A stretch of 64,000 bases of DNA from Hygrophila difformis (lineage: Eukaryota > Streptophyta > Magnoliopsida > Lamiales > Acanthaceae), in NCBI GenBank assembly GCA_030278955.1, contig JAOANR010000010.1, positions 14,925,086-14,989,085 on the forward strand. Direction: 5' to 3'. How positions within the stretch are numbered: position 1 is the stretch's first letter; each line of letters opens with the position of its first letter. The translations under genes and the position numbers were made by a program. The notes below the pieces were generated by a model. The model searched no databases. It was not told the DNA's origin and was given only the letters and a program-made list of their open reading frames with translations. Of the stretch, positions 1 through 64,000 are shown one piece after another.

Positions 1-696
1 TGTCGAAGCCACTCCATATGGTTTTGGTGCCACTTGCCCCCCTAGCGTTGGTGGCATCCAACTAGGGTTCGATAATGCCGGTACTGGTGAGTAGTCCACT
101 ACATAAGGTGTGGTGAGAACGTTCGGCACAAGGGGCGCCATTTGACAAGGCGGCATGCCAGATCCACCAGAGGCTGTTGGACAGCCGGGTGAAACACTGG
201 AGGCCATCAAATATCCTGGTGATGCATAGATCGGCACTGGAGGTGCCGCATAACCAATGTTCGGCATGCTAGGTGCCGCTGGAGTGAAGGAATAAGTCGT
301 CTGATGTGAAAATGGGAAGAGGGTAGCCGGGCTGCTTCCGGACTCCGGGAGTGGCGACTGGCCATATGCGGCTCCCCACACCCTCTGTTGGCCGTCTGCC
401 GCCCTCGGGCATGGGAGACTGCACGGCACACTCATGTCGTTTGCAGGAACAGTTCTATCTTGCTGAGTACGCAAGGAACTGCAGATTCTATCTGCTTGGT
501 CGGCCATGGCAGACCGCAACACATCCACTAAGTGCTTTGTGACTAAAGGCATGAACTCGGCCATCGATTCTGTCATCGATAGCCGCACTTGCTCGGACAG
601 TGCAGGGGTTTGCATTATACCCGGTTGCGATTGAGAGGTGCTTTCTACCACTTCATCGGTAGGCGCTCTAAGTGGCATCTTTTCATGTAGAGACAT
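1..696 (-). CDS. gag: Element A gag, N-terminal part (partial)
   Basis: The minus-strand frame opens at an ATG at 694-696 and stays open for 232 codons to the window edge, so the C-terminus is missing. Gag would form the virus-like particle that packages element RNA. The visible protein begins MSLHEKMPLRAP and is rich in Pro, Ser, Ala and Met with no zinc knuckle, as expected for the poorly conserved leader of Tat-type gag proteins. The ATG lies about 90 bases inside the primer site, a normal leader spacing. Identity rests on position and composition, not on a conserved domain. Confidence 0.7.
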   Translation of the reverse strand, partial: MSLHEKMPLRAPTDEVVESTSQSQPGIMQTPALSEQVRLSMTESMAEFMPLVTKHLVDVLRSAMADQADRICSSLRTQQDRTVPANDMSVPCSLPCPRAADGQQRVWGAAYGQSPLPESGSSPATLFPFSHQTTYSFTPAAPSMPNIGYAAPPVPIYASPGYLMASSVSPGCPTASGGSGMPPCQMAPLVPNVLTTPYVVDYSPVPALSNPSWMPPTLGGQVAPKPYGVAST

Positions 697-781
697 TTCT
701 TCAAATTTCTGATTAAAATTAAAAACTTTTTCGGATCTGAGACGCATACACTATTCGGAGCGGATATGGTTTCCACTTTGT

Positions 782-799
782 GTCCCACTGGGCGTGCCA
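782..799 (-). other. Primer-binding-like site of element A
   Basis: On the minus strand the sequence is TGGCACGCCCAGTGGGAC, three bases inside the LTR end at 803. It begins with TGG, the complement of a tRNA CCA end, and is identical to the site at 3310-3327 in element B. Which tRNA it matches was not checked. Confidence 0.75.
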
Positions 800-1016
800 A
801 TTTGTTAACGCTGAAAATCTTGAGAGGAAAGATCTCTCTTTTATTGAAGAAGTAGGAACAAAGATTACAAGAAAACTAGAAAGCAAACTACATGAATTGA
901 AGAAAGCAGTAAATGAATGTAAGAACAAAAAGCGATAAAATGCAGGAAAACCGTAAAATATAAAAATCTCTCAAGGAGTGTTGGAGCTCTCCTCGCATAT
1001 GGTTCCGCTTGGTGCA

Positions 1017-1022
1017 TATATA
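1017..1022 (-). promoter_or_regulatory. Candidate TATA box of the element A LTR
   Basis: TATATA on the minus strand, about 210 bases before the LTR inner end and just downstream of the U3 minisatellite. Placement fits an LTR promoter; the start site is inferred. Confidence 0.5.
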
Positions 1023-1179
1023 GTAGTGAGAGTCTTCAGGCTACGAACTCCCCATGATCCGGCCTTGATTTGTTTCCTTAAGGATGGCCTCCATAGTGGT
1101 GTTGATTCCTCAAGCTACTTTGCTCCATAATCTCTTCTTGATCTGTTTCCTTATGCGGCCGCATCACTCTCTGATATAT

Positions 1180-1715
1180 TTCCTCTAGATGAGGCCTCAT
1201 TGATTTGTTTCCTTACTCTAGATGAGGCCTCCTTGATTTGATGTTTCATTGCTCTAGATGAGGCCTCCTCGATTAGATGAGGCCTCCTTGATATGTTTGA
1301 GGCCTCCTTGATATGAGGCCTCCTTGATTAGATGAGGCCTCCTTGATATGTTTGAGGCCTCCTTGATTAGATGAGACCTCCTTGATATGTTTGAGGCCTC
1401 CTTGATATGATGAGGCCTCCTTGATATGTTTTAAGCCTCCTTGATTAGATGATGCCTCCTTGATATGTTTGAGGCCTCCTTGATATGATGAGGCCTCCTT
1501 GATATGTGTGAGGCCTCCTTGATATGTTTGAGGCCTCCTTGATATGATGAGGCCTCATTGATATGTTTGAGGCCTCCTTGATATGATGAGGCCTCCTTGA
1601 TATGTTTGAGGCCTCCTCGATTAGATGAGGCCTCCTCTTGATATGTTTGAGGCCTTCTTGATATGATGAGGCCTCCTCTTGATATGTTTGAGGCCTCCTT
1701 GATATGTTTGAGGCC
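1180..1715. repeat. Minisatellite of about 19-21 bp units in the U3 of element A
   Basis: About 25 imperfect copies of GATATGTTTGAGGCCTCCTT and a one-base-shorter GATATGATGAGGCCTCCTT variant. Each carries the palindrome AGGCCT. The array occupies most of U3, upstream of the candidate TATA box. Long open frames across it (rich in HIKEAS and YQGGL) arise from repeat periodicity and are not genes. Confidence 0.9.
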
Positions 1716-1865
1716 TTCTTTATATACCAGGCCTTGAACCCTTCTTCCGGACTGGGCTTTTCCGGACTGCGCCACACATCCACCTCCGGATATATCTTCA
1801 CTGACTGGGCCGAGCAATTTTGATATGTGACTCCATTGGGCCTGTAATTTTTTGTTGAGTTAACA

Positions 1866-2650
1866 TGAGCATACATACACGCTGATCGCTGATGAGTCCA
1901 TTGTAATTTTTCATCACAAAATAAACATAATTATACCACCCCATGTCCTTTTGCCATTGTAAATTATACTATGGCCTGTTTGACGAAACAACTAATTCAA
2001 ATCAACTGATATGTGAGACATTGTGAGATAAAAATAGTTTATTTAAAATGATAAAATAACTTAAAACAGCGTTCAATTCAATCATATCTTTTTGAAACCA
2101 CTGCAAATAGCAACATTTTAGAATTCAGCTTATTGTAATCAAAAGGTAGGCCTCATAATTATCAAACAACTAATTTTAACTAATTTATTACTCACATAAT
2201 ATAAAATGCTTCCCCCGTTCTTGAATGTTTCTTACATTCAATAAGGTGTTACTATTCACACGCATACTTTTACTTAAAGTTTTATCATAGTTATACAAGT
2301 TAAAATATAGCCAAATGAAATCTTGTTAGATTCGTCTCGTCTTGTAATTTTTAAATATGAAACATTTAGAATTTTTACATATACGAAACTTGAGTTATTA
2401 ATAATTTAAATGTGTATTAAACAGCGTGATGGGTAGGCCGTCAAAAACAAAACAAAATAGTACTATCAGCTAACAAGTAATAGCAAAACAGACCCTATAA
2501 CTAATCATAACTTTGGCTGAATTCTTGGCGTGTTTAATACTACTATAACTGTGCTCACTCCATCATTTGTTGTTGCTGTTTCCGCTTCTTTTCAACTTTC
2601 AAGATATGCTGCTTTCTCATAGCTAGGTAATGAGGTTAAGGCTGACCGAC
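1866..2650. other. Unique AT-rich interval between elements A and B
   Basis: No supported gene, RNA or repeat. It ends with the target-site duplication CCGAC (2646-2650) of element B, so it was contiguous with 32972 onward before B inserted. Confidence 0.6.
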
Positions 2651-3308
2651 TGTTGGGGCCATACGAAATGATGGGCCGCGAAGAGCTATTGGGCCATAAG
2701 ATATGGGCCAGAAGAGAGAGTTCCAGAGGAAGATGGGCTTAAGATCAGTAAGGCCGATAGTCCATAGTAAAAGTCGAAGGAAGGGAACCGAGACTGATAG
2801 AGATTTCGGCCGAAGTAGGAGGAGAACAGCCGAAACCAAAACAACCGAAATGAAGAAAGAGAGAATTCGGCTCAGAAGGATCGGCCGGAGAGCGGTTACT
2901 CCAGCTCCGGCTATAAATAGGGGTCGACACACACAAAATCGAGGAGATCAATCCAACCCCCAAATTCCTTTTATCAAATTTAATTCCTTGTTATCTTTAC
3001 TGCTTTCTTTACAGCTTTCCTTTACAGCTTTCCTTAGAATCTAGCCTAGTTTGTAGCGGTTACCTTTTCCAAATCCACCGTTGTTTCTTAGCAACTGGTA
3101 GTTTGGTTCCTTGTTCTTGGTGAATTCCGCCGTTGTTTCTTAACAACAGGTAGATTCTCCATTGTATCTTGTTGTTTTTGATCAATTCAAAGAAGATTCA
3201 GTCAATTGTGTGCGCATTATTGTTAATCCGGACCCGTAATCGGTTTGATCCTTTTCCGATAGCCTCCCTTGAGGAGAAAAAGGTCCTTGGCTCGACCCAA
3301 GCCAAACA
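2651..3308 (+). repeat. 5' LTR of element B
   Basis: 658 bp, starting TGTTGGGGCC and ending CCAAACA before the primer-binding site. It holds a TATA box, CTATAAATAG (2911-2920). Compared with the 3' LTR it has 14 extra bases near 2695 and a 13-base duplication near 3015. Confidence 0.93.
2912..2918 (+). promoter_or_regulatory. TATA box of the element B 5' LTR
   Basis: TATAAAT in the context GGCTATAAATAGGGG, repeated at 32583-32589 in the 3' LTR. The position, 261 bp into the LTR, fits the end of U3. Confidence 0.65.
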
Positions 3309-3309
3309 G

Positions 3310-3327
3310 TGGCACGCCCAGTGGGAC
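3310..3327 (+). other. Primer-binding-like site of element B
   Basis: TGGCACGCCCAGTGGGAC, one base inside the 5' LTR. It is identical to the site of element A. Tat/Ogre elements often prime from a tRNA-Arg, but the match was not checked. Confidence 0.75.
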
Positions 3328-3332
3328 TCAAA

Positions 3333-4586
3333 ATGACGTTTGAGACGCAAGCAACTCCAGCAGTTAACACGGCGGCAAGGACTGATTTGCCGCCGATCCA
3401 GGAAGAGCGCACTACAGACGGAGAATTCCCCCCCGGATTCCCCGGACCTTCAAGCTTCCACCACCAAGAGTTCTCAAATGACGATCTAACCCCGCGGTTC
3501 CGTGATCAAGTTCAATTTATGGTAGAGGCGGCGGTTACCAATTCGGTCAGGCAAATAGAAGGCAACATCCTGGCAGCAATGCCAGCGTTACTTAGAGCCG
3601 AATTGGCAAGGAGTACGTATCCGATAGGAACGCAGCAAGCACAGACGGCACAGAATCAGCCACCTGCGATGCAAACTCCCCATAATTTCCAGCAGCAGGC
3701 CTACCGGCCGCTTGGAGGGCAAGGACCACGTCCTTTTGTTCCTCCACCATTGAGATTTGATCACCAACAGAATCAACCGCATCAACCGGCAGTGCAACCG
3801 CCTATTCCAGTGGTGCAACAGCAGTATGTGCCGCAACAACCAAATCCGCCACAGTTGGTTGATAGAGAGCTTATTGCTGAGATTATTCGCACACAGTTTG
3901 GGAATCTCATCGGCCAGGAGAATCGACCGATGTACCGGAAGCCATATCCGGATTATATTGAAGAGCAATATCCACTGCCTAGAGGAGTGAAGGTTCCCGA
4001 TTTCAACACATTTTCAGGGGAAGTCGGTCGATCTACGATCGAACATATTGGCCGATTTACGGCTCAATGCACCAGGATCGCTCAAAACGACTTCCATAAG
4101 CTAATATTGTTTAGTTTATCACTCACGGGCCCAGCATTCGAATGGTACATTAATTTGCCAGCAGGATCGGTCAATACTTGGGCCGAAATGGAGCGGTTAT
4201 TTCATGACCGATTTTATAATACTAGTCCGGAAATATCGGTTGTTGACCTTATGTCAACTAAACAGAAGGCAACAGAATCGGTTACTGAGTTCATCGAGAG
4301 ATTTTATGCAGTAAAGGCTCAACTGAAGACAATGCTACCGGAACATGAGTATATTCAAATCCTGAAGCAGAATTTGAAATTTGCCATCAAAGATAGGTTG
4401 ATGGTTACTAGACCAAGAACTGTAGCCGAACTCACGGCTGAAGCTATAAGGATGGAAACTTATTTAGCAGAACAAGCGGTTTTCAAGTCAAGCGAAGTCA
4501 GAGTGGAAGATCGAAATCTATCCAATCAGCTGCTTCTTTCACAGAGTCTTTGGATAGATGCGAAATTAAAGAAGAATACAACGTAG
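3333..4586 (+). CDS. gag: Element B gag (capsid part), frame broken at its 3' end
   Basis: Gag builds the retrotransposon particle. The first ATG after the primer site is at 3333; codons before it only read through that site. The 417-residue product has a Pro/Gln-rich N-terminal half and a retrotransposon gag core from about residue 215, including FEWYINLPAGSVNTWAEM and FHDRF, then RFYAVKAQLKTMLPE. A single-base frameshift around 4490-4550 moves coding potential to the next frame (4550-6730), so this frame ends in a spurious tail. In an intact relative, gag and protease would be one polyprotein. Confidence 0.85.
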   Translation: MTFETQATPAVNTAARTDLPPIQEERTTDGEFPPGFPGPSSFHHQEFSNDDLTPRFRDQVQFMVEAAVTNSVRQIEGNILAAMPALLRAELARSTYPIGTQQAQTAQNQPPAMQTPHNFQQQAYRPLGGQGPRPFVPPPLRFDHQQNQPHQPAVQPPIPVVQQQYVPQQPNPPQLVDRELIAEIIRTQFGNLIGQENRPMYRKPYPDYIEEQYPLPRGVKVPDFNTFSGEVGRSTIEHIGRFTAQCTRIAQNDFHKLILFSLSLTGPAFEWYINLPAGSVNTWAEMERLFHDRFYNTSPEISVVDLMSTKQKATESVTEFIERFYAVKAQLKTMLPEHEYIQILKQNLKFAIKDRLMVTRPRTVAELTAEAIRMETYLAEQAVFKSSEVRVEDRNLSNQLLLSQSLWIDAKLKKNTT

Positions 4587-6730
4587 ATGACGTTCCTGCC
4601 TTAGCCGAAATAGCAAGAGCTGAATTAGTAATAAAAAAACCGATGACTTGTCCAGCTCTTCGGCCAGTCAGAGGCAAGGAAAAAGAAGGAGAGGCCAGAG
4701 ATGAGTCTCAAAGGTTTTATTCGTTTGATTTATCTCAGATGGACGAGATATTTGATTATTGCCAGAAAAATGGGCTATTGGAGTTTAAAGCGAATCATCC
4801 GCAGCCTACCAAGGAGCAATTGGAAGCATGGTGGTGTAGATTCCACGGATCAGCCACGCACTCTACAGCAGTTTGTGGACACTTCAGAAAGCTGATCCAA
4901 AAGCATGTAGATGATGGGAAATTGAAGTTCCCGGATAGACTCATGGCAATAGATAAGAATCCATTTCCTGCTGCGAACATGGTAATGGTACATCCTGATC
5001 AAAATAGATCCGTACACGATCGATTGGGAGACCGACCATCATCCAGCAAAAGTTCTGTGCACGATAGGCTTGGGAGTCAGCCATCGGCTCAGAAGAAGAC
5101 AGGAGTATGGAAAAGGTTAGGATCACCACAGAAGGGGAAGGAGAAGGAAAAGACTTCGGATGTGTTCGACCGATTGGGAGGTTATGAGATTAAGGAATGT
5201 ATTAAGCAATCGGACAAATATTCAGAAGGGGAAGTCGAGAACATAAGTGAAAGGCCAACCTTAAAGATCATAACCAACGGTTGGGATTCTGAGATGAAGC
5301 TAACAGCTGATAAAAAAAATGGGAAGACAGTAATCCAGATTACTGTCCCTGAAGAAGCTGTTTCCCCAAAAATGAAGAGGTTCAGAAGGCCACCAGCAAA
5401 TACTCAGGTGGGCCAATGGGTGCAAAATTCCCCGAAGGCAAGGCATTTCGGCCAACACCGATTTGAAAATGCAGCCTGGAGGGCAGAAGACAAGAAGGTC
5501 CCAAAGGGGAAGGGATCCTATCGGACTTACAAACGAAGAATGCAACGGCTTAAAGCAGCTGCTGCATATGAAGAAGAGGAGTATGAGACGATGCACATGG
5601 AAGGAGACTTTCCAGATGACTGTTCTTCGGACGAAGGAAGAATTCTGGATAAAGTATTTTCGGCTAGGATGAAGACAGCCGAAGGGAAGAAAGAGAAGCA
5701 GCCGAAAGAAGAACGAGATCGAATGAAAAACAAGACCGAATTTCGGCCGAAAACAGCTCAGATAAAGGCTGAAAGTGAGCAGCCGAAATCGAAAGAAGAA
5801 TGGAAGCCTAGACCAGTCCGAACTAGGGAATGGAAACCAAAGACAACTATCATCCCGAATAGCGATTCACTCCCTATCGGGCAGTTCAAGTTCGACTTTG
5901 GATCTAGCGCGAATATGGTGACGGTAACCACAGAAGGAAAGGAGGAATACTGGTCGGATTCTGAAATAGCTGCGGTTTTCTGTCAGAAGGAAGGGGAATA
6001 CTATGGTGATGAAGAACCTATAGTGGACTTTTGTTTCGATAAACTTGAGGCATTTCGGCCGGAAGCCGAAATAGAGAAACCAATTGAAGAAGGATATAAA
6101 GCATTTGTTCCAGAAGCTCAACCAGGCACGATTTTGCCTCCAACTACGAAAATGTCTCAGCATGTGAGGCCTTTATACGTCAGAGGTTGGGTCAATGGGA
6201 GACCACTCAGAAGAATGTTTATCGACGGTGGAGCCACTGTTAATATCATGCCGTTATCCACATTGTCAAAGATAGGCCGTTCGAAGGAAGATTTACTCCC
6301 TACGAGAATGAAGGTAATGAGTTTTGTGGGAGCTCAAACTGCGGCTGAAGGATGTATTTTAGTGGATGTAACAGTCGGAACGATCTCGATTCCGACCATG
6401 TTTTTTGTGGTAGATGCAGAAGTCCCGTATGCGGCCCTACTAGGCCGATGTTGGATTCATACATCCCGATGTTTACCATCAACGCTTCACCAGAAAGTAT
6501 GGTTCTGGAAAAAGGATGGCACAGTGGAAGAAGTAGATGGTGATCAACCTCCGTTCCCAGTCAGCTCAGCCGGCCGAATTGATGCGGTGCTATATGAAGA
6601 GCCCATACAACCATTCTTAGCAGTGGTTGGGGAAAGGTACCCGCAGGTCGTCGAGTGCGATTGGACAGACTTAGGGTTTGAGATCAGATATCAGGCCGAT
6701 GTACGGCCACTTGATGAAGAAAGTAAATGA
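4550..6730 (+). CDS. Element B gag C-terminal region and aspartic protease
   Basis: This frame continues gag after the frameshift near 4500 and has no credible ATG of its own (it opens at a TTG). In order it contains a zinc-knuckle-like WWCRFHGSATHSTAVCGHF (about residue 95), four copies of a D/KRLG motif (VHDRLG, VHDRLG, VWKRLG, VFDRLG), a long charged Lys/Glu-rich linker, and a retropepsin-like protease with MFIDGGATVNIMPL near residue 555 and ALLGRCWI. The active site is D-G-G rather than the usual D-S/T-G, as in several Tat relatives. It ends in an ATGA overlap with the reverse transcriptase frame (6727). Confidence 0.85.
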   Translation: MDRCEIKEEYNVDDVPALAEIARAELVIKKPMTCPALRPVRGKEKEGEARDESQRFYSFDLSQMDEIFDYCQKNGLLEFKANHPQPTKEQLEAWWCRFHGSATHSTAVCGHFRKLIQKHVDDGKLKFPDRLMAIDKNPFPAANMVMVHPDQNRSVHDRLGDRPSSSKSSVHDRLGSQPSAQKKTGVWKRLGSPQKGKEKEKTSDVFDRLGGYEIKECIKQSDKYSEGEVENISERPTLKIITNGWDSEMKLTADKKNGKTVIQITVPEEAVSPKMKRFRRPPANTQVGQWVQNSPKARHFGQHRFENAAWRAEDKKVPKGKGSYRTYKRRMQRLKAAAAYEEEEYETMHMEGDFPDDCSSDEGRILDKVFSARMKTAEGKKEKQPKEERDRMKNKTEFRPKTAQIKAESEQPKSKEEWKPRPVRTREWKPKTTIIPNSDSLPIGQFKFDFGSSANMVTVTTEGKEEYWSDSEIAAVFCQKEGEYYGDEEPIVDFCFDKLEAFRPEAEIEKPIEEGYKAFVPEAQPGTILPPTTKMSQHVRPLYVRGWVNGRPLRRMFIDGGATVNIMPLSTLSKIGRSKEDLLPTRMKVMSFVGAQTAAEGCILVDVTVGTISIPTMFFVVDAEVPYAALLGRCWIHTSRCLPSTLHQKVWFWKKDGTVEEVDGDQPPFPVSSAGRIDAVLYEEPIQPFLAVVGERYPQVVECDWTDLGFEIRYQADVRPLDEESK

Positions 6731-7797
6731 TGAATCCACAACCGAAGCAAGCGATCGAGTTCGAATCGGCCAAACTCGCGTCTTCGGAAGGAAAAGCAAG
6801 TTGGAGCGAACTCATAGATTCTATTCCGAAAACAACACCAGACTTCAGAGCGCAAGATCCTCTGAAGATGATCAACGTTGGTACAGAGGAACACCCAAGG
6901 GAGATCCCTTTGAGTGCGAATTTGGACCAGCAAGTCACAAGCCGATTCAAGGAAGTGCTGATCGAATTTAAAGATTGTTTCGCATGGGACTATACAGAAA
7001 TGCCAGGATTGGAGCGGTCAATTATGGAACATAGATTGCCAATTAAAGAAGGGTTCAGGCCGCACAAACAGCCGGCCAGGAGGGCAGCGCCCGAAATAGT
7101 CCCAAAAATAAAAGAGGAAATAGAGAAACTGTTAGCGGCCGGGTTTGTTAGGCCAGCTAAATATGTAGAATGGTTATCAAATATTGTTCCTGTAATAAAG
7201 AAGAATGGAAAATTAAGAGTTTGTATTGATTTCAGGAATCTTAATATAGCCACTCCAAAAGATGAGTATATGATGCCTATTGTTGACTTGTTGATTAATT
7301 CGGCCGCAAAACAGGGAATGTTGTCCTTCATGGATGGATATTCAGGATACAACCAAATTTTTATGACCGAAGAAGATATTCACAAGACTGCATTTCGGTG
7401 CCCTGGTGCTATAGGGATATACGAATGGGTAGTCATGCCGTTCGGACTGAAGAATGCAGGAGCTACATACCAGAGAGCCATGAACTATGTTTTCCATGAT
7501 CTCATAGGGGATTGTGTTGAAGTTTATATCGACGACGTCATGGTCAGATCCAAAGATATCGAAAGCCACTTGAACGATTTGCGAAAGGTGTTCATGAGGA
7601 TGAGGCTGCACGGAGTCAAGATGAATCCAGCCAAGTGTGCTTTCGGAGTACAGGCAGGAAATTTTCTCGGGTTCCTGGTACATAACAAAGGTATAGAAGT
7701 TGATGCGAACAAGACCAGGGCCATTCAAGAAGCCAAACCTCCACATGATAAGAAGAGTTTACAGAAATTTCTCGGAAAAATCGGTCTCCTGAGATGA
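6727..7797 (+). CDS. Element B reverse transcriptase, ended by a nonsense codon
   Basis: Reverse transcriptase copies element RNA into DNA. The frame opens at ATG 6727, overlapping the previous stop. Motifs in order are [23 protein letters not shown] (catalytic Asp of motif A, about residue 200), MPFGLKNAGATYQR, VYIDDVMVRS (catalytic pair, about residue 268) and FLGFLVHNKGIEVD. The frame stops at TGA 7795-7797, where the family has Arg-Phe; a CGA to TGA change would explain it, since homologous sequence continues in the same frame to 8433. Confidence 0.9.
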   Translation: MMNPQPKQAIEFESAKLASSEGKASWSELIDSIPKTTPDFRAQDPLKMINVGTEEHPREIPLSANLDQQVTSRFKEVLIEFKDCFAWDYTEMPGLERSIMEHRLPIKEGFRPHKQPARRAAPEIVPKIKEEIEKLLAAGFVRPAKYVEWLSNIVPVIKKNGKLRVCIDFRNLNIATPKDEYMMPIVDLLINSAAKQGMLSFMDGYSGYNQIFMTEEDIHKTAFRCPGAIGIYEWVVMPFGLKNAGATYQRAMNYVFHDLIGDCVEVYIDDVMVRSKDIESHLNDLRKVFMRMRLHGVKMNPAKCAFGVQAGNFLGFLVHNKGIEVDANKTRAIQEAKPPHDKKSLQKFLGKIGLLR

Positions 7798-8433
7798 TTC
7801 CTAGCAAATGCGGCTGGAAAGTCGAAACCACTAACCGATTTATTGAGGTTGAAGAAGGAAGAGGAGTTCAAATGGGGAGTCGACCAACAAAAAGCCTTCG
7901 AACAGTTGAAACAGGATTTGATGAATCCACCTGTGTTGGTTCCTCCGATTTTAGGACGGCCATTGAAGTTGTATATAGCAGCGGCCGAAGAATCTATCGG
8001 AGCATTATTGGCACAAGAAGACGATGAAGGAAGGGACCGGGCGATTTACTATCTAAGCCGAATCCTAAGGGATGCCGAAGTAAGGTACTCGCCGATTCAT
8101 AAATTATGTTTAAGTCTTTATCATGCATGCCAGAAATTAGAATATTATATTCAACCGAGGCAAGTGATAGTGGTGGCTTCGGTTGACATAGTCAAGATTA
8201 TGATGAATGATCCGGTCAGTAGCCGAAGAATGGCCAAATGGGCCATGAAGCTAAATGCATACGATTTGAGATATCAATCTTTGAGGGCTATGAAAGGACA
8301 GATTGTAGCCGATTTTCTGGCCGACCATGCGATACATCCGATGACCGATGACATCGATCATCAAGATCGGCCGAAAAAAGTCGGTGAGATAGGAATTGTA
8401 TACTTGCAACCATGGGTGATGATGTTTGATGGT
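7798..8433 (+). pseudogene. Element B first RNase H (connection) domain, cut by element C
   Basis: This continues the reverse transcriptase frame past the TGA at 7795. It encodes the thumb and connection-like region (FLANAAGKSKPLTDLL) and a degenerate RNase H (KLYIAAAEESIGALLAQ, AIYYLSRILRDAEVRYSP), which lacks the usual catalytic Asp at the first motif, as is typical of the retained first RNase H in Tat elements. It ends at MMFDG, the first catalytic motif of the second RNase H, where C inserted; the last five bases (8429-8433) are the duplication ATGGT. Confidence 0.85.
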
Positions 8434-9054
8434 TGATAATGGCCAGAAATGACCATTATTTTCAATCCATTTCCGTGTCTTAAACGGGCATTTGATCGCA
8501 TTCCGGTCTTACATTAAGTAAGAAAGCAGTCGAATTGGACTGATTTATGCATAATTGTAAAAACATTAAGCTGGTGTGAAAAAGGCATAAATATGTAATT
8601 TTATTACATAATTATGTTAGAAAAATCCAAAAACACGAGAAAAAGAAAAGGAAACAAAAAGATGGGAAAAAGATAGAAAAGCCCACAAAAAGAACATTTT
8701 CGGCCCATCTGGCCCAATCCAGCAGGCCCAGGAAGACCTTTGTCGCGGAAGCCCTTTGGCGCGATGCATGGTTCCGCGACAAAGGAGGGTTCCGCGACCA
8801 AGCAGCTTAGATGAAGAGGAGACCAGCCAAGTCCCTTTGTCGCGATGACCTTGGCGCGATGGCATGCTCCGCGACAAAGGCATGACTCCGCGACCAAGAC
8901 ACCCAATTAGAGACACAAGACCCAGTCGAGAAGCCTTGCCACATGCAGTGTGTTCCGCGACCAACTTGATGCTCCGAGACAAAGCTGTGATGTGTGTGAT
9001 GTCTTAAGACACAATGGGCTAGAATCAAGGCCCATGGGCTTAGGGTTACACCTC

Positions 9055-9062
9055 TATAAATA
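9055..9062 (+). promoter_or_regulatory. Candidate TATA box of the element C 5' LTR
   Basis: TATAAATA in CCTCTATAAATATGAGG, repeated at 22128-22135 in the 3' LTR. It lies about 620 bp into the LTR, so most of this LTR would be transcribed leader (R-U5) if it is the promoter. Confidence 0.6.
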
Positions 9063-10877
9063 TGAGGTGTCTCCCATGAGCTAAGGGTTGGAAAAATTGG
9101 AATTTTGTTGAGCTCTCTTGAAGGCAAGCTTAGGAGTTCTCTCTTAGGTAGTGTAGTTAGGTTTATTTTCATGTATTATTTAATTTTTGCTCTTAGCTTA
9201 GCTTAGTTTAGTGTTTTACTGGTTTACAGTGATTTAGATAGCCACTTTACACCATGTTTTGGTTTCTAAACTCTTGTTTTAGGGTTTGTAATACCCAAAT
9301 CATGGGTATTAACAACACCCCTTCAATAATATGGGAAAACATTCATCATTTGTGTCCCAAATCATGAAATGGGTCTCACACCCCATGGATTTATGCTTTA
9401 TTTTTCATTTCGGGGTCATTTGACCCCCATTATGCTATTTTTATGTTTACTGTTAGCATTTTATGGATAATGTTGTGTGTATGTGTGATCAAACCCTAGA
9501 TTAGGACTCTTGCTTCATTTTAATATTCTGCCCAGCTTTGTTATTTTTGCCTAAGCATGTTCTTCCTTATTTTGAATGTTTCTTGTTTGTTTTTAGCTTA
9601 GAATAGCTTTTTGATCTGAAATAGGGTGAGATCACGCTGTTTGCATGCCACTGTTCATTTCTGCTTTTTCTGACTTTTGTCCTGAACCACCTTGGGCGCC
9701 AACCGCCTTCTGTCGCGGAACCACGTTCCGTGACAGAATGGTTGTTCCGCGACCAAGATGTTTCAAGACACTTGTCTCCATAATCTAAAACCCTTTGTCG
9801 CGGAACACCTTGTCGCGGAACCACGTTCCGCGACAAAACTTTCCATGCATAGCGACAAAGGAGCCAAACTCTTGATCCATACTCCTTCATCCTGATGGGG
9901 TGCTGTCTTTTACTATCAGGGTCAGATTTTCAAAACCTCCGAGTGATAGGTTTTAAATGCTTTCTTTACTGCTTTCTTTTAACCGCTTTCATTAGAGGTC
10001 ACTCGGTTGTATTGAGAGTTGTGTAACTGCTACTAGGATTGACAGTTAAGGGATAGTTCATAACTTGATTAGAATCTTTGGGTGTGACATGGGAGAATGA
10101 TAGTAGTACTTGGCATTTCAATAAATGATATGTCGGGTGTTGCTTTGCCACCACAGATGAAGTAACACACCCAGGCCAGGGCAGTTACCAATCTGTGGTA
10201 TCTTAGAATTTGTGGTCGTAAGAACATGTAAACTCATATTGTAAGTACCTGTCTGTTAAAGGGAAAGCATTATTGAGAGCATGAGAATTAGCTATCTGGT
10301 AGAATTATCCCCAAACAAAGATCTGCGTATAAAAATGGAAGTTTAATTATGCTTTATCTAAATCTTGTCCAATTTTCATTCTTTTCTCCCTGTCTTTCTG
10401 TCTACATTGTGATTCAGCTTCGCGGCTGGCACAATGTAATTTTTCCCTGCTTTAATAGATAATGTTTACCGCATTCTTAGAATAATTTTTACCCGCTTCC
10501 TAGAATAGCTTTATTCGCTTTGTAGAGTAATTTAATCGCTTTTATAATGTAGTTTAAATTCATGTCAGTAGTTATTAATCACCTTTTAAAACCATTGAGC
10601 AATACGAATGGAAAATCTAGTAAAACGACGTGGGCCCTGCTTCTATCGCACATCCTCCAGTGAACGATCCGGTCTTACTATAAATTACTGCAATTTTTGA
10701 CACCGTGCGCTTTCGGGCCACAGTTTCTTAAACACGAGCAATAAAAACATGACTACTTATAAATATATCCCTAATCACAACTCCGCCATCATAAATTGGT
10801 TTCATTAAATAAAATCTGAACCAGGATCATGATTTTTCGGAAAATACTCATGTCGTGGAAATCTGTCAAAAGTTTCA

Positions 10878-11180
10878 TGGCAGGAAATCTTATGGCAAGA
10901 ATTGATGAGAAGTATCATGGCATATTTGCCGGGGATCCTCAGTGTGACAGGCTGAAGATCAACCTATCCCGGCTGTGCCATGAGATTTGTCAACATTTCA
11001 TGACAGAGAGGACCACAGCGCCATTTGAAACCAAGCACCACACTTGAGTAATAAAAAGACTAATAATCTTGATATATCCCTAAACCCTTTCCCGTGAATC
11101 ATAACTCTTTCCTTTTAATAAATCTAACCTGGTATAATTTTAAGAAAAAGCTCGTGTGGACGAAATTGTCAAAAGTTTCA
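10878..11180 (+). repeat. 3' extension of the element C LTR containing a decayed second primer-site copy
   Basis: An LTR end-like string TCAAAAGTTTCATGGC ends at 10877, 303 bases before the true end with the same string. The stretches leading up to the two ends (about 10740-10877 and 11045-11180) are diverged copies sharing TATATCCCTAA and related strings. CATGGCATATTTGCCGGGGA just after the first end resembles the real primer site. Element E's LTR ends at the position matching 10877, so this looks like an extension gained by the C family. The 3' LTR has it at 25884-26186. Confidence 0.75.
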
Positions 11181-11198
11181 TGGCGCCGTTGCCGGGGA
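11181..11198 (+). other. Primer-binding site of element C, tRNA-Asp type
   Basis: TGGCGCCGTTGCCGGGGA directly abuts the LTR end. This is the well-known plant Athila/Tat primer site complementary to the 3' end of tRNA-Asp. Confidence 0.9.
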
Positions 11199-11341
11199 GG
11201 ATGCAGCGCCGTTTTATTTAGAGAACTACATTCCTCATTGCTCCTAGATTAGCCTATACATATAAATATAAATATTCACCTTCAGAACCAATTCTAACCT
11301 GGGGATTGTACAGGTACTGTCATCATTGAAGCCGTTGTTCT

Positions 11342-14026
11342 ATGCAAAGGAGGAAGCAGACGCCAGCCGAGATCCCGTTTAATTCAGAGATAGAAAAGAC
11401 AGCTCGACGTCTTAGGGCGGAGACTAAACGAAGAAGGGAACGGGAACGACAGGCACTACTTTCGCCAAGCACCAGCAGCGATATTTCCGAGATGGCAAAC
11501 CCTGACATCCCACCAATCATTCAACCTAATCCCCCACTACACAACATTGAGGAAGACCCCGAAGATGCCGATCACGATGACTTGGATGATCCCCCTCCCC
11601 AGATCATACAAGGAGGTGGAAACCCACCAAACATGGAACAGCAGCACTTCGAGGCACCCCCTCCCAATCTGAATCAAAACCCACCAAACAACCAGAACCA
11701 ACCAAATCAGCAAAACTTCCAAAACCAGCAAAATCAGCAATACCATAACCCCCATCAGAATCCCCCGAATCCGAATGATTTCAATGATCCGAGGAACTAT
11801 TTCATGCCTCAGAACTACTACCCACAGCAGTACCAAGGCGGGCCTGAGAACAATCATCAAGCAGCAGCTGCTGCTGATTACATGCAGCCGATTTTAGAGC
11901 CATATCTGAATATTCCTGGACAAGCTCCATTCTTGGCTAGGAACTTTGAACTGAAACCGGCCCTAATCAATCTAGTCCAGAGCAACCAGTTTGCCGGAGC
12001 AAGCCATGAAGACCCCCATGATCACCTGCAAACCTTCCTAGAATTGTGTGACACGATCAAGAATCGTGATGTATCTGCAAACACTATTCGACTAAGGCTA
12101 TTTCCCTTCTCTCTGACAAGCGGAGCACGAACATGGTACAAGTCACTGCCCGTAAATCAGAAGTCTACATGGGAAGATGTGATCAGAAACTTCCTAGCAA
12201 AATACTTCCCGGAGTCCAAGGTGGATGAATGCCGCTCCAAAATTGCGGAATTCAAAATGAAACCAGACGAGTCCCTGTATGATGCAAAGGAAAGATTCTT
12301 CAACCTACTCAGAAAGTGTCCTCAACACGGTTTCCATGACTGGGAGAGACTGAGAAAGTTCTACAGTGGTCTGACCCCAGCGTGGATATCCATGCTTGAT
12401 GCTGCTGGTGGTCAACATTTGCTTTACATACCGATGGACCAAGCCTGGGCAAAGATTGAAGCCATGAGTGTCAACCGTTCTGTTCTAACTGATGATGGTA
12501 ATCCCACTCCCCCTCGCGGTTTATGTGCTGTAAGTACAGTAGAGAAGTCAGACATTGAAAAGCTTCAAGAGCAAGTGGCAGCGTTGTATGTAAATCAAGG
12601 AGTCGGAAGTTCTGCGCAGGGACATCAAACTGATGTGATCTGCGGACTGTGTCAAGGTGCTCATGCAACTGACACATGCGAGCAAATCACAGCTGAGAGC
12701 TGCAACTATGCAGGAGCTTTTCCAAATAGACACCCGAATTTGTCTTACTCAAACAACAACGCTTTGAATTCACATCTTTTGAACAAGCCACAGCAACAAC
12801 AGTTCAACCCTCAGCAGAATCAAGGATTCAATCAGAACAGGGGCCAACATTTTCAGAATCCAGGTTTCCAACCTCAAATCCAGCAGAGGCCGCCTCAGAA
12901 TTTCCAGAACTTTCAGCCCAATCAGAGTTTCCAGCCTCAGTTTGTCCCAAACCAAGGCCAGTGGAATCAGAATCAAAATCAGAATCAGAATCAAAAGCCT
13001 CCTTCAAGGCTTGAGAATTTGATGACTGATTTCATCACTAGTCAGAAAGAGATCAACAATCAACTGCAGGCCTCCATCAGAAATGTGGAGACCCAAGTTA
13101 CACAGATGGCTAACGAGATGCAGAAAAGGGATAAAAGTACATTGCCAAGCACTGCGGAAAAGAACCCGCAATGCAAGGCAATAACCTTGAAATCTGGAAG
13201 AGTACTAGCTGGACCGAAGGGAGCAGATACTGGAGCGGAATGTGAGGAAGATGATAGTGTTAACAATGCTGGTAAGGAAGCTGATAATGAGAACGAAGCG
13301 GAAAAAGAGACAGCCGAATTGCAGACTGAAGCTGCGCCTGAAATGGCTGAAACAGATAAGGGTACAGGTGAAGGAAAAAGGCAGGTTGAGCAGGAAGAGG
13401 TAATTATTCTCAACAGCACATGCAGTGCCATCGTTCAGAGGAGAATGCCCGAAAAGAAGGAGGACCCCGGATGTTGCACACTTCCAGTACAATTCGGAAA
13501 GGCCAAAGTGAGTATGGGGCTTTGTGATTTAGGATCAAGCATCAATGTGATGCCACTAGCTATGGCTACTCGCCTTAAGCTGGGGGAAATTCAACCGATC
13601 AAGATGAGACTGCAACTTGCAGACAGATCGATCATTCAGCCCGTAGGAATCCTTAAGGATGTTGTGGTCAAAACTGGGCAGGTTCTCTTCTCGGTCGACT
13701 TCATCGTTCTCGACATTGAAGAAGATTCTGAAATGCCGCTTATCCTTGGACGCCCATTTCTAGCCACTGGTGGTGCACTGATTGACGCCAAATCCGGAAA
13801 GGTCACCTTAAGGGTCGATGGCGAGGAGATCATCTTTGATATGGAAAAATTGCAGAAATTTCCGAATGACAGTTCTTGTTTTTCTTTTGAAAATGTAATA
13901 GTTAGGGAAGAGCCAGACTCTGAACTTGATTGTGAAATGATGCTGGATGAACCATCAAAGCAGGTACTGAAGCTTGCTGGCGTGGAGCACAAAGGATGCA
14001 AAGCCGTTCACTTTGCCGATCCCTAA
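11342..14026 (+). CDS. gag: Element C gag and aspartic protease
   Basis: The 894-residue frame opens at ATG 11342, 143 bases after the primer site. The N-terminal 170 residues are basic, then Pro/Asn/Gln-rich. The Athila gag core follows (about 190-390: LFPFSLTSGARTWYKSLP, FLAKYFPESK, LLRKCPQHGFHDW), then a CGLCQGAHATDTC zinc-knuckle-like stretch and a long Gln/Asn-rich tract. Near residue 727 is the protease motif LCDLGSSINVMPL with PLILGRPFL, whose D-L-G-S form is typical of Athila. The TAA at 14024-14026 is in frame with 26 further open codons leading into pol, so gag and pol form one frame broken by a single stop, either a mutation or a suppressible codon. Confidence 0.92.
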   Translation: MQRRKQTPAEIPFNSEIEKTARRLRAETKRRRERERQALLSPSTSSDISEMANPDIPPIIQPNPPLHNIEEDPEDADHDDLDDPPPQIIQGGGNPPNMEQQHFEAPPPNLNQNPPNNQNQPNQQNFQNQQNQQYHNPHQNPPNPNDFNDPRNYFMPQNYYPQQYQGGPENNHQAAAAADYMQPILEPYLNIPGQAPFLARNFELKPALINLVQSNQFAGASHEDPHDHLQTFLELCDTIKNRDVSANTIRLRLFPFSLTSGARTWYKSLPVNQKSTWEDVIRNFLAKYFPESKVDECRSKIAEFKMKPDESLYDAKERFFNLLRKCPQHGFHDWERLRKFYSGLTPAWISMLDAAGGQHLLYIPMDQAWAKIEAMSVNRSVLTDDGNPTPPRGLCAVSTVEKSDIEKLQEQVAALYVNQGVGSSAQGHQTDVICGLCQGAHATDTCEQITAESCNYAGAFPNRHPNLSYSNNNALNSHLLNKPQQQQFNPQQNQGFNQNRGQHFQNPGFQPQIQQRPPQNFQNFQPNQSFQPQFVPNQGQWNQNQNQNQNQKPPSRLENLMTDFITSQKEINNQLQASIRNVETQVTQMANEMQKRDKSTLPSTAEKNPQCKAITLKSGRVLAGPKGADTGAECEEDDSVNNAGKEADNENEAEKETAELQTEAAPEMAETDKGTGEGKRQVEQEEVIILNSTCSAIVQRRMPEKKEDPGCCTLPVQFGKAKVSMGLCDLGSSINVMPLAMATRLKLGEIQPIKMRLQLADRSIIQPVGILKDVVVKTGQVLFSVDFIVLDIEEDSEMPLILGRPFLATGGALIDAKSGKVTLRVDGEEIIFDMEKLQKFPNDSSCFSFENVIVREEPDSELDCEMMLDEPSKQVLKLAGVEHKGCKAVHFADP

Positions 14027-17000
14027 ACAGGGGATCTGGAGGAGTTTGACGGCATCGAATTCCATGATGACGCCAACCAAGAGGAAGAAGAGGATCCTGT
14101 ACTGATGCAGGATCCCGAAGGTAAATCTGTTCTCCCACTGCCCATTTCTCGCAAACTACTCCCTTCCGTTGAATGTCCACCAGAGCTTGAACTTAAAAAA
14201 TTACCCGATCATCTCAAGTATGCATTTCTCGCAGAACATAAAAAGTTACCCGTGATTGTTTCGGCTAAGCTCTCCCAAGAGCAAGAAAATGCTCTGGTGG
14301 TCATTCTTAAGAAACATGTACATGCAATAGGTTGGACCATTTCTGATATAAAAGGAATAAGCCCTTCTATTTGCATGCACAGGATTCTAATGGAAGAAGA
14401 GTTTAAACCCTCCCGTCAACCTCAGAGGCGATTGAATCCCCTTATGCAAGAAGTGGTAAGGAAAGAAGTTATCAAGCTCTTAGATGCTGGTATAATCTAT
14501 CCTATCTCTGATAGCAAATGGGTTAGCCCAGTGCAGGTCGTACCCAAACGAGGTGGGATGTGCATAACCAAGAATGAGCAAGGAGAAGAGGTTGCAACCA
14601 GGCCAGTGACCGGATGGAGAGTTTGTATCGACTACCGGAAGCTGAACGAGGCCACACGCAAGGACCATTTTCCATTGCCATTCATTGATCAGATGCTTGA
14701 GAGGTTGGCAGGGAGAGAGTTTTATTGCTTTTTGGATGGTTATTCTGGTTATAATCAGATTGTTATTTCTAGTGAAGACCATGATAAAACCACTTTTACT
14801 TGCCCGTACGGCACTTTTGCCTATCGACGGATGCCTTTTGGTTTGTGCAATGCACCTGCTACTTTTCAAAGATGCATGATGTCTATTTTCTCTGAATTTA
14901 TCGAAAAATGCATTGAGGTCTTCATGGATGACTTCTCTGTATATGGAGATACGTTCGAAGATTGTTTGACCAATCTTGCTAAGATTTTAAAGAGGTGTGA
15001 GGACACTAACTTGGTTTTAAATTGGGAAAAGTGCCATTTTATGGTCACTGAGGGCATAGTGTTAGGTCATCGCATTTCTCGTGCAGGCATTGAAGTTGAT
15101 ACAGCCAAAGTTTCCATCATTTCCAATCTCCCTCTTCCTAACTCGATCAAATCAGTTAGGAGCTTCTTAGGGCATGCCGGTTTTTACCGGCGATTCATTA
15201 AGGATTTCTCTAAAATTGCCAAGCCGCTCACTAATCTGCTTTGTAAAGAAAATCCTTTCTTAATAAATGAAGCGTGTGTCCAAGCCTTTGACACGCTCAA
15301 GAAGATGTTGGTTTCTGCACCGATAGTGCAACCACCCAATTGGTCACTGCCTTTCGAGGTAATGTGCGATGCTAGTGGTCTCGCCGTAGGCGCAGTTCTT
15401 GGACAACATAAGGATGGGAGACACTGTGTAATTCATTACGCAAGTCATGCCCTGAATGAAGCCCAAGTTAACTACACCACAACGGAGAAAGAGATGTATG
15501 CTGTAGTCTTCGCGTTTGACAAGTTCAGACAGTACCTGATAGGTACAAAGACCATAGTATACACCGATCATACAGCATTGAGATACTTGTTTGGCAAACA
15601 AGATGCAAAACCTCGATTAATCAGGTGGGTACTTCTGTTGCAAGAATTCGATATCATAATAAAAGATAGGCGAGGTCGAGATAATGGTGCTGCTGACCAC
15701 TTATCTCGATTAGATAATGATAAAAAGGAAAAAGCCGTCAATGAAGAGTTTCCGGACGAACAGTTGTTTGCGTTGCATTTGCATAATCAAGCTTGTCCAT
15801 GGTTTTCTGACACCGCTAACTTCTTGGCATGCGGAATAACCCCACAGTTTTCGAACTATCATCAGAGGAATAAGTTCAAACGAGATGTATTAAGTTACTT
15901 CTGGGAAGAACCTTATCTCTTCAAACACTGCGCCGATTCAATAATCAGGCGATGTGTGACCGAGCATGAAGCCTATCAAATTGTCAGAAAATGCCATGAA
16001 TCAGAATATGGAGGTCACCACGGTCCCGCTCGAACGGCCCACAAGGTCCTCGAATGTGGATTTTACTGGCCTTACATCTATGAGGATTGCAGGACATTTG
16101 TTAAGGGTTGTGACAGATGCCAAAGATTAGGAAACATCTCCAAGAGGGATGAGATGCCTCAAAAGGGGATTCTCACACTTGAGATCTTTGATGTATGGGG
16201 CATTGACTTCATGGGACCGTTTCCACCATCTGGTGGAAACTACTATATCTTGGTGGCTGTCGATTACGTATCCAAATGGGTTGAGGCTGTCGCATTACCG
16301 ACCAATGATGGTAGCCAAGTCATCAAGTTCCTCAAGAACAACATTTTCAGTCGATTTGGCGTACCTAGGGTGGTGATATCTGATGGAGGAACACACTTTA
16401 TTAATAAAGGTTTTGAAACTTTAATGAGTAAAAATGGGATCCTCCATAAGATAGGCACGCCTTACCATCCTCAGACTAGTGGTCAAGTCGAAGTATCCAA
16501 TCGCGAAATCAAACATATACTCGAAGCCACTGTCGGGATAACCCGTAAGGATTGGGCACGTAAGCTCAATGATGCTCTATGGGCATACCGCACAGCATAT
16601 AAGACTCCCATCGGGATGTCTCCATACAGGCTGGTCTTTGGAAAAGCCTGTCATTTGCCTGTAGAGCTAGAGCATAAAGCTTACTGAGCCGTTAAAACGC
16701 TTAACTTCGATCCGAAAGTTGCTCAAAGCAAACGTAAGTTGGACCTCAATGAAATTGAGGAAATACGAGCGCAAGCTTATGAAAGCTCTCGAATTTACAA
16801 GGAGCGGACCCAGAAGTTACACGATCGCCGGATCAAACCTAAGTATTTTTATGTTGGTCAACATGTGTTATTGTTCAATACTAGGTTGAAGCTGTTCCCC
16901 GGAAAGCTCAAATCTAGATGGGAAGGACCACATGAAGTACTAGAGGTATTCAAAAATGGAGCTGTCAGGATCCGAACTGATAGGGGCGATATAGTGGTGA

Positions 17001-17086
17001 ATGGACAACGATTGAAAGAGTATCTTGGACAGTTCAATCCGGAGAAAGAAAGCCAAGCAGTGGCAGACCCGGCTTACATTCAATAA
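14027..17086 (+). CDS. pol: Element C polymerase: reverse transcriptase, RNase H, integrase, with one internal stop
   Basis: Coding potential runs in the gag frame from 14027; the first ATG is at 14105. Numbering from there: RT motif [12 protein letters not shown] (about 210), [10 protein letters not shown] (about 272), RNase [16 protein letters not shown] (about 420), integrase HHCC zinc finger ending CDRCQRLG (about 629-672), and catalytic Asp, Asp and Glu near 701, 758 and 795. All catalytic residues are present. TGA at 16685-16687 sits where relatives have Trp (TGG), in [16 protein letters not shown]; the frame then continues to 17086 with the integrase C-terminal fold ([16 protein letters not shown]). 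Apart from two stops it looks intact. Confidence 0.93.
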
Positions 17087-18056
17087 GAAACAGCGTTTAA
17101 AAACACAAAAATTTCAGTTTATATATATATATAGTATATATTTATAGTATTTGTTTCACGACAAGAAAGTACCCAAAGATCAATTAAACATTTAGAGTAC
17201 TAAGACTCTAAATGTGAGGATGTTGATATTTGGAGAAAATCTAATGCGTCTTATTTGTCTGTCTTGCAGAAGTTCGGAACCACCAAAAAGAAGGAGCAGA
17301 TAAGAGTAACATGGAAAAACCAGGTTCTTGGTTGGATTAGTTCTATAAATCTGAGAAAACGCTTTCGGAAATTGAAGAAATTCAACACCCGAAATAAAAT
17401 TCACAGATAAATGGAACTGACCCAACCTAATTTTATGCAAGTGGATTATTTAAACTTTCAGCCCAGCATTTTGAATTCACTTGGCCTGAATTTATTCAGC
17501 CCAAATCAAATAAAATGGACTCAGGCCAACATCACACTCGGGCCCAGTCCCAGAAATTTGAAAATTCAAAATTCTTTGTCGCGGAAGGTCCATTGTCGCG
17601 ATGTCATGCATCGCGACCAGGCCCTCTTCCGCGACAAACCCCTGTTTTGCTCTCAACTCTTCCTCTGTTGATTGTCGCGATGCACCTTGTCGCGGAGCAT
17701 GACTCCGCGACCAGGCCCTCTTCCGCGACACAACCTACGTTGACCTTGTCTCCATACTGAACTTTGTCGCGGAGCATGACTCTGCGCCCAACTCGTGACT
17801 CCGCGCCCAACTCGTGACTCCGCGACCTCTCTGATGTCGCCATGCCTTGTCGCGGAACCTTGTTCCGCGACAAAGTCTCGGATTCCGTGACAAAAGTTCA
17901 AGTATTTATACCCCCCGCCCCCTCCAGTTCCTTTCCACTTTCTCCTGTCATTTCAACTTCCTCCAGCCTCTTCATTTTCTTTCCCCCATTTTTCTCTTAT
18001 CCGAACGAACACCACGTGTTCTTCGCACTCTTTCACTCCATTTTCAAGGGGAAACT
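17087..18056 (+). promoter_or_regulatory. Element C post-pol module: LTR-like upstream region with palindrome cluster and TATA-like box
   Basis: No protein gene is seen. At 17210-17225 is AAATGTGAGGATGTTG, the motif that ends at the true 3' LTR start (21493-21508), here followed by TGATAT, resembling the LTR start TGATAA. Palindromes of the LTR type fill 17575-17885, including a nested pair with outer arms TTTGTCGCGGAA (17575-17586) and TTCCGCGACAAA (17627-17638) around inner GTCGCGATG and CATCGCGAC. TATTTATA follows at 17903-17910 with a C/T-rich stretch, 147 bases before the F-box exon 1 ATG. I infer an LTR U3-derived promoter for the F-box gene. Confidence 0.6.
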
Positions 18057-19844
18057 ATGGACCGATTTCATGGACTCCTCCCAAACCTTGGACCCGTGCC
18101 TAGACCCGAGCCAAGGAGGGCAGGGTAAACCCTGTTTTCGCCATGTTCATGGCACCCATTCGGACCCTTTATTTTGTTTTTATTTTGTTGTGTTCTTGGT
18201 GTGGTGTGGTTAGTGTGCACGTCTAACTTTAGATTTTTGGAGGTTCTCATGAGTGCTCTCGGTTATGAGCACTATTTTGAAACTTTTGAAACCCTTTTTT
18301 TTTTTTTAAACTGGTAATGGATAAGATTTTGAAGTTTTAAAACTGGAGAGAACAAACTGATGAACATTTGGGTATTGTTTTGAATATCTTGATGTTATTG
18401 GTTTGATTGATCTTGATGTGACATGCACAGTGTTGTTTTGGTGTAATAAAAGAGGTAAGATCTTTTTGGGCACATTTGTTCCTATGTTAGAGATTTCATG
18501 GGAATAAATGTTTGTTTGTTTATGGAAACATAGTACAAACACCCAATGAGAAACTTCCACTTTTAATAAAAGTAACCTTTTAGAAAAGACAAAAAGAGTT
18601 ATTTTTGTTTAATGTTTGACTTGAGTTTTTGTTCCCAATGGAACACTAGTGTGAGTAAGATAGCAGTATTTTTGTCACCCAACTGCTATCCTTTTCAAAA
18701 ATCAAAATGGGACCACTCACACCCCACTTTTATTAAATAAAACAAGTCAACCATTTTAAAAACTAAAAACAGTGTTTGCAAATTTTTGGATGCTCTAACT
18801 GTCCAAACAGTCCAAGCTATCCAGAAATAGCAGATCCGTTCCGCCACGACTCCATTGCACATTCCAATATTCGAGCACTCCATTTCCATCTGTCCATCCC
18901 ATTCCACTTCCAACAAGTGTCTCGGACTTGTTTAATAAATTGAAAAACTTTTGGGCCCAATGGCCCATTAAAAAAAGATTTTAGGCCCGATGGCCAATTT
19001 AATTGTATTTTGGGCCTCTTAGCCCATTTAAAACCAAATATTATTTACGTGTGCTTTAAATCGAAATTCGAGTCAGAAATTTAATAATCTCACATCTAGA
19101 GCAAAGCTCTAAATGTGAGGATGTTGGTTTCTGAACTTGAATAATTATATAAAAATGGGATTCATCACTTCTTATCTTTTCAGGGGTAATCCTCCCATTC
19201 CAGATCCTGCACCAGAAGGAACCAAGTTGCTGGACTTACCAGTCGAACTCCTTGGTGAAATTCTCTCCCGAATAGGAGAGGATGAAATCAGGGAGGTGTT
19301 TGCCGCACAACGAGTGTGCAAGAAGTTCAGGGATGCTGGAAACCTTGCCATCGTGTACAGGCGATGCGATGTCAACTCCTCCACTGTGAAGAGATGGCAG
19401 GGAAGGATCCGTCGGCAAAAGGAGAGATTCCTGCGAATATGCACAGCAGCAGGAAACTTCAATCTTCAGATCATCCCAGCACTCAGGGCATTTGCAGAAG
19501 GGAATGAGGAGCGCGCTTGTGAACTGCTACGCCCAGGACTTGAGGACAACCATAAGGCGTCAATCTTCACCCGCGGATTGATGCTCATGAGTAAGACGGA
19601 TGAAGGCCAAGTTGAGCAAGGAATCAGAATGATCGATAGGATGGTGACAGATCGATCAGTTTTTCGGTATACGTCCACCAACGTCCTCGCTTGGATAACA
19701 GACAACCCAGACAACCCACAACTGTGGGCAGGCCAAGGAGTCAGAGTCTACTGCCCAAGATGGCATGCACCTCTGAGAAACCGCGATTGGTGCCTGCGTT
19801 GTGAGCTTTCCAGCTGCGTCCTCTGGCTTCGATACATGCCCTGA
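18057..19844 (+). CDS. F-box protein gene carried by element C (two exons)
   Basis: The proposed CDS joins 18057-18124 and 19184-19844 (729 bp, 242 residues) across a 1059-bp intron with donor GG|GTAAAC and acceptor CTTTTCAG|GG. The join keeps frame, with the N-terminus starting MDRFHGLLPNLGP and continuing Pro-rich. An alternative unspliced start is ATG 19155. Residues 38-77 form an F-box (LLDLPVELLGEILSRI, VCKKFRDAGN), the part that binds the SKP1 adaptor of SCF ubiquitin ligases. Residues 131-177 look like a Sel1-type helical repeat (ACELLRPGLEDNHKASIFTR), and the C-terminus has C213, H217, C226, C229, C234, possibly metal-binding. This resembles the plant At2g35280-like F-box group. The frame is undamaged while pol has two stops. 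Splicing is inferred, not observed. Confidence 0.8.
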
Positions 19845-21492
19845 AGAAAGAAGGAAGAATCCTAGTCCCACTTTACCCTGCTTTATTTTATTTCCATTTT
19901 AGTAGTAGTAATCTGCAAGGGATTCCTCTTTTTGTATGTGCAGGTTTGTACTAACTGCACGAGAATCCCTTGCCTCGGATGTATTTATTCGCTTTCCCTA
20001 AATTGGAACTCAGTTTTTGAGACCACTGAACAATTCTTTACTGCTTTCCTTTGAAAAGATGTCTGTACAGTCCGAGATGAATAAGTGACTGTCAGACCAA
20101 AAATATGCTGTTGACATACCTAGTATGTCAGCAGTGCCTCTTTACTGCTTTAAATTAAATAACCAGCAAAAATATGCATAAACCTGCTCTAAATTCACAT
20201 GTTGAATTTAGGCTTATGATAAAATTTTCAAACTTTTAAATTGGGATAATATAATTGAGAACATGCATGAAATGAATTCCTGAGGTTTTGAGCTATAAAA
20301 ATTTAATGATGCGATCAGCTTATTGGGTAATAAATCTGCATGTTAGAGGTTTTGATTGAATAAATTGTTAGAATTAAGCTGTGATTAAATTTAAGAATAG
20401 TGTATGACATGAATCAATCTAACCTTGTGAGATTTGAGCCATGAGTCACTTTTACTCATTTATTTTCATTGATGTGTGAATTATTTTGATTAAAGGAAAC
20501 TAGAACTTGCGATTATGACCGATTCAAGACTATGCCATATTCCAAAAAATCGAGCACATGATCGAGGCACTTAGAAAAACCCAAATTTTTGGCTTTCGTT
20601 TGAAATCCAAACCCAAAAATATTTTCCCTTTAGGATTAACCAATCTGAGCCTATAAGCCTAATTTTTCTTTGAAACTCTATATTTTCATAGCCTTATAAA
20701 AAGACCAAGAAATTCAAACCCAAGTGTGCAGGAATGAATTCTATCAAAGGCACTAAATTTATGATCATCAGAAAAAGTATTAATCGGTATTTCAATGAAC
20801 CGATTCAAAAAAAAATGTGTTGAGCTTCATTCAACAACAATAAATTGCAAATGACAAAGCAAATTAGACATAGTCTAATGTCAGGCAATAGAAAAGAAAA
20901 TCAAAAAGAAAGAAACAATGATGATCATAAATTTTAAATAAAAATGCCAAGTTATGATAGATTAATCCTTGCCACTTCTTAGCCCAATAATTTCCCTTTC
21001 CTACCTAATGCTACAACCGTATGCCCCATTATAACCCTTAAATAAGACCTCATGATCTCGATTTGAAGAAATGAGCCGGTGGCGAGTTGGTCTGATTGCA
21101 AGCTTATGGGATAATTTAATTAAAATTGATTATGAGCGTTCACTGACTGAACCCCAAATGAGAGTGAGTGATCCTTCCGATTCTCTTATAAGTGAGGCTC
21201 TGTTTCATTAAAATGTTCATGTCATCCTCTAATTCTCATCCTTAATCTTTGCATCTTTCAAACATGATATTCATGAAGGATTGATAATAATGTTTGATTT
21301 GTAGGCCCGATATAGTGAGCAAGTATCATTTCATTAAACACTGCAATCAAGGGAGTTTAATACTTGTAGTTTTTTATTGTCTTATCCCAATTCAAAAAGA
21401 ATGTGATTTATGAAGCCACGAAAATGAATTGAATATGTAGAGTCCGTGTTCTTACGAACATTGACTCTGACTGCTCGGGGACGATCTGTATT
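19845..21492 (+). other. Element C non-coding region between the F-box gene and the 3' LTR
   Basis: About 1.65 kb of AT-rich DNA without a supported frame. It is the presumed 3' untranslated region of the F-box gene plus element sequence. It ends at the AAATGTGAGGATGTTG motif (21493-21508) spanning the 3' LTR start, the presumed polypurine-tract equivalent. Confidence 0.6.
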
Positions 21493-21506
21493 AAATGTGA
21501 GGATGT
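21493..21506 (+). other. Presumed plus-strand primer (polypurine-like) site of element C
   Basis: AAATGTGAGGATGT directly precedes the LTR start TGATAATGG. It is not a classical purine run, but location identifies it. The same string recurs at 17210-17223 and 19111-19124. Confidence 0.6.
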
Positions 21507-24500
21507 TGATAATGGCCAGAAATGACCATTATTTTCAATCCATTTCCGTGTCTTAAACGGGCATTTGATCGCATTCCGGTCTTACATTAAGTAAGAAAGC
21601 AGTCGAATTGGACTGATTTATGCATAATTGTAAAAACATTAAGCTGGTGTGAAAAAGGCATAAATATGTAATTTTATTACATAATTATGTTAGAAAAATC
21701 CAAAAACACGAGAAAAAGAAAAGGAAACAAAAAGATGGGAAAAAGATAGAAAAGCCCACAAAAAGAACATTTTCGGCCCATCTGGCCCAATCCAGCAGGC
21801 CCAGGAAGACCTTTGTCGCGGAAGCCCTTTGGCGCGATGCATGGTTCCGCGACAAAGGAGGGTTCCGCGACCAAGCAGCTTAGATGAAGAGGAGACCAGC
21901 CAAGTCCCTTTGTCGCGATGACCTTGGCGCGATGGCATGCTCCGCGACAAAGGCATGACTCCGCGACCAAGACACCCAATTAGAGACACAAGACCCAGTC
22001 GAGAAGCCTTGCCACATGCAGTGTGTTCCGCGACCAACTTGATGCTCCGAGACAAAGCTGTGATGTGTGTGATGTCTTAAGACACAATGGGCTAGAATCA
22101 AGGCCCATGGGCTTAGGGTTACACCTCTATAAATATGAGGTGTCTCCCATGAGCTAAGGGTTGGAAAAATTGGAATTTTGTTGAGCTCTCTTGAAGGCAA
22201 GCTTAGGAGTTCTCTCTTAGGTAGTGTAGTTAGGTTTATTTTCATGTATTATTTAATTTTTGCTCTTAGCTTAGCTTAGTTTAGTGTTTTACTGGTTTAC
22301 AGTGATTTAGATAGCCACTTTACACCATGTTTTGGTTTCTAAACTCTTGTTTTAGGGTTTGTAATACCCAAATCATGGGTATTAACAACACCCCTTCAAT
22401 AATATGGGAAAACATTCATCATTTGTGTCCCAAATCATGAAATGGGTCTCACACCCCATGGATTTATGCTTTATTTTTCATTTCGGGGTCATTTGACCCC
22501 CATTATGCTATTTTTATGTTTACTGTTAGCATTTTATGGATAATGTTGTGTGTATGTGTGATCAAACCCTAGATTAGGACTCTTGCTTCATTTTAATATT
22601 CTGCCCAGCTTTGATATTTTTGCCTAAGCATGTTCTTCCTTATTTTGAATGTTTCTTGTTTGTTTTTAGCTTAGAATAGCTTTTTGATCTGAAATAGGGT
22701 GAGATCACGCTGTTTGCATGCCACTGTTCATTTCTGCTTTTTCTGACTTTTGTCCTGAACCACCTTGGGCGCCAACCGCCTTCTGTCGCGGAACCACGTT
22801 CCGTGACAGAATGGTTGTTCCGCGACCAAGATGTTTCAAGACACTTGTCTCCATAATCTAAAACCCTTTGTCGCGGAACACCTTGTCGCGGAACCACGTT
22901 CCGCGACAAAACTTTCCATGCATAGCGACAAAGGAGCCAAACTCTTGCATTTTGTCTGCATGGCTTTTTGTCGCGGAGCCACGTTCCGCGACAAAATCTC
23001 ATTCTGAGACAGAAAAATTATGCCATATTCCTTATTCTTTGAACACTCTTGTCGCGGAACCACGTTCCGCGACAAAAATCTCCACGCATAGCGACAAAGG
23101 TTCAAATGCCTTAGGAATTTTCTGAAAATTCTTTGTCGCGAAACACTCTTGTCGCGGAACCACGTTCCGCGACAAAATCTTGCATAGCGACAAAGAGGCG
23201 TTATGCTGCCAAAAATTCTAAAAACTTGTCGGGATGCCCATGTCGCGGACCTCGGTCCGCGACAAAATTTATGGTATCGCGACAAGGGTTCCTCTCTCTC
23301 TATTTAATCTCAAACAATCTTCTTTCTCTTCCTACATTATATTGCAACACTCACATCATAACCCCACGGGTTAAGGTGTAATATTCTGGAATTGCAATAT
23401 AGGGTGTTATGCTGCCCAAATTTTGATTCTCCATTTCCCTCACTTAACTGATTGAACCCTTGACTCATTAATGATTAAGGATTGAGATTAGCAATAATCA
23501 AACTTCAATAATCATCATGACTAAAGGACCTTTGTTCAATTGCCATTAAAATACTCCTCTATAAACAAAATCTTGATGGCTTAAACAGATAATCCGGACT
23601 GTAAATAATTATGGTAGGAGGGATTATTTAAGACCATCAATTGTGGACCTAATCCACAACCTTGCATGAGAAACCAATGTCTCTCATACAAGGAATCTTC
23701 TCCTATTGCTTATTGATTTTGTCTTTGCGTGTTGTGTGTAACAATTAGTAAAGAATACATCAGATTAATGTTGGCGGGTATTCCCTCATGGATAACTAGC
23801 TTGTAATCTGCGTATTAATTACTAAGTGTTATTTTGCATGGTCTGGATGACTGTCAGTGGAAGCCTTGGCGGTTCGCCCATCCGGGGTTATAATAGCTGC
23901 TCGGCTGACTCCCATCCAGATACAGTTTCATTTTTCTTATCTTAATTTCCAAACCTAAATTCCAATCTGTAATGGGGGTCAGTTGGCATCAGTCAATGCC
24001 CACTGACGATCATTATAGAAGGGAAGCATGTAGGTTTTTATCCGAATTCACAGGCAGTGGAGGCCCAACTGGTATTGACACCACCATTACAGGGTCTAAA
24101 CTGTCTAAATTCGCTCCATCCGAGTAATTGGGAAATTGGACAGTAGATGTTTACAATCCACCTGATTATTCTGCCATTACTTTGGTCTCTTGACCACTTC
24201 ATATCTGTGTTTCACCCTCTGTCTAGACCCGCATCTATATTTTGGGTCAATTAATTTTACAGTTCCCTATATCCTTATGCATGATAATATTATGTACTAT
24301 TGTGGTCTATATTATTTTGGGATCCTTCCCTTGGACAATAGAAGTCTAGATCTTAATCAGATATTGTGTAATAAACTTCCAACAAAAATCTTCTTATAAA
24401 ATCCGGATCTGAGTAAGGGATAAATTCTTCAGTTATGACTACTTCATATCCTGTCAAGGGTTGTATTTTGGGAAATTAGAAACAGATTCAGCGATTAGGT

Positions 24501-26186
24501 CTCGCCTAGACTGAAAGGGTCTGTGTTTTAACTGAGAGTCTAGTACCTGATAGTGAATGATTTTCAAATCCATTATCTTCCAAAATTACTGGTTGTTGGA
24601 AATCTAAGATTGAATACTACACCGAGATGGGGTCCACTTGGACTCAAATACAGTGTAGTAAATAATCTCAGAGGAACATCACCCAGGCCTTGGTTATTTT
24701 CTAAGATAGGGTTGAGTTTTCTTTCAACTACTATCCTCTTCTGCCAAAGCCTATTTTTGAGTCCTGAGTGAGTGCATCCGGAACGAACTAAATCATTAGT
24801 TCGTTTCATTAGTTTGTATCTCATAATCACCCGGAAGAAAGTGAACACACTAGTGGTTCACCAAGAGCCGGGAATTCTTGATCCATACTCCTTCATCCTG
24901 ATGGGGTGCTGTCTTTTACTATCAGGGTCAGATTTTCAAAACCTCCGAGTGATAGGTTTTAAATGCTTTCTTTACTGCTTTCTTTTAACCGCTTTCATTA
25001 GAGGTCACTCGGTTGTATTGAGAGTTGTGTAACTGCTACTAGGATTGACAGTTAAGGGATAGTTCATAACTTGATTAGAATCTTTGGGTGTGACATGGGA
25101 GAATGATAGTAGTACTTGGCATTTCAATAAATGATATGTCGGGTGTTGCTTTGCCACCACAGATGAAGTAACACACCCAGGCCAGGGCAGTTACCAATCT
25201 GTGGTATCTTAGAATTTGTGGTCGTAAGAACATGTAAACTCATATTGTAAGTACCTGTCTGTTAAAGGGAAAGCATTATTGAGAGCATGAGAATTAGCTA
25301 TCTGGTAGAATTATCCCCAAACAAAGATCTGCGTATAAAAATGGAAGTTTAATAATGCTTTATCTAAATCTTGTCCAATTTTCATTCTTTTCTCCCTGTC
25401 TTTCTGTCTACATTGTGATTCAGCTTCGCGGCTGGCACAATGTAATTTTTCCCTGCTTTAATAGATAATGTTTACCGCATTCTTAGAATAATTTTTACCC
25501 GCTTCCTAGAATAGCTTTATTCGCTTTGTAGAGTAATTTAATCGCTTTTATAATGTAGTTTAAATTCATGTCAGTAGTTATTAATCACCTTTTAAAACCA
25601 TTGAGCAATACGAATGGAAAATCTAGTAAAACGACGTGGGCCCTGCTTCTATCGCACATCCTCCAGTGAACGATCTGGTCTTACTATAAATTACTGCAAT
25701 TTTTGACACCGTGCGCTTTCGGGCCACAGTTTCTTAAACACGAGCAATAAAAACATGACTACTTATAAATATATCCCTAATCACAACTCTGCCATCATAA
25801 ATTGGTTTCATTAAATAAAATCTGAACCAGGATCATGATTTTTCGGAAAATACTCATGTCGTGGAAATCTGTCAAAAGTTTCATGGCAGGAAATCTTATG
25901 GCAAGAATTGATGAGAAGTATCATGGCATATTTGTCGGGGATCCTCAGTGTGACAGGCTGAAGATCAACCTATCCCGGCTGTGCCATGAGATTTGTCAAC
26001 ATTTCATGACAGAGAGGACCACAGCGCCATTTGAAACCAAGCACCACACTTGAGTAATAAAAAGACTAATAATCTTGATATATCCCTAAACCCTTTCCCG
26101 TGAATCATAACTCTTTCCTTTTAATAAATCTAACCTGGTATAATTTTAAGAAAAAGCTCGTGTGGATGAAATTGTCAAAAGTTTCA
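21507..26186 (+). repeat. 3' LTR of element C (full length, 4680 bp)
   Basis: It starts TGATAATGGCC and ends GTCAAAAGTTTCA, followed by the duplication ATGGT (26187-26191). It contains the 1933 bp absent from the 5' LTR. It has a TATAAATA box (22128-22135), upstream palindromes (21812-22055) and a downstream array of longer hairpins (22783-23286). Element E's LTR has the matching region, so 4.7 kb is the ancestral length. Short frames across the array (SRNTLVAEPRSATK and similar) are repeat artefacts. Confidence 0.93.
22783..23286 (+). repeat. Hairpin array in the element C 3' LTR
   Basis: Six palindromes start near 22783, 22884, 22967, 23050, 23150 and 23241, spaced 80-100 bp. The core is GTCGCGGAAC-CAC-GTTCCGCGAC (10-bp stem, 3-nt loop). 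Variants are GGAGCCAC (22967) and GGACCTCGGTCC (23241). Most units are followed 10-20 bases later by a lone half-site such as TAGCGACAAAG. The array lies downstream of the candidate TATA box, so it would be in the leader RNA. Confidence 0.9.
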
Positions 26187-26191
26187 ATGGT

Positions 26192-26431
26192 TCTAAAGCC
26201 GCTTCAGGAGTCGAAGCAGGGTTTACCCTACAAACACCGGAGGGCAAGGTATACAAGTATTTCGTGCAATTGCCAGAGTCATATACGAATAACCAAGCTG
26301 AATACAAAGCGTTGATTTCGGGATTACAACGGTTGATAGAAGAAGGAATCAAAGCAATCATTATCAGAGGGGACTCACAAGTAGTTGTTCAGCAATTATT
26401 AGGCGATTTTCGGTTAAGAGTTCTCAGTTGA
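26192..26431 (+). pseudogene. Element B second RNase H domain, remainder after the element C insertion
   Basis: This continues from 8433 after element C. It keeps the catalytic Glu (NNQAEYKAL) and second Asp (RGDSQVV) of an archaeal/plant-type RNase H; the first Asp (MMFDG) lies on the far side of C. The frame visible upstream (from 26162) reads out of the C LTR and is chimeric. A one-base frameshift near 26415 ends this frame at 26431, and the domain continues in the next frame from 26428 (YIEYIPREKNEVANELA, with the last conserved Asn/Asp region). Confidence 0.85.
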
Positions 26432-27858
26432 TTAGATTGTACGAAGAAGCGGTTAATTTGTTAGAAGAATTCGATGAGGTATATATTGAATATATCCCAA
26501 GGGAAAAGAACGAAGTAGCCAATGAATTGGCTCAACACGCAGCTAGATATCGGCTGATGCCGATAGCAGGAAATGTGGAAGTACATTTGGCCGAAACAGA
26601 GAAGGCCGAATGGATAAAGAAGATAGCACAGACATTAGAAGATCCTTCGGAGGCTAATCCAGCTGAAAAGCGGAAAGCGATGGATTACGTCATAATAGGA
26701 GGATTATTATTCAAGCGTGCTATTGATGGAGTATTGCTCAGATGTGTCGGAGAAGAAGATGCCAGAAGGGTGATAGGAGAGGTTCATGAAGGAATATGTG
26801 GCGCACATCGGGCAGGAAAATCGATGAAGTGGAGTATTATTCGGCTGGGATATTATTGGCCGAATATGGGTACTGATTGTGAAAAATATGCGAGAGGATG
26901 CAGCGAATGTCAGAAACATGGGCCGATTCAGAAGTTACCGGCCGAAGAATTACACATAATGATCAAACCATGGCCATTTCGAGGATGGGCCATGGACATC
27001 ATAGGAAAAGTTCATCCCTCTTCATCTAAAAGACATGAGTTCGTGCTAGTGGCAACAGATTACTTCACGAAATGGGCCGAAGCTCAGGCGTATGTCAGTA
27101 TTTCACAAGAAGAGGTGATCGAGTTTATCAAGAGACAATTGATTTATAGATTTGGGATCCCACAGACGATTCTAACAGATAGAGGAACTGTATTCGTGGG
27201 AGAAAGAGTCAAGGCCTTTGCAGATGAATACGGAATAAAAATTGTGCATTCATCACCATATTACCCACAAGGAAATGGACAAGCAGAGGCCACAAACAAA
27301 CAGCTAATAGGAATTATAAAGAAAATGATCGAAGACCAACCAAGAAAGTGGCATGAAAAGCTGTCAGAGGCATTATGGGCTTATCGAAATGCTAAAACTT
27401 CAGCCACTGGGTTTACACCATTTCGGCTGACTTATGGAATGGACGCAGTGTTGCCAGCCGAAATAACAGTACCGACTTTGAGAACAAACCAAGCGGATTC
27501 AATGTCGGCCGAACAGTATGATTGTGCGATGAAAGATGAGTTATTGGAAATTAACTCCAATCGGATGCAAGCCTTTGAGAATTTGCAGAAAAACAAAGAT
27601 GTTGTGGCCGATTGGTACAATAAGCGAATTCGTCTTAAGCGGTTTGAAGTTGGAGACTTAGTTTGGAAAGTTATATGGCCACCCAAGCATAAGGATGGCC
27701 GATTAGGTAAGTGGAGTCCCAATTGAGAGGGACCGTTTATTGTTCATACCAAATTACCGAATGGAGCATATATGTTAGTGGACGAAAATGGTGAGCAGAT
27801 GTCGAATCCAGTAAATGCAAGATACATGAAGAAATATTATCCATCAGTTTGGGATTAA
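26428..27858 (+). CDS. Element B RNase H C-terminus and integrase, with one stop near the end
   Basis: Integrase inserts element DNA into the genome. After about 40 residues of RNase H tail come the HHCC zinc finger (HEGICGAHRAGKSMKW to CSECQKHGP), then the catalytic core with Asp in WAMDIIGKV, Asp in LTDRGTVFVGE and Glu in GQAEATNKQL. The C-terminus (VGDLVWKVI) follows. TGA at 27724-27726 interrupts where a Trp is expected (SPN-stop-EGPFIV; TGG to TGA); the same frame then runs to TAA at 27856-27858. Confidence 0.9.
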
Positions 27859-28920
27859 ACGATAAGTAAGCAGAATAAAGATTTTATTGCATGAACGAAC
27901 AAGTGCAAAGAGGGTGCTACTTCGGCCGAAAGCGGCGTCGATAGACCGAAATTACAATATACAAGGGAAACGTCCTATACTAAGCAGGCATATACAAGGG
28001 AAAGGTCCTTGAAAGACACTCAGCCTTGTAGAAATGCCGCTAAAACTATCGGCAAGACAGAAACAGGGCACAGTTGCTTGCCCCAGAACAGTATTGCCGA
28101 TTTGGGTCCGACCACCGAACTTCTACTCTTGGATACGATAGAACGAAGAGTACAACGTCCCAGAGGTAGAAGTCAAACTCGGGTACAGCATCCGCACGAC
28201 CTCAGACAGAAGAAGGAGGAGTGCAGCGAGGCAGTCACCCAAAAACGGTGGAAGGGGGAAAGGATGGAGGAATAACTAGGGGTAGTTATTCCCCCCATTA
28301 GATAAGGTCCGACAGGATATGCAACCGCAAAGTCGAAAAGAGATATGTCCGCGTAGCCGTCGAGACCTTCATTTGGAATAACAGATAAAGATCCTCACCC
28401 ATACGAACATGGTGAAAAGGGCATTAGTTGAACTCGAATCGCACAAGCGAAAGGTTTTCGTACCACGTCTGGAAATCCTTGCATAAGAATGCTTGTCGAA
28501 GACCATGGAGGAATTGGAGACAGGGAGTCGAGCAAAGGAAAAGAGAAAGCCATATTGTTATAAGGAAGAAAGAAGGAAGTGATAGATAAGCATCATCAAT
28601 GCCGGGTATTTATAGGAAGGGATAAGTGCTCGGCAAAAGAAACGGTCAATGTTAAATGTTATTTATGGGAAAACGTTACAGCTGATTCCCGGAAAAAGCT
28701 GCTAACATTCAGAAATTAGCAATAAAGGAGACCGAAAATAGTGGAATTAACGGAATACGAATCGCATTGCAGAAGATACAAAAGATACGAATCTAAGTAC
28801 AATGTATCGGCCAACATAGTCCAAAAAGGGTCGATTACAGCTGTCAAGAGAAAAAGAGTGACCGAAATTCACACTTGACAGAAGATAAGTCAAAACACAA
28901 AGTTGATATACAAAAGCAAA
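27859..28920 (+). other. Element B spacer between pol and the antisense gene
   Basis: About 1.06 kb with no convincing frame (longest about 88 codons, no recognised domain). It separates two convergent transcription units and probably holds the 3' end of the antisense mRNA. Confidence 0.6.
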
Positions 28921-31900
28921 TTAATGGTCTTCCTGGTCATCAAAGGGAACATCATCATCCAAGCCTTGCGAAGCAGCGATAGAAGGATTAACCGAATATG
29001 TCATCAGATTCGAACTTGCTGAAGAAGAAGGGCCAGCAACGTCACCAGATGGGAGGCGAACGGTGGATGAACCAGCACCACAGGAAGTACCAGGTTTCCC
29101 TAGGGAAGAAAAAAAGGGAATAATAAGTAAGAGAGCATAAAGAAGAATCACAACAAGAAATGGAGGAAAACAAAGTACCTGAGAGAACGGTTGACAAAGG
29201 TGGATTATCGCCCGAAGGGGAGGTCTCTATCTCGGAAGGATCCAAAGGAAATAAAACATGTGGAGAAGAGACATGAACAACACTTTGCCCACCAAGGCTT
29301 TTGATGGCCGAATCCAGCTGACCGACTAAAGACTGGGTTTCGGCCCATTTTTCTTGGAAAGTACCAAGAATGAAATCGTTGAAACTGATCCGCATGGCCA
29401 GATAAGAAGCATCCTGCTGAGAATCCAAGATTTTGGCCTTGGGAGCCTCGGCCGATTGACGAAGGGCTTTTATTGACCGTCGCAGATCGGCCGATTTTCG
29501 CTTAGTTTGAGCTAAAATCAATTCCAAATCCTTCTCTTGTCGTTGGAGCTTGGCTATTTCAGACCGAATCGAAGAAAGGTCCTCGGACTGTTTATGTTCC
29601 TGAGATTCCACCTCGGATAGTGTATTCATCTGAGCCCGATACTCTGCAGAATAATTATAAAAAATGGCTCGTGAAGAAGCCGCAGCTTCACGCTCGGCGG
29701 CAAGTTTGTTCCGCATTGTCAAATGAGCCATGAGTTCCTGATCCATTGAGAGGACAGACTTCGTAATCATTTGAAGAGTGCCATTTAGATTCAGAGACAC
29801 CATCTCGTCATGAAATTGTTGCTCAAGATGAGACAAGAGAATGAGGATCGGTTTAGGATTGACAAACTCCACATCAGATTGCCGGCCGATTAGATTACAC
29901 AGCCTGGCCAAACAATCGCCAAGGTGAACAGAAAGATCTGACAGACGAGAAACTATAGAGACAGGAGAAAAGAAATCGTCCAAAACATGCCGATCAGGAA
30001 ATGGTGATAAAGGGACCTGATCGGCGGGGGCTTCATCAACAATCCTACCACTAGATGAAGGGCCAGTCGGTTTCAGAATAACCGAAGACAAGGGTGTGAC
30101 AGAGTCCGTAATAGGTTGAGAAAGATCAACCGAAGGAGGGACGAAAGGGTCGGCAAGAGTAGAACTTTCAATCAAACCCCGAGGGTTAACAAAAGAAGAA
30201 CCAGCATAAACAGCCAAATTACTGGTACCAGCCGATGTGCGAAATTCAGTTACAGGAGGAGCCGAAACCACAGTGGGAAGTGGGGGAACATCGGATGGTG
30301 GCAAAACGGGTGGGACCTGGCAAGAGTAAGAAAAAAGAAATTAGTCGAAGGAAAGGAGCCTGGAAAAGAAAAAGAGTAGTGTAACAAACCGCAAAAAGAG
30401 TGGTAGGGATTCTGCCAAGCGGTGAACGAGATGAACGCCTTCTAGTCTGAGTAGGAGGAAGAGAGCCAATAAGGGAAGCTGAAGGCGAAACAGGCCTCTT
30501 TCGACCAGGATCAGAAGTAGAAGATCGAGGAACATCTGAAGAAATCGAATGAGTAAGATGAAAGATAAAGAAACAAGCAATGACCAAAGGAAAAGGAGAA
30601 AGAAAATGAACATACCTGGGCGAGAAGTGGAAGGCGAACCGAGGATGCGCTGAGGAGTGGAACCCGGAGATGATGAAGGGAAAGAAGAGAACGCCAGAAT
30701 AGGAGAAAAACCACCCCTCCGCAGAACCGAATCAAGATTAGCACTGAAAAAGGCACCAGCAACACCGTCCCACCAAGACTGAAAGCGGGAGGTAACGCAT
30801 CCCGGACGAACAGCAAACTTCCAAACCTTAAAAGAGATTAAACGTTTATGATAGAGGGAGCATTGCTGACGGCTGGCAGAAGCAGAAAGGCGTTTACCGG
30901 CTCTAAGAGCTTCCACTAAGTCTTGACCGAAGCCGAATTGACGGCTGACCAAATGGGGATTGTAGACTTCGAAAGGAATAGCAGACTTAGCAGATACGAA
31001 TGTGGAACCATTAAAGATCGGACGGGGTAATATACACCTATTCCAGATTTGGGCAAGAGCTAAAGGAAGGGAAGCCCCGAAGGGGGAAGTAGCAATCTCC
31101 CTGACCCAAGCAAAGTCAGTTTTCCGATAGTGATAATGGGAAAAGGATTGTTCGGCAGTTCGACCCAAGAAATAGTTGATCCAATGAGGAATCGACAAGG
31201 GAGGAAGGGATGCTCTAAGAAGATCAGGAGCGATAAAACGATTAGGACAAATATCATGGGGAGGAAATTGAGAAATGTCACGAAAATGCCAAACCAACCA
31301 CAAATGGAGGAACCATAAAGGACCACGGGCTTTATCGGACGAACCTTTTTCCCAACCCGACACAGTAGCCGAAATACCCGCATATAAATGAGCAAGGAAG
31401 AAATCGGCTAAGGGCAGAGTCACATGGTTAATAAGCGCCGAAGCCAGAGAGTGCGTTTCGAGGAGAACACCCTTAGAAGGAACACACCAGAAGAATTTCG
31501 TAAGAAAATACATCATGAAAGCAAGAGGTTCTGAAGGATGTGGAGCAGGCGAAACAGGATCACTCTGATGAGAAATGATCCAATTGGCAAAAGAATCGCC
31601 AGAGGAAAAGCCGATATTTTTCTCCTTGGGCAACGACATGATGGCAAGGTTATCCCCACGAACAGAGAGGCCTGGGAGGAGTTTCACATCCTGAATGGTG
31701 GGAGTCATCATCCCCCAAGGGAAACAAAAACAGTTCACGGAAGGATTCCAAAAACAAAGAAGGGCTTGAATAGGACGAAGGTCCGTGGGAAGTGGCAAGG
31801 TACTAAGAGAAATCATACGATGAATATACGATTTATTCCAAGAGTCGTAACAGTAGGGTTCAAGATGACGGTACCACGCCACATAATCGGGAGAGGCCGA

Positions 31901-32137
31901 GGACCAATTAGCAAAAGATGAGGGGAAAAGCTTGGAAGAGAAATAAGGTTCATACAGAAGAACAGAACGATTATCAAAAATCCGAGCAGTACATTCATCA
32001 ATATCCTCAGGAATGCCCAACGGACCTAAGGAATAGAAGCCCTCAGGGAGGAGACGAACTGCGGATTGAGGAGCAAAAGAGTTTTCAACCTTGAGAAGAT
32101 CAGCAGAAAGAGCAGTAACAGGGGCAGGGGGATCCAT
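28921..32137 (-). CDS. Antisense plant-mobile-domain (aminotransferase-like) protein gene in element B, four exons
   Basis: On the minus strand, exons are 32137-30616, 30535-30390, 30316-29179 and 29099-28921. Introns are 80, 73 and 79 bp with GTATGT/TTCTTCAG, GTTTGT/CTTGCCAG and GTACTT/TTCCCTAG ends. Phases agree at every junction, giving 994 residues plus TAA with no stops. Residues 45-430 resemble the plant mobile domain, with the signature CFWNPSVNCFCFPWGMMTPT near 128-147 and DVKLLPGLSVRGD. Exon 2 is Ser/Arg-rich. Exon 3 has a probable coiled coil (about residues 746-860). Related plant proteins (MAIN/MAIL family) act in gene silencing, and the domain is known from transposons. It starts 198 bp from the 3' LTR and points into the element. 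Function here is unknown. Confidence 0.85.
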
Positions 32138-32335
32138 TGGAGAAGGTGGAGAGAGAGAAAGAAAGAGGAGAAGTTGGAAAGACAGTTCACTCTAAGGACG
32201 TGGTAGGCTACGTAAATAGGGGAATGATGGAGAGCACCCTCAAGAAGAAGAAAATAACCGCCAAAGAAAGAAGAAAGGGAAATTACTTGGGCTCCTTCTC
32301 CTATGAAAGAAATTCGCCCAAGTAAGGAGGGCATC
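32138..32335 (-). promoter_or_regulatory. Leader/promoter interval of the antisense gene, overlapping the presumed plus-strand primer site
   Basis: 198 bp between the antisense ATG (32137) and the 3' LTR. A weak TATA-like CTATTTACG lies on the minus strand near 32213. On the plus strand AAGTAAGGAGGGCATC immediately precedes the LTR and probably contains the polypurine tract. Confidence 0.45.
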
Positions 32336-32966
32336 TGTTGGGGCCATACGAAATGATGGGCCGCGAAGAGCTATTGGGCCAGAAGAGAGAGTTCCAGAGG
32401 AAGATGGGCTTAAGATCAGTAAGGCCGATAGTCCATAGTAAAAGTCGAAGGAAGGGAACCGAGACTGATAGAGATTTCGGCCGAAGTAGGAGGAGAATAG
32501 CCGAAACCAAAACAACCGAAATGAAGAAAGAGAGAATTCGGCTCAGAAGGATCGGCCGGAGAGCGGTTACTCCAGCTCCGGCTATAAATAGGGGTCGACA
32601 CACACAAAATCGAGGAGATCAATCCAACCCCCAAATTCCTTTTATCAAATTTAATTCCTTGTTATCTTTACTGCTTTCTTTACAGCTTTCCTTAGAATCT
32701 AGCCTAGTTTGTAGCGGTTACCTTTTCCAAATCCACCGTTGTTTCTTAGCAACTGGTAGTTTGGTTCCTTGTTCTTGGTGAATTCCGCCGTTGTTTCTTA
32801 ACAACAGGTAGATTCTCTATTGTATCTTGTTGTTTTTGATCAATTCAAAGAAGATTCAGTCAATTGTGGGCGCATTATTGTTAATCCGGACCCGTAATCG
32901 ATTTGATCCTTTTCCGATAGCCTCCCTTGAGGAGAAAAAGGTCCTTGGCTCAACCCAAGCCAAACA
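32336..32966 (+). repeat. 3' LTR of element B
   Basis: 631 bp, TGTTGGGGCC to CCAAACA, followed by CCGAC (32967-32971). It differs from the 5' LTR by about six base changes plus the two indels noted there. TATA box at 32583-32589. Confidence 0.93.
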
Positions 32967-32971
32967 CCGAC

Positions 32972-34141
32972 CATACCGCCTTTTAATTCCTTCATCACCG
33001 CATTCTTCTTGTCAGAACAATGGTGATCTGAATCACAACAAATTACTAGGAGTATGTCCTAATGACCAATCCTAATACTGAGAATCCATAAAAAAAAACT
33101 TTAATCTCAAGCACAGGAGGATACATGATTCAATGAGGATGAAACCCGGCAGATCCAACTTCACAAAAGTATGGCATTATTAGTAGTAGTATTTCATTCA
33201 TTATTGGTCGAAGAAATGGGATCACAATTCCCAACCATAAATATTAAGCGCACCATCACAAAAATACGATGACCCAAGTTTCACCTTGCGAGCAACCGAA
33301 AACCAACTAACTATTTTAAGTTTCATCATTAAATAAATAAGTTGCTTCAAAATTCCAGTCCTGTAAAAAGAATTACTCGTATTCAACGTTTTTTCAATAC
33401 ATATGACCGTAAAGACCATTTCCTTTGCCATTCCTAGTTCCCATTTACAGCTTTCAAATACAAAGACTTACTATAATTTCAAGGAAAAATCAAAAGCATA
33501 CCCAAAAAAGGTTGACTTGTTTCTATGGCTCTAAACAACACTCAATATACTACTACTAACTTATAGAAGTATGGAATTATTCTCTGCATTACAATATGTC
33601 AACATATTCACAACATTACAGATTTCAAAATCCGAACATATTCCCTAAAATAATTTACAAGTATTCTATTGCCTACAAGTTAAGTAATAGTACTATATCA
33701 AAAAGGAACTTCAAACCAACCCAAGTACCTATTACCCAACCAACTTGTTCCTTTTTCTTTTAATTCGATTTGTCAAAAGGAAAAACTAAAAATTGAAAAC
33801 CAGATGTGAGATAATTTCCTAATTGAATAATAGCATCCACCAATTGCCTCACAAAATGCCACAAAATTGTACCAAAATTTGTTCTTTATATATATAAATC
33901 ACAAATCTGTAGCTCAAGATTTCATATGTGACCCAAATTGTAAAATCAATATTGGAAAAAATGAAAACCACTGGAGTTCTTGGCTATTAGAGAACTCCGA
34001 ATTTAAGGGGTTTTCTCGAATCAAAATTTCTTCTTCCACATTCCAAAAAAACCGGGCTCGAACCGCCCGAGTCACACTGAGTGTGTCGACTCACCGAGTC
34101 AGATTATGTACAAGAGAAAAAAGGCAGAGAGATGTGCGTGC
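32972..34141. other. Host intergenic DNA downstream of the serine-rich gene
   Basis: AT-rich, no supported frame. It joins 2650 in the pre-insertion chromosome. The part nearest 34141 should include the 3' untranslated region of the minus-strand host gene. Confidence 0.6.
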
Positions 34142-34765
34142 CTAACAATCTTCGGCTCTGGACATCACCGACAGGCGACTCGGCCGCGGCTGGAAGTCGC
34201 CACGGCGGCGGAGGCTGTGCGACGAAGGCCGGATCAGCTGCGCCAGAGCTCGCCGCACAAAATCCCCCTCGACGGTGCCGATACGGACCAAGGAATTCGT
34301 CATCGCCGATCGCCGCATATTTAATTGGTAATTCGGGCGGTACGTCGAGTTATTGGCGGCGGAGGTGCTGTAGCCGGGGGCGATGCTGTTCTTGTGGAGG
34401 CTGCACCGGAAGGACCCTGGGTGCGTCGTGGGCGAACACATACACGTCTTCTTCGGCGCCGAATTGAGCGGCCGGTGGTGGTGGTGGTGGCTCTGCTTTT
34501 GCTGCGGGATCCGCGGTGAGGAGAACCGAATCGTCGACGAAGGGGACACGGATCTGCCGAGGGTGACGCGCGTGGGGCTGGTGGATCGGTGGAGGATCAC
34601 CGGATCGTCAGATCGGGAGCCAGCGGAGGAGGCGAACGACGACGGCAGCGGCGCCGTGTAGATGGAGGAGGCGCAGAACCGCCCCGACGGCGAGAGCGAG
34701 CGCTGGAAGTGGCTGTGGAAGGTTGTACCATGGGAGGAGGAGCGGTTACGGGAGGAGGCTTCCAT
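34142..34765 (-). CDS. Serine-rich plant protein (At5g25280-like), host gene
   Basis: Single-exon minus-strand gene of 207 residues. ATG 34763-34765 is the first true ATG (an upstream TTG extends the frame by five codons). The N-terminal half is Ser/Arg/Pro-rich (SFASSAGSRS, SPTRVTLGRSVSPSSTIRFS) with a His run. The C-terminal half has the family signature: KTCMCSPTTHPGSFRCSLHK, then RRSAMTNSLVRIGTVEGDF, then RRALAQLIRPSSHSLRRR and FQPRPSRLSVM. This conserved land-plant family has no established biochemical function known to me. Codons are GC-rich compared with the surroundings, as in an active gene. A TATA box sits about 155 bp upstream. This is the only convincing host gene in the window. 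Confidence 0.93.
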   Translation of the reverse strand: MEASSRNRSSSHGTTFHSHFQRSLSPSGRFCASSIYTAPLPSSFASSAGSRSDDPVILHRSTSPTRVTLGRSVSPSSTIRFSSPRIPQQKQSHHHHHRPLNSAPKKTCMCSPTTHPGSFRCSLHKNSIAPGYSTSAANNSTYRPNYQLNMRRSAMTNSLVRIGTVEGDFVRRALAQLIRPSSHSLRRRGDFQPRPSRLSVMSRAEDC

Positions 34766-34920
34766 GTGTTGTACCTTCAACTGTAAGCGAGGGAGAAAAA
34801 GGACTTTCTGCTGTGACTCGAATTTAATAATGGAATTGAAATATTTTAAGAGAGAGAAAGTAGGAAAAGTGCCGTTTGGCTCTCTATTTTGGCAAACCTA
34901 ACAAAAAGAGAAGAGGCGGT

Positions 34921-34926
34921 TATATA
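34921..34926 (-). promoter_or_regulatory. TATA box of the serine-rich gene
   Basis: TATATA (in GCCTATATAACC on the minus strand), 156 bases before the ATG, implying a leader of about 120 bases. Confidence 0.6.
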
Positions 34927-35849
34927 GGCGGTGGAGCGTGTGGCATTTTGGGGAATAAACCAAAACACTGGAGGGCATTTAAGGAAATTCACAGTAGATA
35001 GGCCGTTGTGTTGGGGCTTTTTTCCTATGGGTATCATAAAAAGCAATGGGCTCATTGTCAGAGAAATTTATTAGTACTTTTTTCATTTGTTTAAATTATA
35101 AAATTAGTGAATCACGCATCGTCTATGCGTCATACGTACTGCCAAAAATATTCTGTCTTTTTTCAATTTTGAAAAAGTATTTTTGAATTTCGTTAGGGAG
35201 AGTTGGAGACTAGACTCATCTAGGGTTTCCAAAATATTTTAACTATTTTTGTTAATAGAAATACTAATAGCAGTAATTTTGGTTTTGAAAATGGAAAGGG
35301 GATGGACTCGTAATTAGTTGTAAAACTGAAAATAATTAGAAAAAGGGGTGGCGTGAGGGTCACGCAATGAGGACAGTTTTATAATACTAATACTATAGAC
35401 GACAGCAGATTTGTGGGATGGATGAGAGATTAAAAAGGAGAAAAGAAACAGACGCGTGGTACTATGATGTTTTTGTTTTCTGGTGTTTTTGCCGCCCAAA
35501 ACTCCAATCGTTTTGCCAGATCACCATACTCAAATTCACCTTTCACATTTGCATCATTTTCTCAAGGGGGCCGGGGTACTTGGGAGTGATCGGATCACTC
35601 CTTCCAAATAGGGATGACGATAAATTAAAGATGGGTGGAAGAACGATACATTTACCTTCATATATGAATGTTTATTCATCATTCAATCCACCTATATGTA
35701 AGACCCAACTAAAATCCAATTCATCTATCAAACATGGGTAAAATGGGTGAGTAATTGTCGTGTTTTTACAGAAACCAAACAAAAAACAAAACACCAATAA
35801 AGTGTAAAAATTGGAATAATAAATTGAAATAACGCAAAGTAAAAGAAAC
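34927..35849. other. Upstream host DNA of the serine-rich gene, no gene seen
   Basis: AT-rich intergenic DNA; the first few hundred bases are presumably the proximal promoter. No supported frame or repeat. Confidence 0.5.
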
Positions 35850-36398
35850 TGATACAAAATCAAGAGATGCGATGAATCTCTTCAGGGCTGAGGATCAATC
35901 CCCATATGCACCAAGCATCATATATTGGAGTCAACAAGATCTTCCAAATCACAAAGAGAGCGCCAATGACCTTCAACACTCCAAGGTTCACAAAAGAAGG
36001 TTTCACAGAGAAGATATTGTAGTGGTGTACTAAACTGGTGTTCTTCTGGCCATGAGGAAGGGCATATTTATAGTGGAGATTCATCTAGAGAGGGTTGAGA
36101 AAATCAACGGCAGGGTTATGGGGATCAAATCTTGCAATTAATGAAGGCACACAAACATAGATAGAGGTAGCTGAATATGGGTAAGAGAACAACAACAATG
36201 AAGGCTGCAGCTGGTGGGTAAAGAGGAATGGAGCTACAATTAATCAGGTAGCTGTGCATGTCAATCAGGCCAAAGGAAGGAGCGTTGGAGGTCAGTAGTT
36301 TTCTCAATGGTGAGTGGATTCACATAGGTCCTCGTGTGCTTGTACTTATGCACAAAGTGGTATGAAACACAATTGCCCACATACCCCACCTTGTTACA
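35850..36398 (-). repeat. Possible LTR-like stretch (copia relic 3' LTR?)
   Basis: On the minus strand the interval runs from TGTAACAAGG to TTTGTATCA, has TATAAATA at 36072-36065 and lies downstream of the minus-strand copia relic, where a 3' LTR would be. No second copy, target duplication or clear polypurine tract is visible, so the boundaries are a guess. Confidence 0.25.
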
Positions 36399-36910
36399 TA
36401 CCGTCACTTATTAAATGGGGGTCAAAAAGAATAATGGTTCATCATCGCCCTACAGCTTCCTTCCTGCAAAAAGCAAAAGAAAGCAAACACAAAGTCAGTC
36501 CCAAAGAAAATAAAATTTTGCACCTAGCAAAAGTGCATTTAACTCATAAATGTATCACCAGAAAGAAATTTTAAATTTCTTACTACATAGTCTTTAACAC
36601 ATTACCTATTGCACAAAGAGTGAGTATACACGATCCACAAAGCAAAAATTTCACAAAGAAAATAATATTCACACAATACAATAGCACTAAACAATGCATA
36701 CAACATAATGTAAACATAAGATAACACATAGTGAGACACGAAACACATTTTTTTAATAGATGAACAATGGGTTTTATATTTAGTTTTAAATTTTCAACAC
36801 ATGAAAAATTATCATTGGATTTCCAACTTCCAAACCACACAAAGTACCACATAACCCACTTCCAAATTCTTCACATAGAGCAACACAACCTTTCATATGA
36901 ACACACAAAC
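36399..36910. other. AT-rich remnant between the LTR-like stretch and the copia relic
   Basis: No coding similarity that I recognise; the integrase and polymerase parts of the copia element are missing here. Confidence 0.45.
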
Positions 36911-37990
36911 TCATGTTTTTCTCCACATTGAACAGTTATCAATAAGTTCATTTTCATCATGCAACAAATGCACATTAGAAGTATTACCAGGCACATTATC
37001 ACATAGATAATCATCAACAAGCTCCACCTTAAACTTAACCACATCAGAAACAGATTCATGAAAATATTTTTCAGGTTTTAAGGTAGAACACATAAAGAGA
37101 TTGTTTCTTTTAGTTGCCATGAAGACCATTAGTGAACCTTTGATGATTTTCATTACACCTTTACACCATTTTCCATGAACCAAGTTTTCCAAAGCAGAGC
37201 ATGATATCAAATTATAATTTAAATCAGGCACATGTTTCACTTCATCTAAACATAAGACTGCCCCATTATCAAATTTCACAGAAATTTGATCTATACCATG
37301 CACACGACATTTTATACCATTGGCCATTACTATATAGTCATTTTCAACAGCATGATATATATAAAAAATGTTTATGGGGAGAAACATAAAAATAGTGCCA
37401 GAATCAATTAACCAATCAAGTCTACATAGATTTTTACCAGAAAATGTGTTAACCATGTAAACATAATCATATTCTACTTTTTCAATGACATCATTAGCAT
37501 GCTCATCATCACTACTGTCACTCGAATCATGTCTTTCTTTCTTAGGCAACCTACACTCATTAGCATAATGAGCTTTTTTTACCACAGTTGTAGCACTTCC
37601 TGTTATACTTTTCTTTAGACTTAGATTTTGTATGCCTATTTTCAGAATTCTTGCCCTTATTCCTATGAGACTGTCTACCTCTCGTGTGAAACACATTCTC
37701 GGATGAGTTATTGGACCACTTATACCGTTTTAGTTCAATTTCCTTATTCTTAAGGCAACTTATAACATCATCTAAGGTAATGTTGTCTCTAGCATACTTA
37801 ATGGCAGATTTCAATATTATCAATATGCTCATCAATAACACAATAGGTACATATTCATCAATATGCTCATCACCATATTTTTAATATCTTGAACAAGTTT
37901 TTGAAATGCATCAATATTATCATCAATGATTTGAAGACATAGTGGATAATTAATATGTGAGCACTCCAATACTACTTTAATGAGTGGAAT
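36911..37990 (-). pseudogene. Ty1/copia gag-protease relic
   Basis: A minus-strand remnant of a copia polyprotein. A gag C-terminus (SAIKYARDNITLDDVISCL, KNKEIELKRYKW) leads to a zinc knuckle CYNCGKK...HYANEC split by a frameshift near 37575. The protease follows: WLIDSGTIFMFLP, where relatives have D-S-G-A-S, then GIDQISVKFDNGAV, LDEVKHVPDLNYNLIS and KGSLMVF. The visible frame (36911-37696) stops after the protease, and integrase and reverse transcriptase are absent. More degenerate gag sequence extends to about 37990 with several stops. An old, truncated insertion. Confidence 0.85.
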
Positions 37991-38620
37991 CCGATCCATA
38001 GGTTAAATTTTGGCATTGTCCCCAATTTGTAGTGCTGGTGCAAAGGGACCACATATATATATATCACCATCACCCTTTGTTATTATTCAACCGTTCTTGC
38101 ATTGTATAGCATGTGAATTCATTTTAATTTCTTTTCATAAATCCATATTATATAATAGTATATTCTTTTAAATAAAATAACAAAAATAAAGTGCAAGAAA
38201 ACAAAGAAAGAAAAAGATGGAAAGAATATTGAAATTGCTTTAAAGGCATTCTATAGTACTTTTGGTTCAAAGATAATGTAGTTAAAAGAAAAAATGGCTG
38301 GAAGCCAATAACAATATTGAAAAACTTGCTAGATCGAAGTCGGATATTTAATTTTTGGAATGTATATTATTTAAAGTTTATAATCATTTTGTTTGAATTT
38401 TAATTATATTTGTTTGTTAATAAATTCTTTTTGACAGTTAAGTGTACATAATTTTCAATATGTTTTTGAATTTTTAAAATATGTAAAAAATAAATTGAGA
38501 TAAAATAAATGTAATTTTTATAAATTGAAAGTTATTCGGTAAAGTTAATCTAACCACGTTTCCACTAAAAAAACATCTTTTCTAATAATATTATTTCAAA
38601 CAATTATATGCTTTTATTTC
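37991..38620. other. AT-rich intergenic DNA
   Basis: No gene, RNA or repeat recognised apart from short simple-sequence stretches. Confidence 0.5.
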
Positions 38621-38642
38621 AAACATCTCATTCTTCTATTGG

Positions 38643-38796
38643 GAATGAGATTTGACCCAAGTGGTCGTGTTTTTTGCCTTCCAACCATATGTTGGGGGTT
38701 CGATTCTCACCTGGCCCCCATCCCTCTCCTTTGTAATTTTTGTGGCTTGGGCTCCCACACACCTTTGCCGACATATAGGTGTCAATGTTTACCAAA
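38643..38796 (+). mobile_element. tRNA-derived SINE with a 22-bp target-site duplication
   Basis: A 154-bp insert flanked by perfect 22-bp direct repeats (38621-38642 and 38797-38818, starting AAACATCTCATTC). Near the 5' end is an A-box-like TGACCCAAGTGG, and about 45 bp on a near-perfect B box, GGGTTCGATTCT. It ends in a short A-rich tail. Internal pol III boxes, a long duplication and an A tail are the marks of a LINE-mobilised SINE. Confidence 0.85.
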
Positions 38797-38818
38797 AAAC
38801 ATCTCATTCTTCTATTGG

Positions 38819-39440
38819 CTTTTTCTTATTTCGAAACCCAAACAAAAACCCCTTATCTTCTTACAATGAGAAGAAATGCTCTAAAAAATGGAAAACTAAT
38901 TTCCAATTCTAAGGTTGTTTGAATGATGATGGTGTTTACCACTAGGCCAAGCATTGATCTCTAATTTATAAGTCAATTGTAATGCCTGGAAAATCGTTAA
39001 AAAAAAGAGTGAAACAAGCTACTTGTACCAACAAAGTACTTTTCTTTCTCGGTAGTCATTTTATAAGAACTCCAAATTAGTTAAGCATGTTTTTTTTTTC
39101 TGGAGAATTATATAATATGTGACCTCCTAGAAAATCTCTTAGTATGTGTGTGTGTGAGGTTAAAATGTCAAAAATTTATGTTGATTTATGGGTCAGCATT
39201 TCGAACTGACATATGGAATAACATCTTATCTTTCCGCCGTGCACAAATAATGGTATTACATCAATAGGATAGAGTTAGATTTTCTATGCATTGCTGAAAT
39301 ACATAAACTTTAGACTTAATTTTCTTCTGTTGTAGATGTTTTTAATTTCTTATTGATTTTCTAACTAATTTCTATACTTTTTTCCCAGTACCGTGCATTT
39401 ATTTGTGAGCATTTATTTATGTTTTTTTTTTTTTGCACTC
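38819..39440. other. AT-rich intergenic DNA
   Basis: Nothing recognised. Confidence 0.5.
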
Positions 39441-39449
39441 ATTCTGACA

Positions 39450-39715
39450 GCTAGGGATGTCAACTTTAGCCGCAGCGTCAGGTATCCTTCGGATATACGG
39501 ATACGGGTAGAGTAGATATAATCGGGTAACGGTTAGGGTATTGTCCAAAATAGAAATCAATAATATAGGATATGATGCGGGTAGGGTACGGATTTTATGT
39601 ATTACCCGATTACCCGAATAAATATATTAAAATTTATTTATATATAAATATATATTATATATATTTAGATATATTTATATTTTATACCTTTATATTTATT
39701 CGAATTTGTTAACGC
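39450..39715. repeat. Possible DNA-transposon fragment with a CGGGTA/TACCCG-rich end
   Basis: CTAGGGATGTCAAC is followed by repeated CGGATA, CGGGTA and, further on, TACCCGAATAAATA, a pattern common in plant hAT-like non-autonomous repeats. No terminal inverted repeat pair or 8-bp duplication was found. Confidence 0.3.
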
Positions 39716-39763
39716 TTGAGATTTGACAATAAAAAAGATCTTTGATGAATTTTCTACTAATAT

Positions 39764-40396
39764 CACTACAAGAAAATTTCGTAACTAGGTTTTACGGGTC
39801 GTTTTGGGAATTACCAACCCCAAACGCGGGTCCGTAATATGATGGTAGGTAATCTGGCGCCGACCAAGGAGCACGGGGTCGGAGAGTTTACCGACCCCAT
39901 GTGGGTCGGTAAAATTACCAACCCCATTACCGACCAACATTGGGTTCGGTAAGCGAGGTCTAGGGACCTCGGGGACCCGAAGTTACCGACCCCATTACCG
40001 ACCCATTTGGGGTTGGTAAATCTCTTATATGAAATAAAATGTGTTCAGGGGAGCTTGAACCCACAACCTCAGCATCACCTAGCCACACCCTAACTAATTG
40101 GGCTACCCCTTTGCACCACCAATGGGAAGCTGCCACGTGTTATATATATTAATTCCTTCCCAAATGCTGAAGATGGGATTCGAACCCAGGTGAAGTGGAA
40201 TTCTCACCCGCGCGCGTGTCATCCGGACAAGTGCATATTACAAATTGATTGGGAGATTAATTTACAAAATACAAATTGAGCTATACTTGGTGAGCTAGGG
40301 TACGTATAGCTGCAAAATAAGCATGTCCAAATAATCTTTCATTCATTTGATCAATAAAAGGGAGAGGAAAATGGTCCTTCTTTGTGACACCATTTA
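39764..40396 (+). mobile_element. CACTA (En/Spm) transposon terminus, cut by element D
   Basis: It begins CACTACAAGAAAATTTCG, the classic plant CACTA terminal sequence, followed by dense subterminal repeats of TACCGACCCC and GGTCGGTAA on both strands (39810-40015). Such repeats are the transposase-binding arrays of this superfamily. Internal sequence includes tRNA-like B-box strings on the minus strand (near 40035 and 40175). Element D starts at 40397, and the other CACTA end is not in the window. Confidence 0.75.
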
Positions 40397-40802
40397 TGTA
40401 ACGCCCCGAAAATTCAACCTTGATTTTCGCAAGCATTACCGCCGTACTAACTATCCTAAACTAGTGGCCAGCTAATTTAAAACAGCTAGTATAAGGCTGA
40501 GTCTCTAAAGTGATCATCTGATTAAACCAGTTTCAAGCGGAATCTAAAATAAAATAAAAACACAATGGAACTTAAATAATCCCCACAGAATAACTGAATA
40601 AAAACAATCCATGTCAGAGTATCAGGCTACAAGCCTCTCAAACATAATCTGGAATCCTGCCAATATATCAGAAACAGGGCTACCAGCCCAAAGCAGTAAA
40701 TACATAAGGCCACAGGCCGACAGAATGTAAATCCTAGGCTCACAGGCCTCAACTAGACAGTTAAGTATCAAATAATAGCAATCAACAGAGTACCACATAA
40801 AT
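40397..40802 (-). repeat. Element D 3' LTR, outer piece
   Basis: It matches 58886-59285 of the 5' LTR with small indels. It is cut by F; the last five bases TAAAT (40798-40802) are the target duplication shared with 51901-51905. The LTR resumes at 51906. Confidence 0.92.
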
Positions 40803-43396
40803 TGTAATACCCGAGAATTTTCCAACATAAAATAAAACAATAATTAAATAAATAAATAATAAATAAATAAATACTATAATAAATAAACAAATCCAGCAAA
40901 TAAAAGAAACAAATAAAGATAAGGAAATGAGAAATGAGATTTTTACTTAAAAAGGAATTAAAGGAATTTAATTAAATAAAAGGATGGATAAATGGTACAC
41001 CAAAACCCGACACTAATGAACTCGAGTATTCGAGTCCAAAACATCCAATTAGACTGAGAATAAAATTAGAGAGAAAGTATGAACCCGAATATACCCCGGA
41101 AATCGGAATTCGGGAGCATAGAGGGATAGAAACCCGAAAGAGAGGCGGAAAAGCACGACGGATCGCACGACCCGCCCGGACCGAAGTCCAGGCGAAGTCG
41201 GCGCGGTGGCCGCGCGGTGAAGTGGCTTTAGCGCGCCACGACCGCCCCACTTCACAGGTTCGTTTGTTGCGTGAATCTCTCGCCCGAACGCGGATTTTTC
41301 GACTTTCGGTTGAACATCTCTCGACTCCAGACTTTTAGGTCGGTTGTGGACGCCCTAGGGATTGAGAATTCTATAAATAAGCCCCTTGGGAGCCCCAAAC
41401 AAGTTTACAAAACCCTACAACCTCCTATACGTTCGAAACCCTAAATTCGGAGTCGACGGAAAGCACCAAACGGAGGCAGCAGCTTGGACGAAAATCCAAG
41501 GTCTCCAAACGTTGTGGTAAGCTCTAGTCCAATAAATCTTTTCACGTTTCAATCCGAAAACGGATTCTAACTTCGATTCTTTTCTTTCTACACCCCGTAT
41601 CGAATCTAGATCGTAGAACCCGACGAACGGAGAGGAGAAACGGTGATCTGGAAGCCACGCCTCCGAACTAGACATTCCCGACGTTCATAGACGCTGTAAG
41701 TTAACCTTACATGGTTTTGTGAGATTTTAAAACATTCGAAACCTAAAAGATTCAACAAGAACCATAAATCTGTCCACTTTTGTTTTTCTACTGACGCAAC
41801 AGATTTGGTGAATTTTTCCGACCCTTAAAATAAACTCAAACGGAAAAACCTAAAACACGAAAAACGTTCCTAAGACTTAAAACTAGCTACTGTAAAAATT
41901 TGAGAATTTTTGGAGTTGATTTGATATGTGAAAACCCGTTGAAACCGAACTGGTAGATTCTAGATCTTGAAATCTTGGACAGAACTTAGGAATGATCTTG
42001 ATCACGTTTTTGACATAGGATCTAGGCTGTTTTAGATCTTTGGCCAAACATGAAAGTTGTAGATAAATGTCTTAAGATGATCCCTGTCAAATTTCATTGA
42101 ATTTGGAGTTGAATTGATATGGTAGAATTTGAAATCTTTAAACTGTGATGTATTAAACTCGGACAGATTTCTTCTTATGCGAAAATTAGCGATTTTGACC
42201 TACTTAGGTATCTCGGATTGAAAAAGTTAAAACAAGAAAGTTGTAGATCTTGATGTTTCCGAGTCAGATATGAAATTTTGGAATTTTTGGAATTAAATCT
42301 GATTTTAGACGAATTTTGGAGTAAACTGTGATTTACCGAACGAAATCTTGAAATCTTGTTGAAACATGGATTTAACCTTTAGGGTTGAAACGAATCGAGA
42401 TATTATTTCTAAATTAATGCAATGGAAGGCAGATTTTAAAAATTAAATCCCCTTACAAACTTGATAAATTAAAATTAGGGGTGAGTGCTCTGCAGGGTGC
42501 CCCCTAACGATTCACTTCGTGCCGTAATGGACGATGGTGACCCCGCGCGCTAAATTTGAGATATGGATTGCCTAAATGGCGAAACTTAGAGCCTACACTC
42601 TCGTGAATATCCGTATGGGTTTCCCGAGGCTCCGGAGTGGTACTGGGTATGGCTGATACGGTTACGGCCGCCGGGTTACCGGCTAAACTTGTTGACATCG
42701 CGATTTTTATCGTGAAACTTTGAAATACCAAATCGGGAATGTAATGGGGATTCTAAATTAAATTAAACTAGATTAAATGATATTGTTGTCAAATTAAATT
42801 ATTTAAATGCTTTATTTAAATTATGGCTATTATCTTGAACCATGTGATATGTGTTATTAAATAGAGCCTGAGATGAATTATGCTATTGGATATGGATTAG
42901 ATGAAACTAAATATTATGTTATTATCATGCTTTTGTTAAATTATTAAATTTGTGGCTTTTAAACCCTACGATCATGCATGTGTTAACTTACTCGGCAATT
43001 TTGCTGACCAAAACCATTTTTATTCCTTTCCTTACAGAATATGTGGAATGAGCATGTGTGAGCACGACCCATGCATGGGATTTTGGGGATTGTTATTTCG
43101 CTTTTCAATTTCGTACTTAGACTATATTATGAACGGGCCTGTTTAACCCGTGTGTTGGCCATGTCGGCCCTTTTTATATTTTCCGCTGTGATACTGTACT
43201 AAACTAAATATTTCCGCTGCGCTATGCTATTATTATTTTTGAATTATATTGTACGGGCTATTTTGAATGCTTGAAATGTTTTAAATACTGCAATACCTAG
43301 CCTTGCATCTCGTTAGTAAGCTCGGAGAAACCGTGTCTACTAGGGAGATGTGGCGGTGACATCCCGACCTGGGTGACCAAAAACCGGGGTGTTACA
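40803..43396 (+). repeat. 5' LTR of element F
   Basis: TGTAATACCCG to GGGTGTTACA. TATA box CTATAAATAA at 41371-41380. Open frames inside it (for example 41415-41675 and 42504-42731) also appear in the other LTR and have no domain, so they are not called. Confidence 0.94.
41372..41378 (+). promoter_or_regulatory. TATA box of the element F 5' LTR
   Basis: TATAAAT in AATTCTATAAATAAGCCCC, repeated in the 3' LTR near 49876-49882. Confidence 0.65.
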
Positions 43397-43399
43397 AGT

Positions 43400-43412
43400 T
43401 GGTATCAGAGCC
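43400..43412 (+). other. Primer-binding site of element F, tRNA-iMet type
   Basis: TGGTATCAGAGCC, three bases inside the LTR end. Complementary to the initiator-tRNA 3' end, as in most plant chromoviruses. Confidence 0.9.
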
Positions 43413-43618
43413 CGGCTATTTTTAAACTACTATTTTTAAACCATTACTATTTTTAAACTATTATTAATATTTTGATTATTATTTTAAATTTTAAATTATT
43501 ATTTCCATGGAAAAGAAAATTTTTATTTTTAAAACCCATGCAAAAATATATATATATGGTGCATTAAATTATTATTGGGGGGAATTATCATTTGCATGTG
43601 CATGTTGCATCTCTGATA

Positions 43619-43742
43619 TGAACTTAGAATCTTGGCGAAACTTGAACTTAGCATCTTGGCGAAACTTGAACTTAGAATCTTGGAAACTCGAACCTAGAAT
43701 CTTGGCGAATTGAACTTAGAATCTTGGCGAATATTAACCTAG
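43619..43742 (+). repeat. Tandem repeat of about 24 bp in the element F leader
   Basis: Five imperfect copies of GAACTTAGAATCTTGGCGAA, some with an ACTT extension, between the primer site and the first ORF. Confidence 0.85.
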
Positions 43743-43760
43743 ATCTCTTGCTTGCGCTAG

Positions 43761-44096
43761 ATGGCTAGTCAAGACATGATGCAGTTGATGGTCAGGATGA
43801 TGAGCGTTCATCTCGATTCCCACCAAACCCTAGAGCAAATGAAGTACCGTATGGCTCAATTGGAGGCCAATTTACATCACATGGGCAACTTGAGAGAGGC
43901 GGATCACCACCGCATAAACCAACTCGAGCGCCAAGTCCAAACCCTCACTACACAAAACTTAATACTAAAGGAATACATCGATGCCCACGGGCAAGACTTA
44001 AACACTATCTTTGACGACCTACTACCGCCGAGTTCGGAGGAGGAAGATCCGGAGGAAGATCCTGCTACCCCACCGGGAGACGTCATGAGGCACTAG
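43761..44096 (+). CDS. Small extra ORF upstream of gag in element F
   Basis: A 111-codon frame from ATG 43761 (MASQDMMQLMVRMMSVHLD). It has heptad-like Leu/Met spacing through about residue 75 (LEQMKYRMAQLEANLHHM, INQLERQVQTLTTQN) and an acidic C-terminus (PSSEEEDPEEDP), which suggests a coiled coil. It lies 260 bases before the main gag ATG in a different frame. I do not recognise a family. It could be a short accessory protein or the remains of a longer gag N-terminus, and is undamaged while gag and pol are broken. Confidence 0.5.
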   Translation: MASQDMMQLMVRMMSVHLDSHQTLEQMKYRMAQLEANLHHMGNLREADHHRINQLERQVQTLTTQNLILKEYIDAHGQDLNTIFDDLLPPSSEEEDPEEDPATPPGDVMRH

Positions 44097-44355
44097 AGAT
44101 TCTATTGTTAGACATTGTTTTGCTAGAAAAATATTTCTACTTTTGTACTAAAATTTCTTTTGAGGAAATAAAATGCCCGACTTATTTTTTTTAAAAACAA
44201 AACAAGACAAAATAAAATAAAACCCCGAAGCATACGATGCTTCTCAATCCGAACAAAGCACCACGTGCTAAATTACTACACACATATACATTCATAGAAA
44301 TTGCTTAGACTATATGCTAAATTCACCAGCCCTAATCTATCATATTTGTACCAGA

Positions 44356-45523
44356 ATGGCACCCAGAGGAAGAGGAAGAGGAAGAACTCAAACCACTCCG
44401 CAAACCACCACTGAGATACCTACTGAAACACCACCAAACGTCACTGAACCAATTCAACCTGATGAGGAACAACCCCAAGGTGCGCAGGACGCCCCCGCAC
44501 CGAACAATGTGGGCGATCGTCTTAGGACGATAGAGGAAGTGTTGATTGCGCTCGGAAATGCAAGTCAACCAGGGTCAAGCTGCGGCGGTACCTCCGCCCC
44601 AAGCTCGCCCTAACTACCTGGCGATGGTGAACCCCTACCAGCCGCCCCACTATGCTGGTGAGGAGGATCCAGCTAAACTGGAGGAATGGATCCGGACTTT
44701 TGACAAGCTGCTGGGAGCGGTCAAATGTCCGGAAGGAGAGAGGGTACATGTCGCTTCATACTACTTGGGAGGCGAAGCGGATGACTGGTGGCAAGCAACG
44801 CAAGCCAAACTGACTGAAGATGACGAGCCTTACTCGTGGATGGAGATGATGGAACTACTCAGGGATCGATTCTATCCCTTGAGTACCAAAGCTGCCATGT
44901 ACGAAGAATTCCTGTCACTGAAGCAAGGAAGCCAAACGGTGCAAGAATACTACACACGCTTCAAGGAGCTGGTGAGGTTCGCACCAAGGCTAGTGCCTAC
45001 TGATGCGGAAAAGGCACAGAAGTTCGAGATGGGACTGAACCTGTCTGTGCGCGAAGTGATCGCGGGGGTACACTACCCCGATTTGCAAGCCGTATACGAT
45101 TGCGCTGTAGCGGTAGCACGCGTGCAGCAGCTGAAAAGAAGGGTGAGTGGGGAGTCCAGCAGGGGTCCTCAAGACAAGAGAAGTCGAGATTCACGAAACG
45201 AGAACAACACTGGAAGGAACGAGCAGCGCCGAGGGTCGAATAGGCCCCAACAAAACAACACTGGGAGGAGGTTCAATCAAGAAGATCCGGTACCGCCTTG
45301 CCCGCGATGTGGACGACCACACCTGGCAAGGGGATGCCCGCAACAAGGCGCCTGTTACCGATGCGGTCGAATGGGTCACGTTCGACGGGATTGTCGAACT
45401 AGGCTCGAGAACATAACGAAGAGGGACGATTTGGTCGCGGGGCAAGAACAGCCTCAAAACCAAAACGGGCGAAACGGCAATAACCAAGGGTACAGACCCC
45501 CTCAAAATAGGCCGCAAAACTAG
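44356..45523 (+). pseudogene. gag: Element F gag with zinc knuckles, one frameshift
   Basis: It starts at ATG 44356 (MAPRGRGRGRTQTT), an Arg/Gly then Pro/Thr-rich N-terminus. Near 44550 the frame shifts by one base; the capsid core continues in the other frame (YLAMVNPYQPPHYAG, ASYYLGGEADDWWQ, RDRFYPLS, EFLSLKQGSQTVQEYY). Then come a basic stretch, a CPRCGRPHLARGC motif and a CCHC knuckle CYRCGRMGHVRRDC that binds element RNA. TAG 45521-45523 ends the frame although coding-like sequence continues in frame into the protease, so gag-pol was one polyprotein broken by a C-to-T-type stop (CAG to TAG). Confidence 0.88.
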
Positions 45524-47481
45524 AACCAGAACCAACGACCTCCGCCCCCACAGAATCAAAACCAGCAACAAAATCAGCAGCCGAATGCGAATCAGCAGGG
45601 CAATCAGGGACGCCCTATGGGGAGGCTGAACGTGGTGAACCAAGCGGACGTGCCTGTGCAAGGAGAAGTGATGGCAGGTACATTTCTCGTTTTGAATACA
45701 CCCCTTAGAATTTTATTTGATTCCGGAGCTCAATTATTGCATCAAGGATAGTGCCTGAGTTAGATCTACCTAAGTGCGAGAGAATTAGCTTAGGAATTCA
45801 ATTGCCTTCTGGAGAAGTAGTGTCTTGCTCTAAGCGATATAACGGAATTCCTATAGTGATAAAGAACGTAGAATTCTTCGCGAACTTGGTAGAATTTAAC
45901 TTAAGAGACTTTGACATCATACTGGGGATGGATTGGCTATCCCAGTATAAAGCGGTGATCGAATGCCAAAAGCAAAAGATCACCTTGTCAAAAAGTAGGG
46001 GAAAGAGAGTTATCTTTTACTCTCAGCCCCCTAAGAAAAGTAACAAAATCGTTAGCGCACTTAAACTAAGTAACTTGATGCGTAAGGGGTATGAACTATA
46101 TGCGTGCTATGTGCACAACCTTGAGGCGGAAGAGAACAAGGTTGATAGCATACCAGTGGTAAGAGAATACCCGGACGTGTTCCCTGAAGACGTTCTGGGC
46201 ATGCCACCTGAGAGAGATCTTGAATTCACGATAGATCTCATTCCGGGGACAGAGCCTGTCTCAAAAGCTCCGTACCGGATGGCACCACTGGAAATGAAGG
46301 AGTTAAAGGAACAGCTCGAGGAGTTATTGGGAAAAGGTTACATAAGACCGAGTACGTCCCCTTGGGGAGCACCGGTTTTGTTTGTCAAGAAGAAAGACGG
46401 AGGACTACGTCTTTGCATAGATTACCGAGGACTAAACCAAGTGACCATTAAGAATAAATACCCCCTTCCGAGAATAGAGGATCTGTTTGATCAACTGAAG
46501 GGAGCTTCAGTATTCTCGAAGATCGATTTGCGATCTGGGTATCATCAATTGAGGATCGCCGAGAAGGACATTCCGAAGACGGCATTTCGAACGCGATATG
46601 GCCATTACGAGTTCACAGTGTTATCCTTCGGGTTAACAAATGCTCCGGCCATGTTCATGAATCTCATGAACAACGTGTTCCGAGAATTGTTAAACCAGTG
46701 TGTCGTAGTGTTCATCGACGACATCCTGATCTACTCGAAGAGCGAGGAAGAGCAGGCAAAACACTTACATCAAGTGTTAGAAATCTTGCGAAGAAATCAG
46801 CTATACGGCAAATTGTCCAAATGTGACTTCTGGCTGAATGAAGTGGCATTCCTCGGACACATAGTATCCGCTGATGGAGTATCAGTGGATCCGGCAAAAG
46901 CTTCTGCCGTAACTGAATGGGCAACTCCGAAAAGTCCAACGGAAATAAGGAGTTTCCTTGGATTAGCCGGATATTATAGACGATTTGTGAAGGACTTTTC
47001 AAGGATTGCACGTCCTTTGACCCAGCTACTAAAGAAAGGAGCAAAATACGAGTGGACCGAAGCTTGTGAGATTGCGTTTCAAGAGCTGAAGAAACGACTC
47101 ACAACCACACCCGTATTAACACTACCATCAGAGAATGGTGACTTCGAAGTATATAGCGATGCTTCGAAGGAAGGTTTAGGTTGTGTCTTGATGCAAGACT
47201 CGAGGGTCGTAGCCTATGCATCACGCCAATTGAAACCTCACGAGGAAAATTATCCGACACATGACCTGGAGTTGGCAGCGGTCGTTTTCGCTCTAAAGAT
47301 ATGGAGACATTATCTTTATGGGCGGAAGTGTCGAATGTTCACCGACCACAAGAGCTTGAAATATATATTCACTCAGAAGGAGTTGAATTTGAGACAGCGA
47401 AGGTGGTTGGAACTCATTAAGGACCACGATTTAGAGATAGCATACCACGAGGGGAAGGCGAATGTGGTACCGATGCCCTAA
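45524..47481 (+). pseudogene. pol: Element F protease, reverse transcriptase and RNase H
   Basis: After the TAG at 45521 the frame has a Gln/Asn linker and the protease motif ILFDSGA, then a single-base frameshift near 45732. The main open frame is 45751-47481. It encodes protease flap sequence ([18 protein letters not shown]), RT motifs [23 protein letters not shown] (about residue 255) and [10 protein letters not shown] (about 321) with both catalytic Asp regions intact, and RNase [16 protein letters not shown] (about 466) plus [10 protein letters not shown]. Another one-base loss near 47466, inside the conserved NVVADALSR-type region, ends the frame; integrase continues from 47499 in another frame. 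Confidence 0.9.
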
Positions 47482-47498
47482 GTCGGAAAACCCAACAC

Positions 47499-49076
47499 GT
47501 GACAAACTCGTTGGTAATTCCGCCGGCATTGTACATGGATTTGGCAAGATTGGAGTTAGAACTTGTGCATCCTGGCACAGTGAGAGAAACGGTCAATGCC
47601 ATGGTCGTAGAAACTCCAATATTAGACGAGATTCGACTCGCTCAACCGGGCGACCCGAAACTCGAGAAGATAAAAGGGTATATTGCCGAAGGAAAGGCAA
47701 TAGGATTTGCTGTCCACGAGGATGGAAGCATCCGTTTTAAAGGTAGATGGTGTGTGCCTCTTAAATGTGCCGAGTTAAAGCAAAGGTTGATGGAGGAAGG
47801 GCACAACACGCCATATTCCGTACATCCCGGAGGTGACAAGCTATACAAAGATCTGAAGAAGATCTATTGGTGGTCGGGAATGAAGAAGGAAGTGGCGAAC
47901 TTCGTGGCAAGATGTCTCACCTGCCAAAAGGTTAAGGCAGTGCGACATAAACCCTTAGGATTGATGCAACCACTAGAGATTCCAAGTTGGAAGTGGGATA
48001 GCATCTCAATGGACTTTGTCTCGGGATTACCCCGATCACCTAAAGGCATGAACAAGATTTGGGTGATTGTGGATAGGCTAACGAAGACAGCCATATTTAT
48101 CCCAATGAAAGACACGTGGACTATGGACCAATTGGCCCGAGCCTACATTGATAATGTGGTACGACGACATGGAGTACCACATGATATCATTTCCGATAGA
48201 GACAGTAGATTTGTCTCTCATTTCTGGACGGAGTTACAAAAAGCTCTCGGTACTCAAATCAAAATGAGCACCGCATTCCACCCGATGACGGATGGACAAA
48301 CCGAGAGGACAATCCAAACACTAGAAGACATGCTGAGAGCATGTGTGTTGGAATTCAAAGGAAATTGGGAATCTCATTTACCCTTGATTGAGTTTTCCTA
48401 TAATAATAGTTACCATGCTAGTATCGGCATGGCACCTTTCGAGGCATTGTATGGACGAAAGTGCCGAAGCCCTTTGAGCTGGGAAGAAAACGATAAGTCC
48501 ATGGTAGTGGGACCACAACTTATCGAAGACATGGCTCAACAAATCATAGTGATCCAAGGGAAGATGAAAGCCGCTCAAGACCGTCAAAAGAGTTATGCCG
48601 ACGTGAGACAACGAGACCTAGAATTTCAAGTGGGAGATAGGGTCATGCTAAAGATATCACCCATGAAGGGGGTGATGCGCTTTGGCAAACGAGGGAAGTT
48701 AAGTCCTCGATACATAGGACCTTACGAAATTCTAGAACGAGTCGGAACTCTAGCCTACCGATTGGCTTTACCGCCACACTTAGATAGAGTTCATAATGTC
48801 TTCCATGTCTCGCAACTAAAGAAGTATGTGCCGGACCCGACACATGTACTTCAACCGGAGATAATTGAGCTAGACGAAGATTTGACTTACGAAGAAGTCC
48901 CAGTGCGTATTCTCGATACTAAGGAACGAGTAACGAGGAACAAAACCATCAAAATGATCAAGGTTCTTTGGTCAAACCACGAAAGTGAGACGGCAACTTG
49001 GGAAGTAGAATCCGACATGAGAGAACGATACCCGACGTTGTTCCAAACCGATTCCGACACAGTTATGGGGACATAA
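47499..49076 (+). CDS. pol: Element F integrase with chromodomain
   Basis: 525 codons, open to TAA-type termination after VMGT; the frame continues from RNase H across the frameshift near 47466, so the first Met is only nominal. The HHCC zinc finger is at about residues 109-142 (HPGGDKLYKDL to CLTCQK). The catalytic core has SMDFVSGLP, ISDRDSRFVSHF and GQTERTIQTLED. A GPY/F module follows ([15 protein letters not shown]), and at the C-terminus a chromodomain-like segment, VPVRILDTKERVTRNKTI with VLWSNHESETATWEVE. Chromodomains guide chromovirus integration to heterochromatin marks. Confidence 0.92.
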   Translation: MTNSLVIPPALYMDLARLELELVHPGTVRETVNAMVVETPILDEIRLAQPGDPKLEKIKGYIAEGKAIGFAVHEDGSIRFKGRWCVPLKCAELKQRLMEEGHNTPYSVHPGGDKLYKDLKKIYWWSGMKKEVANFVARCLTCQKVKAVRHKPLGLMQPLEIPSWKWDSISMDFVSGLPRSPKGMNKIWVIVDRLTKTAIFIPMKDTWTMDQLARAYIDNVVRRHGVPHDIISDRDSRFVSHFWTELQKALGTQIKMSTAFHPMTDGQTERTIQTLEDMLRACVLEFKGNWESHLPLIEFSYNNSYHASIGMAPFEALYGRKCRSPLSWEENDKSMVVGPQLIEDMAQQIIVIQGKMKAAQDRQKSYADVRQRDLEFQVGDRVMLKISPMKGVMRFGKRGKLSPRYIGPYEILERVGTLAYRLALPPHLDRVHNVFHVSQLKKYVPDPTHVLQPEIIELDEDLTYEEVPVRILDTKERVTRNKTIKMIKVLWSNHESETATWEVESDMRERYPTLFQTDSDTVMGT

Positions 49077-49305
49077 CTGCAATCTTAAGGGGGAGAGGAT
49101 GTCATACCCCCTAATTTTTCGTGCATTTTTGTAAACTTTTGAACTACGTTATGGCTTGATCCCTTTACCGGGTACGTAGGCAGCTTAGAAGTTTTAATTC
49201 TAAGTCCAGTCACAACATAATAAAACAAACACAAGACCTTAGCACGAGACGAGAAAAGCCGAAACACAACTTCGAGGACGAAGTTGATTCTTAAGGAGGA
49301 TAGAC
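49077..49305 (+). repeat. Element F 3' region with two PPT/LTR-start-like strings
   Basis: AAGGGGGAGAGGA is followed by TGTCATACCCCC at 49100, and 206 bases later AAGGAGGATAGAC by the true LTR start TGTAATACCCG at 49306. The first is the more canonical polypurine tract, so the region looks like a duplication of the PPT and LTR-start junction. Confidence 0.7.
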
Positions 49306-51900
49306 TGTAATACCCGAGAATTTTCCAACATAAAATAAAACAATAATTAAATAAATAAATAATAAATAAAATAAATACTATAATAAATAAACAAATCCAG
49401 CAAATAAAAGAAACAAATAAAGATAAGGAAATGAGAAATGAGATTTTTACTTAAAAAGGAATTAAAGGAATTTAATTAAATAAAAGGATGGATAAATGGT
49501 ACACCAAAACCCGACACTAATGAACTCGAGTATTCGAGTCCAAAACATCCAATTAGACTGAGAATAAAATTAGAGAGAAAGTATGAACCCGAATATACCC
49601 CGGAAATCGGAATTCGGGAGCATAGAGGGATAGAAACCCGAAAGAGAGGCGGAAAAGCACGACGGATCGCACGACCCGCCCGGACCGAAGTCCAGGCGAA
49701 GTCGGCGCGGTGGCCGCGCGGTGAAGTGGCTTTAGCGCGCCACGACCGCGCCGCTTCACAGGTTCGTTTGTTGCGTGAATCTCTCGCCCGAACGCAGATT
49801 TTTCGACTTTCGGTTGAACATCTCTCGACTCCAGACTTTTAGGTCGGTTGTGGACGCCCTAGGGATTGAGAATTCTATAAATAAGCCCCTTGGGAGCCCC
49901 AAACAAGTTTACAAAACCCTACAACCTCCTATACGTTCGAAACCCTAAATTCGGAGTCGACGGAAAGCACCAAACGGAGGCAGCAGCTTGGACGAAAATC
50001 CAAGGTCTCCAAACGTTGTGGTAAGCTCTAGTCCAATAAATCTTTTCACGTTTCAATCCGAAAACGGATTCTAACTTCGATTCTTTTCTTTCTACACCCC
50101 GTATCGAATCTAGATCGTAGAACCCGACGAACGGAGAGGAGAAACGGTGATCTGGAAGCCACGCCTCCGAACTAGACATTCCCGACGTTCATAGACACTG
50201 TAAGTTAACCTTACATGGTTTTGGGAGATTTTAAAACATTCGAAACCTAAAAGATTCAACAAGAACCATAAATCTGTCCACTTTTGTTTTTCTACCGACG
50301 CAACAGATTTGGTGAATTTTTCCGACCCTTAAAACGAACTCAAACGGAAAAACTTAAAACACAAAAAACGTTCCTAAGACTTAGACCTAGCTACTGTAAA
50401 TATTTGAGAATTTTTGGAGTTGATTTGATATGTGAAAACCCGTTGAAACCGAACTGTTGGATTCTAGATCTTGAAATCTTGGACAGAACTTAGGAATGAT
50501 CTTGATCACGTTTTTGACATAGGATCTATGCTGTTTTAGATCTTTGGCCAAACATGAAAGTTGTAGATAAATGTCTTAAGATGATCCCTGTCAAATTTCA
50601 TTGAATTTGGAGTTGAATTGATATGGTAGAATTTGAAATCTTTAAACTGTGATGTATTAAACTCGGACAGATTTCTTCTTATGCGAAAATTGGCGATTTT
50701 GACCTACTTAGGTATCTCGGATTGAAAAGGTTAAAACACGAAAGTTGTAGATCTTGATGTTTCCGAGTGAGATATGAAATTTTGGAATTTTTGGAATTAA
50801 ATCTGATTTTAGACGAATTTTGGAGTAAACTGTGATTTACCGAACGAAATCTTGAAATCTTGTTGAAACATGGATTTAACCTTTAGGGTTGAAACGAATC
50901 GAGATATTATTTCTAAATTAATGCAATGGAAGGCAGATTTTAAAAATTAAATCCCCTTACAAACTTGATAAATTAAAATTAGGGGTGAGTGCTCTGCAGG
51001 GTGCCCCCTAACGATTCACTTCGTGCCGTAATGGACGATGGTGACCCCGCGCGCTAAATTTGAGATATGGATTGCCTAAATGGCGAAACTTAGAGCCTAC
51101 ACTCTCGTGAATATCCGTATGGGTTTCCCGAGGCTCCGGAGTGGTACTGGGTATGGCTGATACGGTTGCGGCCGCCGGGCTACCGGCTAAACTTGTTGAC
51201 ATCGCGATTTTTATCGTGAAACTTTGAAATACCAAATCGGGAATGTAATGGGGATTCTAAATTAAATTAAACTAGATTAAATGATATTGTTGTCAAATTA
51301 AATTATTTAAATGCTTTATTTAAATTATGGCTATTATCTTGAACCATGTGATATGTGTTATTAAATAGAGCCTGAGATGAATTATGCTATTGGATATGGA
51401 TTAGATGAAACTAAATATTATGTTATTATCATGCTTTTGTTAAATTATTAAATTTGTGGCTTTTAAACCCTACGATCATGCATGTGTTAACTTACTCAGC
51501 AATTTTGCTGACCAAAACTATTTTTATTCCTTTCCTTACAGAATATGTGGAATGAGCATGTGTGAGCACGACCCATGCATGGGATTTTGGGGATTGTTAT
51601 TTCGCTTTTCAATTTCGTACTTAGACTATATTATGAACGGGCCTGTTTAACCCGTGTGTTGGCCATGTCGGCCCTTTTTATATTTTCCGCTGCGATACTG
51701 TACTAAACTAAATATTTCCGCTGCGCTATGCTATTATTATTTTTGAATTATATTGTACGGGCTATTTTGAATGCTTGAAATGTTTTAAATACTGCAATAC
51801 CTAGCCTTGCATCTCGTTAGTAAGCTCGGAGAAACCGTGTCTACTAGGGAGATGTGGCGGTGACATCCCGACCTGGGTGACCAAAAACCGGGGTGTTACA
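49306..51900 (+). repeat. 3' LTR of element F
   Basis: 2595 bp, one base longer than the 5' LTR in an AAATA run near 49370. Ends GGGTGTTACA before TAAAT. Confidence 0.94.
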
Positions 51901-51905
51901 TAAAT

Positions 51906-53836
<1,931 letters not shown>

Positions 53837-53850
53837 TCCCTCCCCCCTTA
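53837..53850 (-). other. Polypurine tract of element D
   Basis: On the minus strand TAAGGGGGGAGGGA directly precedes the LTR start TGTAACGACCCG. Confidence 0.88.
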
Positions 53851-53921
53851 CGATCATTTCGTCCCCGAAATGCACATTCAAGAACATGATCAAAGCGAAA
53901 AAGAAAGGGAACAATGCTACC

Positions 53922-56174
53922 TCAAAGTGACGGAGTCAAGTCCAAGTTCGGGTACTTCAGCTTCATATGCTCCTCGGTTTCCCAAGTAGCATCCTCAGCC
54001 CCATGCCTAGACCAAAACACCTTAACCATCGGGATGGTTTTGTGCCTCAGAACCCTTTCCTTTGCATCAATCACCCGAACTGGATACTCCTCATACTCAA
54101 GACTTGCATCCAACTCAATCTCATCACGCTGGATAATCTTAGATGGGTCAGATACGAACTTCCGGAGTTGAGAAACATGAAAAACATCATGAGCTCGACC
54201 CACTTCAGCTGGTAAAGCCAACCTATAAGCCACTTTACCAACTCTCTTAACAGTCTCATAGGGTCCAATGTATCTCGGGCTCAACTTGCCCTTCTTGCCG
54301 AACCGGCGTACCCCTTTCATAGGCGATACCCGCAACAATACCCTATCACCAACCTCGAACTTCACATCTCGTCGAGCTAAGTCAGCATAGCTCTTTTGTC
54401 TGTCTTGATCCTCTTTCATTCGATCCCTGATGACTCTCACCACCTCAACAGTCTGCTCAATCATTTCAGGACCCACATTCACTTTATATGTTGGATCATT
54501 CCAACACAAGGGACTCCTGCACCTTCTCCCATACAACGCCTCGAAGGGAGCCATACCAATACTCGCATGATAACTGTTATTGTAACTAAACTCGACCAAA
54601 CTGAGATGATTCTCCCAACTACCCTGAAAGTCCAGTGCAGACGCTCGCAACATATCCTCTAAAGTCCTAATGGTCCTCTCTGTCTGACCATTTGACTGAG
54701 GATGCCATGCAGTACTCATGCCAATCTGCGTGTCAAATGCTGCCTGCACATCCTTCCAAAACTTGGACAGAAATCTGGAATCCCGGTCAGACACAATCTC
54801 CCTGGGAATCCCAAACCTTTTAACAACATGCTGAATATAAGCCTGTGTAAGCTGGCTCATACTCCATGTCAGTCTCATAGGTATGAACACTGCACTCTTT
54901 GTCAATCGATCTACCACTACCCAGATAGTGTCCATCTTCCTCATCGTCTGAGGCAATCCTGTCACGAAATCCATGGAAATGGATTCCCACTTCCATTCGA
55001 GCATTGCTAGAGGCTGTACCAAACCCATCGGCCTCATGTGCTCAACCTTCACTCGCTGACAGGTTGCACACTTAGCCACATATTCAACTATCTCTCTCTT
55101 CATGTTGTTCCACCAATAAGTCTGTCGGATGTCCTTATACATCTTTGTGACCCCTGGGTGCACAGAATAAGGAGTCGTGTGGGCTTCATCCATGACCTTT
55201 CTCTTCAGGTCATCACAACACTCCGGAATGCACCATCTGTCACCATATCTCACCATGCCCCCATCAACAATTCTGAAATCCGGAGCCTTACCATCCTGAA
55301 TCTTCTGTCTCAATACTATCATCTCCCTGCTATCATGCTGACTGGCAAATATCTCATCAATCAAACAAGATGCAGTAACTAGCATGTTTAAAGTGTGCTG
55401 AACAGAGCCAACATGAACTACCTGAACCTCAAGTTTAAGGAGTTCCCTACGCCATTCCGGCATCAACCCCAAGCATGCCCCTGAATGATGATCCTTTCTG
55501 CTCAAAGCATCCGCCACCCGGTTCGCCTTTCCCTCAATGTACTGAATATCGGTGTCATAGTCCTGCAACAACTCCATCCACCTCCTCTGTCTGCCACTCA
55601 TGTGGTCTGAGGTGTACAAACACTTCAGATTCTTATGATCTGAATAAATTCTACACTTTGCCCCATAAAAATAGTGTCTCCAGATTTTCAGAGCATGCAC
55701 TACCGCTGCCATCTCCAAATCATGGGTCGGATAGTTCTGCTCATGAGGCTTAAGCTTTCGAGATGCATAAGCAATCACCATCCCATTCTGCATCAACACA
55801 CAACCTAAACCCTTAAGTGACGCATCCGTGTAAACTTCATACTCGCCTGAATCATCAGGTAGTACCAAAACATGTGCCTCTGTCACTTTCTTCTTTAACA
55901 GTTCGAATGCCTGCTCACAATCATCATCCCATCTAAATCTGACATATTTTCTCAACAATCTCGTCAGAGGTCTAGCAGTACTAGAGAACCCCTCAATGAA
56001 TCCGTGGTAGTAGCCAACAAGACCCAGGAAACTCCGAATCTCTCCCACATTCTTCGGGGCTTGCCACTTCAGTACCGCTTCCACCTTAGCAGGGTCAACT
56101 GCAATACCCTCACCAGAAACAATGTGTCCTAGAAAAGACACCTTCTCCAACCAAAATTCACATTTAGAGAGCAT
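53922..56174 (-). CDS. pol: Element D RNase H, integrase and chromodomain
   Basis: A 750-codon minus-strand frame continuing the polymerase after a one-base frameshift near 56170 (the CTG/ATG at its start is nominal). It holds the RT thumb ([16 protein letters not shown]), RNase H ([36 protein letters not shown]), integrase HHCC ([11 protein letters not shown] to CATCQRVK), and DDE core ([34 protein letters not shown]). GPY/F ([15 protein letters not shown]) and a chromodomain-like end ([26 protein letters not shown]) follow. No lesion is seen inside this frame. The stop is close to the polypurine tract, as expected. Confidence 0.92.
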
Positions 56175-57296
56175 ATAGCTTATGCTCTCGCAATGTGTTC
56201 AACACTGTCCTTAGATGACCGGCATGTGCCTCACGAGTCGGCGAATAGACCAGAATATCGTTTATAAACACAACCACGCACACATCCAGCAGGGGACGGA
56301 ATACCCTATGCATAAGATCCATGAATATCGCTGGTGCATTAGTCAAACCAAAAGGCATGACCGTGAATTCAAAGTGTCCATAACGAGTTCTGAATGTTGT
56401 CTTAGGCCTATCAGCCTCTGCCACCCTTATCTGATGGTAGCCCGATCTCAAATTAATCTTACTGAACACACTGGCTCCTCTCAGTTGATCAAACAGGTCC
56501 TCAATCCGAGGTAGAGGGTACTTGTTCTTCACCGTGATTCGGTTCAAACCCCTGTAGTCAATGCACATCCTCATCGACCCATCCTTCTTCTTAACAAACA
56601 GCACAGGAGCTCCCCAAGGCGAGCTACTCGGCTGGATATACCCCTTACTAGTAAGCTCATTCAACTCTTTCAATTCAGCAGGAGCCGTCCGGTAAGGAGC
56701 CATAGAAATAGGAGCTGCATCAGGCATCAGCTCGATAGTAAAATCAATCTCCCGAGCAGGTGGGAGACCAGGAATCTCATCGGGAAATACATCCCCGAAC
56801 TCAGAGACAACAGGGACACTTGAAGCAGCATGGACCTCTGCTCGAAGATCCCTCATTTGCCACAGGGAAAGAGAACAACCCCTGCGCATCAAATCACATA
56901 ACGTAGCAACCGAAACCACACTAATAGCAGGTGGAATCAAAGAAGGTCGGTAAGAGACATACTTACCGAGAGGATCTCGGAAGGAAATACGTGGAATACC
57001 ATAATCGATAACAGCACGGTGGCGAGTCAGCCAATCCATACCCAAAATTACGTCAAAGTCAGCCAGACTAAAAACCACCAAGTCGGCTCTGAACTCACGG
57101 CCTTCGATGCTCAATACTGCATCTCGCCATATGTAATCACTACGAATGATATCGCCTAAAGGCAAGGAAACAGGCATCTGGTAGGGCACCAACGGTCCTA
57201 CTCCATGCTCCCGCACAAATCGCAAAGCCACGAACGAACACGAGGCTCCCGAATCAAATAATTCTAAGGCATAGTGATTCGAAACAGTAATAGTAC
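56164..57296 (-). pseudogene. pol: Element D protease and reverse transcriptase, catalytic residues lost
   Basis: Read from 57296, just after the predicted intron. Protease motif [13 protein letters not shown] and [18 protein letters not shown] are intact. RT has [19 protein letters not shown], but motif A reads [12 protein letters not shown] (Asn for the first catalytic Asp, near 56455) and motif C reads [11 protein letters not shown] (Asn-Asp instead of Asp-Asp, near 56265). Both are G-to-A changes on the coding strand, so the enzyme should be dead. The frame ends at 56164 from a frameshift next to the RNase H frame. The open frame upstream of 57296 (to 57420) reads through the intron. Confidence 0.88.
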
Positions 57297-57372
57297 CTAA
57301 ACAGGGTACAAAGTTTACAAAGACAGAGCAAAACGAAAAGAAAATAAATAACTGCAGGAATTTAAAACTCAC
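57297..57372 (-). other. Predicted 76-nt intron at the gag-protease junction of element D
   Basis: On the minus strand the donor is GCAG|GTGAGT (57372 downward) and the acceptor CCTGTTTAG|GTACT (ending 57297), with a T-rich interior. The gag frame (ending V-L-A-G) and the protease frame (T-I-T-V-S-N) join exactly when it is removed. Left in, it adds a stop and shifts the frame (76 is not a multiple of 3). In F the same place reads V-M-A-G-T-F without a gap. Confidence 0.8.
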
Positions 57373-58545
57373 CTGCAAGAACGTCATCCCGGCGATCCGC
57401 CTCCGCACGGTCCAGGACATTCAATCTGCCACCTCTGTCAGCCCGAACCGGTCTACCCCGGCCTGCATGCGGGCAATGTGCTCGGCGATGACCCACCTCG
57501 TGACAAGTCCAACAACGGTACATGGGTCGCCCATCGGGACTAACCTCACGAACAGGTAGCGGTGCACGGCCACCACCCCTGCCCACATCAGCACGACCAC
57601 AATCCTGGCGACCCCTAACAGCAGCTTGACCTCTCTGATCGCCGCCTCTATGTCTTTCACGGCCCTGGTCCTATGCCTTTTCCTACTTTCCCATTGCTGG
57701 CGTTCCTCAGCCCGGCTCTCCTCCACATACAGAGCCTGATCGAACGCCTCAGAAAGTGTATCATAAGCTCGGTACCCGAATAAAGACAAAATCCCTGCCC
57801 TGAGACCCGATATGAATCGACGGACATCATCCCTACCAGCGGGCATAACCTCCGGAGCATACCTCATCAGCTCACAAACTTCATGTGATAGGCTGTCACG
57901 CTCATACTCTCCGTCTGTCTCAAACCCAGAAATTCTACCCTTTTCGCCTCCAAGACATGTGGTGGATAGAAGTGGGAGCTAAGAGCCTCTGTAAACTGCT
58001 CCCAGTTGAACCAGGGCCTAGCGACTAGGTCATTCTCGCGGGTCCTCCACCAATGTAGTGCTTCCCCTTCCAGATAATGGGAAGCCACATAGACCTCCTG
58101 GTCCTCCGGGCAGTTGATACTAAAAAGGACTCGACCCAACTGGTACTTCCAGTTCTCAAGGTCAGATGGACTGGCACCCCCTGCAAACTTTGGTGGACGG
58201 TGCTTTGTGGACAGATCCACATAGTCCACATGGGCTGGAACAGGGGCAGGGGCAGGCTGCACTATAATCTGTGGTCTGAAATAACTGTGCCAGTTGCTGG
58301 GCGAACTCAATTGGATTGAAGGCAGCTGCTCCTCCTACTGGTGGATTCCCGAGAGGCACCTGAGCAACAGGTGGCACCTCTGGTACGGGTGGAGGAGGAG
58401 GAGGTAATCCATCATTCATTGGGTAAACATCATCAGGTTGAACATCCTAAGGAACAAAATCCCCAGCCCTACCCCCAACTGGCGGGCCTTGGTTTCTGCG
58501 GGGCCTCCCCCGTCACCCAGTACCTCTGGCTCGGTAAGGAACCAT
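57373..58545 (-). pseudogene. gag: Element D gag, multiple lesions
   Basis: The likely start is ATG 58545 (MVPYRARGTG), soon hit by TGA and TAG stops (CGA and CAG type changes) before the segment MNDGLPPPPPPVPEVPP (58419). A frameshift near 58270 leads to the capsid core (YVDLSTKHRPPKFAGG, SHYLEGEALHWWRTRE, LSSHFYPPHVLEAKR). Another near 57870 leads to LMRYAPEVMPAGRDD, and a further shift near 57600 to the knuckle CWTCHEVGHRRAHC. The last coding residues before the intron are DDVLAG. Gag would package element RNA; this copy cannot make it. Confidence 0.85.
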
Positions 58546-58869
58546 TCTGATATGCAAAACAGACACAACACGAACAACCATGTCAGCAAAAATCACCAAC
58601 ATATATTTATCATAAATGACTGATAGCAAAATAAAAATATAACAATTAAATAAATAAACAATGCATTCACAGTCCTCAATGACTGTCAAGTCACAAGGAT
58701 CCTGACTGAGGTACCATTGTTCTTCCATAGTTCCCTAACTGTGGCTCAACCTGGTATGCGCAAAACTCAACAAAAATAAGAATAGGAATGCAAATCTACA
58801 CTATATGTATCCCACACACATCTCACCGCCTATGTCCACACCACTTTTAACGCAATAAAAGAGCACACA

Positions 58870-58882
58870 GGCTCTGATACCA
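58870..58882 (-). other. Primer-binding site of element D, tRNA-iMet type
   Basis: On the minus strand TGGTATCAGAGCC, three bases inside the LTR end at 58886. Confidence 0.9.
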
Positions 58883-58885
58883 CTC

Positions 58886-59464
58886 TGTAACGCCCCGAAA
58901 ATTCAACCTTGATTTTCGCAAGCATTACCGCCGTACTAACTATCCTAAAGGCCAGCTAATTTAAAACAGCTAGTACAAGGCTGAGTCTCTAAAGTGATCA
59001 TCTGATTAAACCAGTTTCAAGCGGAATCTAAAATAAAATAAAAACACAATGGCACTTAAATAATCCCCACAGAATAACTGAATAAAAACAATCCATGTCA
59101 GAGTATCAGGCTACAAGCCTCTCAAACATAATCTGGCATCCTGCCAATATATCAGAAACAGGGCTACCAGCCCAGAGCAGTAAACACATAAGGCCACAGG
59201 CCGACAGAATGTAAATTCTAGGCTCACAGGCCTCAACTAGACATTTAAGTATCAAGTAATAGCAATCAACAGAGTAACACATAAATAAACATAATAAAAA
59301 AGAACATGAGAATCCTATCTATGTGATCTCTCATCCCCATACCCCAATCATGCTCCAGCGCCTCCAGCAGGATATATAAAACAGACAAAAGCAAAGGGAG
59401 TCAGTACAACGAACTGAGCAAGGCTACGTGTTGGGGAGTAAGGGATAACAGAGCAACACGAGCA

Positions 59465-59538
<74 letters not shown>

Positions 59539-60428
59539 TAATAATAATAAAAGCATGAATAACAGAGTAGAATAACAATAAAAGCAAATAAACATCATAC
59601 CGTCCCATACCGGTGCTTCAACCACAATCATACAATTTATGCACGTGATGCATGGTCTAACATACACCTATCTAACCTATATGCAAATGCAATGAATATG
59701 CCTAGCCGGCACCTAAAAACCCGGGCGGTATGAACCCACGGGTGAGGATATCATCAACTCCAACCCGTTACAGGGTAACATACACCATCCCCGCAGGGAC
59801 CACAGGCATCACAGCCCAAATCATATACCTCGAAGGGCCAACCAAACTGTTGCTCCCACCATAATGTAACTTCATATGCTACGACTAATCAGAGTAATAA
59901 ACCCAGCATTTAACTTTATAATACAACATCCGACTGCCAAAAAGTGAACCAGTATAGTTGAATGAAATGCTTTTTAAATAAAGTGACCAAATACATGGAT
60001 TTAAGCACCTTATACAAATATTAATAAAAAGCACTAAAATTAGCCATTACGATTAGCAAAAATGTGAAGATTAGCTAATGCAGTACACGTTTTCAAACTG
60101 ATAATGAGGAAAAGTATTAAAATATTTAAACAAGTCTCAACCTCTCTGAAACAACCTTCTGAAATGCTGTGACCATTTTCCTTTGTCATCAGACAAAAAT
60201 GTCCTTTAAATCATGCTATTGTACACGAGTAAGACTAAGTAGAATGAGAAATTTCCCATAGCCAAATATATATCTGGTCACTTGCATAAAAGCTAATAAA
60301 AAGAATACAAAAATAAAGATACTAACAAGCAAATTTGAAGTCATAAACTACTATAAGTACTCATACCCAACTTTGACTACATTTTTCCCTTCAACAGTGC
60401 GCATATGTGTAAGCATTCATATATCTAT
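58886..60428 (-). repeat. Element D 5' LTR, piece before the element E insertion
   Basis: Starts TGTAACGCCCCG on the plus strand and parallels 40397-40802 plus 51906-53110. It is cut at 60428 by E (the uninterrupted copy continues past ATATATCTAT at about 53132). An AAT microsatellite is at 59464-59550. The remaining LTR lies right of the window. Confidence 0.92.
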
Positions 60429-63400
60429 TGAAACTTTTGACAATTTCCCACTATATGAGTATTTTCTGAAAAGAATATAATCCCGGTTTAGTTTTATTTA
60501 ATGAAACCAAATTATGAAGATGGAGTTGGGATTAGGGATATGTTTATAGGTTGTCATGTTTTTATATACTCATGTAGGAAACTGTGGCCCGAAAGCGCAC
60601 GGTGTCAAAAAATTGCAGTAATTTATAGTAAGACCGGATCGTTCACTGGAGGATGTGCGATGGAAGCAGGTCCCACGCCATTTTACAAGATTTTCAACTC
60701 GGTTACTCGATTCAAGTTTGTGTTTGATTATCAACTACATGACATAATTTAAACTAAGCTATGAAAGCAATAAAATAAAGCAGATAAAATTATTCTAGAA
60801 AGCGAATTAAATTTAGTCTAAGAGAGCAATAAAATTATTCTAAGAAGGCGGTTAAAATTATTCTAAGAAAGCATATTTAAATTGAGACAGCAGGGACAGG
60901 AAGAAAAGAATAAAGATTGGACAAGATTCAGATGAAACACAATTAAATTTCCATTTTTTTCCACAGATCTTTGTTTGGGATAATCCTGTCAGTTAGCTGA
61001 CTCTCATGTTCCTATACTATGTTCCCTTTGACAGACAGGTACTTACAGTAGAGGTTTACATGCTCTTAAGAAGACAAATTATAAGATACCACAGATGGAT
61101 AACTACCCTTGCAATGCACTGCTAAGGTATATTATTTATCTGTGGTGGACAAGCAACACCTGACAAATCATTTATTGAAATGCCAAGTACTCCCATCATT
61201 CCCCCGGTCACACCCAAAGATTTAAATCAAGCCCTGAACTATTCCATAACTCCCATTCCTAGTAACAGTTAGAATTTCTCTCAATACATCCGAGTGGCCT
61301 CTATAAAAGCATTTAAAAGAAAGCGATAAAGAAAGCATTTAAAATCCTATCACTCGGAGGTTTCAAAAGCATCATACTGGTAGTAAATGAGAGCCCCCGA
61401 TCTTAATGACCGGACGCAGATCAAGAATTCCCGGACATCAGTGAACCGCTCGCAGTGTTTACCTACTCCCGGGTGGTTATAAGATACAAACTAATGAAAC
61501 AAACTAATAAATTAGTTTATTTCAGATGCACTCACTCAAGACTCAAAAATAGACTCTGGCAGAAGAGGATAGCGGTTGAAAGAATACTCAACCCTATCTT
61601 AGAAAATAACCAAGGCCCACATGTTGTTCTTCTAGTATTATCTATCACACCTTATATGAATCCAAGTGGATTCTGATTCAGTGCAATATTTAATATAAGA
61701 TTTCCAACATACAACAATTTTGGAAAATAATTGATGTTTGAAGATCATTCCCTAAACAGGTACTAGACACTCAATTAAAACACAATTCCTTTCAGTCTAG
61801 GTGAGACCTAATTGCTGACTCTGCTTCTAATTTCCCAAAATCAACCCCCAATCGAATGTGAATTAGTCATAACTGAGGAATTTATCCCTTACTTAGATCC
61901 GGATTTTATAAATGAATTTTTGTTGGAAATTCATTATGAAACATCTGATTTAAATCAAGACTTCTATATCCAAGAGAAGGGTCCCAAAATAATTATACCA
62001 CAATATTTACATAATATTATCATGGATAAATTTATAAGGAAGTGTAAAATAAATTTAACCCAAAATATAAGGTGGATTTAGACAGACTGTGACACACAAA
62101 GATGAAATAGCCTGAGATGAGAGGAGTTCAAAAGAACATTTTATTTGGCCAAAAATATGGCAAAAATAATCAGGATAATCCAGACTGCAAACATCTGCTA
62201 TCCAGGTCCTGATTATTCCAGGTGGGATGATTTTAGACAACAGAAAACCTTAAATGATAGTGATCGCTATCATCAAGATTCCTACTATCTGTGAAATGAG
62301 AGAAAAACCTACATATTTTCTCACTATAACATCAGTCAAACAATGTTGATCGACACCATATGATAATATTACAGTTTGAAATTCGGGTTTGAAAATAAAA
62401 TAAGAAAATAAAACTGTATTCAGACATGGACTGACTTAGTGGCTACTTCATTTCCCGGTAAGAGGACCGTTCGCCTGACCTCGTCAGCCACTATCCAAAC
62501 CATGCAAAATAACAAACAGTAATTAATATACAGATTACGGGCTACTTCATTTCCCGGTGAAGGGACCGTTCGCCAACAATATTCTGTGATATCTTTTACT
62601 GTTCATTCACACATCACGGAAAAGACAAAATGAAAATAAAATAAAATAAAATAAAAGAGGATGCCTTGTAAGAGAGACATTGGTTTCTCATGCAAGGTTG
62701 TAGGATTAATCCATAACTAATGACTTAAATTATCCTTCACACCATAATTAATTACAGCCCGGATTATCTGCTTAAGGCATTAAAGTTTTTGTTATCGAAA
62801 AGTATTTTAATGAGAATTGAACAAAGATCCTTTAATCATGGTAATTATCGATCTTAATCATTTCTAGTTATGATCTTTAATTATTGATTTAAGGGTTCAA
62901 TTAATTAATGGATGGATATGGAGAAACATAAAATCTTGGCAAGAGGGTGCCATGCATGTCGTGAGACAGAATTGCGTCGTGAACCGTGGGTTCATGACGG
63001 GAGGATCACGACATGAGGGGCGGAGAATAAAAGTTTTGAGTTTTTGGAATTTTTAGGGTTTCCATGTCGCTAGACAAAATGTGTGTCGTGATACATGGTC
63101 TCACGACAGGGGTCTCGCGACATGGGGCTAGAAGACAAAATTTTTGTCATTTAATAAAGGGGATGAGGACCCAGTCGCGATACCTGAAATTGTGTCGCGA
63201 ACCGAGGTTCGCGCCATGAGTGTCGCGACAGGTGGATTTTATAAATTTTTGCAAGACTTTGACTTCGTGTCGCGAGACGTGGGCTCGCGACAGGGGTCTG
63301 GGGACACGAGGCTTTTCTGAAAGTTTCCAAGTATTTGGGTCCCTAGTCGCGAGACTCAAATGTGTGTCGCAAGACGTGGTCTCGCGACAGGATGGTCTAG

Positions 63401-64000
63401 CGACTGGGGTTTTCAAAAATTTGTGAAACGAGTATCCCAAGGCACCCATGTCGCGAGACTACCTTCCTGTCGCTAGACGTGGTCTCGCGCCAGGAAGAGG
63501 TCAGCGACATGGGCGTGGTTCAGGACACAAGTCAGAAAAAGGAACAGTAGCATGCATTTTACGTGATCTCACCCCATTTCAGATCAAAAAGCTATTCTAA
63601 CCCAAAATGACCAAACAGAATTTGAATCTACCTAGAACATGCTTGAACAAAAATAAATCTACCTAAAACAATATTGTTGCAAAATCCTAATCCAGGGTTT
63701 AATCACATACTATGCATACTCATTATCCGAAAATAAGAAGGCAGTAAGCATAAAAATGGAAAATAGAGGACAAATGACCCAAAGAAAAAATGAAAGCAGT
63801 AAGATCAATGGGATTATAAAACCTATTTCATGGTTTTGGGACACCATTTAAGATTAACTACCCATTATTTGGGTATTTCAAACCCTAAAATAAAATTGTA
63901 GAACAAGAGAACATAAGTGTAAAGTGGCTACCTAAGCTACTAAAATGGCAAAAACAACATTAAAATAAACTAATCTAAGCTAAATTAGTGCATAAATTAA
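60429..64000 (-). mobile_element. Element E: LTR of an Athila-like element related to C, minus strand, partial
   Basis: It starts TGAAACTTTTGACA, the reverse complement of an LTR end, directly after TCTAT (60424-60428), the presumed target duplication. The sequence parallels the C LTR in reverse: 60560-60700 matches 10620-10760, 61400-61440 matches 24867-24920, 62450-62570 matches the 23830-23890 area, and 62960-63510 is a hairpin array matching 22783-23286. It lacks the 303-bp extension of C. It is either the 3' LTR of a minus-strand element or a solo LTR. The small frames here have no domain. Confidence 0.85.
62970..63500 (-). repeat. Hairpin array in the element E LTR
   Basis: Palindromes begin near 62975, 63084, 63193, 63269, 63364 and 63469, spaced about 75-110 bp. 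Examples: GTCGTGA...TCACGAC, GTCGCGAACC-GAG-GTTCGCGCC, TGTCGCGAG...CTCGCGACA. Several are followed by a half-site such as TAGCGACTGG or CAGCGACATGG. Arms differ from those of C yet remain self-complementary. Confidence 0.85.

Follow-up and report, generated by a model that had tools for sequence, protein, structure and literature searches.

In a 64,000-nucleotide stretch of Hygrophila difformis DNA (the window, 64 kb), an F-box gene was found in sense orientation between pol and the 3' LTR of an Athila-type retrotransposon (element C, Table 1), with an open frame, F-box and TPR_27 domains, an upstream palindromic array that matches arrays in the LTRs and, before its second exon, the top-ranked splice acceptor of the interval. 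An even chance was given to the explanation that an Athila lineage has a resident host-type F-box/TPR_27 gene, expressed separately in an accessory role. According to this explanation, a captured host-type gene would have become a sense accessory ORF at the env position of the lineage, and would be transcribed from an internal promoter at ~17.9 kb, behind the palindromic array common to the LTRs. Splicing (18124/19184) would then yield a 242-residue protein whose F-box part would join SKP1-cullin complexes in SCF assembly, with the TPR-like part and the Cys/His tail binding a target.

Element C and its surroundings

In its sequence, element C fits the Athila lineage of Ty3/gypsy elements. Pfam models RVT_1, RT_RNaseH, H2C2, and rve occurred in the Ty3/gypsy order, and no RVT_3 model, as for an additional RNase H, was detected in element C (Pfam, E up to 0.01). 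The primer binding site motif is presumably the complement of tRNA-Asp. For two relatives, Diaspora and Calypso, the available text of PMC1142308 gives a tRNA-Asp primer binding site. Among the 120 matches listed from a protein database, the RT-RNase H piece resembled plant RT proteins, without lineage names, at up to 75% identity, the best match covering 99% or more of the query. Since the pol frame ended at 17086 and the 3' LTR started at 21507, the pol-LTR interval was set to 17087-21506.

The two LTRs differed at 6 of 2739 bases over two compared stretches (1 of 1433 and 5 of 1306). The gag-pol frame was interrupted by in-frame stops at 14024-14026 and 16685-16687; the description 'undamaged' in the initial annotation thus held for the F-box frame but not for the element. 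Because few changes have occurred since insertion of element C, which is young, an intact F-box frame of 0.7 kb would be expected without selection. A block of ~1.93 kb at 22933-24892 of the 3' LTR was absent at 9860-9885 of the 5' LTR. The junction lay at a short shared TCTTG, which suggests that the 5' LTR lost the block by deletion, during or after insertion.

Table 1. Features of element C and its F-box gene (positions in the window).
Feature	Position	Strand	Remark
Target-site duplication ATGGT, 5 bp, left copy	8429-8433	.	
Element C, Athila-type LTR retrotransposon	8434-26186	+	ATGGT duplication at both ends
5' LTR, 2747 bp	8434-11180	+	Without ~1.93-kb block present in 3' LTR
Primer binding site (PBS), presumably tRNA-Asp type, 18 nt	11181-11198	+	Directly behind 5' LTR
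gag-protease-RT-RNase H-integrase	11330-17086	+	Single frame with two in-frame stops
Hairpin and polypurine tract, copy 1	17188-17225	+	16-mer at 17210-17225
Candidate acceptor (position of the exon's first base)	17270	+	Rank 4 of 241; 44 nt past tract copy 1
Palindromic GTCGCGG/CCGCGAC array	17571-17897	+	Resembles LTR arrays
TATA-like box of putative F-box promoter	17903-17910	+	TATTTATA
F-box gene, exon 1	18057-18124	+	ATG at 18057; 22 codons and two bases
F-box gene, putative intron	18125-19183	+	T content 36%; exons 16% and 21%
Hairpin and polypurine tract, copy 2	19092-19126	+	Within intron; 16-mer at 19111-19126
F-box gene, exon 2	19184-19844	+	Encodes F-box, TPR_27, and Cys/His tail; ends in stop codon
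Polypurine tract adjoining 3' LTR	21493-21506	+	Third 16-mer copy, 21493-21508
3' LTR	21507-26186	+	Start fixed by ATGGT duplication
Target-site duplication ATGGT, right copy	26187-26191	.	

Element C was nested within an Ogre-like element (2650-32966), which showed gag, protease, RT, and RNase H to the left of element C, RVT_3 and integrase to its right (26302-27726), an antisense plant mobile domain frame (30341-32191), and repeats at 2650-3308 and 32335-32966 that were 95% alike. A second nested pair occupied 40397-60428. Its inner element had LTRs at 40797-43396 and 49300-51900 (98.9% alike), contained gag, RT, and integrase, and matched a chromodomain weakly. It sat in one LTR of a gypsy element on the minus strand; the second LTR of this outer element was located at 58886-60428. 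A minus-strand LTR remnant at 60429-63979, ~75% like the element C LTR over 2.5 kb, was cut by the neighbouring element and its internal region fell outside the window. A degenerate tandem repeat (self-matches 77-85%) was present at 1186-1734.

The F-box gene and its possible origin

Exon 2 was read as 219 residues (19185-19841) followed by a stop codon (19842-19844). By codon phase, both exons join in frame to a protein of 242 residues including the split codon, as the initial annotation had proposed; its placement of an F-box gene in sense between pol and the 3' LTR of an Athila-type element likewise agreed with the boundaries, frame, and domains found here. The F-box models PF00646 and PF12937 scored 22.3 and 24.6 bits in the full protein and 22.6 and 24.9 bits in exon 2 alone, margins that are small relative to the curated Pfam cut-offs (20.5 and 24.3, respectively). 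TPR_27 (PF23310), located C-terminally of the F-box, scored 30.7 bits in the full protein and 31.1 bits in exon 2 alone (cut-off 27), in exon 2 likewise by a narrow margin. In exon 2, F-box and TPR_27 were the only Pfam models above cut-off. The repeat earlier described as Sel1-like turned out to be TPR_27, with no Sel1 model at E up to 10. The previously reported Cys/His tail was visible by eye and lay outside every listed Pfam model. No NCBIfam model matched the F-box protein, and comparison with solved structures returned one chain at chance level (E 0.9). A single-sequence AlphaFold2 model of the protein (mean pLDDT 38.6) was unusable and was discarded.

The longest stop-to-stop frame of the pol-LTR interval comprised 241 codons; when the interval was shuffled, 1 sequence in 1000 contained a plus-strand frame of at least this length. 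For exon 2, first-order Markov shuffling gave an equally long open forward frame in 1 of 5000 cases. Third-position GC was 0.534 in the F-box gene, compared with 0.432 in pol and 0.468 in gag-protease, a difference that suits a foreign origin of the gene without being proof of it. F-box proteins connect targets to SKP1-cullin ligases. Since an F-box is combined here with a TPR-like target part, the encoded protein would most naturally be read as an SCF adaptor.

F-box genes evolve fast. When the F-box exon was searched against the plant-containing protein database, no matches were obtained at E up to 1e-3 (231 candidates) or at E up to 10 (198 candidates), in a search that requires shared exact 5-residue words and rules out fairly close relatives only. 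Presence of plants in this database was evident from the RT-RNase H piece, which matched at least 7987 proteins at E up to 0.001. The F-box exon yielded nothing in viral_contigs or genome_contigs, both plant-free by design, and the RT-RNase H piece nothing in viral_contigs. Within the 64-kb window, tblastn of exon 2 found itself alone above noise, and no second internal region of the element C family was present. Because no relative of the F-box exon was found in the plant-containing database, it appears less likely that a conserved host gene was captured very recently. Capture of a host gene, as proposed in the initial annotation, can fairly be suggested from the combination of an F-box with a plant TPR_27 domain, although no host parent was retrieved from that database.

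These results also bear on the possibility, considered rather unlikely but the best-surviving rival, that the gene is a passenger without a role for the element, as holds for most captured genes, derived from a single or recent transduction of an intron-bearing host F-box gene via read-through and template switching. Plant LTR retrotransposons often contain captured genes, and transduction-derived aORFs occur in one or a few copies, according to the available parts of PMC7264820 and PMC3726574. A retained intron would be natural under capture at the DNA or pre-mRNA level, and the gag-pol frame of element C is broken. However, recent capture of a conserved gene should leave plant relatives, none of which were retrieved from the plant-containing database with the insensitive word filter.

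Putative promoter, splicing, and hairpin/polypurine-tract modules

The TATA-like box noted in the initial annotation as part of an apparent promoter was present at 17903, and a promoter of its own is plausible for the F-box gene. The box is, however, weak taken alone, because TATTTATA occurred 17 times on both strands of the window (3.75 expected). The first ATG past the box was that at 18057; by composition, less than one ATG would be expected between them, so that absence of an earlier one adds weak support. GTCGCGG/CCGCGAC heptamers numbered 40 in the window, of which 11 lay in the 5' LTR, 19 in the 3' LTR, 9 at 17578-17865, and 1 elsewhere. A 25-nt palindrome (at most 3 mismatches) was found at 8 sites, 2 in the 5' LTR, 5 in the 3' LTR, and 1 at 17848; outside the internal array, this unit thus occurred in the 64-kb window only in the LTRs of element C. 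Homology of the internal array with both LTR arrays was evident: in each of the two comparisons, none of 200 shuffles reached the alignment score. For the array flanks, four comparisons with the LTR gave 169, 10, 83, and 102 of 200 shuffles scoring as high. The idea that the entire internal promoter stems from an LTR was dropped as unproven, as the array alone matched the LTR. A bacterial promoter scan was set aside as irrelevant to plants.

Splice sites were ranked with approximate plant weights, which placed the acceptor before exon 2 (19184) first among 241 AG sites of the pol-LTR interval and the donor at 18125 eleventh among 208 GT sites, and fifth of those between 17912 and 19180. Without splicing, the frame from the ATG at 18057 ends at a stop at 18126, and 18125 was the sole open, in-phase donor among 66 GTs downstream of this ATG. 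Together with the T-rich intron, these ranks made the two-exon structure of the initial annotation plausible. Splicing at 18124/19184 is likely but not required, because an alternative unspliced frame of 229 codons starts at an ATG at 19155. The earlier argument that an intron kept through an RNA cycle implies a separate mRNA describes one option: genomic RNA that is not spliced would still contain the intron, and the start at 19155 would need no splicing. Position 19944, located 3' of the F-box stop, is preceded by AG and followed by GT and ranked second in the interval both as acceptor and as donor; splicing in the 3' UTR is possible.

An observation new relative to the initial annotation was the presence of a hairpin/polypurine-tract module on either side of the putative promoter and exon 1. 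Exact copies of the 16-mer AAATGTGAGGATGTTG start at 17210, 19111, and 21493; no further site in the window matched it with two or fewer mismatches (0.05 expected). Hairpins ahead of tract copies 1 and 2 had z-scores of -4.1 and -4.5, with none of 200 shuffles as stable; no comparable hairpin preceded copy 3 (z-score -0.03; 97 of 200 shuffles as stable). Modules 1 and 2 were 87% alike across 38 columns. Between the two copies, the hairpin stem differed at one pair, with complementarity kept. Acceptors followed tract copies 1 and 2 at distances of 44 and 57 nt and ranked 4 and 1 of 241, respectively. Pol, hairpin, tract, acceptor, and F-box exon may once have been adjacent, the module being doubled upon arrival of the array, promoter, and exon 1. 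Alternatively, the tract may have been copied through template switching during capture.

The position of both modules ahead of highly ranked acceptors would also be consistent with env-like expression, in which genomic RNA is spliced into the acceptor at 19184, or via that at 17270, without an internal promoter, and in which the tract/acceptor modules are remains. Spliced env-like messages are reported for Bagy2 (PMC7264820, in the part available). This reading was nevertheless judged improbable: the best-scoring leader donor in the scored region 11181-11600, at 11314, would not bring any ATG into frame with exon 2, and a transcript entered at 17270 would contain 11 ATGs ahead of 18057. Entry of the F-box segment after insertion of element C, through a nested mobile element or ectopic recombination at polypurine tracts, would account for the identical 16-mers on both sides of the segment (17210 and 21493) but appears very improbable in view of the additional 16-mer copy inside it and the match of the promoter array to the element C LTRs; moreover, of the 49 inverted pairs, none of the 25 longest formed paired terminal inverted repeats at the ends of the segment.

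Comparison with known systems

LTR retrotransposons are known to capture genes, and Athila elements are known to carry accessory frames in sense orientation; published work also describes extra sense frames downstream of pol, transduced genes, and splicing of the env-like kind (PMC7264820, PMC6317226, PMC13317346, each as available in part). Element C shares with the Athila lineage (Athila4, Calypso, Cyclops-2, Diaspora, Bagy2) the gag-protease-RT-RNase H-integrase order, long LTRs, a pol-3' LTR interval that takes extra sense frames, and presumably a tRNA-Asp-type PBS. Its tract copy 1 lies 124 bp past the pol stop, compared with 128 bp for the Diaspora tract in the excerpted text of PMC1142308. 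In contrast to the transmembrane env-like or Athila ORF-1 frames of its relatives, the extra frame of element C is an F-box/TPR_27 gene.

Lying in sense behind pol and ahead of the 3' LTR, this gene resembles the aORF-3S/eORF-3'F class of plant LTR retrotransposons, from which it differs by encoding a recognisable F-box adaptor, probably with an intron. Such extra ORFs are heterogeneous and seemingly represent independent acquisitions, and the survey that described them took frames of at least 250 codons (PMC6317226, available passages). Because the longest stop-to-stop frame in element C has 241 codons, this cut would miss its F-box gene and likewise two-exon or shorter genes of this sort. 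Element C also shares a host-type coding sequence within the element with transduced genes such as those of maize Bs1 and the rice and sorghum captures. Whereas the Bs1 pieces lack full-length frames in the accessible portion of PMC13317346, the frame in element C is open across both domains, and the gene differs from transduced genes in having its own apparent start, intron, and promoter.

The statement in the initial annotation that no Athila family with an F-box gene was known found no contradiction among the literature matches listed, in which subscription papers were thinly covered and supplements fell outside: none concerned an F-box accessory gene in Athila or in another family of plant LTR retrotransposons. 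An LTR-gene in an F-box family is mentioned for Thlaspi, the element type not being given in the part of PMC8764390 available.

F-box-like silencing suppressors are used by plant viruses, for example P0 of poleroviruses and p22 of criniviruses (PMC6593998, PMC6784205), ARGONAUTE1 is regulated by an endogenous F-box protein (PMC2914764), and VANDAL transposons encode anti-silencing proteins (PMC10398659), according to the available parts of these papers. Because of these precedents, an anti-silencing role of the F-box protein is at most conceivable, and a silencing or defence factor as its target, the latter suggested in the initial annotation, would be a guess. It was considered improbable that a host F-box gene now serves an Athila lineage as a dedicated counter-defence gene, whose product would send a silencing factor to degradation, with the array common to LTR and internal promoter coordinating genome and accessory transcription and the hairpin/polypurine-tract/3' splice-site modules framing the gene. 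If copies of the element keep the gene under selection, it would represent a plant retrotransposon accessory gene with a nameable activity, the choice of ubiquitination substrates, and the role of extra frames behind pol would become directly testable.

A counter-defence gene of this kind would protect the parasite, as do VANC proteins and P0-type suppressors, by other means. As in P0 and p22, the F-box would meet SKP1 (PMC6593998, PMC6784205, as far as excerpted); in contrast to these viral suppressors, the gene of element C belongs to a retrotransposon and combines TPR_27 with a complete host-type F-box, and the proposed likeness concerns the use of the F-box.
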